This document shows, piece after piece, positions 1 through 64,000 of a DNA stretch of 64,000 nt. Source of the DNA: Citrus sinensis (taxonomy: Eukaryota > Streptophyta > Magnoliopsida > Sapindales > Rutaceae); contig NC_068563.1 of NCBI RefSeq assembly GCF_022201045.2, forward strand, positions 4,464,001-4,528,000, given 5' to 3'. The first letter of the stretch is position 1. Each line of letters begins with the position of its first letter. Made by a program: the position numbers and the translations under genes. The notes under the pieces are model-generated. The model was not told where the DNA came from, made no database searches, and was given only the letters and a program-made list of their open reading frames with translations.

Positions 1-117
1 AATAATAAAATTCTCCAATTGAGTGGCTGTTTCGTAATTTCGAGCACATCCAGGGATGTTTTAATTTGTAGGGGGTTTCAAGTTGTTTTCCCAGGAAAGC
101 TACGCGGTCGCACTCAG

Positions 118-300
118 ATGACACGTCAGGCTAGAGGACGCGTGGCGGTAATCTAGTCGGTGCCGCCATTATGGGGAGAGTTCAAAAAAACTTGATTCTA
201 CGCTACGTCACACAGAAGAATCTTCCTTTCGTCACGTGCTTGGATCACTCCCGGTTCCGGTTCTTGTTCTCCTGTTTGCTTTTTTTTCACGATACACGTG
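118..300. promoter_or_regulatory. Cluster of ACGT-core motifs, probable promoter region
   Basis: Five ACGT-related sites lie within 180 bp: CACGTC (122-127), ACGCGTGGC (139-147), CTACGTCA (203-210), and two perfect G-boxes CACGTG (233-238 and 295-300). A heat-shock-type GAAnnTTC sits at about 217-224. Such clusters are typical of ABA-, light- or stress-responsive proximal promoters bound by bZIP/bHLH factors. No coding region follows for 5 kb on the + strand, so the gene served may lie left of the window on the - strand. Orientation and function are inferred. Confidence 0.35.
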
Positions 301-796
301 ATTTGTTTTTGTTGTTTGTAAAATCTTTTTGTAAATAAAGATGATGAAGAAAAGGGATCATATCATCTTGTTAAATTTATCCTTATTGTAACAGCTGGAT
401 TTTGATTCCTGGTATTATGCGAAAAAAAAATGCATTATGCATCCACATTTTCTTGGAATTTGTTTGGTTTCTTGGAGAATAAGGTTTAACTTTAATGTTG
501 TGTATCTTCTCTGAGGTACAATATGATGAGTTTTGATTTTATCGTTGATAAAATTGATCCACGCAAGTTATAACAACTAATACGATAAGTAACGTTACTT
601 ATTTCGTTCCTGTTTGAAATTGAGGTGCTGTAATTTCTGTTATAAAAAAAAAAGTTATAAATATGAAAAAAAAGTTAATAATAATTTGTAATAAATATAA
701 ATTTTATATAATAATTTTAACAAAATTATTAGAGATTTAATAAATTTTTCATAATATAAGTAAAAAATTATATAAACATAACTTTTACGTTACGAC

Positions 797-1674
797 TAGG
801 GATGGCAATGGGCACCGCCCGCAGCGGGTTTGCCATTACCAAACCCAAACCCGCACAAAATTTAAATTACCAAACCCACCCGCAACCCGCAGCGGGTTTT
901 AATTTTTTAAAAAAAACCCACCCGCAGCGGGTTTTAACAATTACCAAACCCGCAATGGTATCCGGCGGATTTTTTGCGGGTTTCCGTATTTAAAATCACA
1001 AATATTTAATATATAAATTTATAATAATAACCTCAAGTTCCATATAACATATTCAATTTTATATTTAAACAATGTAAATGAAAAATTAAAATTTCCACAT
1101 CAATTCAACACAAATTCTCAAATTTAAGTATAAATTATACAAATCTATTTAAAAAACACAAACTAATATCTAAAAATAATAATTACATTTCATATTATCA
1201 TTTAAAACAAGATCAAAGAGAATATATTTATTTTATTCACCACCATAAGCACCCATCTAACACAATGCCTAAAATAATAATTAAGATTAATATTTTCAAA
1301 TACTAATTCGAAGGGAAATGCCTTTAGTTTTCTTTAGGTTATGACTTTAGAATAAGAGATGAGCCATATACACACATACACAACTTTGAGCCTTTTGCTA
1401 TTTGTTAATTTGATTAATTACATTATTTTCTTTATATATTTTTATATTTAAATTAAATTAAAAATATTTGAAAAAAATTATTGCGGGTTTGGTGGATATC
1501 CATGCGGGTATCCACCGGGTATAAGGTTAATACCAAACCCACCCGCATCCATATGCGGGTTTTAATTTATAATACTAAACCCGCCCGCAACGGATAAAAT
1601 TACCCGCAACGGGCGGGTTTTGGCGGGTGGGTTTGGGCGGGTTTGTGGATTTGCGGGTACAATTGCCATCCCTA
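797..1674. mobile_element. Non-autonomous hAT-type element (878 bp)
   Basis: The ends are perfect inverted repeats TAGGGATGGCAAT / ATTGCCATCCCTA, flanked by a perfect 8 bp target duplication GTTACGAC (789-796 and 1675-1682). An 8 bp duplication and a TAGGG start are hallmarks of the hAT superfamily. Inside each end are dense, partly palindromic subterminal repeats built on CCCGC(A)GCGGGT, the kind of array hAT transposases bind. The centre (about 1000-1480) is AT-rich and encodes nothing; a short open frame at 802-993 is only the repeat array. It is a MITE-like passenger that needs a transposase supplied from elsewhere. Confidence 0.88.
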
Positions 1675-1682
1675 GTTACGAC

Positions 1683-4600
1683 AGCTAGTAGCTCTAACTG
1701 TCCAATCTCAATCCCAAACACATCATTCACGGAGCATAACTAATTAACTAGTAATTTGAAGACTTTTTTATAATTTCTTATAAATAAAAATTTGAAATTA
1801 TTATCTTTTAATTATTATACAGAGATATAAAGTGAATGAATTAGTGACTACTAGACCAAAATTTATTTTTTAAGAATATTGAAAATCTTTCTATGTAATT
1901 ATTATATAACTAGCATTTAGACTTTGGAGTATTCCTGACTTGCTCCTTCTTGTAAAATTGTTTTTTAAAATAATCAATTTATTATTATTCGTACTTCTGT
2001 GTCAAGCTACCCGTTGGAACATTTAATTTTCATGCTTAAAATGTGAGCTCAAAACGAGTCTAGTAAAACCCTTATGTTACATCGCTCGACCCGTTTTACA
2101 CCTCTTAAATGATATTGACATATAACTTAAGATATATAATGAAATGTTTTAGGAATAATATTGTTATACAAGTCCTGGCTCTATTGTTTCAAGTGACAAT
2201 TTATATATATTACAAATCATGAACAATATATAGTTACATTATTGTTCACGGGCGGTGACCATTCATATTGGCTTTAAATGCAACTGGGATTTCTTTTTTT
2301 GAAAGAATATGTTAATTTGATTTTAATTTCATTACTCCCAAGGAAAAAAAATATTTGTTATTGCCCATTAAGTGTATAAGTAAGTACCACTAATATTAAT
2401 TAATTAATAGTATAATTGCAAGTTGAGTTTATCGTGGATTGCATGACTGGCTTTAATTAGGGCAATTAAGGCATAATGAATGCCATTCAAGCCAAGTTTA
2501 CATAAGGCTTGATGTTCCAAAATTATACGTAAAACAATGCCTTAATCAAACCAAAACATCATAAACAACCGATATTTGAAAGCAAACGATCCAAACCAAT
2601 CATTTTGTTGTACACTGTAGCAAGTTGGAATATAATTAATTAAAACCAAAGTCAAAAGTGATTGAAGCTTACTACGAACGAACTAGCTTGGGCTTAATAA
2701 TAGTTTTAATACACTTCTTAGGATTGTCTCAATTTATTTATTTTTAATTTTTTTCCATTTTTAGGTCGGTAATCATTTTTAAAAGGTGCTATTCAAGTCT
2801 CCTACATATTAATTAATAGAGAATTTTTTTAATATATGGAAATAAATCGTCACAAACTCACAACAGAGGTGTTACTAAAAGTCTCCATAAATTTTTTTAT
2901 TCTAACAAATATTTTATTCCATATTTTTATTAAAAGATAAAAAAAATATATGCTATATGATGACGATTATGGAGATCAATTGTCAAATTCATTTCAACAC
3001 TTGGTTCATAAGAATAAAACCATCTTTTATGCGGTAACTTCAGATCAAATACTAAGAAAAAGGACGTCACCACTCACCAAGGCAAAGGCCCCACTCTGTG
3101 TGAAACCGCCCCCCTGCCGACGCGTGTCGGACCAAGTTGAAGCGACGTAAACGGCTCTTCTCTTGCGAGTTTTCGGGATTAATCCAATCATGGGATAAAA
3201 TGGATGATAGCCTCTGCCAAATTTGGGAATGACAAAAAAGTTCGGTCTGGCCTCAAGTCTGAGCCGGTCGATCCATTTCCACGGGCTTCAATCTAATTCT
3301 CCTATACGAGGATCTGGATGAGAGTTTGGAAAAAAACTTTGATCAAGCGTTAGCACTTTATTTTATAGAAAATAAATTTATAAATTAAAATAATAAATTT
3401 AAATTTAAAAAGCTTAAATTTCTAATTTATATATTAATAATTAATCAAAAAATTTAAAATTATAATATTAAACTCTCTTTTAAGTGTTAATTAAATAAGA
3501 GAGTGTTTGAATTAAAAAATCAGTACTAAAAAAATTAAGAATAAACTCCACATGATAATAAGTTATATTTGTTGTAAGTCTCGTCTTAATAAACTTACCT
3601 GTACATATTAATAATATTTCAAAAATATTTGCCATGTTACATTAAATAATTAAGATAGAACAAAATATATTTCTAAAGTTGCTTGTGACAATGATTTATT
3701 CTTTAAAGTTGCAACCACATTTTTCAACTTGCGAGTATGTATTAATTGGTCAGCATAGACACTTAATAATTGGTCAACAAAATAATTAATTTATTAATGT
3801 CTATACATTGAATTTGACTCATTAATTTATCAATACATGACATAATTTACCTCTATATCACTTGCATTAGAGATAATTAAGCAAAAATAATAATTTTTGC
3901 ATTATACGTCTATCGAGTTATAACCTCTTTATCAGAATAAATTTCTCCAGTCCCAATAATATGACTATATAGAGGTTTACTGTATTTTATTTTTAAAATT
4001 TTATTTTCTTTAATTCATTGTTAATTATAATAACTTGATTATTATTAACTCATTTCAAGTTTACAACAATTAAAAAAAATAAGTAAAGGCTCAAGCTCAA
4101 CTATTGCACCTCTACTCTAATGGCCTTGGGCTTGGGCTTGGGCTTGGGCTTGAAAAAACTCGGCCTAAACCCTTAATTTGCCGACCCTAGCCCAATTGAT
4201 TAAATTCTCTATTAATTGAAATTTTTATTTATTTATTTATTTTATGTGGACCTCTAAATCTTATTCATTCTTACTAACTTTAACACTTTCAAAATATTTT
4301 ATCTATACTTTTTTTTTACTTTAACATTTTTATTTCAATATATTTTGTATATGACGGTTGTGACCCTATTATTGATGAGTCTGCCTCTTTTGAACTCTCT
4401 TTTGGAGGAGAAATTTTATAATATTTTTGAGGTATTATGTCAACTATATAACAAATAAATAATGTTATGACATATGTATATTTGTTTTAAAAAATAACAT
4501 ATAATTAAAACTTACATAAAATTTAAATACACATGTATTAATTAATTGTATTACCCCATGTTTATTCTAAATTTTTTCTGGAACTTCCTTGAACCATGGG

Positions 4601-4940
4601 AAATAATTGATAAAATTGTCGTAAAATCTCGAATGCCAAAAACTTTCGCTGCTCTCACACTTATTTACAAAAATATTAGGGTAGCGGATATTATGACATA
4701 TTTTGTCGTCATGAGTCACCACAAAAGACAAAAGTCCATAATTAGGTATTAAAAAAAATTAATTCCCCCAAATGCACTGAAAAATTTCAAGTAATCATAA
4801 ATTAAAGAATCGGTTATGACACATTGATTTTTAAGATGATTAATTAAAATCTAGGCTGTAAATTGTAATACCCCCCGCCCCCAAAACAAAAAAAAAAACA
4901 TACAAAATCAATATCGTATGTAGGAGTTTGTGTGTGTGTA
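1683..4940. other. Intergenic DNA, no gene seen
   Basis: AT-rich sequence with many short homopolymers. The only structured spots are a hexamer microsatellite (GGGCTT, about four units, 4128-4153) and a GC-richer patch near 3060-3310 with ACGT and DRE-like motifs (listed separately). Open frames here are short and without recognisable motifs. Confidence 0.6.
3063..3130. promoter_or_regulatory. DRE/CE3-like motif cluster
   Basis: GACGTCAC (3063-3070), a GCCGAC dehydration-responsive core (3116-3121) and ACGCGTGTC (3120-3128), the published CE3 coupling-element consensus, overlap. CCGAC and GTCGG form an inverted pair around GCGT. No gene starts within 2.4 kb, so a regulatory role is only suggested by the motifs. 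Confidence 0.25.
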
Positions 4941-4964
4941 TAATAATCATCTCTAATCAAAGTT

Positions 4965-5179
4965 GATTGGTGTGAGTGGTTCGGCACTCTTACTCTTTAA
5001 AAGAGATCAGGGGTTCAAGCCTTGCTCTCGTATGGAGTCAACACTTTAGCCAGCATTTTACCCCTTATGAACTGATCCGATGCGAGCAGAAATTAATTTG
5101 AGTTGTGGTACAGACTTAAATGTGCCTCTCACAGTTGGGGTCTACTCAGAACCACCACGTGGTTCAGACAAAAAAATAA
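4965..5179 (+). mobile_element. tRNA-derived SINE with target-site duplication
   Basis: A pol III A-box-like TGGTGTGAGTGG (4968-4979) is followed 32 bp later by a consensus B box GGTTCAAGCC (5012-5021), the internal promoter of a tRNA-derived SINE. The body runs about 215 bp to an A-rich tail (5170-5179). Flanking it is a perfect 16 bp duplication TAATAATCATCTCTAA (4941-4956 and 5180-5195), which continues imperfectly for about 8 bp more. Long variable duplications of this sort are made by LINE-driven target-primed reverse transcription. An open frame at 5080-5295 runs across the tail and is not a gene. Confidence 0.85.
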
Positions 5180-5508
5180 TAATAATCATCTCTAAACTAA
5201 GTTATATTTATGTAGGTCTGTATAGTTACAAAAATCAGGGGCCCGAATCCAAGCGTGACTCTTTTGTATGTGGATATGAATTAGGTATTATATAGATACT
5301 TTAGTCCCTCCAACGATATAAATTAAGTTCCCAAAGCAAATGCAATCCCTTGACAACACCAATGTCGTCCCGTGACCCCAAGTGGCCCATGGTAATGCCA
5401 ATTCTGCCAACTCTTTGTTCACGAGCACAAAGAATTTTGTGCCCTTTCTGAATCAAAACCATGCATATGCTTAACCCTAAACCATCAAACTTTCTCGCCC
5501 ATTAATTT

Positions 5509-5518
5509 CTATATAAAT
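5509..5518 (+). promoter_or_regulatory. TATA box of the DIR1-like gene
   Basis: CTATATAAAT lies 83-92 bp upstream of the start codon at 5601. That puts the transcription start near 5540-5550 and gives a leader of about 50-60 nt, with A-rich AACAACAAG and AGAAAAAGACAATAGG stretches typical of plant leaders. Confidence 0.6.
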
Positions 5519-5600
5519 TAACTCATCCATACCTCAAATTCCAACCCAAAAACAACAAGTTTAAGAGAGAAGAAAGAAAAAGACAATAGGTAAAATAGAG

Positions 5601-5912
5601 ATGGAGGCATATGTAAAGCTTCTCATTTTGGCAGTGATTCTAGGGCTAGCCATTGGCTCCGTGCCCACGGGGGTCAACGGCGATGGCTTGTGCCGCATGA
5701 CCAAGGACGGTCTTACAGCTTGCCAACCGGCTGTGGCTGCCTCGAACCCTTCTCCTCCTTCTACAGCTTGTTGCTCGGCTTTGTCTAAGGCTGACTTGCA
5801 ATGCTTTTGCGTGTTCAAGAACTCTAGGGTTTTGAGTTTTTATGGAATTGACTTCCATCAGGCCATGCAGCTCCCCGCTAAGTGCAACCTTGGTGACTCT
5901 TTCCATTGCTAA
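5601..5912 (+). CDS. Putative lipid-transfer protein, DIR1-like
   Basis: An intronless gene for 103 residues. A hydrophobic signal peptide (about residues 1-27, ending near GVNG) is followed by a small mature domain with the eight-cysteine pattern of non-specific lipid-transfer proteins: C, C, CC (ACC), CxC (QCFC), C, C-terminal C. The proline-rich SNPSPPS stretch before the CC resembles the PxxP motif of DIR1, and QLPAKCNL near the end is typical of DIR1-like proteins. DIR1 binds lysolipids in the apoplast/ER and takes part in long-distance systemic acquired resistance signalling; that this copy does the same is inference. The first in-frame ATG is used, with a TATA box about 90 bp upstream. 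It stands alone, with no neighbour in the same pathway. Family assignment is firm, exact orthology less so. Confidence 0.9.
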   Translation: MEAYVKLLILAVILGLAIGSVPTGVNGDGLCRMTKDGLTACQPAVAASNPSPPSTACCSALSKADLQCFCVFKNSRVLSFYGIDFHQAMQLPAKCNLGDSFHC

Positions 5913-6924
5913 GATGATTTGATGGGCCCTATTAATCTTGTTTGTTTTTCTGTGTTATTAGTTTCTTCATTTGTTGTGTGTATTTTTCTTTTAAATTGTT
6001 CTGTGAATTAATTATGTATTTTGTGTGGTTAATGCTCAACTTTTTAGTTAAAGTTGTGTCAATGTCAAGTAAATTGACTGTTTTATTTAATTTGAATTAA
6101 GAATCACGATCTTACTTGATTTGATGAACAGTTGATAATTATATATGTATTTAACCTATTGATCTCCAAGATCTTTTAATTATGAAGTTAATTATAATGA
6201 TGTCTGCAAAATTAAAGAAGTCAAATTCAATTCTTGAACATGTACTTGTTTTCAGTAAATAATTATTACTCAATGAGGTAATGGAATTGTCATTTTTGCG
6301 AAGATTATATATGTTTCAAAGAAATCGAGTTGTTTATTAATTAATATCATCTTGTAATAATATCGCAGCAACCGATTTTGCATAGCATACATTAGTTTAA
6401 GTTGCTTTTTATCGCGAAATTGATGGTCTTTCAAATTTAATCATATATAGAATGTGGTATTGAATATTTAGTTCCCGTATGATAATTAACTATATATATA
6501 ATAGGTAAATATACATTTTTTTGCCCTGACTATTGTTGTTGTTCATATTTCGATCTAAGTAAATGTTTATGAAATTTAATGAAAGCTTTTAACGTTAATT
6601 CGTAGTCAAAGAGATATATCTTTGGTTTCTTTTACAAATAAGTATTGATTCAATCGTTAAGATCTTTTATCTATACGTCATATTGAAAAAAAAAAAAGAA
6701 AACAATATTCGAATCTCACACACTATAAATGTATTAAATAAAGCTAGGTTTGATTTATTTATAAGAAAAGAAAAAAATTATAAACCAAATGTGAATAATA
6801 AAACTATTACCTATTAACTTATTTTTCCCATATTTGAATAAATAAAACAACAAAATTACAGCATTAATTCATGCATGCGTTTATTGTTAGCGTGCATAGA
6901 ACACTTATCAATACAAATCAAATT
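5913..6924. other. 3' flank of the DIR1-like gene, no gene seen
   Basis: The first 150-200 bp are T-rich with TTGTGTTATTAG-like stretches fitting a 3' untranslated region. The rest is AT-rich and featureless, with poly-A and AT tracts. Confidence 0.5.
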
Positions 6925-6996
6925 TTATTTCAAAAACTCATCAACAATTGCCAATCTAGGCTTCCAATTCATCTCCTTCCATGCATAAGGACCGTC
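6925..6996 (-). pseudogene. C-terminal remnant of a second isopentenyltransferase gene
   Basis: Read on the - strand, 6996-6925 gives 23 codons plus a stop, including AWKEMNWKPRLAIVDEFLK. This aligns without gaps to the last residues of the intact IPT 1.9 kb away (AWEEVVLKPGVAIVEDFLNK): the W, KP, AIV, and FL positions coincide and it ends at nearly the same place. Upstream (above 7000) no further IPT sequence can be read, so nearly the whole gene is lost. It lies on the same strand as the intact gene and probably marks an old tandem duplication. The match is short, but its position and exact ending make chance unlikely. Confidence 0.6.
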
Positions 6997-8858
6997 CCTG
7001 AATTAACCCATTTGTAAATGTTTTGTTTTAATTTGGTTCATTTTGAAAGTATACAATTAAACTGTGTTGATAGATAACTATATATTAATAGCTCATGTTT
7101 ACCTATATGTTATCTACACATTTCAATTGGCGATTTTATTCCACAACAGTAACACTCCAATTACTAGGTTATCTGTGTATGTATATTTTATTTTAAACTA
7201 AGAAAGGAAAAAAGATTCGAAAGCTTATCTATGCCTTTTACTTCTTGATGTGTCACGAATCAACAGCTGCCATAAATAGTTAGTAAAAGTCAAAATTCTA
7301 TTATCATATACATTGCGCTCATGAATGGAGATGGTAATTTCCGGGAAAAAAAAAAAAAAAACCGAAGGTTGGATTACAAAATTAAATTCATATGTAGAGA
7401 GTTAAGATTGATGAAGAAATTCATGAGCATACCCAACAAATTGGCGTCTCGGCTAACGATTTTCTAATTAAAGTAACTTTATGTAAAAGTTCAGATTTGT
7501 TTTGCAGTTATGCATAAAAGGAAATTACGTAATTAATCAAGTTGTGGGGTGCATGTCTTTTTATCTACCAAATGCTGTGCATGCATGACAAATTACAGTA
7601 ATTCAATTTGCATAATCTTTTAATAGAAAATAATTTTGATATATAACCTTATCTGGATTGTAGTATTCTATTATGTTGTCCAATTTAGGCATTAACCAAA
7701 TACAGTAACCAATCAATTGGTTGCCAAATGTACTAGGTATTCAATTTGTCAAAATGAAAACAAGAATTCAGAGTCATTTTAGAGAGAAAATAAATAAGAC
7801 CATATTTGGTATTGAGTTGCTATATATTAGAAACTGCAGTCGCTAAATGAAAAAAAAATTGTGGGTATGAAAATAATTTTGATATATAACCTTATCTGGA
7901 TTGTAGTATTCTATTATGTTGTCCAATTTAGGCATTAACCAAATACAAAAACCAATCAATTATTTTAAAAAAAATTGACAAAAATAATAAAATTATTATT
8001 TTTAATTATATTAATGTTAAATCAAATTAACCTAACTTTCAAACTATATCCATAAGTGTTTACCAAATATTTTAATATTGTACCCTTTTAATTTTAAGTT
8101 GCAACTACCCAACGACACTACAAGACAAGACGTAAAGTGTTTGGTGACACTTGATATTGTGGCTTGCAAGTTAAAGTTGATTTGATTCCACATTTGCATG
8201 ATAAAAGACTTATAATATTTTGTTTCTTAGTTTATCAAAATTATTATTTAAAATTTATATTTATTACACTATCAATTTTTTCCATAATTACAGTTTTTGC
8301 TTCATAGCGATTGTGGTTTAAAAGCGTCTTGGCAAAAGGAGAAGGATATGCAACGGCGCTGCAGCACCTTAATATTAAATATAGCCTAAGAATTAGAAAA
8401 AATAAATTATTCATGCGATTTTTTGTTAATAGAATTACTCTCATTCTTGACCCCATATAGGAATTTTGTATCTTGTTCAAATAAAAATCATGCTCATGAT
8501 TATGAATGAAAACGAAAATTAATTTCTCTTCTAACAAAAAGTAATATAAAGAACAAGTAATAGCAGTTTCTGATTGCATATAAGTTGTATTCAATTAAAA
8601 TAAAAGCTTACATATTATTGAGTTTTGACCATAGGTCGATAGATTTTGAAAGTAAAAATACTTGCATAAATACGAAAACGTAACTTAGTTAGAAGCACAA
8701 CGTTACTATCATGCATGAGCCCCAATTTCTTATTGTTCAAGTGCGGCACTTGATTGATCTATCACTCCCCTCTCAGCATTCTAGTAAATGGCAACAGAAA
8801 TTTCTTCAGAAAATTCACCCACGAAGCTATGTAACTTTCTTCCCCAACATACTTATTT
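6997..8858. other. Intergenic DNA downstream of IPT
   Basis: AT-rich, with the 93 bp direct repeat as its only clear structure. The open frame at 8244-8594 (-) has no recognisable motif and is probably chance. The final 100-200 bp should hold the IPT 3' untranslated region. Confidence 0.5.
7626..7961. repeat. 93 bp direct repeat, two copies 243 bp apart
   Basis: Copy 1 (7626-7718) and copy 2 (7869-7961) begin GAAAATAATTTTGATATATA and end AACCAATCAATT. They differ at only about two bases (ACAGTAACC versus ACAAAAACC). The spacer (7719-7868) is unrelated. The near identity points to a recent local duplication. No inverted ends or coding content are seen. Confidence 0.85.
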
Positions 8859-9701
8859 TTATTGCTTAATTTTGTTCAGAAAGTCTTCCACTATTGCCAC
8901 TCCTGGCTTCAAAACGACCTCCTCCCACGCATCTTCAGCATCCTCAGCATCTTTCATGCGTCCCTCAAGGACGTAGGTCGCATCAATCCGATGGATTTTC
9001 CACCCAAGCTCATTCCTCAACCGTTTGATCTTCTGCACTTGCTTGTCCACCAACTTACATGTGTTGTCCTTTATTTCTTGAATGGCCTTCTTGAGTAGTA
9101 GATCCTTATTATTATTAGTAGTCTCATTTTTCACGTTACTTTCAAGTTTTAAATATTCATGCAGCTCCGGAGCCCCGATAGACCGTCGGATGCCCCGGTT
9201 GTAATCGGCGTTAGGGTCGAACATGTCCCTGACCTCATCGACGAGGCCAGTTTCGACCATTTTATCGACCCGAATGCCGACGTATTTGTATAAAACAAGC
9301 GGATCAACATCCATCCAAATGAAGCAACAGTCATAATTAGCCCTAAAGTTAATTATGGAATCTTCAACAAGTGCTTCAATATAAGTATTCGAGCCACCAA
9401 CAATGATGGGCAGATGGCCATTTTCTATAATTTTGTCGATGGCCCTCAGGGCATGTTCACAAAATTCTTCCACCGGATAGTCCGCTTCTGGGTCTACAAA
9501 CCCTAACAAGTGGTGGGGAACGCCTTGGCGCTCAGACTCAGTGACCTTGTTGGTGGCAATGTCCAGACCTTTGTACACTTGAATCTTGTCCGAGTTAATT
9601 GCTTCGCCCGAAAAATGAATCGCAAGGTCGATTGACAGTTTGGTCTTGCCGGTGGCTGTTGCTCCCATTACGAACACAACTTTCTTCTTGTTGAAATTCA
9701 T
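8859..9701 (-). CDS. IPT: Adenylate isopentenyltransferase (cytokinin synthase)
   Basis: A single-exon gene of 280 residues. The enzyme transfers the isopentenyl group of DMAPP to ATP/ADP, the first committed step of cytokinin synthesis. The N-terminal P-loop GATATGKT (about residues 14-21) is followed by NSDKIQVYKGLDI, GVPHHLLG, the IIVGGSNTYIEAL signature, MVETGLVDEVR and GIRRSIGAPE, all conserved in plant IPTs of the IPT3/IPT5/IPT1 type, and the usual C-terminal AWEEVVLKPGVAIVEDFL. The open frame extends 10 codons further upstream, but only to TTG; the first ATG is at 9701, directly before NFNKKKVVFVMG. The protein thus lacks the 30-60 residue N-terminal extension of plastid IPTs, so cytosolic location, or an unseen upstream start, must be considered. 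A degraded copy lies at 6925-6996. Duplicated as-1-like motifs sit about 1.9 kb upstream. Confidence 0.93.
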   Translation of the reverse strand: MNFNKKKVVFVMGATATGKTKLSIDLAIHFSGEAINSDKIQVYKGLDIATNKVTESERQGVPHHLLGFVDPEADYPVEEFCEHALRAIDKIIENGHLPIIVGGSNTYIEALVEDSIINFRANYDCCFIWMDVDPLVLYKYVGIRVDKMVETGLVDEVRDMFDPNADYNRGIRRSIGAPELHEYLKLESNVKNETTNNNKDLLLKKAIQEIKDNTCKLVDKQVQKIKRLRNELGWKIHRIDATYVLEGRMKDAEDAEDAWEEVVLKPGVAIVEDFLNKIKQ

Positions 9702-12122
9702 GGTGATCACTCGAGTGTACACTGCCACCAAAAGAACAAGAAAATTACATAATTAAAAATTAGACGTGGCATTCTGTTTTTGGAATGTAATTACCAGGGT
9801 GGTTTGTTTATAAAGAGCATTATTATGACAAGCATAGATCATGGGCTTCCTCAAAGAAAAATGCAAAAAGAAAGAAAACACTCGCATGCAGAAGCAACAG
9901 TGATAGAAATTAAATGCATGCAAAAATTATATAGAAAATATAAAGTGCAGCATTTTTTTCAAAATCGAAGTAAAAAGTAAAAGTTTTATAATTAAAAAAA
10001 TAAGAAAAAGAACATTAGTTCTTGGTGGCTAACCTAGATTTTTGCTGATAAAGTTTATATTAGCTATTGTTATTGGTGGCCGATAAATGGTATAAAGCTT
10101 TTCAATTTATAGTACTCACTACTGATATACATGATAACAATCGTAGTAATTTTTCATTTTTTGGGAATAAGTTCATGCAAAGAAAGTAATAGCCAGCAAA
10201 TCCAATTTTTTGAGACAATTTTTGGCAGCAAATCTAAGGATTGTATTTCACAAATCATGAGTACTTGTGCACATTATTAGCATAATGAAAAAAAATTCAT
10301 TTACTTGAGTTTTTTTTGGTACCTTGGATCTGAATTTTTCTACAAGAGGTAATATTTTAATAACATCCTTTTCTATAGTAACATTCTATAAAAAATTGTA
10401 ACTATCATTTTTTTTTTGATAAGATAACTATCATTTTTTTAACTAAAATTGACAAGGTGAAAAGGAAAAAAAATAAAAAGTTGTTCTTCTCATAAGTTAC
10501 ATCATCCGTAATTTGCATCACTAAGATCAATTTTTGTATATGACTTAATTGTTAATTGTCAAATAACTAAGGAGTCATGAGAGACTAATTTTAAGTAAAT
10601 TATAAGTTACAAATACTGTAACTTACCCTCTGTCACAATTAAAAGAGAGAAAAGAAGCAAAAATGAAAAATATGGAAATATAAAATTAACAAACATAATT
10701 TCGTATATATTACGATAATTTTTTTGGCAAATTTTGTGCTTCAAGGGGAAATCAATTTAATAATGCCATTTAAAAAAAAAAAGCGGGGACAATTTGATAA
10801 TGGCTATATATATGGCAGTTTCAAGGGTTGATTTAGGAACTAATATTTAAATTTTCTTGGCCACATGTTTTAGATTAATTTCGTGGTGCAAACTTTAAAA
10901 ATTATTGTTTCCAACCTCATGCATTATATGCCCCATATGCCATAATCATTGTTAAAAAAGTTCCTGAAAAAGCATATTGTGCACATGATTTTTTTTCATT
11001 TTTACCATTAACACCTATGTCTCGCTAGTAATTATTAGTATTATTTCAATGCTTAACCTTCTTCTTCTTTCTATTTCAAACAAATATATGAATTACTAGG
11101 GTTGATCGTATTGTCTAGCCTTCTTCTTATTATTATTTCAAAAATATAGATACATAATCACTTTATAAACGATTTAAAGGCGAAAAATCATTTTCTTGGG
11201 TTGAAAAAGCAAAACCAAACATGTGAAGTTCTCTATATAAGATCAAATATTTGCTATGTTTGAAAAAAAAAGGAAAAAAGAACAAGATAATATCATAATA
11301 ACATGAAACTACCGGTATAAATTAACTAACATGATGAGATATATATGATCAGTAACTTACCTATATTCATCGAGGAGAACTGTAATGAAATACATTCTTG
11401 CAATCATGGGATTATAATGTTTTCTACTATACTATTTTATATTTTATGTTTCATTTTCACTAATCATACTTAAGATTTCACATTATATATAGACGTTTTT
11501 CAGTTATTTAAAAATACCAAACTACCCCGTACTAAAGAGATATGCCGTCATTTCGTACGTCATCACGCTCAAAATAATTTTATGCCGTCATTTCGTATGT
11601 CATCATTATAAAAAAGTAATTAACTATCCATACACATATGCTATAATATCTTCTTTTAACCAAATAATGATAAAAAAATTAAATTAATCAATCTCTCTGT
11701 GTTTGTAAAAGTTAAGATAACAAGTATTTTATATTACATAAATTGAAAATATTATATTTACTATTTCAAGATACGATGTTGATATAGTCAACAACAGTTG
11801 TAACTCTTTTATGAATTAAGTTGGCAGCAAATATGACATGAAATGATTAGTTGAAAAGTAGCATTACTTACTGAAAATATTATATATTCATAGGCCATAT
11901 AATACTTATTATCTAACCAATTTTTTTACGCACATAGTACAATTGTTTAATGATACATAATTTGAAGATTTATAACACCCACCTTTTTAAGATAATATCA
12001 ACACCATGTCTTGAAGTGGAAAATCATTTTATGAAAATAGTAATAATAATGATAAAGAATTGGACTGTCTGACAACTTTTTTTTAATAAAAAAATAGTGT
12101 TTCCAAATACCGATAAGGAAAA
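9702..12122. other. Upstream region of IPT, no further gene
   Basis: AT-rich intergenic DNA. The only structured element I can support is the as-1-like pair at 11541-11605. A small frame at 9780-9980 is AT-biased and without motifs. Confidence 0.5.
11541..11605 (-). promoter_or_regulatory. Duplicated as-1/ocs-like element
   Basis: On the - strand the motif reads TGACGTACGAAATGACGGC, two TGACG cores spaced as in the classical as-1 element (TGACG-N7-TGACG). A second copy exactly 40 bp away reads TGACATACGAAATGACGGC, with one core changed. As + strand units they occupy 11541-11565 and 11581-11605. TGA-class bZIP proteins bind such pairs and mediate salicylate, auxin and xenobiotic responses. 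The nearest gene downstream in the matching direction is IPT, about 1.84 kb away; the link is inference. Confidence 0.45.
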
Positions 12123-12262
12123 TGCTAAGTATCAAGAAAAACAAGAGAAGGACGAGAGAATGAAGTTTGTGCTGGGAGGAGAGAGAGAAAAAAAAAGCTG
12201 ACAGAAGCGAGAGAGAAGAGGCAATTCTCTCGTCCTTCTCTCGTTGTTCTTGATATTTAGCA
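12123..12262. repeat. Foldback element with about 40 bp inverted arms
   Basis: The left arm beginning TGCTAAGTATCAAGAAAAAC (12123) and the reverse complement of the right arm beginning TGCTAAATATCAAGAACAAC (12262) match over about 40 bp, through GAGAAGGACGAGAGAAT. The loop is about 60 bp of purine-rich sequence. This could be a small foldback MITE or a hairpin-forming transcript. I could not define a target-site duplication. Confidence 0.65.
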
Positions 12263-15036
12263 GCACTCGACGGATAATTCATTTAACTTTTTCTCTTCTC
12301 TTCTTTCTTTAGTTTAACCACAAAATTAAAAAAAAAGTGTCAAAAGTAAATATTGTTGAGTGAAAACAAAAGTGGAAAAAAAAATCTAATTAGATGATAA
12401 AATGTGATTAAGCCACAGCAAGAAAATAGAGAGTGCTAATAAAGGATATCAGATGCAATAATCATTTTTCATAAATTAAATTAAGGTTAATTAGAGTTGC
12501 AATAAATCCCAAATATATTAGGAAATATATAGTAAATAAACAAAAGCGTATGGGCTAAAGTGAAAGAAGGACGAACAGAATTATTATAGAAACCGAGTGG
12601 AGGTATTGGCATCCCGTTAAATTACTCTTAAAAAACCTTCTTTTATGTTGACAATTATAAACTATAGAAAATTTATAAATATCTACAGGAACATCCTTCA
12701 GCCATATTCAAGGAGTTCGGAGATGCTAGCTATATATTATGAGGAGCATTCCGCAGCGTTTACAGATTTTGGGACATCAAATAGCACTTCAAATTTTTTG
12801 CTTCTTTATTTCTCTCCGGGATTTATAAGGTTTTCCTTTATATCTCTCCAAAGCTTCTCATTCTCTCCAACACCAAATTAATAATATTACGAGCATTTGA
12901 CTCTACAACCAGTGGGACTAGTCCTGATTCCACAATAATTTGAATGCTAAAATTCATTGCATAACACTACCAAATATATATATAAGCGGGGAATGTTTGT
13001 GGCCAAAATTCAAATTTCATGTAGCAATTTTGTAGGAGTTCTTAGGGTGCGTTTACGATTAATGTGTGGCAGTTGGGCTACTAAAGTCCAACTGTTAAAG
13101 TATTTGGTTCTACCTTTTATTCCATATCAGAAACTTAATTTACAAAACACTATCAGCTCTTACGCTGCAGCTATGGTTTTACTTTATAACGGCTGTAACT
13201 TAAAAGTTACAGCACCTCATGACGAAATACATCTTTATATTAACAATAGACCAGGGAATTAGGGACAATACTTACTGTTGTTTTAAACTTACCCAGCAAA
13301 TAATACATTAATTAGTGGTGAAACCTATTTCATTAAAATATGTTTATGAATATTTAAAATTTGAAAATTGTAAAGAAATACTCATTCTTTCTCTCTCGCT
13401 ACGTCTCACACTGCCCTAACGTCGATCTTTCATCCTCAGTTTCGCTCTAGATCTCTAGCGAAAACAACTTTCTTATCCAAAAAAAAAAACTTGTTTTAAG
13501 ATTTGTGAGTAATAAAAATGACACTAATACTGGGGCTTGAAACACCATAGTGTGTGTTGAAGATTATTTTTGGAATTAAAAGGGGAGTCAATACATATTT
13601 ATATTATTATGATGTATTTTAATGGGATTTTAAAGAAGAAAAAGGGTTTTAAAGAGGACTTAGAAGGGGTGCCAATAGTTTCAAAATTAGAAACCTGAGT
13701 CTCATTATGAATCCAGGCCGGCCCTTTATCCCCTAGGGTTTTGACCCAGAAACAAGTCTAGGCCCGACTCTTATCTATTTAAACGCCATTCATGGAGCAC
13801 AACAGATACCATCCATTTCAGTCGCAACGCTTAAGAACCCTAGCTCCGGCACTTTCTTCGATTCATTGGGTGGTTTTGGTTTTGCTCCTTTTTTTTTTTT
13901 TTTTTTTTTTTTTCAGTTATGTGTTGTAAAAATGAGGAACCAGGCCTTCATTAATCCCAAATAAGCTGATATTAAGAAAAAGTGCTTATTTGATTCATGG
14001 GAGGCCAATATCAATCAATACTGGAAGTTTCGCTGGTAACGCCTTTTCCTTTTCTTTTTTACATGAAGGCGTTCATTAGTAACTCTGCCATACACTCCCC
14101 CTTTTTTCAATCTTCCCCTTCTGCTGTCTTTCCCTTTTCATGGGTCTTTTTTGCTCTTTGTTCTATTTATCTTTTTTCCATATTTTTTTTGGGCATTTTT
14201 GCCAAAGCCTAGTAATTTCAATTATTATTATTATTATTATTTTCATTCACCTGTGCAAAGTTAGGGGCCTGACTTGACTGAGAGTCTTCTTAAGTTGAAT
14301 TGGAATCCCCCCACAAACCCCAACAATGGGCTTAATTTCTCTCTTAATATAACATGATGAGAACTTGAGACGTTCACTTAATTAATGCCAGATTTTCAAG
14401 CTAATGCTCAATAGGTTCAAGATTTTATTTGACACGATCCGAAAGCATAATTAATTACAATAAATTGCTATTATTGACTCTCCAATAAGTCGATTAAATA
14501 AATTAACATTTTTTTAATAATTACAATTTACCGATATAAATTTATTGAAAATTTAGATAACATACATTTATGAAACAATCCAAAAGCTTACAGAAATCAA
14601 ACAAAAAAAATCTACTTCCACTGTCAACGTTAGAAAAAACATTCCACAGATATCTATTATCAAAATATTGTTATTCTTCAAAGAGAATGGAAAAGTTTTT
14701 TAAAAAAAAAGGTTTTTAGAAGGTATTAACAATGTAATTTGAAATATTTATTCTTAAGATTCACATGGGGCGGGTATTGTGACGGATAAAAGAGTTCGCA
14801 ATTTACCCTTTTTCCAGTCTAAATGAAGTCGGATTGGAATTTGAAGTATTATGTGACATTAAAAGTGTATATTAAATTCAAAGGGGCAAGCAATAAGACC
14901 AGTGTGCCTGAAAAATTATAATTGGACAACTTGAAGACAAGTTGTTAACATGATAAATATTCTTCTCATGGCATAATAAAAAATATCTAATCCTGCTCCG
15001 AACACTATGGTTTCTCTCAGCATCGAAAGTAAAAAT
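12263..15036. other. Intergenic DNA between IPT and OST48
   Basis: No protein-coding gene is recognisable. The open frames at 12645-12881, 12957-13262 and 13997-14212 have no family motifs. An orphan promoter-like block lies at 13715-13870, followed by a T tract of about 27 bases (13890-13913). The last 200 bp before 15037 probably carry the OST48 3' untranslated region. Confidence 0.5.
13715..13870 (+). promoter_or_regulatory. Orphan housekeeping-type promoter block
   Basis: The block contains GGCCGGCCC, TAGGGTTTT and AGGCCCGA motifs (site II/telo-box style), a TATTTAAA box (13777-13784) and, about 60 bp later, a leader-like AAGAACCCTAGCTCCGG. A possible leader intron follows, GTGGTTTTGG... 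to a T tract ending TTTCAG (about 13916). This combination is characteristic of ribosomal-protein and translation-factor genes, yet no coding exon can be read downstream. It may be a dead promoter, a gene fragment, or the start of a non-coding transcript. Confidence 0.3.
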
Positions 15037-18000
15037 CTACTTGCTGTAAAGGTGAACGATGGTGAAGATAAAGAAACCAGCCATCTGCATCAGAAGCCAC
15101 ATAAAATAGATCAGAAACTCCAGAAAACATGTCGGAATCTTTTATAGAGAACTCCTACAAGATGATATATAATGATGCTACATTTCTCTTTGCAGAATCA
15201 AAATCTTGCACGTTAAAACAAAGGAGGAAAACTGTGTTTTGTGCTTACTATTATAAAGCCCAAAATAGACAGAAGACTTAGAAATTGTAAATTGGACGAG
15301 GCCGACGGGAAACAGGGAACAGAGAAAGAGAGAGAAACATACCATAGAAAATGCTGATCCATAATATGGGTAAGCTGCTGGTAAAAATCTTTCGTATTCA
15401 TTGTGTCTGTAGGGCCTGACTGGAATCTGCAACTCAGTAGTTTGAAAGGGCATTAAGGGACTACACAGTCACTAAATTGTTTAGAATTTTTTAGGAAGCA
15501 ACAGCTATCAACAATGTGGACTTTATTAAGGAACTCTTATTTCAGCAGATGAACTTGGGTAGATTTCGAGGAAGTGTGCTAAGCTAGATATTGTTCTACA
15601 GAAGCATCACTTTTGGGGAGCATTTTTCATAAAAAATAATAGTAATGATAATAATGCAGAACGGAAGCAATAGATAAAAGGGTAAGCCTACTCTGCACTA
15701 ATGGTATTCTTATTTGGAATTGGGTTTTCTATGTACTCTTATGTGAGAAGATGATGACTGCCAATACATTGATTAGTAACAAATCTTTGATCAAGATAAA
15801 TCAGAAAATACACAAAAATAGTTTATTCTAATTTTCTATGTACTCTAATTTTCTTTCAACTCTTGAAATCTTGCACAAATACAACTTGGACCCATTAAGT
15901 ATGAGGAACAAAGTTGGGTACCTGTTTTGATAGGGATAAGCTGGTGTATCCTAGTCTTTGGTACTCGACCTTGAATTGGAAGACTCCATAAACATCTGGA
16001 ACCTTGAATTCAGCAGAATAGTGACCCTGCAGGAACAAATGATCAGAGATAAAGGACTTCATAAAAAGAGAACAGTTGAATTCAATGCATCAACAATCAA
16101 ATAAGATACCTTCTGGTCAGTTGATAAGGTTTTCAAAACATAGGGGCTCATCATGTAAAACTGCACTTGAACATCATCTGAAACATATGGTTCCCAGCTT
16201 GTTCCAGACCACTCATAAATCTCAACCGAGTATTCCTTTAAATGCAGTCAAGATGTTAGGGGATCCAAAACCTAACAGATACACAAAGAAGGATAGGAAG
16301 AAAATCACAATATTACCAAGTCATCATTGATCCTGTAAATTGCAGGTTCATCTGATTCTCCAACTTTGTGGTGTCTCACATTCACAGCCTGTGTATAATA
16401 GTGACAGCTTAAATGACAGCACTATGTAAATGTAATTCTCAGAAACCAGAGACCCATTCAAATATATATTTACTCATAAAATCCACGTCAAAAACCAAAA
16501 GAGAAAATCAGAAAATTGAAAAGAAAATTCCATTAATAAGGAAAGCAACTAAAGATGCCTTACCTTAAGATGACCTCTTTCATGGAAAACCCATTTGCTA
16601 ATTTCTGTCAAAAACTGCTCATTACCTGATTTCTCATGTCTGTTAACATCAAAAAAATTAGAGCTCCCTGTCAACTTCTAGGTTCAAGCAGTACAATGTG
16701 CAAAGCCCCTAAACTTCTGTACTATATAAATATAACTAAAACTTACAATAAATTTTCAAATTGGAATGAAAACAACTACCAGATTAATCTGTTTAAAGGA
16801 GAGAAACTGCATGAATACATGTGCTTTTATTTCTTTACAAAATGCTATCTGTGGTTTCATAACTTGGTACATCCTTGTGATAACATAAATAAGCACCATG
16901 AAGCAGTACCATAAGACTCAACAGCACCACCAACGATATGCATAGGGGTATATGCTACCTAATATGTGCAAAACACATGTATCTCTACTGATCATGTTTT
17001 CCATAATCAATTTTTAAAATAAGAAACAGATGACTGAATCTTTTCTGTATCTACAGTTTATAAAAGAAAAAAAAATGCATCCAGTGTTCATGGGAACAAG
17101 GTTTCAGTTCATTGATATAAACCGAACAAATTCAAACAGCAAAAAACTCCATTTCCCTCCTATGGTTCTAATTTCATTAAATACGATGCAGATGTAACAC
17201 TTTACAAATTTATTATAGCCACAACCAAGTTGGCAAAGCAGCCATCTCTGATATTTGGCTAAGCACAACCTTATTAAATGTCTTGACACTTAACCTCTTA
17301 GTTAAAGAGGGTACAATTGCCAACTTTATACAGACTGTAAATCCAAAGCCATCACAATAACAGAATAAGGTGACAGTCACTTGCACATTTGAAAGAAAAT
17401 TATAAAGGTAACTCAAAGGATCACTAACTTAATTGAGCTCCCAGCCTTTTGCACTCCAGATCTGAAGAATCTGGAAACAGATCCAAAATCCATCAATAAA
17501 ATGAGCATAAATGAATGAAAACCATATGTCAAATACCAAGCGCATACCGATTGCTGAACATGCTCAATGAGCCAGTGATCAAAATCCGAGCATTATTTCT
17601 TGCCTGCAACGAAAAAGGCAATTTATGATCATGTCAGTATTGTTAGAAGTAGCTCTAGTAGCAGTGACTTATGAGCTTATTTGATTGAGTCAAAACAAAC
17701 AGAATTCTTATTCTCAAAGTTAATTCAGATGTTCCAACACAGATAAATTGTGTATACATCAATACATAGAAACAAGATGAAAGCACAGAATCATTGAGCA
17801 GCATCGTTGATCCAATTAAAAAGAAAAGAAAGTGCGGAATAGAGGAGCCAGTGTTGAATTACCTGCACAACTGAAACTAAAGAGATTGCAGATCCAGTGA
17901 GCGATGGAGGATTTGACAACTTAGACTTCGGATTTGCAGAATAGGCTGAAGAAGAAGCTGAGAGTACTTTCAAGACCTAAAAATGGAGCACATATTAACC

Positions 18001-19321
18001 AGAAAGGAAGCAAAAAATGTGGCAGATAAAGCATCTAAGGAATTGGAACAAACTTTTACTTTCTGGAAAAATTGAACACAATCAGCTTACCAGGCTATTG
18101 GCAGGATTCAGTGAATGCCCAATCCCCTGGAAGAGTACAGGAGCCTGTGACAATCACCAAAAAAAACCTGTTCAGAAGGACTAATATTGCTACACCATGT
18201 TGAACTTCAGGACTCTGATTCAGAAACACACAATACTTGGAAATAGGTCAGACTTACACAGCCACTTTAATGTGAATGAAAATACCTTGTCTCAATTTTA
18301 TAAGGTTTCAATATTATAATTATAGATCAAAAGCATTAAATGACTATCGATATGATGTGGCAACAAAAGCATCAATGCCAACATGCTTAATTGCGTAGAG
18401 TCTAAACAACTTATGTTAACAGTGTGTTATTGGAACATATACTTGCCTCAATTTTCTTGCTTCCCAAAATCACATCAGCCTTGATAAAATCATCACTAGC
18501 AATCAATGTATGATCCCCATCAAAGTTTGAAACTGCATAATTGATGTGATCAATAACCATAGCAGCTGGGTCCTGAACCATTAACAATCAAGATAAGCAA
18601 ACTGAAAAAATAAAAATAAAAATAAAAATAAACAATCAAGATAGTTAATGACAATCAAGAATCAACCCACCTCATCAAAATCAACACCGCACTCGGTGGC
18701 AACTTCCCTAATCAAATCAGACGCATTACTATCCGCGGCAACAATCAAATCATGGCCCGAGTCAACAAAATCCACAATCGAAGCAACATCAATAGACCCT
18801 CCAAATCCTAAACGGACAAATAGGGTATCAAATTCAAAATTTTGTTAAATGTAATTCAACTATAATCTCATAAAATATCAGTAAATGAAAAATATTTACT
18901 AGATTAACTGAAAATTTTTCACGATCCATTAATAACTTTCGTAAAAAAAGCAAAAGCATTTTTTTTAATCATTTTCGAATTCTAACATAATTTTTTAGAT
19001 TGCAGTTTGAGATTATTATTAAATTTAAGTTAAAAATGTTGTTGACGTACGTTCGACGGAGGGGCAAAAGAGGACCAACGCGTCGTACAAGTACTGGCCG
19101 TAACGTTGCAAGCCGATGTTGGGGTCATCGGCTAGCTTGAACTCGAGCTGGAAGCCGCGTGATGTGAGGGAGCCGAAGTAGAGGGAATGGGAGGACTTGA
19201 TGGCGAAGTCGTCGACCAAAACAAGCACGCGCCGATCCGTCGGGTTCTCCGGGGAGAATGCGACGGAGAAGAGTGGAATCAGCGAAGTCGCTAGCGTTAA
19301 ATACAGTAAGAGCTTCGCCAT
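15037..19321 (-). CDS. OST48: Oligosaccharyltransferase 48 kDa subunit (OST48/DDOST)
   Basis: Thirteen exons (high to low): 19321-19051, 18807-18671, 18572-18447, 18144-18091, 17976-17863, 17603-17548, 17470-17429, 16639-16564, 16388-16317, 16235-16110, 16026-15922, 15426-15343, 15084-15037. They join in frame to 436 residues, the length of Arabidopsis DGL1. OST48 is a non-catalytic membrane subunit of the ER complex that N-glycosylates nascent proteins. A signal peptide ([22 protein letters not shown]) leads into RRVLVLVDD, then [49 protein letters not shown], and a C-terminal membrane helix ([23 protein letters not shown], spread over the last two exons). Intron 3 has a GC-AG border (donor GCAAGT at 18446-18441); the nearby GT would break the frame. 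A hAT element begins about 170 bp upstream of the start codon. Arabidopsis DGL1 is essential for growth and cell-wall integrity. Confidence 0.96.
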
Positions 19322-19490
19322 TTTTCTTTTGATTTTTTGGCTCGTTAGGGTTTTGAAAGGGATTTGATCTGGCGCTTGTTGTTTGTAGTGATGACTGATG
19401 AGGATGGGGTAGACTGGTACTGGTAAACGGGTATGGATTGGGACAGGTGGATTTGGGGCAATCAATGATTTGGGTATTGGCTATTGGGAT

Positions 19491-21055
19491 TAGGGATGGC
19501 AAAATAACTCGTATCCGGACGAACTCGGATAATTCGGGTCGGGTTGAACTCGTGTCGGAGAGAAAAAAATTTGGATTCGGAATGAGTTTTAATAACCCGG
19601 ATGAATCTGGGTCCGGGTCTAGGTTTGGGGTAACCCGTGTATCCGGAACCCGGACCCGGATTCATTTTTTATATTATTTTTAATTATATTTATTAGTAAA
19701 TATAAATATAAATATAAAAAAAAACCTAATTCTATTTCACAAGTCAAACACACAAATCGCGAATTACACAAACAAGACAAACCTTAGCTGTGCTGCCGCT
19801 GCCGCCTTCCGCCTTCCGCTGCCCCGCAACAACTCTCGACTGGGTTCGCCATCGTCGCAAGGTCGGGTTCGCCGTTGTCGCAAGGTTGGGTTCAAGAAGC
19901 TTGTGAAAATTACATTTCATTTTACTGTTGATTTTGATTTCCTTGTGTGAATTTTCTGGGTTGGGTTTTCTTCTGAGAATGTTGGGGATCATTCCTCTAG
20001 CTGAGCGTCTTGGTTTTGTAACTGAGCATGTTTCCTTTGCATTTTATATGTATAGTTCTCCATATGAAATTTCATTTATATGAATTTTCAGACTAGATTA
20101 TGAAATTGGAATTTACCAAAATTTGGTTATGCTTCCATTCGATTGTATCAATATTGAAAGGATAAATGATTTCATTAGTACCTAATTTGCAGCTTGTGCT
20201 TAATTTAATGTAGGCAGCTGGCTTTCTTTACAGGACCTACAGGTTCTTTTATTGTCGATAATGAAGTGTCAGTTTGACATCATTTCCATAAGTTTTTTAT
20301 TTCTTCCACCCACCAAGCTCCTCTGTTCTTCAAGCTTCCAAATTCATGACAAGCTTTTATGTTTATTTCTCTCAAAAAAAAAATTAGGTGAAAAATATGT
20401 TTGAGCATCAATTCGTTTACCGGGATTACTCAATGATAAAATATCCTCTTAATGCCATTTGTAGTTGGAGGTCTACTAAATACTACTTTTAGAAATTTAA
20501 CAGAATTGATAAAAAACTTACATTTATTTTATTCTATTTTTAAGGTTCATTTGTTAATTAATTATTTTTATGAATAGATCAATTAATGCCCCTACGAGTG
20601 TTGTTGTAAGAATATTATTGTAAAAATAAATAAAAATAAGAGAATGACTATTATATATTCAACGACAGAGTGCAGTTCCTCAATTCATTTGTTTCATGTG
20701 ATTTGTGCTATGTGATTTGTGTTGTGTTATACTGCTGTGAACACCATTGATTTGTGTTGTGTACTTGTGTTATACTGCTGTGATTTTTGTTTCTGTTAAT
20801 ATTTCCTTTAGTTACATTAGTTGTGTTTTGGTTCTATCACTAATAATGAAAGTGAAATTTGAAATTTTATTATTGATCCGGGTTCAAAACCCGGAATTCG
20901 GGAACCCGAATTTTTCCAGGTTGAACCCAGACCTGGACCCGGATGGAAAAAACTGGGTTTTAATCCGGATCCGGGAGAAAGAAAATGACATCTGGGTCCG
21001 AAACCGGAAAGACTAAATCCGGACGAGGACCCGGACTCGAATTTTGCCATCCCTA
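19491..21055. mobile_element. Non-autonomous hAT-type element (1.57 kb) next to the OST48 promoter
   Basis: Terminal inverted repeats TAGGGATGGCAAAAT are perfect at both ends, flanked by an 8 bp duplication with one mismatch (ATTGGGAT at 19483-19490, ATTGAGAT at 21056-21063). Both subterminal regions carry repeated CCGGAC/GGGTCCGG motifs in mirror arrangement (19510-19665 and 20880-21035). The interior has a GC-rich patch (19790-19900) and AT-rich filler, with no transposase. The left end lies 170 bp from the OST48 start codon, so the normal core promoter must be very compact or overlap the element. Confidence 0.85.
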
Positions 21056-21109
21056 ATTGAGATTAACCGTTTAGGCAAGGCCTTGGGGGTAAATTGATTT
21101 CATTTTAAA

Positions 21110-21480
21110 ATGGAAAATGATGTTATTATAAAACTTTTCACAAAATGGTGTGTTTTGTGTAAAGTATAAAAGCCACTATTTGTTGTGTAGGGACACCACA
21201 CACACTTTTGAGACAAACTTGTGTGTAGCAATCCTCATTTTTCTCTCATGAGACAGCAAGTGAGGATTCTCTTTCCCACCTCTTTTTTTCCTCACAAGAT
21301 AGCAATTGTCTTAGGTCTCTCCCATCTCCACGCCACTAATAGTTTCAACTACGTTCTCCCTCACCACAAAGCAACATGGAGAGCTCTTTGTCACCTATCT
21401 CAAGCGTCTTGTTTCACCTTTCTATCCCTATGACCCTCGATTGTGTAAGAGAAATCTTACTACTTCACTATCATCCCGCG
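21110..21480 (+). repeat. Left terminal inverted repeat of the MULE
   Basis: Pairs with 31538-31885. It contains a TATA box, TATAAAAG (21165-21172), pointing into the element, so it probably served as the transposase promoter. The open frame at 21221-21433 is repeat sequence, not a gene. Confidence 0.75.
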
Positions 21481-23383
21481 ATTTTAGCTGGGTTGCTCTC
21501 TCTCCCCCATAACAATCAACTTGTTAAGGTTAGTTGCTTCAATTCATTGCCCTAATTGAAATCTTTAATTTATCTAGGACATTGTGTTGTTTTACTTATG
21601 GATGGTGACTGTCTTGTAATTAAGTATTGTAAATTAGAATCAAATTATACAACCCCTTGATGCCATTTTGGAATAATGTTTATTTCAAACTTTCGTGTTG
21701 TGATTTAGTTGCTTGACGAAGCACCTAGATACTGTAGTTTGCTCCCTCAAATTATTCTGTTTTGTTGAATAAATTATATTGCCCATTATTTGAATAAAAT
21801 AAAAAAAAATTATAGCTCTTAAACATTGAGCTTATGTTATAATTTACGTGTCCCCTCTTTTATAGCACTTTTTTCACAATTTATGTTGTTTCTAATTAGT
21901 TAATATGGAATATATTCATTTCGTAGGAATAAAGAATATGAAAAAAAAACCATCAAAGTTGAAGAGTTAGAGAAAATTGAGGAGGAAAATTTAGATGATG
22001 ATGAGCCAATGATTGAGATATTATTTGATAACGAGACTGAAATGTTTAGTTATTACAGAGTGTATGGTAAAAAAATTTTAAAAAAAAGGGTTTCCAGCTA
22101 TGCAGAGAAGTAATAATAGGGGTAGTGATGGGAGAATAAGACATGTGAGTTATGCTTGTGGGTGAAACGGTGCAACTAGAAGCAAATCTACTAATCTACT
22201 CAAGACCCAACCTAATGGAAAGATATGCTGCAATTCTAAATTGAAAGGAGAGTTCAAAAAAGACAGAAAGTGGATGATTCAAGTTTTAAATCTTGAACAC
22301 AATAATACATTATTGACTCCAACCTAGTCTAAGTTTTTTTGGTACAATCGTAGCCTCAGTTCAGAAGCAAAAAATAAGTTTGATGTAAATGACAGAGCAT
22401 GAATTAGATTGTCCCAAAATTATCAATCACTTATTATTGAGACTAGTGGCCAAGGAAATCTGACATCTATAGAAAGAGATTATAGAAATTATATCAAGAA
22501 AGAAAGACAACTACGACTTAGAGATGGAAAAGCTGTTGCTCTTCAAATTTATGAACATAAAATCAGAAAAAAATAAGTTTTTCTTTAGTATGCAAATGGA
22601 TGATGAGGGTCGATTAAAAGGTGTATTTTGGGTTGAGCCAAAGAGTAAGGAAACTTACAAAGAGTTTGAATATGCTGTCACATTTGATGCCACATATCTT
22701 ACAAATAAGTATGACATGCTATTCACTCCATTTGTGGGAGTAAATCATCGTGATCATTTTATTTTGTTTCAATATGGATTGATTTCACACGAGGACATTG
22801 AGACATTCACATAGTTATTTCAAATGTGGCTATCATGCATGTTTAATTATGCTTCTATTAGAATTATTGCAGACTAAAATAAGGTGATGAAAATTGCAAT
22901 TGAGGATGGTTTTCCTAATACTCAACATCAATGATGTTTGTGGCATATATTTAAGAAGATTCTAGATAAATTAAAAGGCTATAAATAATATCGTGACATT
23001 AGTGATGTGTAACATTGTGCTATTTATGATTCACAAAGCCTTACAAAGTTCGAGAAAACTTGGCATCGCATGACTTTAGAATATGATTTGGGTGATAATA
23101 AATGGTTACAAGGCTCATACAACGATAGACATCATTGGGTACCATGTTATCTTAAGAATAATTTTTGGGCAGGAATGTCAACCACTTAACGCAGTGAAAG
23201 TATGAATGCATACATATTTTATGGTTACATTAACTCAAAAACCATCTTGAAGCAATTTGTAGAGTAATATGACGATGCATTAAAGAGTAAAGTTAAAAAA
23301 AAGTTGAAAAAGATGTCAAATGTCTTTCTCAACAAATGCCATGAGTGACATCTTATGAGATGAAAAAGTAAGTTCGAGATGTG

Positions 23384-24766
23384 TGTTGAGTGTTAGAAAA
23401 TGCATATTTATAAAGGAGAAAACCGTCATTTTACATTTCAAGTCTTACTAACAACCCTTACTTTTATCTATTTAACCTTCTTGTGATTTAATTACATGTG
23501 TTTTATTTTAATTAAGTATTTTATGTATTTTAGGGGCATTATAGTCATTTCACAATAAATGAGAAATCAGACGGCAAAACGGACATCACTTTTGAACTCA
23601 GGACGGTCAAAAACCTTAGGAGGAGCATAAAAGGAAAAATGGCACTATTCACGTGTACGGTACTGTATACGTTACTGTTCACGACACTGTTCACATAGAC
23701 GGATGATGACGTGGCATTGACTGATGAGGTGTCACAATCCTGTTGGACTAAAATTCTTATGTACTGTTGATGGTGACGAGGCAGCATATCAGTGGACGAA
23801 AAATCTCGCGTACGGTGCATGCATCACACAGGATTATTTTCAACCAAACCGCGTTACTGTTCATCCGGGTCAAACCGCGTTACTGTTCAAAGTCGGGTCA
23901 AACCGTGTTACTGTTCATCCGCGTGGTCAAACCGTGGACTGTTGACTGATGACGTGGCGCAATCTTGAGCGTCCAAACTGTTTTTAATCCGATGGCCATG
24001 ATTTATTCCATGTATCTATAAAAAGGGGGCCTCTCCCCCCTAATTTGATAGCTCTGAATCCATTTTTGGACTCCATTTTCCGTAATTCCCTCTCCATCTT
24101 GTATTTTCTTCGTATTTTAATAAATTCCTATTTTGCCCCTAGTTCAATTATGAGTGGCTAATTTTCTTTCAAGCTTGGGTTGAAGGTGAAGTCTCAACAT
24201 GTGTCATGGGCTTAATTTGGTAAATTTATTTTCTCTTCCCCTCTAGTTTTTGTGGATGTTTTGACTTCTTGTCGACAAATAATACTAATCTTGTCTAGTA
24301 CCGCCTTGGTTTCACCGGCCCTCTAGTACAAGGTTATTATTATTTGGCACGATAAGCCCTTAGCACCATATTGATTAGAGCGTGGTTCATGAGGTGTGGA
24401 TTCCCCCCTCATGATTTAATTGGCATTAATACGGATTATTTAGCCCATGATGCATGTTGATATGGATCCAGATACCCAAGTACGTCATTTCAATATAATT
24501 CTCGTCAATTTATTCTCGCCATTTCAATACCAATTTTAGAATTTATTCTCGCCATTTCAATTCCAATTTTAGAATTTATTCTCGCCATTTTAATTTAATT
24601 ATTAGCATATTCCAAATCATTTCCACCATAAATCCAACTACCCATTTACAAAATTAATTCTAATATATAATTAAAATCCACCTCCTCGTGGGATCGACAC
24701 TTGTCACCATTAGTCTATACTACAATAGATTCGTGCGCTTGCGAGTACATTAAAATTTGCACAACA
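23384..24766 (+). mobile_element. Solo LTR (1383 bp) of an LTR retrotransposon
   Basis: Starts TGTTGAG and ends GCACAACA, with a perfect 5 bp target duplication ATGTG on either side (23379-23383 and 24767-24771). There is no internal retrotransposon sequence, so it is a solo LTR left by recombination between two LTRs. It holds a TATA box (CTATAAAAAGGG, about 24017-24028) and, upstream of it (23640-23940), short repeats around GTTACTGTTCA like U3 enhancer repeats. Removing it plus one ATGTG restores a continuous reading frame of the MULE transposase (VRD-VYTISKFEEFQ). The orientation is set by the TATA box and terminal dinucleotides. Confidence 0.9.
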
Positions 24767-26329
24767 ATGTGTACACTATTTCAAAGTTCGAAGAATTTCA
24801 AAAAACGTTGACTGAAAAGATGTATTGCGAATTTATCAATTCTATAGGATGTGAATATATAGTTAAAGAAGATGTCAAAGTTGAAGAGGGTAAAAAACGA
24901 ACTTTTTTTAAAGTCTATTTTGAAAAAGATAATGGTAAAATTAGTTGTAGTTGTTCAAGATTCGAGTTTAGGGAAATTCTTTGCAGACATGCCATTACAA
25001 GCATGATACATAATGACATGGAAGTACCTCAAGAAAAGTACATACTAAGAAAATGGAGAAAAGATGTGTGGAGATGCCATAATAGGGTGAAAACGAGTCA
25101 TGGGCTGCGGAGCACAGATGAACAAAAGCGATATGAGAAAATGTGTGTTATTTTTGGAGATTACAAACATGGCTGCAACAAATGTTGAGACTTGTAAACT
25201 TGTTTTAAATTGGATTTAGAAAGTACGGAAAGATCTACCAAAGACGGTTCAATGAGGAGGTAACATCGTAGGAATTTCAGGTCAAGGAAGTTGTAGTAAT
25301 AGCGTGAGAATTTTAATGAATGCAATTGAAAGCAGGGGCAGAGACAACATATTGATTAACTGGGCTTATTCAATAGTAATATAAAAAAATTTCAAAAAGT
25401 AATAAATATATAAATTTGAAAGATTTATCATACTTCAATATATGCTTACAATTGCCCTTTACGAGTTTTCATACATTGATAACGTTGTATTACAACTTCA
25501 TTATCAATATTATTAAATAAATCTTTTCTATATAAACAACCAAACTATCATTCATCAATTGCTCTCTCATTCAGCTTCATAACTGATTCTTAAAAATGTT
25601 CATGGCTGAAAATGCTCTCTCTACACTAACAGTGGCAACAGGTAAAGTCAATGCTGATATTATTAGCAAGTGAATCAATGGATATACCTTATGTCTCTTA
25701 GTCTTGACCATCAACTTTGCAAGATCACTAATATCTTCTAATTGTGAAAACTCACCACTAGTTCGTATATCCAAAATATATGTATCAAGTTGAATTCTAA
25801 GTGCCATGATATCAATTGCAGAGAACTCATTTGGATACAACTGAGCTAGCCGTAATAACTTCTGCTTGTTGAAAGCAGAAAATGAATCATCTGGAGATAA
25901 ACATGCTAAGCAAAGAAGCAACTCAATATTTGTCTTATTAAAATGAGAATTAAGCTCTTGAAGTTGCATATCTAAGACTATATAATACAATTCAACACGA
26001 TAATGATGTAAATTTATGATCTCTTGAGCTTTACGTAGTGATCGCCCTCTATCCATAAACATATCATCCATATTAGGCACATTAATATCATGCTTCACAC
26101 AAAAAAAAGTACGTTCATCAATCAAAGAATTTCATACACTTTGTCTCATTATTTGTAGTTGTAGTGTACATAATCTAACCAAGTTCATAGCATTCACAAT
26201 ATCTTGATTTTTCCTCTGTAATGCTTGTGATAACTCATCTATAGCCCCTAAAATATTCCTCATCCAGATACTCTAAAAGACATAATTAGTACTTGGGCAA
26301 TTGAGACCACTAATATTATATAAGAGAGA

Positions 26330-26665
26330 CGCGTGATGCATTTCTTTTTATTTTGGTTGATGAATCTTGTGATATATCAACAAAAGAGCAAATGGTAGTT
26401 GTCTTACGATATGTAAACACTAATGGGTAAGTGGTTGAACGTTTTATAGGCATTAAATAAGTTGTTAGTACTACTGCTCAATCACTTGAGGAAGCTATTG
26501 ATAGACTTTTTCTAGACATGGTTTGAGTATGTCTAAGTTGCGAGGGCAATGTTATGATGGAGCAAGTAATATGCAAGGAGAATTTAATGGCCTTAAAACC
26601 ATAATTTTGAGACAGAATGAATATGCTTATTACATTCATTGTTTTGCTCATCAACTTTAGTTAGC
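26330..26665 (+). pseudogene. Inverted internal segment of the hAT transposase (catalytic part)
   Basis: Reading on the + strand gives ILVDESCDISTKEQMVVVL, RYVNTNG, TTAQSLEEAIDRLF, RGQCYDGASNMQGEFNGLK and YYIHCFAHQ, the conserved DUF4371 block that should lie on the - strand between the TTF domain and the C-terminus. Two frameshift or stop sites are present. The segment sits at the correct place but in reverse orientation, so a roughly 340 bp inversion with loss of neighbouring sequence is the simplest account. Confidence 0.8.
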
Positions 26666-26929
26666 TTGTAAACCCATGTTTAGTAAATGATTCACCACCT
26701 ATTTGTTCTCCAATTCTTGGCTTGCAAAGATAACAACAAAGACAAAATGTAGCATCATTTGCAATGCTATACTTTAACCAATTTCCATATTTATCAAACC
26801 AAGCTGGATTAAATCTCTGAGACTGTTTTCCAAAATGCCTAAGAGGAAAATTGTAAGTTTTTGGTTAACAAAGGCCATTTTACAAATATTGTCTTCGAAC
26901 TTTATCATAGATATTAACATTATAGTAAG

Positions 26930-28161
26930 TAGGGGTGGGTAAAACCGAACCGGAACCGAAAAAATTTCAGTTCAGGTCGGTTTTTTTTAGTTTCGGTTTG
27001 GTTGTTTTAACAAAAAATCTGAATTTATAAATACTGAACCGAGTGGTTCGGTTCAGTTCGATTCTCGAATAAAAAATTATAAAATCTAAACCGAACCTAA
27101 TTTAAGGCATTTTCGTAATTTCGCTAGAACATATATATACACAAGTTAAACATTTGCGGTTTGCACCACTCTCTCTCTCTCATTTTCAGCTGCAGCACAA
27201 CCACTTACGGAAAAATTGAAAAAATACAATAACATACTCATATCGAGGCAAAGCTAATAAAACTAAATAATATTAATAATTTAAACAAACATGAAATAAG
27301 AGCAGATCAAAGAGCCATTTAAAAAAAAAATAGATCCATTTAAAAAAAAAACTGAGCAAGTTGACTGGCTACTGTACTCCTAGTAGTGCTGGGGTGAAGA
27401 CTAAAAAAGTCATTAAATGTTGAAGATGATGGAGGGATAATAGTATGACTCAATATTTAAGATATGTTTGTATATAGGAATTCTAATATGATTTGATTTG
27501 TTTGTTAACTTTTCATAATAGTCCTTGATCGAAGGGGAACAAGATAAAATTTCATTGGAGTCCCTAATGTTTTGCTAATTTCTATTACGGCATAAATACT
27601 TATTTTATTTTATTTACATTTTGGGCCAAAACTTTTGATATTAAAAATAGTAACCATAATTTTGAAAATTCTTCGTTTTAGTCCAATATTCTTGCCTCTT
27701 TTTTTTTTTAAAAAAAATACAAATTTGTAAATTATTTTATTTTTGTTTGATTATATATTGATTATAGTAGGCCTTGTGTGTAGGATAAAAGAAAATAACA
27801 ATGTTGTAAAGGATATTATGAAGGATGATTTTGTAAATTATTTTATTTTAATGATGTAGTAGTAATTGATGAAATTGTAGATTAATTGATGAAATCGTAG
27901 ATTGTAGATGCTTTGAATATATTATATAGTTATTGAAAATGAGGAAATTATTGCACATGGTTTGAAATAGAACTGAAAACCAAACTGTTAAGATGAACTG
28001 AAAAAATTGATTGCTTAAATAAAACTGTTAAGAAAAACCAAAACCGAACTGAAACCGACCTATCAGTTTGGATTTGGATTTTATTTTCAAAAAAACCGAA
28101 CAATTTTTTTTTTATTTTTCGAACCCGAACCGATCTGAAACCGAACCGACATGCACCCTTA
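26930..28161. mobile_element. Second-level hAT-type element (1.23 kb) nested in the hAT relic
   Basis: Ends TAGGGGTGGGTA (26930) and the reverse complement TAAGGGTGCATG (28161) are imperfect inverted repeats. They are flanked by an 8 bp duplication with one mismatch (ATAGTAAG 26922-26929, ATAATAAG 28162-28169). Subterminal arrays of CCGAACC/GGTTCGG occur at both ends (26945-27100 and 28025-28150). It carries no transposase. Its position between the HPISYY and NVNIYDKVRRQYL pieces of the host transposase fits a single insertion into coding sequence. Confidence 0.83.
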
Positions 28162-29299
28162 ATAATAAGAAATTGGATGTCGTAAACCAGGATCCATAGG
28201 AAGATTCAATAAATTGACCTCCACATCATTTTCTCTCATAGTTACAACATCATCATTCTTTTGTTTTTTATCACTATCATCATTTTTCTTTGAATAACTA
28301 CTGTCTTTTTGTTTTGAAGTATCATCATTTTTTTTTTCTGAAAGTGGCGACTCCTTTCTTTTATAAAATCTTTCTATACCTATTTCAAAATATAAATAAA
28401 GATTATGAGTATATATCATTTACTTATGCTACTAGCACTTTTAGCATATTCCCATATTATATAATTATATTAATGTTGTAAATTAATTAACAAATAGTAC
28501 ACGGCAATAAAGCTAAACAAGCAAATGTTTTATTGCAATTGTCATTTTCTTAATATGATAATATATGTTCTTTTTCATGGAACCCACACTCAATCACATT
28601 ATTTTTTCAAGTATACCGACTACCAGATGATACAATAAAGGAAAAAAACAACAATATCATCAATTCAACAAATAGTCATATGTGATTTATAAACAATAAA
28701 ATAAAAGACAAATAAAGTATTAACTTGTACCTTAGTTGTATTGAATGAAGAGATGAGGGGTTGTTTGAAATTTGGAGGAATGAATGAAAACCACTTGTCC
28801 ACTGTCACTACTTTTTTGCTTTTGGAGATGCTGAAATAAAAAGATGATTTAAGGATTTGCTGGTAGTGGAATTGGAGAAGGTGAGAGTAATAAAATATTA
28901 TTAATGAGTTTGTGGGCTGTTTAAAAAGTTAATTAATATTAATATTTATAGGCTTGATTTTAGTTTGGAAAGCCCATCTCTTTTGATTTGTTTTAAAATT
29001 TTGGAGTGTGACAATTTAACTATATATTAGGGACTTGAATATAAATTATTAGGGGCTTAAGAAAAAAATATTGGAAATTTTAGACAAATCAAATTAACTA
29101 TTAAAAGATTTTTTCTAAGTCCCCACTGGTCTAAAGGTAAATCCACCCCTGATTGAAAGAGTATATGATCTAATAGCTAAATGTCGTAAAGGTCGTCCAC
29201 CTTATCAAAGAAAAAAGTCAAAAAAATTTACTAAACCTAAAAAGAATTTGGCTTGTTCCGATGTAGAGGTTAGTTTTAATATTAATTAAAATAAAGTAA

Positions 29300-31537
29300 T
29301 TTATTATATAAATGATACTTAAATGATTTTTTGTTGACTTTGCATGATGGACAAGTAAACAACCTATTATCTTCTCAAGTGACTACTGTAATACTAACCC
29401 TTGTTGTGGTAAGTTTTGAAAAATTCTTATTGATAATATATTGTTGAACTTATGTAGACGCTTCAAAACCTTGAAGGAAGTAGTTTTGATATAAATATCT
29501 ACCTACCTATATGGAATAGTGGACAATTGTAAAAGAAGTTTTCTACACTTTATATATATGTATATAAACACACACAACACACACATACATATATATTTCT
29601 TCATCTTATGTATTGTATTTTTTATCATAACAAGATATTTAATTTTTTATAATAGCAAACGCAACTCTAGTAGCATGAACATTTTCAACAACTATTCTTT
29701 CAGGAAGCTAATGAATATGGAGTTAGTACGGAGTTTTTGAAATGATTTCACAAAATAGCATTGTATTTGTGTTTTAAGAATGAAGAATGACAAAATGCAG
29801 TTGTACTTATTTTTCTTTTTTCTTTTTTTTTTGTATTCTATTACTTAGTGCTTTGAATAAAATTAATTTGTTTATAAAGTTGTTTGCTTTTACTTAATCT
29901 TTTCTAGCAATTTATATTTAACTTCACTGCATTTGTAATTAACTTTGGAAGTACCTTATTAAGGATCGCAAATAAGAGAAACTAATATGTTAAATTCACT
30001 TGACATTATAATTGCAACCAAGAGAGGTTAACACATTATGATTGCAAATAATAGAAGCTAATGCATAATTAAATATACAACTTAAATGTAATACATATTA
30101 AAATAGATGTAATTATTTGTACGTGAAGTTCGTAAGATCTTATCATTGCAGTATTTTTTCATCTGTGAATTTGGAATTTCACTCATGGTAGTAGGCATTA
30201 TGACCAAAAATATCCAACCAATTCCTTGAGCTTTTCAACTGCAGCCTTCTAGCTTCTACTAGAATCTTGCATTCATAATACATTTTAAGCAGCTGAAGGA
30301 AGAAAAAAAATAAAGAGGCCACAGTAACTCAAGCTTCTATGACCAAAGATCCATTTCACCACATAAATTTTCAGATTTTGCCAGTTATTATACAAATTAT
30401 ATAAAGAAAACAACAAATCACTCTAATCTCAAAAAATAAACACATTCACTATTGATCAATATCACTAATAAATTGATAGGTCATAATTTGATTCAAATTT
30501 ATAACACTTAAGCACAAGACCAACACCATCCATAGGTAATTTGACATACCTCTATGTAAGTAGAGATCCAAGTTTAACAAATACCAATAATTGAATACAA
30601 ATTATTCATAAGCTCATAAACTATTATTTTATTACAAACCATCAATTTTCTTTAAAAAAAATAGAGATACTCCAAGCATTGGTGCATCTGGCAACTAATT
30701 ACACATTTTATTTCTTTTTAGAGCAAATATTTTATAGATATATATAGAATTTTGATTGTATTATACATTCTTCCAAAGCTAGTTAAAAATAAATGAAATT
30801 TCTTTATAAAAAATTCAGGACCAAAATGACAACAATAGGCCATTCAAAGGTACTGTTATCTAAGTGTGTAAAGTGCTAGCTATAAAGTAATCATCATAGT
30901 ATATTATAGAAACCATACAAGTATGACGAAAAACTCATTTAACAAGCTAGTGTAGTAGCAGTAATAGGTTGTCAACAGTGACTAATAAAAAAGTGCACAA
31001 AAAAATTATATTAATTCCTACAAGACAACAAATATCTCAATTTATGTGTTTTAAACATCTTTTTTAAATAGTTACTCTGAAATTAGTTCTTCTAAATTCA
31101 ACACAGATAGTTATATGCAACTGAAGTCAGCAATTAATTTCAACTTACTAAGAAATCCAATTAACAAAAGCCAAAGATTACCATTATAATGAATTAACCA
31201 TAAAATACTCTCAAAGCTTATGCAATCCAAAATATCATGAACATCGGTTCAAGGAATCAAGCTCTTTGCATGATTCTCAGGCTATTTTACTAGTAACTAA
31301 AAATCATAAGTTGACAGTTTTGACAAACCAAATGCCTTAAAACTAGAACTAACTATAATATCCAAGGCATAAGGGGGTTGCATAATTTGATTTCAATTTA
31401 CAACACTCAAGAACAAGACCATCATCATCCATAGGCAATTCAACACAATGTCCTAAACAAGTTAAAGATATCAATTGGAATATAGAAATTGGAATTGTGA
31501 AATTCAAAACCCTTGACAACCAAATTAAATATTGGGG
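29300..31537. other. Non-coding right half of the MULE, with a diverged direct repeat
   Basis: AT-rich DNA with no recognisable protein. About 60-100 bp at 30481-30560 (CATAATTTGATTCAAATTTA..., CAAGACCAACACCATCCATA) recurs with substitutions at 31379-31450 (CATAATTTGATTTCAATTTA..., CAAGACCATCATCATCCATA), a direct repeat spaced about 900 bp. The frame at 29519-29740 is low-complexity. Confidence 0.55.
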
Positions 31538-31885
31538 GGTGGGGGAGAGTGAGGCTGCAAGATTTCTCTAACACAGCCGAGAGTTATAAGGATAGAGAGG
31601 TGGAGCAGACGCTTGAGGCAGGTGAGAGAGAGCTCTCACTGTTGCTGCATGGTGAGGGAGAACGGAGCTGAGACTGTTAGTGGCTGGAGATGGGAGAGAG
31701 AGACCTTCACTGTTGATGTCTCGTGAGGAAGAAAGGAGGCTTGTTGCACGTGAGTTATGTTGCTCCCGTCTCAAGTGTGTATGGTGTTCCCACGCAACAA
31801 ATAATGGCTTTTATACTCTGCACAAAACAATCCGTTTCATGCAAAGTTTTGTGAGAATATCAGCACCATATGTGTAGCAACTTGA
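31538..31885 (-). repeat. Right terminal inverted repeat of the MULE
   Basis: Reverse complement of 21110-21480. It also holds an inward-facing TATA box (CTTTTATA on the + strand, 31808-31815). Open frames at 31568-31774 (-) and 31680-31877 (+) are repeat sequence. Confidence 0.75.
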
Positions 31886-33649
31886 AATTAGGATGGCACA
31901 ATTTGTTAATTGGAAAGAAGCATGACACTACTTTTGGTAGGTTGGAATTGATCTGAATAGATTTAAAATGGAGTTAATTTCGGATTATTTCTCATGAATT
32001 GATTATTTTTAAATTTCCTATATTATTTTTAAAAATATAAATTTACTTCTCATTTTTTTAGAAAGACGAAAAAATTCATCAACTCGTTTATATTTTTTCC
32101 TTATCTTTTGAGATTTTTAAAAGTAAAGAAGATAATTTGAAGATAACCAATTCACAAGGGAGATAATATGAAAATTTCCCTTAAAACAACACTATTTTTT
32201 ATAATCTCTAATTCTTGTCACTTATTTATTAGGACAAAATTATGGTGCAATTGTGGTACCATACCACAGTTTTCTTTTTTAAACACTATTCGGTATATTG
32301 TGTTTGACTAATTTTTATTTTGGTGAACATTTATTGGTGGGTATTATAAACATTTTTAAAAATATATTTAAAACATATTAAGAGGTGAATTTAAAGAAAA
32401 TGTTAAAAATATGCTAAACGACTAAAATATGTATGACACGGTGACTAGGATGACACGACATGCCAGCTTAAATTACCACTTCCACTTGAAATTAAGAGCT
32501 TCAATTCATCGATGCGTTTCTATGGAAGCTTGACATGTTACAAAGCCATGTATATAGAGTTAATTTAAAAGATTTTTCTCACAAGAGCTGATAAGAAAGG
32601 ACTATCCTTTTGTGACACTGTGGTAATACAAGGCCGCGTACAATTAAGAGTGATTTGTAGATTTTTTTTTCTTTTTTAAGGTGACAATTAATATTCATAT
32701 TGTGTCAAATACAAATACAATCAACATTGACGCAAACTCATTTAGTTAATTATCTCAAAAATTAAAATATAGATATAACTTATTAATGAAACACGTTTAT
32801 TCATATTAATTCTTTTAATACTGTTTAAGTACATTTGATCAAATTAATTATGCAGATCGTATCAACATAACTCTTTTTACTAAATGTGTTTAATTTTGTT
32901 AATTTATTTGATACGATCAGACATTTAAACCAATTAATTAAATGTGTTGAACACGTGTTCAAAACATTATAATATAATTTAAAGACGAGATCATACAACT
33001 TTTAAAAATTATACAAGAGAATTAAAGTTTCTATGATCACATTGTATTTTAAAAAAAAAATTACTTTACATGCCTAATTTTTCAATTACTTTCTTCTGAT
33101 GATATTACTTGACCGAATAATTTTTCAAACAGACTTCTTTAAATGATCGCTGAACCTAAAATTTAGAATGATTGGAAAAAAAAAATGATTAGACTGCAAA
33201 TATAAAAGTACATTAGTCTAAATATTTTTTCAGAACTAACTTTTTGATAAGCACAAGTTGAAAGAGAGCAATCCGAAGTATTTTTCTGAGGTGGCCGAAA
33301 AGGTCTACTTATTACGTTTTTGTTTTTTAAAAAGAGGAGAAACCTCTAGAACCGGTTCCCGGTAATCTTCACAGTCACGTTAAAAATTCACCGCGGCACT
33401 CCCGTGTTCAGTCCCCTACCAACCACCCTACCACTCCGCTTTCCAAAATCCAAACCCACCCAATCAAAAAGTCGACAATAATCAAACTCAAACGTGGCAG
33501 TTTTCTATTCGGTACTTCAAAAATAAAACAGGTATACTGCGAAGCGGACGATTAAAGGAAAAATGTTTTCCATTCAGTAGAAAATTGGACGACGATAATT
33601 GACACGGTAAAAAAGGAGAGCATTTTTTTTTTAAAAAATCTTTATCTTT
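31886..33649. other. Intergenic DNA upstream of RCE1
   Basis: AT-rich until about 33340, then a GC-richer block (33340-33500, including AACCGGTTCCCGG and CACCGCGGCACTCCCG) that probably forms the RCE1 promoter. No other gene seen. Confidence 0.5.
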
Positions 33650-34406
33650 ATTATAAAAAACAAACCGCAGCAGCACACAAAGACAACAAAAACACTCGCT
33701 CTCAATCAGAGGAGCACGCTTTCAGATTCCGACTCGACCAAGAAGAACAAATCTCCTGCAGCTTCACTCTTAAGCAGGTAAAGGGCTTCAATCTGATCTT
33801 CATAGTTTGCTTCTTCTTTTGGTTTTTATTTTTTTGTTTAATTCAATTTGTTTTGTAATTTACTTGTTATGTGACAAGCTAACCTGATCCAGCTGTTAAG
33901 GTACTATGTTGGTTTACGCTATTTTGGGTTGATGGGGTTTTGGTCTGATGATAATATTGATCTGGGTTTTGGTTTGTTTTGACTCTTGTTGTTGAAAATT
34001 TGTTTCTTTTTGTGTCGATATGGGTGTTGTTTATTTGCTTTCTTGAGTTTGTTTTGGAGTTTTTGTGTTGATTTTTGTGTTATATGATAATTTAGTTGTT
34101 AAATTTGTTACCTTTGAGGGGTTTTCTGCTCTTAAGTAATTTGGGTCTTTTGGGTCTAATTTTTAGGGATTGTGTTATTGTTGTTTGATCATTTTCCTTT
34201 GTATGGGGAAATTTTGTTTACTTTGATTGTTTGGTGCTTTCACTTGGAGATTTGGCAAGGACCTTTGATCTGAACTGGATATTTGATTGGTTGGTGTTTA
34301 TTAGCTTTGATCCTTGCTACTAAATTGTGTGTATGCATGTTGTGGAAGTGTCCGCATGCTTATGCATACCTCTTGAATGCTTCCTGATTTTGATGTTTTT
34401 CTGAAG
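33650..34406 (+). other. RCE1: RCE1 5' leader exon and leader intron
   Basis: A probable non-coding first exon (about 33650-33777) ends TTAAGCAG before GTAAAG. The T-rich leader intron ends TTTTTCTGAAG at 34406, five bases before the start codon. Leader introns in plant housekeeping genes often raise expression; that role here is inference. Confidence 0.65.
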
Positions 34407-34411
34407 GAAAA

Positions 34412-36181
34412 ATGATTAAGCTGTTCAAAGTCAAGGAGAAGCAAAGGGAAAATGCCGAAAATGCCAATGGGAAGACACCTGTCAAGAAGCAAAGTGCTGG
34501 AGAATTGCGTCTTCATAGAGGTTCCGTCATACAGCCTCCATCTGCCAGATTGTAGATTGGTTTTCGCTTCATTAACACCTTTAATTCATCTTTTTCTTTT
34601 TTAATATTACTACCTTTCACATCAATTCCAGACAAACTCTGCCTTGCAATGATGGGCAGAAAAAATTTGGTTATTTTCATTCATTATGTATGGTTTATAT
34701 GGGTACCTCGCATATATACATGGAAGAAAAATGAAAATGTTTATAGTTTCTTCACATGCTTCCTCACATCCAAGTAATTTATTCAGAAAATAATAGAAAT
34801 ACTTTAATTCTGCTGGCTGCCCCATGAACGGTGATAAACTATTATTCTTAGTCATTGTTGTTTCTCATTAATATAGTTTGTCATGTGTCTCATGACCTAT
34901 TTTTAGCCGTTGTTTGAAAATGGTCTGTACTCTGTATAGTTTTCTTCCAATTCTTGAAACCTTATTACCTTGGACATATACAACTTGGCAGTGTTCCTGC
35001 TTATTAACTTAATTTCATCTGTTCATATGAAATTTACTCTGGATTAAATTTGATTCCTCCAGTAAAGTAACACTTGAGTTGCAGTTCAAATTTTCATTTT
35101 TCTCATCTTGCAGACATCAGTGAACTGAACCTACCCAAAACTTGCAGCATAACATTTCCCAATGGCAAGGATGACTTGATGAACTTCGAGGTTTCCATTA
35201 GGCCTGACGAAGGATATTATGTGTAAGTATTCCCTTGGCATTCCTTAATTTACCTTTTATACCTTGCAATCATGGTAATTAAGTGGGATTTCATTGAGTG
35301 TCTGCTTCTGTTTTTCATTTTAATTATAAAAACCCTGGATCTAATGTTCTGTTGTTTCGGGAATCTAGTATTAGATCCTGCTGCCATACTAGCGTGTGTG
35401 TTCCAATATCATGGTGCTCAACAATGCAGCCAGGGGTCTACATACTAAATTTTTCCTTAGCCACAAGCATGAATTTAGTGTGACAAGAAGCATGACTTTA
35501 ATGCAAAAAGAAAATGCCCTTCTCTTCGTCTATACTAACTTGTCTTTTGCTATTTTTTTAACCTTGTTTTTTTTCTCTTGCAGAGGTGGTACATTTGTGT
35601 TTACTTTCCAAGTATCTCCCATCTACCCTCATGAGGCACCAAAGGTCAAATGCAAGACAAAGGTAACTAAGCAGACCTTGTTCGCACATAGTTTATTTGC
35701 TTATCTTCTTTATTTCGTAGTTTATTTGCTTATCTTCTTTATTTCTTGCCAACACTGTTGCATGGTTGCTCAGTTTATTTGCTTATCTTCTTTCTTGCCA
35801 ACACTATTGCATGTATTTTAACCTGTGCATTGCATTTGCAGGTGTACCACCCCAATATCGACCTGGAGGGAAATGTCTGCCTCAACATTTTAAGAGAAGA
35901 CTGGAAACCGGTTCTGAATATAAACACCATCATTTATGGACTCTTCCATCTTTTCACGGTACTGATTTTCTTTCTCAGAGTCGTTATTGCAACTAACTTC
36001 TTCCTCTTGTACAATTGTACTTAGTGTTTGTGCTTCTGTGCAGCAACCCAATTATGAGGATCCCCTCAATCATGAAGCAGCAGCTGTTTTAAGGGATAAC
36101 CCAAAACTGTTTGAATCCAATGTTAGAAGAGCAATGGCTGGTGGATATGTGGGGCAAACCTTCTTCATTCGGTGCATATAA
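34412..36181 (+). CDS. RCE1: NEDD8-conjugating enzyme Ubc12 (RCE1)
   Basis: Five coding exons (34412-34520, 35114-35222, 35584-35662, 35842-35958, 36044-36181) join to 183 residues, the usual length for plant RCE1. The enzyme takes NEDD8/RUB from the AXR1-ECR1 E1 and, with RBX1, attaches it to cullins, activating SCF ubiquitin ligases including those for auxin signalling. The N-terminus [13 protein letters not shown] is the Ubc12-specific tail that docks E1. The UBC fold follows: [23 protein letters not shown]-type core (here [13 protein letters not shown]), then [14 protein letters not shown] with the active-site Cys in exon 4, and [14 protein letters not shown]. The C-terminus reads [13 protein letters not shown]. 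All borders are GT-AG. It converges with the FQR1-like gene on the other strand. Confidence 0.97.
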
Positions 36182-36956
36182 TTGCTTGTGCCTGGAAATG
36201 CATGTTGCTTTGAAGGTAAGGAGCTGTAAATTTGGTCGCAGGGCTGCTTCAATTTCTAGTAATGTGTTGGGACAAAAAATTCTAAGAATCATGCAAAGGG
36301 AGTCAGAATGTTTGTATGCTGCTGTAACTTTGTTGTGTGTTTGTGATATTGGCTGAGAACAAAATTATTTCCCTTATTTTCAAGTGAATCGATTGGGGTA
36401 TGCTGCAAGCCTGCAACTTTGAAGATTTAGTCAGTGTACTTTATCTTTGTTTTAGGGGGTGGGGAGAATGCTTTTTTCTTGCTTATTTTTTCATTTAACC
36501 CTGATACCGAATTAAAATCTTTTCTATTCTCTCCTGCACCACATAAATCAGACTGATCATATTTCTTCCATCATACTGCTAGAAGGTTGCAAAGACTGAG
36601 TTTGTTGTGGTTCAAAATCTAGACAGATTCGAGTTAAAAGTGAAATTTGTGCCATTTTTCTTTCTGAACACAATTGAACTTTAAAAACACAAAGCAGAAC
36701 GGATAGAAAAATAACACAACCAACAATATTTATTAATGAATGTGATAATACGATGATGAAAAAGAAATTTGTATGGATGTACAAAAAGCAAATGCAACAA
36801 CTACGACTTGACAGCAGCCGGGTAATAATAAAGGTGCTGGAGGACAAATCTTGAAAAATGATCAAGGCACCTCAGCTGTCCAAAACCTATGAACACATGA
36901 TAACTGAAGACCATAAAACAAACTGAACATTATGCTCTGAGGAAAAGAATGTGAGG

Positions 36957-38045
36957 CTAGTTTCGGCTGTCATTGGGATGGGAAAACTTCTTGACTATAG
37001 CAGCCATGTATTTTCCCTGATGCTCAGCAAGAGCCAGCTCTGTTTCGGTTGGCTTTCTTGTGCCGTCACCGGAAAATACTCCTGCACCATATGGAGAGCC
37101 TCCTCTTAGGGAGTCCATCCCGAACATTTCGGTGCCAAAGGTGTAACCAATGGGAACATAAACCATCCCATGGTGTGCTAACTGGGTGATTGCCGTCCAC
37201 CTGCAACACAAACATAGCAGAATTATTCGGATTTAAGATATCAAACTGTCATGACTGAACTAGGGAAGTGGCCATGAAATTGGCACGGTCTTTGTTCCTC
37301 AGATCATATATGTATGATTTGCATTCTATGTTGGTGATTTATCATATTAATTTTGACAAACAAAAGTTGTTATCTAGCGTGCTAAAAATCAAAGATATCA
37401 AAAAGACAACGCTGAAACTCTTCCTAATAAATCCATGATCAAACATTAGCCAGATAATACCAGAAACATAAAAATATGAATTTTCCTGATCATAAAAATC
37501 AAATAAACAATAACCAAAGCAGTATCTCACGCCGTGGTCTCTTGTCCACCTCCCTGCGTCCCAGTACTCACAAAGAATCCGGCAGGCACGCCAGCAAGCC
37601 GTTGCTGCTCCCACAAGTGAAATGTAGAATCAAAAAAGGCCTTCATTTGTGATGCCATGGATCCAAACCTTGTCGGGAACCCAAACAACAAACCATCAGC
37701 ATGAACCAAATCATCAACAGCTATTACAGGCACCTCAATGCCCTTTTGGGGCACCTTCATCTGCTCCAAAACCTCCGCTGGCAACGTCTCCGGTACTCTA
37801 TACAAAACCCCTTCAACTCCATCAATAGAATCCACTCCCTTCTTCATTTTTCTTGCCAAAATCTCCACATGGCCATACATTGAGTAAAAGATTATGAAAA
37901 TTTTAAGTTGTCCTGTTGTGCTTGTGCTTGTAAGTTGGTTTTGGTCAAGATTAGAACTTACTCCGTCTGGGTTTGAAGGATCTTGCTCTGGCATATCAAT
38001 TGCAAACTTTTTCTTGCTTGGGAAACACCCACCTCCTTTTCCCAT
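36957..38045 (-). CDS. NAD(P)H:quinone oxidoreductase, FQR1-like (WrbA family)
   Basis: Two exons (38045-37531 and 37200-36957) give 252 residues. The flavodoxin-like fold is shown by FIIFYSMYGHVEILARKM (FMN phosphate loop, about residues 50-67), FGFPTRFGSMASQMKAFFD, and FFVSTGTQGGGQETTAWTAI with HHGMVYVPIGY across the exon junction. The family reduces quinones by two electrons with FMN and NAD(P)H, limiting semiquinone radicals. Compared with FQR1 (about 204 residues) it has an extra N-terminus of about 45 residues beginning MGKGGGCFPSKKK: Gly2 for N-myristoylation, a nearby Cys for palmitoylation and a lysine cluster. This matches the FQR1-like 2 type (At4g36750-like) and suggests plasma-membrane attachment (inference). 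The 3' ends of this gene and RCE1 face each other. Confidence 0.95.
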
Positions 38046-39190
38046 TAGATCTTAATATGATTCTGAGCTTTTCCTGTACTAGTAACAATATTGAGTCAAG
38101 ATTCTTGACTGGTGGGCACTGCTTGAAATATGTTTACTAAAGGTACAGTGATCAGAGACTGAGTGACAAGATAAACCAAGATTGTGAGTTCTGTATCAAT
38201 TTGCATATAATATATAATCAAAAAGAAAAACAAGAACAGTAGACGAAGATGGAAACTGGAGTTGTGCATGTGAACAGAACTTGAGTTGACTTTCCTTTTG
38301 AGCTGGTCGTTGGTCTGTAATGGCTGGCATGTCGTGCGTACAACATAACATTATGTTACAGCAAACTTCGCCGTCTAATTTATTGAATGGTAGGTAAAAT
38401 ACTGAACAAATACGTAACGTTTTTCTTTCGGTATAGACTTCTAGTCGCCATCTATATCAATCATCTTTATAAAATGTAATACGAGTGCAGCATAGTTTGG
38501 GACCTTTTCTACGCCACCTCATTATGATTATTATGTATAAAAATTGACTAAGAGCAAGAGACCATCAATCCCTTTCAGCCAAGGTTATGTTTGGCGCTAA
38601 AGTGCCTGGGTAGGTAGTTGATAAACATACATAAATTATTTAGCTACTGTGCTCCAAATTAAGCAGAAGCGGTGAAGCGCAGTAACTATTCGCATACCCT
38701 CAAAATTTCTTAAATATATAGATATATTTTTTTTGTCTTTGTTTCTCATTTCTTGTGAAAAATGTCTTAAGATCACCTTAATCATAGCAGCATTCTGTGG
38801 CCTAGTTGTAAGGTTTTAACAGATCATGATACAACTATTAAAATCAGGCAAACGTATGCTCACCGTATCAACAATTCAGAAAGCACCCTGTCATTCTCAC
38901 ACATATGGTACATGTCATGTAACAAATTGTGATACACTACAAGATCGTTTACAGGAAAATTTTACTGCTCGTTATACACACCCAGGCAAGCAAAAACAGA
39001 GGGTATAAGAGAGTAAAGCCCTCTGCTTTGACATTTAAAATGAAAAACTTGCAAAGATTTTGTGATGCAATAGGCTCATGATTACCAAAAGGTGGTGTCG
39101 TGGTGAGTGGTGACATTCTTCAAAAGCTCCAAATTTCAAGGCGGAGAATAGTTATGTTTTCAACTGAGTCATTTATGAGTACAAGTCTGC
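38046..39190. other. Intergenic DNA between FQR1-like and deSI-like genes
   Basis: Holds the promoter and leader of the FQR1-like gene (38046-38400) and probably the 3' untranslated region of the deSI-like gene (from 39190 downward). The frame at 38826-39008 has no motif. Confidence 0.5.
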
Positions 39191-40816
39191 TCATGTTTCC
39201 TTCAATGAGCGACTTTTAGACCTCTTCAGCTCCCATGGTGGTAGGCAGCCTTTGTAGTGAGAATGAAGAAACAATGAGGATATTGAGACTTCCTTCTGAG
39301 GCATTGAGATTGATGACCAGCAAGAGAAGGCTGTTCTGAGTCTCTTCTTTTCACTGTCACATCCTTGGAAGTTAGGGTCATGTGGCACAGTGGAAGTTTT
39401 AAGGGTTTCCGGGAGTATGCAGTTGCAGAGCAAACCTACACGGGAGAAAAACAGTTCACATAGTTAAGAATAACCTTTCAGTGACCAAGATTCTAAGAGT
39501 TAAAGCTTTGTCCTCAAGGAAAATAGATATAAAGTGTTCCTCGATTTAGATAAACTTTCATCCGTAATGGAATATGGCATGAAGCAATGAGAAGATTGAG
39601 TGAAGTGAGCCAAAAATCTTCAGTTTCAACCATTCATTATGAATCTATGATATAAGAAGCATTCTATGATTTCCAAAGACACATTAGGCCAGCAAATGCT
39701 TGTGACAGACAGATATGTGTCAATTACCTATTCTTGCGAGTCGGTTTACCCATTTTGGAATTGGCTTGCCTGTTAGCTTGTAACAAATATCCTCGCAGAA
39801 GTGGTTGCAGTTCTTTACAATCAAATGATATGTATCACCGTTGTAGTTTGCAGACTGGCGCTCCATGAACTCTCTAACCTCAATAGGATCCAAGCATGTT
39901 GTTCCCATTAATATTGACTTTCTAAACCTGAAGCCAGGGCATTGTCGTGGTTCAACCTCAAAGACACCACTTGATGCAAAGTCATGGGCTCCAAAAGCAT
40001 ATTCTATGCCATAAACTGTGATAATGAATCAGTCAGAATCCCTTTGGAACATAGCTAATTGCATAAATTATCCCGAGGATCCCTTCTTTTAATATAATAT
40101 AAAAAAGTTTGTTGATCAAATCTATTTATCAATTCAGTAGAAGCTCAGAAATGTGAATAGGGCCTTAAAAGATGAGCCATGAGTAAGAATCAGGTCCTGT
40201 TAACTATTTGTAGACACAATGCTAGTATAGTACATGAAACTACAGTTTCTGATACTGAAAATATTGACAAATGCTTGTATGTATTGCTAAGTATTTTGCA
40301 ATGTCACTCCTTCCCTCTATCTTCCTCAACTTGAGAGAATGAACAATACCTTTCACTCTATCCTACTCTACTTTTGATAGTCTTGTGCAAGCTACTTTTG
40401 GTTGAGATTGAGTTACGAAAGCTATTGTATTGATAATGATCAATATATTTTGCTGCTTCTGCCTCCTATATTATGATGTCATATCTTCATTCAGTGATGA
40501 CATAAAGCATCTATGCTTAATAATCTTAAATGAAAGTTAAAATATTCCATCCAAACAAAGCATTTATTAGAAATTCCAAGGTCATCTAGTAATTGTAATA
40601 ATTACCTTCTACTCCTGTGTGAAAAATACCAAGGCCAGCCCAATAGACATAGCCATTAGCTGGTGTCAAGTCATAAACATTCAGGTAGACAGGTGCGTTG
40701 CCTCGACCAAATTCAGCTGATTTCACTTTTGGGAACATGCAAAAACGGGTGGCTGAACTGCCTCTTAGACGAAGTGGTACAATAGAGTTCCAGCCCTTCT
40801 TTGGTCCTAGCTTCAT
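39191..40816 (-). CDS. deSI-like PPPDE-type cysteine protease
   Basis: Three coding exons (40816-40606, 40015-39728, 39435-39191) give 247 residues. The PPPDE fold is recognised from VYLNVYDLTPANGYVYWAGLGIFHTGVEVYGIEYAFGAHDF (about residues 43-83, partly across an exon junction), with the catalytic His in FHTGVEV. The block YHLIVKNCNHFCEDICYKLTG holds the catalytic Cys in KNCNHF. The His/Cys dyad is therefore intact. Family members remove SUMO or ubiquitin or act on acyl-cysteine bonds; plant members (At4g17486-like) are mostly uncharacterised. The C-terminal 75 residues (CNCILPETLK..., basic tail KRSKSRSLKET) are outside the domain. A splice acceptor at 40850 and a donor at 42037 suggest a 1.2 kb leader intron. 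Confidence 0.92.
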
Positions 40817-41382
40817 GTTTTAGGAATGAAACCAGGAACTGTTCCCAACCTGCAACAATGAAAAAGTATTAAAAAAAATTTCATGCAGAAAATCCATAAC
40901 AGCGAGCAGCTATCAAATCAACTGCGATGCAGAATACCTTTAGCACAAACTGATAATGAGCCTGATTTCTTTCACAATGAACACCACATGATGGAGCTAT
41001 TTCTATCAACAATTCACCACTTCCTACATGTGGCCAAGCAGTGATATATTAGAGCACATATCAATCTCACATCATTTTCCTATCGTTTGGCTTTAGGATT
41101 TAGGACTATGGATGCATCCAACTAATAGTAATCGGGAGTCTTATCTCTTAACAGTCTAAGACATCTCAATGAAAAAAATATGAACTTGCCAAATTATGGA
41201 TATCTGTCATTATATTTCAATGATACATGGCATTTAGTATGTTGAACATTGACTTATTACATTGCGAGGCCGCATCTAAATTTTCACTAAAACTAGGCAG
41301 TTTTATTCAGACAAATATATTGACTATGAAATCTAATTTCTGATACAGAAGAAATTTGGTAATCATTTCATTATTTTAGAAA

Positions 41383-41410
41383 CCCCCCCCCCCCCCCCCC
41401 CCCCCCCCCC
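41383..41410. repeat. Poly-C run of 28 bases
   Basis: Twenty-eight C in a row followed by eight A, inside the probable leader intron of the deSI-like gene (40850-42037). The exact length is unreliable because such homopolymers are hard to sequence. Confidence 0.9.
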
Positions 41411-42239
41411 AAAAAAAATTACATTGTTGACTCTTAATCCCATATGTAGTTTGACCCAGGAGTCAAACATGAACTGCGGCACTATCTTTCGTTAGATCTA
41501 TTAGCAAAATTTCATTTTCGTAAATGCGGAGGTTAGGATTTGCATTTATTAGAAGCAAGAGCGCAAGTCAAAATTTTGCCAGTGGACATGAACAGTTGCT
41601 AATTAGGCCCAAATAAACAGTAAAATTCAACAGAAAAAAATGGGAAACATACGCAGTGCAATGAATCATTTAATGAGTGAATCAAATTAAGCAAAATTAT
41701 CAACTATAGAACTTACCTAAAGCAATGAGAAGTAACATGGAAAAGTAAATAACCGTGGAAAAAAAAAACACCAAGAAACCAAAAATTTTAGAAAAAAATG
41801 TCAAGCCCATCAAAGAAAAGAAGCAATCATACACTCATTGAAGTAACAAAACAAACCCATTGCAAATAAATGAGAATCAAATAGACCCAGAAAACAAAAA
41901 TATCAAAAAAAGCAAATCTGCAGTAGAGAAATGAGAAGCAAAAACACCAAAACTTGCCTTGTGAAAGATGAGACGCATGAGGCACGACCTTAATGCTAAT
42001 GCAAATTAAAGCAACATTAGGAGTGAAGAGAGAGCACCTGAAGCTGGAGTAAAGCGTGAAGCTGTTGTGCCTGAAACTGAAGCCCACACATGGCTTTTTT
42101 GTTTGGTCTGTTTACCCAAAAACAAATGAAAGCTGTAAGGGGGCACAGAGACTACTGTCCTCTTTTGAAAGTCCAATGAGGCAAGAGAATAATTAATAAT
42201 GGAGTAGAACAAGAAACATAATTTACACAAAATCTATAG

Positions 42240-43337
42240 TAGCTAAAGGTGAAAAAGCAATGGAAATCACTGACTTGCTTTTTGGAAAACCAGCATTGCT
42301 TTGACCCCATCTATGTAAAATGCACAATCAACTTTACTTACCACCATCTTTACAAGTGTGTGTGTGTGTATTTTTTTTTTAATTACTAGTTACAAAATTT
42401 TTATTTAGTTTGTAGATTTATAATTAATAATTTAAAATATTACGAAAAAATTATGATTATTGTAACATATAATGGTTGGTTTTTGAATATATATATATCC
42501 AATGTGATTGTTGATTAGTGATCCACATAGTTGTATGGTACTATTTCAATAATTTACAATTTTTTTACTCTGTTTAGGAGGGGGTGCTACGTGACTCACC
42601 AGAATATTTTTGGATGTTATATGATTATGTTAACAATATTAAATTATAAGCTCAATTTACATGTCATTCTAAATTTTTATCACAATTAAATCATTAATTT
42701 GGGTGATATTTAATATTTTAATGGATGGAAGCAAGAAAGAATTTTTTTTTTTTTTTTTTTGAATGGAGAATGTGAAGATTGGTTGGATGAGAGCAAGTGT
42801 TAGAATTGTATAGTGCAATTTGGCAATATCAGGGAGGAAAATAATTGATTTGTTGGTGTGTGTATGGAGATGATCATTGTGAATTTTTTGTCACTACATG
42901 CAAATGCAAATTGTAACAAAAGAAGGGATTCTCTCTTTATTTTTTCTTTTATAAAGCATAAAAAATATGATAAAGTTGAAGTCCTCGTAATCTGGTGAGG
43001 CGTGATAAGTTTATTTATTAATCATATTCTTCTACTCTCTGTTCCCAATCATCCATTATTTTTCTTTGAAGTACTCTAAATTCGTTTCTCATATCCACTT
43101 CTCTAATTTTGTTGTGCTTCCATTCATTTCAGTTGTATATTTTGGGTTTTCGATTTTGAAACATTGGGCTTGAATAATACATTTATACTATATTGAAATC
43201 GGTGGTATTATGTATAATATTTATAAAAAAAATGTATTCTAAAAAAACGAAATTTAAGGTAATGGAGAGAGTGGATGAGGTTAGACTGTCACAACCCAAA
43301 CTCCTAAAAAAAATATTTATAAAACTTATTCTAGAAC
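42240..43337. other. Intergenic DNA upstream of the deSI-like gene
   Basis: AT-rich; contains a short (TG)n tract (42357-42369), a T tract (42741-42761) and no recognisable gene. Confidence 0.5.
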
Positions 43338-43764
43338 CTACTAAGAGATTGTTTGTTAAATATCTGAAGTCTAAAATTTTGTTAATTTCAAACATTTTCT
43401 AAAATTTACTTGTTTGTTTTTTGGAACTTATGTATGATTTTAAGACATTTAAATCTGAATAGAAAAAATAAATTTTTGTGACTTTTATCTAAATGGTAAA
43501 ATGTCTTAATGACAAGAAAATATTATATTCCAAAAATATCTCTGTAAAATAACTTAATTCCTAAACTATAAAATCTAATCATCTTTTTTTTGTTTTAATT
43601 TACGAGGACATAAATGTCAAATAACCAAGTTTAAGATTTTTTTATTGTAAAAACAAGCAAGATGACACTTATATTCAGATATTTAGATTTTCGTATTTAA
43701 ACTCATTCAGACTTTAGAAAAATTCAGACTCATTTAGATTTCAGATAAAAAAACAAACGCTACC
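43338..43764. repeat. Foldback MITE-like repeat
   Basis: The left end reads GATTGTTTGTTAAATATCTG and the reverse complement of the right end GCGTTTGTTTTTTTATCTGA. The similarity continues through GAAGTCTAAA / GAAATCTAAA and recurs further in. The TTTGTTTTTT-ATCTGAA pattern resembles common plant hAT-type MITEs. A target duplication could not be fixed, so the ends are approximate. Confidence 0.45.
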
Positions 43765-43841
43765 TAAGTCTGCCAAATAAAAAATTCTTATTAGTTGAGC
43801 GCGTCATCTCATATTCACTAGCCCACAAGTTTCTTCTTGTA

Positions 43842-44535
43842 TAAACCTAATTTATGATAGTGTTTTTGTTTCTATAAATAATTATTTCATTTTTTTTACC
43901 ATAAATAATAATCCAAATTCACGAAAGGAATTGTGTCTTTTTTTTTTATTAAAAAATATATAAAAAGAATTAGGTCATCATTCTTAATAATAAACAAGAC
44001 AAAACAATTAAAAAAAATCAAAACAACTTATTTCCTACGGACAAAAGGACAATATGTACAGGACAATGTAAAAAAGTTTAAGGCTTTTATTAGTTATTTG
44101 CTATAACTGAGACTCTCGTCAACTGAGGTCATTTCCTCAGGTTAACTGATACTTATTGCATTTAAATTTGTGATTCTTTTTATTTATGTTTGATTTATTT
44201 TAAACCTAATTTATATTAGTGTTCTTGTCTCTAGTAAAAAGTTATTTCAGTTTTTTTACCATAAATAGTAATCCAAATTGATTTAAAAGGTATTGTGCCT
44301 TTTAAAAAGAAAGAAAAAAATTAGGCCACCCTTCTTAATAATAAACAAGAAAAAGCAATTTAAAAAGAAAAATCAAAACAACTCATTTCCTACAGACAAA
44401 AGGATAACATGTAGGGGACAATATTAAAAAAGTATAAAACTGCTATTAGTTATTTGCTACAACTGAGACTCTCGTCAACTAAGGTAATTTTTGCCCACCT
44501 TAACTGATACTTACTCCCTTTAAATTTCTGAATTT
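43842..44535 (+). repeat. Tandem duplication of about 359 bp
   Basis: Copy 1 (43842-about 44180) and copy 2 (44201-about 44535) share TAAACCTAATTTATRWTAGTG at the start, ACCATAAATARTAATCCAAA, AATAATAAACAAGA and, near the end, AACTGAGACTCTCGTCAACT. The copies have diverged by substitutions and small indels. The duplication lies 0.5-1.2 kb upstream of the bZIP start codon. Confidence 0.8.
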
Positions 44536-45077
44536 TTTTTTTTTTTATTCCTTGAGTTTCGTTTGATTAATTTATTTTATTTTGCATCTTCGTAATTAGG
44601 TTTTGGTGCTTGTCGGGTTCTAAGTAACTTTAAATATCGTTGTATATAATGCATTAGTAATCAAGTTTGAAGTATTTCTTTAATCTTTATGGAAGATTAC
44701 TGAGGCAGTTAGAGTAATTATAAATACAGCAATTTGACTGAGTTAGTGTATTCACAGATGATAGATCACTTATATCGTCGGATTTTCATGCACTTTAAGC
44801 CTCCTGAAGGCCGGAGGTTTTCTTAACTTGCGTCCCAAGAATTTGATTTTAACCTGAAAATTTTATGTTTCCATGTCATACATAAAACTCGACGATACAA
44901 TCATGACATGTGCAGCTTCTTTAATGAAATAAGAAAGTCAAATTTGGGTTACTAAGTCTTTATAGATAACTTTCAAATTTTCTTATAATTGCTGATTTTT
45001 ATTAAATTCCAGATAAAGAAGAAACAGACTTGAGTTTTGTTAGAAGATACTGCTGGGGTAATCAAGCAGGGGAAATT

Positions 45078-46691
45078 ATGAAGGCGGCGGATTCAATCTG
45101 CGGAAATAACAATGCATATAATGCTTCAAACAGGTAATTTTACCGGACTTTTTTTTGTTTTTATTTTGTTTTATTAATTTATGATCTATAGAGTTTGCAG
45201 TGATTGTTCATTGTTTGTGTGGTTCTTCAACAGCTCTGCAAGTGTATTTGAGGAGTCAGAGGAGTCAGATGAAAGTATTGACATTAACCGAGTACGTAAC
45301 TTCATCAATTTTATATTTTGAATAATTTGGTTAACAGATCAAATGCCTGTTGTATTGCTGGTATTTGACAGAATGTGACTGTGACACGTTTGCTTGAAAC
45401 ATGGTGGATTTACTTATGTGATCTAAGCATATTCGTATTCTTTTAGGATATTTTTGCTACCAAGAGGGAAAAGATTAATCAGATGCATGAAGCAGATGAT
45501 GGTATGTTCTGAACTGCATAGGTTCTGCTTTGATTGTGCTAAATGTCGTTATTTCGATTGCTTATGATACTTGCACGCACAGATATTCTTGCACAGAAAA
45601 ATGTGACTGTCTGTCATAGTAACACAACAAACTTGGCGTCGCGGGATTCTGCAGAAAGCATGATCAAAACAACTCAGAATTCGGGGATTGTTATCAATGA
45701 ATCCGGTACTGGAGCTAGAATTACGAAGGTGAGACCGAAAGCAATTGCTCTCTCAAAGCTAAGTACTAGGCAGAGTTGCAATTATCCATAAAATTTGTTT
45801 TCATCTTATATTTCATTCTTTGCTTTTACATTTGTTGCTGGTTTTTGGGAGAGCTTTAGCTAATCATCCTTAACATTTTACCGACTCTTTTTCTTATTTT
45901 TATTTCTGCGTTCTTGTTTAAACTAAAGCACTGATTGTTACTACTGCCTTTCTGGCTCTTGGTTGAATAGGACAGCGAGGAATTGAAACTAGCTAAGAGA
46001 AGGCAATCTAACAGGGAGTCAGCTAGGAGGTCAAGAATGCGCAAGCAGGTACATGTGTATATGCATTTGCAATTGTTAATGCAACAGCGTTGTCCAAACT
46101 TTTTCCCTAATCAACTATCTCAATTTTGATCCTTGAACCAACAATTTTAGAGGTGATTCACATTTGTTCCGTTGTGAATATGCCTTTTGATTTCTTATCA
46201 CTTAGGAAGAATTCAAAAAACTACAAAAAGCAGTGGAGGAACTGAAAGCTGAAAGTGCTGTGTTGAAGGACGAGCTGTTGAGTCTTTCTGCAAAATATGG
46301 CAAACTCAAGGATGAAAATGAAGCCATAGTGGTTTATCATCAAAACCCTGCACCTTAACTCTCATTTTTTTCCCCTGTTGTTAAATTGAGTTGTCATTGA
46401 AGCATAGGGTAGCAAAATATATTTTGTTCTTTGCCAAAAGTCTATAAAAGTTATGCAGTTTCCACCTTCTGTTCCCTTCATTTTATACTTATTTTGCTGG
46501 TAAAACAGGAGGAGCTGAAACTGAGGCACAGAGCAGATGCAATTTCCTATCTTGAGGCTTTAATGCCGCATAACTTAATGAACGGCGAAAGCTACAGAAG
46601 GGAAGAAAACTTGGCACTTTTCCAGAGTAGATATGCATCATCTTCTAGTCTGAATGTTAAAGCTAGCTCAAGCAAAAAATTTAGGCAGTAG
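45078..46691 (+). CDS. bZIP transcription factor, G-box-binding (GBF) type
   Basis: Seven exons (45078-45133, 45234-45291, 45447-45501, 45583-45728, 45971-46048, 46206-46328, 46509-46691) give 232 residues. The basic region RRQSNRESARRSRMRKQ (exon 5) has the invariant N-x7-R. Exactly nine residues after that R begins a zipper with Leu at five successive heptads (L, L, L, L, L, then I) encoded by exon 6. The NRESARRSRxRKQ signature is of the group G/GBF type that binds CACGTG. GBFs normally have a proline-rich N-terminal half and 300-400 residues; here the N-terminus is short, Ser/Glu/Asp-rich and acidic, so activity may differ. Retaining the last intron would end the protein at a stop (46356) after the zipper. 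A splice acceptor at 45012 indicates an untranslated upstream exon. Its 3' end converges with HVA22K. Confidence 0.9.
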
Positions 46692-47554
46692 GTCTCATGG
46701 TAATTTTGAACATGTAATAGTGACATTAGGTAAGACTAACCGTAGATGTTAGATGCCATATACCGAAATGACATAGAATGGTATTGTACTGGACTTCTGT
46801 GAAGCTGTGGCTCTTATTGTTAAACAACTTTTGTCAGAATCAGAGCACGGATTGCACAATTTCAACTTGCTTGCACGTCAAGCATTTGCTTAATTTTTCT
46901 CAGGGGGAATCATTGTCAATCTTCCGGATCTGTAAAGCTCTAATACAAGTTTGTGTCTTCTTTTAGAGTAATGTTGAATTGTTGATAAAACTTCTCTCTC
47001 AAAGTAAAAACTTCTTACCAGTTTTGAGTGTGGCTGGGTTTGAGAAAACCGAACCGAACCAGGCCTCCCCACTCCAAATGAGACAAGTTTTTACAAGATT
47101 CAGTATACGAAATATCATTTCAGAAACCTGTATACATACAAACACCAGCACTACTGTTTTACCCTGCAGAAATGCATGAATTGTTCCAGACAAGCACAAC
47201 AGCATTCCCACCAAAACTGCCCATTATTTGGTTGCACAAACATTTTTTTATATGTTATGCACATGTAGTAAAACCATAAGACTAGTAGGCTACTTGACGG
47301 GAGTAACTGTTACAGCTCATGTTTCTAAGCCGCCTATTTAGACCAAGGCAACTCAAACAAGTTAGCCCAGTTCCAGTAAGACACATCTTATCTCAAGATC
47401 AAAAACTTATCTAACTTATTTACAATAAAGATGAAACTATCTTCCTAGCTTCCTAGCACAAGAAAGATGTTAACTATCCATCCACTCTAGGAAAATACAA
47501 AATTTTCCGATAAGAAGAAGATTGAACAACTTTGTGCTTGTTAGGAACTATTTG
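46692..47554. other. Convergent 3' ends of bZIP and HVA22K
   Basis: Probably untranslated regions of the two convergent genes. Small frames at 46778-47214 on both strands have no motif. Confidence 0.5.
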
Positions 47555-49827
47555 TCAGTCTTCATTTTCTGACTGAGAATCTGGAATTGATTCTGGTGGG
47601 CCTTCAATAGCTCGATTTGCTTGTGTTGGCACAGGATGAATAATCTCCTTAACAGTTTGGTTCACTGATTAAGAAAGAAAAGAAATCAGAAAATAGACAT
47701 GATGACAAGTTTAAGGAAAATAAAGCGCAGAAGTGAATACAGTTTGATATACAACATAAAGATGCACAGACAAAAAAAGAGCTAAGCTTGACCTCTGCTG
47801 TTCTACATATATCAACGAAATCCATTACTACAGAGCCATCAGTAAATCCGGTTCTCAAAAAAAAATGTAATTTGGCAGGTAATTATGCAAGATTAAATGA
47901 ATGACTACACAACAAAGATAACCAAATCAAATGAATGACTAAAATGAAACGTCAGAATATCTTAAATATGCAGAATATAGGATCGCTTAGAATGAACATT
48001 GAAGTCTAATATTCAGTATGGAATAACACCAAAATAGTCGGAATTCTTACCTAATGCCACAGTTTTCATAAAGAGCATCCTCACAAACCGGAGTTCAACT
48101 TGATGATCACTGACAAATTGACTCTGCAGCACCAGTGATCTATTAAAACTTTCGAACTTGGTAGTCATATTATTTTTCTATTGGACTCCAGATCTAAATT
48201 AGCAAATAGAGTGACATGACAAATGCAAAACATCATGTAAATTACATCCTCTATCATAATTTGAAATCACAAGTTCTTACCATTTCACTATTTACAGACT
48301 CCAGGATTTTATCAAGTCTAGCTTGATGTCTCAATAAAAATGGGCGCAAACGACTCATATACAAATATTTCGCTCCCTGTTATAACACAAGCAGTTATTC
48401 CACCAAAAAAGCAATCAAAATTATTAACAAATTCAGTTGAAATATGCCATTTGAGAAAAGGAAACTCTAAAAATTTCCAAATAAACAGCTAAATGCTGGG
48501 AATAATAGCCAACCTGTAAGGAAAACCAAATTCCATCAGGCAAGACGAGTCTAATTCAGATCAATAACCATGGTACCTTGGAGCAGCAATGCATGCCAAA
48601 AATTAAAAAAAAAAAAAAAAAAACTGTAGAGTAGAAGCTAGAGCAAATTTACATTGGTAGATGGAAGTTGTAGCCAAACCAGAAATGCAAACTTCACATG
48701 GTGGTAAAGCGGAAACCTGATGAAACAAGGAAAAAGGAGATTCCTTAACTGTATCGTACTGGAATGAGAGCAAACTCAACATTCTAAAACTAGCATCATG
48801 CTCTTAAAGAGTAAGCAAGCAAAAAGAAGAGCAACTGTGCATATCCATCATCAAATGAAGCATGGAATTCTAAGAAAAGTCTTCCCACAGCCAAAGGCCA
48901 GAGGATTAAAAACTTATCTTGCAAGTTGACTCAAAAGACAATCAATACCCTTAATCTCCTTAGGCCATTGTAACCAGGAAAGGGAAAAAAGAAAAAAAGA
49001 AAAACAACAACAACAACATACCAGCAGAGTATCTTGTCAGCAAACATTTCCGCAATGCTAAAAGATCCATAAACTGCAAGCAGTTGACAGTATTCAAAAT
49101 GAAGTATAAGAAGAAATTTAAAAAAGACATCATATATTTACCAATGTGCTACATATGACAGGCAAAGCTAATCATAGATCAGACACCAGCTCCATAAACA
49201 AGCCATTTTTGAAAAGACTCATGTATCTTCAGTCAATTATTAAAACATAAAAATTCATATCATACTAATTTATTTGGGAGACAAAACAAAATTGGATATT
49301 CTAAAAATGACGAACCAGCCCAATAAACAAGCCACTTTTGTTTCTCATTTTCATCTTTGCTCTCAATAGCTTTAAACGTCGAGTAAACCGGCAAAATCGT
49401 CCCAACTGAACAACTGTAAAAGGCAGACATTAGAATTAGCAAAGCATATTTAATTTTCCCATTCATAAATTAATAAAATTTTCCAATAACAAATAGACTT
49501 CAGATCTTGAAAACAGTTTGGGACTCACCATGCTGTGCGGACAACAATGTTAGAGCCAATTGGGCAAAGAAGCAATCGCAAACCAACCTGATTCGAGAGA
49601 GAGTTTACGAATTAATAATCATGACAAAAAAGAATTCGGTAATCGATTGTTTTCTATGCAGATTCTTAAGTAATAATTAAAATTTCTTTATTCATTCAAA
49701 AAGCGCATGGTGGAAGTAAAAACCCTAATTAGAGATAAAATAGAACAAATTAAAAAAATAGAATACAAGAAATATTGGAGATATAAGAATCAACTAAAGG
49801 ATCACTAACCTCGCCTGAGAGAGCCAT
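47555..49827 (-). CDS. HVA22K: HVA22-like protein k (TB2/DP1/REEP family)
   Basis: Eight exons (49827-49810, 49587-49529, 49413-49316, 49073-49022, 48716-48653, 48376-48281, 48123-48051, 47664-47555) give 189 residues. The N-terminus MALSGEVGLRLLLCPIGSNIVVRTACCSVG and the TB2/DP1 core (PVYSTFKAIESKDENEKQKWLVYWAVYG, AEMFADKILCWFPLYHHVKFAFLVWLQLP) with hairpin-forming hydrophobic segments identify an HVA22k-type protein. The tail GAKYLYMSRLRPFLLRHQARLDKI is also typical. REEP/HVA22 proteins shape ER membranes and several are induced by ABA or stress; nothing here shows its regulation. Exon 1 has only six codons. The last exon was chosen because it continues the frame to a stop; alternative 3' ends are possible. 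Confidence 0.93.
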
Positions 49828-51410
49828 TAATTCAATACGCAGAAAACTGCGAAGCAAAAAGATTTGATTTGAAGGCCGCGATTGATTGTTGCCCTTTGTC
49901 GAGATCGGTTCGCATTGCGCAAGGGCGGAAATTTGAACCGGGTTCAATTTCACCCGACCGGGGTTGTGGGGCTGGTAGGGCCGGATTAAGCGTCCTGTTT
50001 GTGTTCAGGATAATTTTAACTCAAAAGAACTTATCAATAATAATAATAGTATAATAAAACACAAATTTGCAAGGAGCAACTTTTTTTTTAATTATTTAAT
50101 TGGTGTAATTTTTTTTTAAAAATATATTTTGGAGAGTATTTTAAAAATTTTCATTTTAAGAAGGAATTTGGCTTTAAATTTATATTATTAGATTTTTTAA
50201 TGAAATGAATAAATGAAAATTTAAGTCATCATTTTAAGAAGTAATACACACACACATACATACATACATACATACATTGTCTAATAATTTAAAATTGTCT
50301 AAATCAACCATGAAACATTACATTAATTGATACATCAATGAGTATGACAAAGAAGAACTTCCTTGACTTTCTATTTCATACAAAACAGAGGAAGTTGATT
50401 AAATAGAGCCATGGCTGTATATAATCTTGGCATCAAAAGCAAATTCTTCAGTTCGGGAGTTGCAATGCGAAGCCAAGCTCAACAGTACCAGTAGACATAA
50501 TCTTGAGTCTTGCTAGGTTGCTAATACCTGTGAATTGTTGTAAAATGTCACCATCCTTTCTCATCAAAACTCAAGAAACTCTTACTGCCTTTAACTCTTA
50601 CTTTTCATGTTTGGTGATTAGCCCTCGCTCTCTGATAGCAGGTTCGTTCAAACAGTGAAATTCTTTGGGAGCCACAATCAATTATGATCCCCCCACTGCC
50701 CTGCATACTGATTCTGACCTTTTAGCACCGCAAACCATGCTAGAGCCATCCAAAATATTGAAGCAGGGGGATATACTGCAGCTCAGGGATGTGTCTTTGT
50801 ATTATTGAGCTGCATTTCCAGATATATTGTCTCCCCGAGCTTCCCCATAGAAGATAAACAAAATGATTCTGTAAGGTAATATGTTTGTCTATGCTGAATA
50901 GAAGAATAGAGCAGAATTTCTATAAATTGCTCCTCTTTATGTTTCTTCAGTGAAAATATATAAGTGACATGAAAGGATAAAAATATTTCTTCTAAAAAGT
51001 TCAGCTTAACAATAATATTGCCTTTGAATATGGTTTATGTATATAAAGAACAGTCCAAAGTCCCTCTCATTCACATACCTGCATATGCTACAATATCCTT
51101 CAACTTTCAAACTTTGATGTATTGCATTTGGCAACATGCAACATGTGGTAACTTCAATACCTTCAGCCATCGAGATAAAACAAACAAATAAATAAAGAAG
51201 AAAAAAATAGGGAAAAATATAAACGGCCTATCTTGGGCCTGACTAGAAGGATATATATAGACATATGTTCTGTTTGATAGCGTGAGTATTTCAACATACC
51301 TCCACAGTGTTATACTGCTGGCTCCTTCCTCACTGCAGATAATATTTTGCTCGCCCTTGCCAAGCTTCGATTGTATCATTTGTTATGATGTTTAGATCCA
51401 GAGCATTTTC
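49828..51410. other. Intergenic DNA between HVA22K and the PPR gene
   Basis: The first 150 bp are GC-richer (CGAGATCGGTTCGC..., GGGGTTGTGGGGC) and likely form the HVA22K promoter. A (CACA)(TACA)n microsatellite lies at 50248-50277. The rest, up to 51410, may include the PPR 3' untranslated region. Confidence 0.5.
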
Positions 51411-53441
51411 TTAATAGAATGCCCCAGCAATTTCATAAAGTTCCCCAGTGAAAATGGCTAACACTGAATATATTGCGTTTGTTTTGGGATGGGATACATC
51501 ACCAACAGTAAATATATGAATTTCATGTTCCACGTATACCCAACTGCAACCGGCAAACCTATTTCCCTTCATCCCTCTCATTTGCTTCCTTATCCTCCCC
51601 ATCTCAGCCCAGTTCCCCTCAGCTGCATAGACATTGGCCAACTGAACATAACGTGCCTTGTTATTTCCTTCAAGCCTTAGAAGTTTTTCCTCTGCCTCTC
51701 CAGCAAGTTCAGCATTCCGATTTAACCTACAGACATTCAAGAAAGACCCCAGGATTACTGCATCTTCTTCTGTGGGAATATTTTTCATGAATTCAATTGC
51801 CTTCTCCAGCTGATTAGCCCTTCCATATAGATCAATCATGCATGCATAATGGTCGGTCTCAGGTGAAATTTTATAATCTGCTGTCATGGAATTGAAATAC
51901 TTTTCACCCATTTCTACTGAACCACGATGACGGAATGCTGATAAGATTGCAACAAAGGTTACAGCATCAGGCTTGATTCCTTTTTCCAACATTTCCTCAA
52001 ACAACAGGATAGCTTTCTCTTCATGTCCATGGTGTGCGTAGCAAGCTATCATTACATTGTAAAGCACTAAATCCCTTTCTATAAAATTTTGAAAAATTAT
52101 TTCTGCATATGTCATATCCCCACATTTTGAATACATATCAACCAGTGTGCTTATCAACTTCTTATCCATCTGAACACCCATTCTCAATATATAAGCATGT
52201 ATCTCTTTTCCAGGATGCAAAGCAGCTTGCAGTGCACAGGCACCAAGCACAATGACAAGAATCAAGGCATCGGTAACCACTCCTTCCTTCGTTACAAACT
52301 CACTTAACAGATCAAACAAAGCCTCACAATTTTGTGCTTTGACATACCCAGAAAACAAAGCGGTCCAAACAACCACATTCTTCTCTGTTAATGAATCAAA
52401 ATGCCTCCTAGCTTCTTCCATGTTGCCTTGCAATGAATACCCGACAATCATCGAACTAATTGAAAAGGAGTTCCTAACTCCCTTCAACAAAAGCATCGAC
52501 TCTGCATAGTTCATATTTTCACACTTGCAGTACACATCAACAATGCCACTACTTACGAAAGGATTCGATATCAATCCATTCTTCAAAACCCAGGAATGAA
52601 TTTCCTTTGCACATTTCACATTTCTCAAACCACAACAAGCACTCAAAGCACTTGCAAATGTATGCTCATTCCATCTGACTCCATTCTCGCCCATTCTAAC
52701 AAACAACTTTAACCCCTCTTCCGCATCACCATTCTGCACATAACCGGAAATCAATGTATTCCATGAAACCGCATCATTCAACTCTGGCTGCCTCCAAAAA
52801 GTCTTCAAAGCCATCTCCATCTCACCTTCTCTACAGCACGCCGCCACCATTGCATTCTTCGAAATCAAATTAACTTCTTCAGTACACCCTTCAAAAACTC
52901 TACACGCCTCTTCATAGCACCGACACTTTGAATACATATCAATAAGAGAACTCACTGCAAACCCACTAGCATCATTGCTTGTTTTCACCATAAAAGCATG
53001 CAACTGTCTCCCAAAACCCACATTCAATAACTTGACACACAAGTTAAGCGTGCTAGTTACAGTAAACTCATCCATTCTTATATGTTCATCCGCACTTTGC
53101 ATTTCTATAAACAATTTAAGCGCATCGGCTTCATACCCTTCTGCATTAATGTAGCCACACAACATTGAATTATAAGTAACCAAATCTTTGTGGGGAGAAG
53201 AGTCAAATAATGAGCGCGCTTGTTTCAAGTCGTGGGATTTTATACAAGCCGAAATGATCGTGTTCCATGAGAAGACATTTCGCTCAGGCATTTCATCGAA
53301 CAGTTTTCGAGACTCGCGTAAAAGGTTATGTTTCGAGTAAATATGGATGAGTTGGTTTGTGGTAATAGTTGTAAGTGTCAGGCCGGCTTTTATTGCTTGA
53401 ACGTGGCAAATAAGAGCTTCTTTCAAGTTCAAGCTCCTCAT
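51411..53441 (-). CDS. Pentatricopeptide repeat protein, PLS class with E domain
   Basis: An intronless gene for 676 residues, as usual for plant PPRs. Repeats run almost throughout, e.g. NQLIHIYSKHNLLRESRKLFDEMPERNVFSWNTIIS (about residues 28-63, in pieces), DAVSWNTLISGYVQNG, FVSSGIVDVYCKCENM, DLVLYNVMIACYAHHGHEEKAI and DHYACMIDLYGRANQLEKA. It ends with an E/E+ region (VILGSFLNVCRLNRNAELAG, NVYAAEGNWAEMGRIRKQMR, GCSWVYVEHEIHIF) and has no DYW domain. PLS-E proteins usually take part in C-to-U RNA editing in plastids or mitochondria by binding specific RNA sites. The closest protein I recall is the At3g18840 type. No strong targeting peptide is evident by eye, and the RNA target is unknown. 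Confidence 0.95.
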   Translation of the reverse strand: MRSLNLKEALICHVQAIKAGLTLTTITTNQLIHIYSKHNLLRESRKLFDEMPERNVFSWNTIISACIKSHDLKQARSLFDSSPHKDLVTYNSMLCGYINAEGYEADALKLFIEMQSADEHIRMDEFTVTSTLNLCVKLLNVGFGRQLHAFMVKTSNDASGFAVSSLIDMYSKCRCYEEACRVFEGCTEEVNLISKNAMVAACCREGEMEMALKTFWRQPELNDAVSWNTLISGYVQNGDAEEGLKLFVRMGENGVRWNEHTFASALSACCGLRNVKCAKEIHSWVLKNGLISNPFVSSGIVDVYCKCENMNYAESMLLLKGVRNSFSISSMIVGYSLQGNMEEARRHFDSLTEKNVVVWTALFSGYVKAQNCEALFDLLSEFVTKEGVVTDALILVIVLGACALQAALHPGKEIHAYILRMGVQMDKKLISTLVDMYSKCGDMTYAEIIFQNFIERDLVLYNVMIACYAHHGHEEKAILLFEEMLEKGIKPDAVTFVAILSAFRHRGSVEMGEKYFNSMTADYKISPETDHYACMIDLYGRANQLEKAIEFMKNIPTEEDAVILGSFLNVCRLNRNAELAGEAEEKLLRLEGNNKARYVQLANVYAAEGNWAEMGRIRKQMRGMKGNRFAGCSWVYVEHEIHIFTVGDVSHPKTNAIYSVLAIFTGELYEIAGAFY

Positions 53442-54206
53442 TTGCGCGTATTCTCGTGGGCTTTTTTGGCAGCGTAAGTGCCTGAAACACTGCCTTAATT
53501 TTCAAGTAAGTGTTGGGGGGTGGGTGTCATCTGGTTAAGACTTTTAAGACATTAAAATCTGTTGTGTTAAATAGAAAAAGTTTTAGAGTTTGAACACCGT
53601 TCACATTGGTAGGAAGAAATTGAGTTACTATTAGGCTTAAATAAAAAGAAAATAAAAAGAAATTAAGTATTGGGTACGGACAACTCAATACGGGCGCAAA
53701 ATTTTGTGCCATAATTGAACAAATTGAGATCAATTTGTAATTATACTTTTGTGACTTCTAAGTAGCTATAAAACTGTCTAGAGTTAAACATGAGATCTGG
53801 AGTTTGAAGATCGTTTTTATTGAGAACAATGATCCGGATAGATTTGTGACCAAGCTGGGTCAATATGTTTGAGAATAAATATATACAGTGTTTGCTTTTT
53901 GTTTTTCATTTTTCCAAATAATCCTTTTTAGCTTTTCATATGGTGGAAGAAGCATTGTTTTACAGGGAAGTAGGAACCATTTCGACAGTTTTAGGAATAA
54001 ATAGTGCAGTTCCAAATCAAGTTACATGTAATATGCGTAGCAGGAAGAGAGTTCGGGCACTTGAGGCATGAAACGAATAAAAGCACATGTTCTGTAGCGA
54101 AATACTGAAAATGAAGAACATAAAAAGCATGTACAATTCCTGAAAGGATTCCAATTTCATTGGGTTACAGAAACAGTTTGATGAGTCTGTCTTGTCTCCC
54201 CGTGCT
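53442..54206. other. Intergenic DNA between the PPR gene and PUKI
   Basis: Promoter region of the PPR gene and presumably the 3' untranslated region of PUKI. The frame at 53527-53733 (-) has no motif. Confidence 0.5.
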
Positions 54207-57200
54207 TCACAGCATTGATTGATAGAACAATACATTGGCAGCAGCATATACCGTCTTTGCATCATCTGCAAACATGTCACCGCATGGATATAGCACAGGG
54301 AACAAGATTGTTTAACCAAGCTTTTAAACATTCATGCGAAGTGCTAATTAAGGTAATCATACCTGCAATCGCAGTCAAATTAAATTGGGCAGGTACATTA
54401 GTCTCTGCCTCAACAGCAGCTTTGGCTGCTGCAATACCCACTGCCACACTCTGCATAACATCTAAACCTGAAGATATTGAAGCAAGTGTCCCTCCAACTA
54501 AGCAATCACCAGCTCCGGTAAGCCTCACAACTGATGCAGGAAGTGCAGGGAAATGAACAGCGAAAAACTGGGAGCCTCCTGCAGGCTCCATAGCCCCAGA
54601 ATACCTACTCGAATGGCATCTTGATGTCACAGTTTTGTATAAATCTCTACTGAATCCGTATGGTTTGGTTTTTCTCAGACCAATCCTCATGGAGCTTAGT
54701 AATTCTTTAGAGCATAAAAGTACACCATCTGAACCCAGGGTCAGAACAACTAGCCTGATGCCCTTTTCTAACAAAACCAAGATTGCTGGTTTTAGCGTTT
54801 GAAACAAAGATTCCGCTGAGTGCTTATTTCTATCGATAGGACGAAACATGTTTTCACCAGATAAAGCATTTGCCATGGCAACTAGTTCATCTTCATTAGG
54901 CGAAACAACAGTTATCTGTAGAACATCTCCCCATCAGTTGCAGATGTTAAATGAATCAATGAAAAGAGAATGAACTAACGTGTAGGATCAATTACAGAAT
55001 CTTACTGATCTAATTTTAGAAAGCATATGGCTAAAAGTAATACTGCTTAAGTAGCAGTTGTTTTTCTGAGGCTTTCTGTACTAGTCTTTCTGCTATGAGG
55101 TTTCAATGTGTCAGCATTTACAGCAGCAAAAGAAGCAAATTTCTAGAAAACATATGATTAAGATACCTTAAGATGCAATTATCTAAATTTTTTGAAATGG
55201 TTTCAACACAGACCAAGATGTCTGCATTTTAAAAGTTTTGCTGAATGGTCAATCGTAAAACTTCCCCACACTAAAGAAGAGAATGCGAATTTCACAATAA
55301 ATGAGTAACGCTAAAAGAGTCTCTGTATAAGAATTCTGTATCTGAATCACTTATCACAAATTCACATCCACGTACAAGTGAAAAAGAAGATGGTGATGAC
55401 ATCAGAATAACGACATTCTCTGAAAGGTGGTAAAGAGCTCTGACAGATTTTTAAACTACATACATATAATTGTAATCATCTTCTCAAGAGTACAACAAAT
55501 TTACCCGTATTACATATTGACTCCACATGGATTTAAGTAAATGCATACACGTTAAAAAGTCATAGCACTCACATACTTGACAACTGAGGTAATTCTTCTG
55601 GATTTTGTTACCGACACAGGTTCAAACCACACCGGAATGTTACATTCTGCTGCAACTGCAATAAGAAGATAACGGAGCATAAAAGGTAAATATATAATTA
55701 AAAAAACGAAAGTGAAATGAACAGAGTGCAAATGGATAGCAATAGCACAGATACTATAAAATTACTTTTACAAGAAGCTGCTAAAGCAGGAGGACTCAGG
55801 TTTGCATCAACCATCAATACTGAAGCGGAAGATATATGGTGGATGAATTGTCGAATCCAGTCAGGTGTGAGGAATTTTTCCTGTGCCAAACTCATCATAT
55901 TCAGAGCCAATGTCCTCAAGAAATTTAAAGCAAGCTGGCAACTAATTCCGCTCCCATTGTCAAAGTTAATCTGTCAAAAGTCAACTTACTATCGATTCAA
56001 CACTTGCAACAGCAGCCGCCAGTTCTCCATTGACATCAAGTATGTTGCTTACAACAGCAGTATCGATATCTTTCTGCCTCCTAATGCCTACTCCAGAACC
56101 AATACAATGTAAGAATAGACAGGAAACCCTGTATTGGAAGGTTGAAAGATAAAATAAAAATTGAAACCAACATCTCAAACATTGATCTGAAACCAAATAC
56201 ATCCAATCAATTCATCACGTCTCCAGTGAAAGTACCATAGGCATTACCAAAGGTGATGAATAAAAGGTTATAAGACGAAAAGATCAACCTTCTGTAGACA
56301 GGCCAGCAGATTTCCAATGCTCCAACAGTATATTTCCTAGTCCCATAAAAGAAAGAGAAGAAGAATAAAACACTCTGTTAGTCGCAGAAAAGCCATAACG
56401 ACCATTGAAGAATGTAAATATCATGTTTACCAAAATATGAATTATGATAATAATATTTTAAGTACAAACATTCCAGTATGTAGGCCCGTGAAAAAAGATC
56501 AAATATAAATTGTGATTGGAACTTCAAATTTAAAAATATTATTGGATCTTGAATATCATTATCAGAAATTCTACATTAAGGTATAAACCAAAAAACATTA
56601 ATGCATTCACTCGGGAATATAAATATTAGTTTGGCTATGATAAATAATTGTTCAGAGATATGCAAACACCGCAGAAACGATATTCAAATCCAACAAACTG
56701 AGATAAAAGTACCCCAATTTCCAGTGGATAGAACATAACTTTCCAGACTGGCCATTCAATATTCGAATGCTCAAGCAAATTACGAATTGTTGGTGATTTC
56801 ATATGAAACCTCTAGTGGCAAACCAAAATAAAAAACAAAAGGGATCATGCAAGGAAAAATGTTAAAAAGCTCTCATGATACCACAAAGTAAAAAGCAAAA
56901 TCACCAGCCATGTCAAGTCCAAGAGCACTAATCATGTAAGGCTTAGATCCAAGCTTTGACATGCACTCCGCAACATTCCTTGCTACACCCCCTAACACAT
57001 AATTCACCTGCATAATGTAGCACCCCCCTAATGTAAGTAAATATCAGAAAACAAAATCCATAACATACCACTAATTCCGATATTTCCCAATCGACCTAAT
57101 CGTAAACACATTTCTTAAAGCTACATTTCAAAGAATTCATGCTTATGGGTTGTGAATGCGAGACGTAACACAATTCTAAAATGAAATTGCAAACACTCAT

Positions 57201-57574
57201 CAAAATATTTAAAAAAATGTGGGACTAAAATCTTTTTTAGAAGACAAAAAAAAAGGGTATAATTGTACCTTGCCTGGAGTAGTGGTTCTTGGGTTTGCAG
57301 GGATCGATGGAGTGGCATGAATGTCCAAAACCATGCCTCCTATGATCACTGCCTCTGCTGCTTCTTGTTTTTGCAAGTGCCTGCTTGTTAACAAAACCTT
57401 TTATACAACAAAGATGTATTAGAATTAAAAGAAAAAGAATAGAACCTAAAAATGGAAAGAATATTACAGTTTAGATGAGGCTACCTTATGAAGAACGGGA
57501 TTAGCTTCGCATGGCTGCTGCAAAAGGTGGCGAAAGACTGCATTCAATCGCTCGTGAACACTGCTGCTGTCCAT
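54207..57574 (-). CDS. PUKI: Pseudouridine kinase, PfkB family, peroxisomal (PUKI)
   Basis: Nine exons (57574-57485, 57397-57269, 57007-56905, 56336-56289, 56087-55990, 55880-55766, 55655-55573, 54915-54363, 54265-54207) give 425 residues. PfkB signatures are AVIIGGMVLDIHA with LGGVARNVAECMSKLG near the N-terminus, SVLMVDANLSP and EPVSVTKSRRI with VSPNEDEL in the middle, and LTGAGDCLVGGTLA at the C-terminal end, containing the GAGD anion hole and catalytic Asp. The N-rich 'PVWFEPVS' and 'RRQKDIDTA' blocks fit the pseudouridine kinase group (At1g49350-like), which phosphorylates pseudouridine to the 5'-monophosphate for cleavage by PUMY. Residues 9-17 read RLNAVFRHL, an exact PTS2 signal (R-L-x5-H-L), matching the peroxisomal location of plant pseudouridine breakdown. 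The C-terminus (QSML) has no PTS1. Confidence 0.92.
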
Positions 57575-59972
57575 TTTGCTTCCAACACTTTTTGAGTGCA
57601 GCACTTAAATTGACTGACATACACGAACAAAACAATCTTGCCTCGAGAGTTTCAAGCGTTGTTTAGTTTTGGGCTGGGCATGAACGGTTTCTTCTTCATT
57701 TGGGCTGGTCGCATTCAGTATTTTGGGTTCAGAATCTAAATCGTGGGTAAGATACTAATAATGGAACTTCGACAGCTGCCTAATAAATTCATATCTTTTG
57801 TTGCAAATTACTAGTTAATTATCATAATCACATCATAATCATAATTAATATAGTGATTGTAAAATTCTTAGGTTTGTTTTTGAAAGTACATACCTTTTTT
57901 GTTTTTTGGTCTATCTTTTTGTGTTGAGTACCTTCGAAAAATTAATCTCACTTGGGGTTGGGCCCTTCATCGAAAAAGGAAGACACTAATCCTACTCCCA
58001 AATTAGGCAAGTTCTTGGGCCTCCTGTAAATGGCTCGGCCCAATTAACTTAACCTTTCAATACCTTTTTCATCCCAGCATCAACGGACAAGCATCACACT
58101 TTTAGTGTATAGATCAGGATCTTCTCCTGATCTGAGCACTCTTGATCTTTTATAGATTTTGTAACACTTGTATTTTAGTGTTAATAGATAATTAGAATTT
58201 AACTACTTTTTTCTTTTTAATTTATTAACCACTAATCAATTTGCTCAGATAAAAATCAGATCAAGAGAGTGTGTTCATCCTTTGGTGTATACCAATAGAA
58301 TTAGAAGCTATAATTAGGGCGCCATTAATTAATCATTTGACGGTCAGTCATCAGTGCAAGTTTAAATAAGCATATAAGCACTCCGAATTAAGTTGCATTG
58401 CATGTACGCATATTAATAATAAGGCATATTAAAATTAATACTGCAATTACTATCAACAACAAATATATCTGGCCTTTCCTTCCATGGAGGGCCAATATAT
58501 TGAAGAAGAATCAGAGAAATGTTCTTACAATAACATAATAATAAAAATATATATTATCTTAACCACTTTTCAAGAGTATGATCGTTTCTTTATATATCTT
58601 TTATTCCTTTAATATATTACTAGGCACTTATCACTTAAACCAACCAACTAAACAGACACATGCATGCATATTCTGCAAGTTCAATTCGAGCTCTCTATTT
58701 CCAAATGGGAGCAACAACTTTAAAATACTTTGCAATGCTTATCCACGTTTTACAAATTTTAATGATACTCTTGGTGAAACTTTTTTAGTAATTAAGAGAC
58801 ACAAGATGTATACCACAAGAATCAAGATGATGATGATGATGATTACTTTATGAACTTTTTGTGCTCACTTAACCTCGCTCGTGCCCAATATTTTAATTTG
58901 ATTTAGGACTAAAAAGCATATGAACAATATTGGAACGTGCATAAGAGTTAATATTATTTTTCAAAATGGTTCAATTTTTTTTTTTTTTCACTAGTATGCA
59001 ATTTTTGGAGCTCAAGATTGTAAAATATACAAAACCTTTCTTCCGTTTATCTACAATATCGCCAATATGCACTGGATCCGTTCTTGATACTCGAAAAACA
59101 AAAATAAACTCGAGTTTTCAATTCCCATTTTCCATAATAATTATATGTATATCTATATTAAACCCGAATTTATAAATTTTTTATTTTAACACACACACAC
59201 ACACACGACACACATTCTTGACAATAGACGATGACCATAATGGCGACAAGAAAAAATAATTATGAAAACGACGAGCAATACAAGGAAAAGTCGGAAAGGC
59301 GAGCAAATAATGGCAAGGAGAAAGTGAAAAAAAAGAGGCAGGCGTATGTGTTTTCTGGAGCAGAATTGGCTTGATCCTTGATGTGGGAGTGAGCCTGTGC
59401 AGGTTTCATTTTCATGCACTTACCTTTTGCGTCAGCCACACATTCTGTTAATGTAAAGCCAAATTATATGAAAAGTGACAAGTACCATAAATTGATACCC
59501 ACAAAGAAGATGTTGTGTTCAAATTCGTCTGTTAAAGTCACTTAAAATCATATTGTTCGGTTGAATAAAGATAAACGTGCGATCCATATGATGGAGGATC
59601 ATTCTTTAAGCATCATTTTCAGTAAACAAAAAATTAATATATAAATGTTAAATATTTATGAGGTAAAGACTAAAGACCTGGAATTGGAATGTATTCGAAA
59701 TTGTAAGAATTGTGAACGTTCACGTTCTTGAGTTTTCTATTATCTCATCTTGAGCACGAATTCGGGAGAATTGTTGAAGAAAAGTCAGCGATTGTACAAA
59801 TTTCATTTCATCATTTTTTTTTTAAACAATAACAGTTGGAGGAAAAAAAATGTAAGAAGATTTGTGCTGGCACAATACTTTTGACTTGCATCATATTTGG
59901 GAAGAAACTTATCCAAGAAAATGGTAACGATGACGATGAGAACAAAATTTAAATGCTTTTTATTGTTAATAT
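57575..59972. other. Intergenic DNA downstream in the window of PUKI's promoter
   Basis: 57575-57800 is the PUKI upstream region. The rest is AT-rich with a foldback repeat (58113-58282), a (GAT)n stretch (58826-58842) and a (CA)n tract (59190-59206). Frames at 58578-58853, 58966-59175 and 59186-59419 show no family motifs. Confidence 0.5.
58113..58282. repeat. Foldback repeat, MITE-like
   Basis: The left part (ATCTGAGCACTCTTGATCTT, 58129-58148) is echoed by the reverse complement of the right part (ACACTCTCTTGATCTGATTT). It seems related to the foldback at 63090-63270, sharing GGATCYT...ATCTGA ends and a central AATAGATAATTAGAATTTAA-like segment. No target duplication was fixed. Confidence 0.4.
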
Positions 59973-60120
59973 TTAACAAACAAAAGCTGCTTCAATAGAT
60001 GGAGACAACTTTATTGAAGTTAAAAGTTTCCAACTTCCATGTGAAGGCTGATTTTGGTTAAGAACAGTTGAATTTGAGTTCGTTGTAATGGAATTGGCCA
60101 TGTCTGGCTCTGATACCATG
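59973..60120 (-). mobile_element. Copia-type retrotransposon remnant (LTR end, PBS, gag start)
   Basis: On the - strand an LTR-like end ...TTTCATCA is followed directly by TGGTATCAGAGCCAGA (60118-60103), the primer-binding site complementary to initiator tRNA-Met used by plant Copia elements. An ATG immediately after it (60101) opens 42 codons beginning MANSITTNSN and ending in SIKLSPSIEAAFVC before a stop, like the start of Copia gag proteins with a Ser/Asn-rich head and an IKL block. The LTR itself extends above 60119 but its outer end was not found. No further gag-pol is visible, so only the 5' end of an element remains. Confidence 0.55.
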
Positions 60121-61015
60121 ATGAAAGAAAGCAAGAAAAGTGATAATGTTTAAGTGTTGAATGCATGAATAAGCCTTGATAAGGCCGATTGAAAACTGCT
60201 GCAGTCTTACTCACCCAACCCACGGCTTCCACTAAAATAAGACTTGGGTTTCTCGTTGCCACCTGTTTGGCAAAGGACTCATCACTTTAGCCCTCACCGA
60301 TTTGTTATGATGATGAATGGTGATAATTTGATACACACATATGAAGTGATCATGAATTTTCTACTAAATGAGCTAACAACTTGAATTTTAAATAAAATAA
60401 CGGCACTCAAATTTGAATTTTCTACTAAAAGTTAATTATAATAAAAAAGCCCCTAATTAAAATGAAAAAAAAAAGTTTACTAGCATCCAATATCTAAGAC
60501 ATAACAAAGAAAATTAGTTGAAAAATGATAGAAATTATTATTGATCAAAGTTTTCATCTTATCTTTTTACCCTATTTTGGCACCCAGGTCATCACACATC
60601 ACTTCTTAAAGTTTCAAAGTTTATGTTTCAAGAGAACAAATTAATTCTACGTTGTAAATTACAAATCCTCATGCTCAGACTCGTTGACATCATCAATTAC
60701 GCAAGTATATCCAATACCCAAAACGCAAGTCAGTAAATAATTAAAGAAGATGAAGTCAAACCCTACATGATCGCATGTGAATCTTTGGGGTCCCCAAAAG
60801 AGAGAGTCCGCAAACAGTTGCTAACCACAAATAAGTAAAAATCAAATAAATTCCAAGGACTTTCTAATTCCTACGTACATTGTGCCCACAGCAAATTTGG
60901 AACGTAATTGATACGATAGAGATCGACTTCAGATTTGTTGTAGAAAAAGGAATAGGGCCGGGTGACGTTTCAGCTATGGATTCCAATTCTTGACTTTTCA
61001 GTGAAGAAACAGTGA

Positions 61016-61117
61016 CTAGTCTCGGTCTTTGCATGATTAATAATTGCACCTAGTTTCGGTCTTTGCATTATTAATAATTGCACCTAGTTTCGGTCTTTGC
61101 ATTATTAATAATTGCAC
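61016..61117. repeat. 34 bp tandem repeat, three units
   Basis: Units 61016-61049, 61050-61083 and 61084-61117 begin CTAGTYTCGGTCTTTGCAT and end TTAATAATTGCAC. Units 2 and 3 are identical and unit 1 differs at two bases. Each unit contains the palindrome TTATTAATAA (TGATTAATAA in unit 1). Confidence 0.9.
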
Positions 61118-63089
61118 CCACCCTATAGTTATGTGCATGTTATATAGACTTCTCTACCCTAAAGAATAAAGTCTCAAAAGTCAAAACAATATGTTGAACA
61201 CAAGTCCTCGCGTTGGATCGCCATCTTTTTCATCGGGGTGAATTTTAGGTACTCTTACAAGTATTCTTATTTTATTTTATTTTATTTATTTCATGTACCT
61301 GCTAATTAAAGAGTTATTTGGGATTGAAGTTGGCTAACACAAAAATATTAATTAAACTCTAACTATTGTAGTTTTGAAGATATATTAATGTGATTTTTTA
61401 CTTGTAAGATAAAAAATTTATTATATTTTTCATAATTTTTTCAAAATTATTATCTAAAAATTATATTTTATATATATTATTAATTTTTGTTTCATAATTA
61501 TAATTTTTTTGCCACTTTAATCTCAAACGAAAACTAGGAGTAATAGTTCTACCGGGTGGGGGGGGGGTGTTTTTACTGACATAATGGTGTTGTCAAGATT
61601 TTGGTTGAACTTGGCTTCTAATAGAGAAATGAAAAATTGTAGTGATAAAGTCAAACTATTAAACCTTCAATAATGCTATACTTATTTAATTGAGATACTT
61701 AATTTGTATCTCAACTGATGTGGTAAGTGATGTGTCACTATCTGATTGATTTAATTTATAGATAATTATTAAATCTTATCATTTTTAATTCAACTATTAA
61801 TTTTTTGTTGATGACAACTACAAACTTTTATTCTAACTAAATAAACATAACACTCTTAAACTTTACATAAAAGTGGAGTAAATTTTCGTGAATGCCCCCC
61901 AATTTCAACATAATTCCGCCCACGGTGCTTTTTTATGGCAGTGTAATAATGTTTTACAAATTTGACCTTAAATTTTAATTTTTTCAACTTTTGGCCCACA
62001 TGGGTCACACATAAATCATTATTTGTCATACATTAACCCCTATTAGTTATTAGTTATGACAAAATGGCCCACTTGGTCTAAAGATTTTGATTTCGCGCAT
62101 GCCAGCAATATCCAAAAATGAAAAATGTACATTGAAGAGTATTGCAATCAACTAATCAAGCTAAGATTTTTCTATTTTGTTAATCATTTTTCAAATTAAA
62201 AAAAAAAAATCAACTTTACTGACTTGTTTGACAGAATGGGAAAATTCGTTGCATCGAAAAGCTCTAGCACACTGATTTAAATAGTATAGAATTAATTCAC
62301 TAATTATTGATTAGGTGCCACGTCACATTTTTCATGGACATTTTATATGAAAAATTATGTCATAGCTAGCTGGACTCTTGATATACATAAATATATGTAA
62401 TTGCAACCAGACTTCCCAAATTATTTTGAAAAATCATTCAAATTAATAATTGTTTAAGCATATCATTGTTCATTTCGATGACCTTGGCAACAAGAGTTGC
62501 CAACACTTTAAAACTCGGAATTTATAATATAGTTTTTTTTGTACTTGCCTAATTATTGTTCATTGCTAGTCAACAGGCCCGTCACAAATATACTAGTTTA
62601 TAATTGGGGTTGCGTGTACTCATGAACGTGGCTGAATTCAATTGTTTTCTCAAAAATTAATTTGTATATCCTAATAATCAATTTATATAATAATTAAGAT
62701 GATGATCATGCATCATCAGCCTCTTAAATAATTCCCATCCTTTGAAATAGTGTTGAAAACTTGTCACGATGAATCATGATCTCAAGCCATAAGATGACAA
62801 TTCGACCTCATCACGAAATATTGTTTAGGGTAATTTCTCTTAAAAATTAATTATCTTATTAGATGTCGACACGATATTTTATGAGCTAGTTAGATAGATA
62901 ATTAGACTTCTTTAGTCATCATTTAATTGAATTTAAGATATATAACCGATTAACATTTCATATCAATTTATATATCTTGATTTTCTCTTTCTGCTACAAC
63001 TCAAGGTTCTCAAACTTTTTAGTTCATTCATTCACAGCCACAAAAGTTATATAATCTTTAAAAATTGATGGATGATAGCCGTTATAAGA

Positions 63090-63270
63090 TTAGGATCCTA
63101 TCATATCTGAATTCTTTAGAAATTTTAGTAATTAATAGATGTTATGTCTTAATAGTGTATAGATAGAATTTAATTTATTTATTTTATAAATTTATTAACA
63201 ATCAATTAACTCATAAATTTTTACTCGAAAGAAGTTCAGATCATAAGATAATCGTAATAGAATTCTATTA
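63090..63270. repeat. Foldback repeat related to 58113-58282
   Basis: The left end (TAGGATCCTATCATATCTGA) and the reverse complement of the right end (TTATGATCTGAACTTCTTTC) share ATCTGAA-YTTCTTT. The interior resembles the 58.1 kb copy (AGTGTATAGATAGAATTTAA). Likely a MITE family member; ends uncertain. Confidence 0.4.
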
Positions 63271-64000
63271 GGATATTGAAAATAATGGATAGGGAAAAAT
63301 TCAAAGGCACGTGTTGGACTAAAATGCCGAAAGGGGCCAAATCGTCAAGTCTTTAAAAGCACCATGGACCCATGTATTTCGAAACGGAGCATCTTTTCAA
63401 CGCATGCTCCGATGCTTATCATTAATAAATTGAGTTGTGAATGGGAACAATATACTACAATTGACGTCAATAATCACTGACCCTGCAATTTCCTTGAACA
63501 TTCATTACTCCTTTGATTTAATTTTTAAGATGAAAGGGGTGTGTGTGCGTGTGTGCTGACTGTTGAGTGATTTAGAAAGCGATTTTATTTGCAAGTTTCT
63601 TTGAAAGCAAAATTTGAAAATTAATGTACCAGATGCTTCGTTGACAAGCACTTTAATTATCATCTTTATTGTGATAACTTATGAATCTTCACAACATAAT
63701 AAGAGATAAGAAAATAATCCCTGCAAGTTAAACGTAACCATGCACATCAAACTTGATCTCTTATATAGGATTTATTTGAGTATAGATAGTTTAGTGTTCT
63801 TAAAATATTAAACTAATTTTTAAGATCTGATTCGCCACGTATATTATAGATAACAAAAATGCATGCAGAATTTGAGAAATTCAATTCCTTGAATAATATC
63901 ACATAGCCCCTTCATCTTTGTATTATTTAAAAAATTCTTCATTTACTTTTAGTTTCTTACAAATTTATCTTGAATTAAAAGCAAGCTCGCAATATAATTA

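Follow-up and report, generated by a model that had tools for sequence, protein, structure and literature searches.

When a Mutator-like element (MULE) carries other transposons inside it, the question is in which order the pieces arrived and what the outer element was before it decayed. We asked this of a 10.8-kb locus in a 64,000-nucleotide stretch of the Citrus sinensis genome (the window), whose features are collected in Table 1. We put the probability at roughly 0.85 that the locus as a whole represents a two-gene FAR1/Jittery-type MULE of the Citrus genome, now dead, with later nested insertions. Papers are cited by PMC number, for those parts of their text that were available to us.

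Table 1. Features of the locus, with positions numbered from the first letter of the window
Feature	Position	Strand	Evidence
Separate hAT-type element beside the MULE	19491..21055		17-bp perfect terminal repeat; TSD ATTGGGAT / ATTGAGAT, 7/8
Outer MULE, FAR1/Jittery-like, degenerate	21112..31868	+	left end GGAAAATGATG, right end CAGCACCA; termini set from 9 short relatives in which both ends are present
Left TIR of MULE	21112..21664	+	69% identity to right TIR over 21118-21664
MULE transposase, 5′ part (FAR1 PF03101, MULE PF10551), with stops and frameshift	21958..23383	+	80-81% DNA identity to L077/L078
Solo LTR, 1383 bp, within transposase frame	23384..24766	+	TGTTGA...CAACA; TSD ATGTG 5/5 at 23379-23383 and 24767-24771
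MULE transposase, 3′ part, SWIM zinc finger (PF04434)	24767..25330	+	domain match; comparison with L077/L078
Outer hAT, CAGGGGCAGA...CCACCCCTG	25333..29151	-	TSD ATTGAAAG 8/8 at 25325-25332 and 29152-29159; DUF4371 and Dimer_Tnp_hAT remnants
Inverted segment of outer hAT transposase	26267..26666	+	orientation opposite in L061, L062, L063, L064 (4/4 covering close relatives)
Inner hAT-type element, TAGGGGTGGG...GCACCCTTA	26930..28161	+	TSD ATAGTAAG / ATAATAAG, 7/8
Inverted segment of inner element	27207..27362		orientation opposite to adjoining part in L068-L073 (6/6 covering)
Second-gene remnant	30069..30198	-	~27 N-terminal codons and hydrophobic C-terminus; middle deleted at 30117-30121
Right TIR of MULE	31366..31868	-	TIR alignment; further matches across the genome

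The nest of mobile elements is genuine. Three insertions came later than the MULE, namely a solo LTR and an outer hAT inside it and a smaller hAT-type element inside the outer hAT, and comparison with other genome copies gives an empty site for each of them: L077 and L078 for the solo LTR, L078 for the outer hAT, and L061, L062, and L063 for the inner element. The first-pass annotation had described a MULE transposase gene interrupted by a solo LTR and a hAT and had proposed looking for copies without the insertions; the empty sites are such copies, and the identities, boundaries, and target duplications it gave for the inner insertions are borne out as well. It had also called the nest four deep, but the solo LTR and the outer hAT are siblings within the MULE, and therefore the four elements make only three levels. 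One could instead regard the locus, which lies in an AT-rich region with many weak repeats, as unrelated repeats that share no history and lie together through chance adjacency or an assembly error, but this is hardly credible for precise elements whose target site duplications (TSDs) match at 5/5, 8/8, 7/8, and 7/8 positions, and the three empty sites are strong evidence against it. Nested insertions are commonplace in MULEs, occurring in more than one-third of the candidate coding MULEs of maize and rice (PMC3903597), and the window does not differ in principle from those cases; it is one more well-resolved example. The nest by itself is thus a clean, orderable instance of a common process that adds little. 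The later insertions may have met no selection, as would be expected if they struck a MULE that had by then died or been silenced.

The solo LTR, with its TG...CA ends and 5-bp TSD, belongs to a family with full-length relatives: by eye, eight same-strand LTR pairs lie about 11-12 kb apart in the genome, and in L040 a Retrotrans_gag match (E = 2.4e-20) adjoins the LTR. The window's LTR is 96.1% identical to L030. Recombination between the two LTRs of one element would have left the solo state.

The outer hAT combines an 8-bp TSD with transposase remnants (PF05699, Dimer_Tnp_hAT, 9e-6; DUF4371, 2.4e-14). TSD length and short terminal repeats are as in known hAT elements. For the inner element and the element adjoining the MULE, in neither of which a transposase was identified, the putative hAT assignment is by TSD length (7/8 each) and terminal motif. 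The adjoining element had already been claimed in the first pass, and its terminal repeat and TSD agree with that claim. Compared with their relatives, both the outer and the inner copy carry internal inversions with flanking deletions that the relatives do not show. The inverted segment of the outer hAT is also opposite, by eye, to all 12 of the more distant listed copies, and it is flanked by losses of ~380 and 353 bp on its two sides relative to L061. The inversion in the inner element, which had been missed in the first pass, is flanked by a deletion of 129 bp relative to L068. These inversions could have arisen inside the hATs when repair went wrong, through template switching or gap repair. 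The earlier account had the smaller hAT inserting first and the outer transposase being partly inverted afterward; the insertion and the inversion both stand, but the inverted segment of the outer hAT neither contains nor touches the inner element, and therefore no order between the two can be read.

The pieces of the outer transposase match the MULE (PF10551, 1.7e-25), FAR1 (PF03101, 2e-7), and SWIM (PF04434, 1.9e-8) domains, the combination that marks the Jittery/FAR1 type of the Mutator superfamily; seven in-frame stops interrupt the MULE part, which is 256 aa long. The putative placement near Jittery is based on these domains and on CitMule, which is placed near Jittery in PMC4334395. The long terminal inverted repeats (TIRs) that had been proposed for the element align over 21118-21664 and 31366-31862 with 12% gaps and E = 2e-57. 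At 9 of the 12 loci examined, both MULE termini occur as a pair in a complete short copy, and all nine pairs have a TSD of 8-9/9, so that the two TIRs are common to other copies as a unit and the first-pass proviso that no such copies might exist falls away. A pair was retained when its start differed from GGAAAATGATGTT at no more than one position, and L004, L019, and L021 offered none; other candidate pairs at the same loci, with start matches of up to three mismatches, shared 0-4/9 TSD letters and were dropped. The MULE would have moved by cut-and-paste, using a FAR1-SWIM transposase of its own that acted at the terminal repeats.

The family makes a 9-bp TSD, as by eye do L077 (AATAAATTG, 9/9) and, at 7/9, L078, but the duplication predicted for the window copy is not found, its flanks TTTTAAAAT and TATGTGTAG matching at 3/9 positions and at no more than 4/9 within offsets of +-3. 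It is therefore unproved that 21112 and 31868 arrived in a single insertion. The mismatched flanks reflect either an aberrant two-site insertion, of the kind proposed for CitMule_3 and CitMule_ARR (PMC4334395), or the later loss of one flank; among the five CitMule copies in Table 1 of that paper, two likewise have "dissimilar" flanks.

The mismatched flanks also bear on the possibility that the outer TIRs come from separate MULE copies that a recombination or deletion brought together, which would make the 10.8-kb MULE a chimera. In keeping with this, the TIRs are only 69% identical, an 11-bp word of the left end recurs at 31962 (as in 3% of resamplings), and the kind of end from which the transposase begins in L077, L078, and CitMule_1 is not that of the window. 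We consider a chimera quite unlikely, since the two ends are of complementary kinds in the correct orientation, the transposase is followed by the 3′ region, the second gene, and the TIR just as in L077 and L078, and six of the nine short copies have the window's interior polarity (reversed in three), with the structure that internal deletion of such an element would give. An example of this is the direct junction, in L024 and L020, of the parts corresponding to 21538-21883 and 31655-31867 of the window. Three further candidates were rejected. Reversed end polarity alone is no proof of a chimera, given those six short copies; a displaced TSD at 31961 (8/9) is no better than what 66% of trials gave when the right flank was resampled to first order; and a reading of the outer TIRs as two separate short elements was dropped after a scan for termini (up to three mismatches), in which the interior of 21112-31868 gave only matches with two or three mismatches.

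We return to the preferred reading, a single two-gene MULE, and to its second gene. MULE relatives hold, convergent with the transposase, a gene whose short protein product has a GRF zinc ribbon and ends in a hydrophobic tail. A remnant of it in the window, missed in the first pass, gives tblastn matches of 6e-6 and 0.005, and its DNA to either side of the deletion matches L077 and L078. A search of the genome for the gene gave 113 matches. Of 99 such loci, at least 62 have a FAR1-type transposase match no more than 3 kb away, all 62 in convergent orientation; the 61 from the main comparison are all convergent and downstream, against a mean of 0.27 for random positions, and a further comparison, using 30 rows from a second candidate list that were mostly absent from the first, added one locus. 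Among the rows listed, 34 of the 99 loci have no transposase row within 12 kb. Scoring covered 148 of 537 and 150 of 788 candidate transposases, so that some of the 34 are missed transposases, such as the broken one of L078; others may be host genes. When transposase rows are sorted by identity to the query, a GRF gene lies within 5 kb of 22/25 at >=60%, 32/65 at 50-60%, 10/24 at 40-50%, and 1/36 at <40%; that one row is a fragment, and the remaining piece of its element is 73% identical.

The protein was characterized from 13 of 21 frames (L077 and L079-L098), four of them trimmed at a terminal stop and the others (L081, L082, L085, L088, L089, L090, L091, and L097) left out for stops. All 13 match the GRF zinc finger (PF06839) at E<=0.1, the best at 1.5e-6; the L077 member scores 15.9 bits against a curated cut-off of 25.9, and DUF5984, a domain matched by 2 of the 13, gives this member its lowest E-value (0.0018, likewise below cut-off). 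A PDB profile search with the protein gave weak matches only, the best to MALT1 (E = 0.075), with NEIL3 at 0.83. In the four proteins computed, the 17-residue hydropathy maximum of the tail is 2.29-2.72, and the protein may have a middle rich in leucine and a tail that resembles a membrane segment. For six chosen pairs, drawn from eight sequences and not independent of one another (L092 and L094 excluded for a frame offset), dN/dS was 0.18-0.41, with bootstrap upper limits of 0.33-0.83 and frame-shifted controls of 0.79-2.62.

What would such a protein do? MudrB is thought to aid MuDR, and by analogy the second protein would assist the MULE. On balance, we favor the view that the Citrus FAR1/Jittery-type MULEs, including the recently moved CitMule, are two-gene elements whose convergent GRF protein aids transposition as a mudrB-like helper of a different protein kind, overlooked in the texts available to us, the element in the window being a relic of one. 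We infer the helper role from conservation and position alone. The gene might instead be a host fragment captured in Pack-MULE style, as MULEs do capture host genes, or an unneeded passenger. Grapevine MULEs carry ULP domains in both orientations that were read as captured (PMC2528002), the convergent ORFRs of Abermu elements are not the same from lineage to lineage, and recent movement is reported for a rice Abermu element that has none (PMC9168764). Convergent ORFs can thus be dispensable, which lowers the odds of a helper and raises those of capture or a passenger, and the 34 loci without a transposase row nearby point the same way. We nevertheless regard capture or a passenger as unlikely, because position and orientation are constant in all 62 linked loci, which adjoin transposase rows mostly ~44-71% identical to the query, because the frame is kept with dN/dS below 1 in the six pairs, and because just one of the 36 rows below 40% identity has a GRF gene nearby, that row being itself part of a 73% element.

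The favored helper reading can be set beside known MULEs. CitMule of Citrus clementina, which is Jittery-like, has a FAR1, SWIM, and MULE transposase and a 9-bp TSD family, as in the window (PMC4334395); the window copy belongs to a different subfamily, with 69% amino-acid identity to the transposase at the CitMule_1 locus, longer TIRs, and reversed end polarity. CitMule_1 is present in the same genome (C3:6790111-6797037, by our reading 6927 bp) with its TSD TTGTTGAAA as published, and a GRF gene lies inside it at C3:6794833-6795240. A single five-exon transcript is described for CitMule, and the main text of that paper mentions no GRF, antisense, second ORF, or opposite strand. The Jittery group (group 36, PMC6446971) shares a transposase with N-terminal FAR1 and C-terminal SWIM or CCHC, but the survey table gives it one ORF, whereas the Citrus relatives here have two. 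In the type II Abermu elements of grasses, the transposase ORF is followed before the 3′ TIR by a convergent ORFR with Ka/Ks <1, much as here, and some copies are nested too; by description, these elements differ in that the transposase was identified by MURA similarity, the available text has no FAR1 or GRF, and ORFRs are unrelated between distant plants and variable in place (PMC9168764). MuDR (mudrA and mudrB) and Mutyl (mutB antisense) likewise pair a transposase with an opposite-direction gene, and are set apart by description, no GRF zinc ribbon being described for their second genes in the parts at hand (PMC9168764; PMC6446971). Among the literature matches listed for GRF and for second ORFs or mudrB, no title concerned a GRF-type second ORF in MULEs, and the main text of PMC8599713 contains no GRF, antisense, or TIRs. 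A conserved second gene seems to have been overlooked in FAR1-type MULEs.

This second gene outweighs the nest in importance. It is a new annotation for the CitMule element family, which has been tied to a 2-Mb deletion in citrus (PMC4334395). For transposition assays, it supplies a concrete component to include or omit. The plant regulators FAR1 and FHY3 derive from FAR1-type MULE transposases, and the FAR1 rows below 40% identity probably include host regulators. If a partner protein is the normal companion of FAR1-type MULEs, the origin of FAR1/FHY3 would have involved its loss, an idea we raise because a GRF gene accompanies so few of the rows below 40% identity and so many of those at 60% or above.

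The inverted repeats of the outer MULE, a degenerate FAR1/Jittery-like element, align at 69% identity with 12% gaps over 556 alignment columns (E=2e-57). The window corresponds to C8:4464001-4528000 in the host genome. We searched 299.7 Mb of this genome (11 contigs) and used short relatives to set the true ends, left GGAAAATGATGTT and right CGGTGCCGATATT, each read inwards. Both ends are present, 843-1054 bp apart, in 9 of the 12 loci examined, and all nine of these short copies are flanked by 9-bp target duplications (TSDs) that match at 8 or 9 letters. In the short relatives L020 and L024, no more than 10 bp separate the counterparts of window 21538-21883 and 31655-31867, an arrangement resembling an internal deletion of such a MULE. 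Thus, the left and right ends are a natural pair, and the refuting condition of the first-pass annotation, a lack of genomic copies with the two TIRs as a unit, does not apply. The 9-bp target duplication sought around the window copy is absent: its flanks, TTTTAAAAT and TATGTGTAG, agree at only 3 of 9 letters and at best at 4 of 9 within ±3 bases. The mismatch could reflect either an aberrant insertion or a flank lost afterwards; in the published CitMule table, 2 of 5 copies have "dissimilar" flanks too, which the authors explain by the two ends having gone into separate sites (PMC4334395). The transposase starts at a CGGTGCC-type end in the MULE relatives L077 and L078 and in CitMule_1 and at a GGAAAATG-type end in the window, while the interiors of the short copies are oriented like the window in six of nine and reversed in three. 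Evidently, MULE interiors have been flipped relative to their own ends, plausibly by recombination between the long inverted repeats.

The window transposase has FAR1, MULE, and SWIM domains and carries 7 in-frame stops within a 256-aa stretch; L077 has a 740-aa open frame and a 9-bp TSD, AATAAATTG. An LTR retrotransposon, now a solo LTR, and a hAT element had been proposed to have hit this MULE, and copies lacking them confirm it. In L077 and L078 the flanks of the solo LTR are contiguous with the 5-bp duplication overlapping (TSD 5/5), and in L078 window 25330 joins 29152 at position 4992-4997 (outer hAT TSD 8/8); L077 has no room for the outer hAT, with 26 bases separating its aligned parts. 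The smaller hAT-type element inside the outer hAT is likewise borne out by a 7/8 TSD and by an empty site in the outer hAT relatives L061, L062, and L063, where window 26929 joins 28163 with a 7-base overlap. The solo LTR and the outer hAT sit side by side in the MULE, and only the inner element lies within the hAT, so the supposed four-deep nest is one of four elements in three levels.

Compared with its nearest relatives, the MULE exon is ~80-81% identical and the outer hAT, in its 5′ part, 91%; the inner element reaches ~72-90% in most blocks (97.6% in one of 124 bp), and the solo LTR 96%. These are distances to relatives and not dated insertions, but the higher LTR value suggests, as far as sequence comparison goes, that the LTR arrived late. 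Its family includes at least 8 same-strand LTR pairs ~11-12 kb apart (by eye, among the matches listed), with a gag domain adjoining the LTR in the copy L040, and solo LTRs recur in it, since matching 5-mers flank 3 of 11 other fetched copies (L033, L035, and L036).

Both hAT elements contain an inverted segment. That of the outer hAT is reversed relative to all four close relatives covering it and, by eye, to all 12 of the more distant copies for which the matches listed include both parts; at its two sides, 380 bp and 353 bp are absent compared with L061. That of the inner element is reversed relative to its adjoining part in all six relatives covering it (L068-L073, with L069 counted although itself a rearranged pair; L074 does not span it), and 129 bp are absent on one side compared with L068. 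L069 (C5:8795000-8798600) holds two copies of the inner-element family, either rearranged or nested one in the other, whose segments do not all point the same way. Such inversions probably stem from template switching during repair, as might follow an abortive excision. The first reading had the smaller hAT insert first and the inversion follow; insertion and inversion both hold, but their order cannot be read because the inverted segment neither contains nor touches the inner element.

Features of the nest and its surroundings (window coordinates)
Feature	Position	Strand	Remark
Open frame	8859-9752	minus	isopentenyltransferase, presumably (by eye)
H/ACA snoRNA snoR83	13954-14097	plus	87.8 bits
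Outer MULE, left to right family end	21112-31868
Solo LTR	23384-24766
Outer hAT	25333-29151
Inverted segment of outer hAT	26267-26666
Inner hAT-type element	26930-28161
Inverted segment of inner element	27207-27362
Second-gene relic	30069-30198	minus	~27 N-terminal codons and C-terminal QIITSILICITFKLYI survive
65-bp direct repeat	30482-30546, 31381-31445		brackets the next feature
Second-gene remnant to right TIR	30571-31362		89-91% identical to C9:9766852-9767792
Open frame	37527-38051	minus	WrbA-like quinone reductase, presumably (by eye)
Open frame	51411-53501	minus	PPR protein, presumably (by eye)
Open frame	54277-54933	minus	PfkB-type kinase, presumably (by eye)

The long open frames around the nest, recognized by eye, indicate that it is flanked by ordinary genes.

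L077 also carries a second gene, a 160-aa frame convergent with the transposase; counted from the first methionine, the protein has 136 aa. Relative to L077, the relic in the window has lost ~260 bp at 30117-30121, where the two sides of the join share a 4-base word. The stretch between the relic and the right TIR may represent either another insertion or a duplication of the TIR base; its C9 counterpart has no right-TIR match among the matches listed.

From 21 frames read we aligned 13 members of this protein, excluding eight with stops. All 13 keep C16, C19, C41, and C44, are rich in leucine in the middle and end in a hydrophobic C-terminus, and all match the Pfam GRF zinc finger at E<=0.1 (best 1.5e-6), the L077 match being under the curated cut-off. 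Six chosen pairs have dN/dS values of 0.18-0.41, with bootstrap 95% limits from 0.09 to 0.83, versus 0.79-2.62 when these bases are read in the other two frames. For the transposase exon, dN/dS is 0.09-0.13 in the comparisons of distant clades and 0.08 to 1.30 in close pairs, as expected with decaying copies and tiny counts. These substitution ratios suggest that purifying selection acts on the GRF protein, though less strongly than on the transposase.

A genome search with the L077 protein gave 113 matches from 117 candidates, merged to 99 loci, which we compared with 150 transposase matches (148 of 537 candidates scored). At least 61 of the 99 loci lie within 3 kb of a transposase match, all 61 on the opposite strand and downstream, versus a mean of 0.27 and a maximum of 2 for random positions in 200 trials; 30 further transposase matches added one convergent pair (at least 62 of 99). 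Among the matches listed, 34 loci have no transposase within 12 kb, including that of L078, whose broken transposase is visible only at the DNA level. Such loci may represent MULEs that are broken or went unscored, remnants, or transposon-derived host genes. When the transposase matches are grouped by identity to the window query, 22/25 at >=60%, 32/65 at 50-60%, 10/24 at 40-50%, and 1/36 at <40% have a GRF locus no more than 5 kb away, where a single element may account for several matches. By eye, the top class has three exceptions, namely the window copy (GRF remnant), C5:30074740 (GRF 10.3 kb off), and C8:2346517 (C8:2363067 ~16 kb off), and the sole linked match below 40% is a fragment of the C4:7745041 element.

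Four transposase copies (C3:6791651, C3:46306246, C8:13628531, and C8:28579731) have identical scores, open 737-aa frames, and a GRF locus 2,454 bp away, which looks like a recently active family; one, C3:6791651, lies within CitMule_1. Four others (C5:26651280, C5:34596808, C5:35281055, and C1:21233418), also identical-scoring, have a 398-aa frame matching query 1-136 only, lie 909 bp from a GRF locus, and are perhaps an amplified deletion derivative keeping the second gene.

CitMule_1 lies here at C3:6790111-6797037 (6927 bp) with TTGTTGAAA on both flanks. The published Citrus clementina copy, at position 6785326 of chromosome 3, measures 6926 bp and is flanked by this 9-mer too (PMC4334395); the near-equal length and the shared 9-mer identify the genome as Citrus. 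CitMule was described with one transcript of 5 exons, and the main text of that report does not mention GRF, antisense, or a second ORF (PMC4334395), whereas in this genome CitMule_1 also holds a GRF gene at C3:6794833-6795240. For the Jittery group of plants, a MULE survey, in the part consulted, gives a single ORF (PMC6446971). Convergent second genes are already known in MULEs: mudrB of MuDR, mutB of Mutyl, and ORFR of Abermu (PMC9168764, PMC6446971). In the Abermu elements of grasses ORFR is located after the transposase and before the 3′ TIR, has Ka/Ks under 1, and varies by lineage (PMC9168764). A rice Abermu element without ORFR is reported as recently active, and its authors think ORFR may be unimportant for transposition (PMC9168764), which weakens an assumed helper role for the GRF protein. 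The likeness to Abermu is the convergent second ORF; the difference is that here it occurs in a FAR1-type group and encodes a GRF zinc-ribbon protein, and neither FAR1 nor GRF appears in the text available for that report (PMC9168764). What seems new is thus a second gene in FAR1-type MULEs and the kind of protein it encodes, a GRF zinc ribbon, and this gene, reached through the relatives of the outer MULE, is the part worth pursuing.
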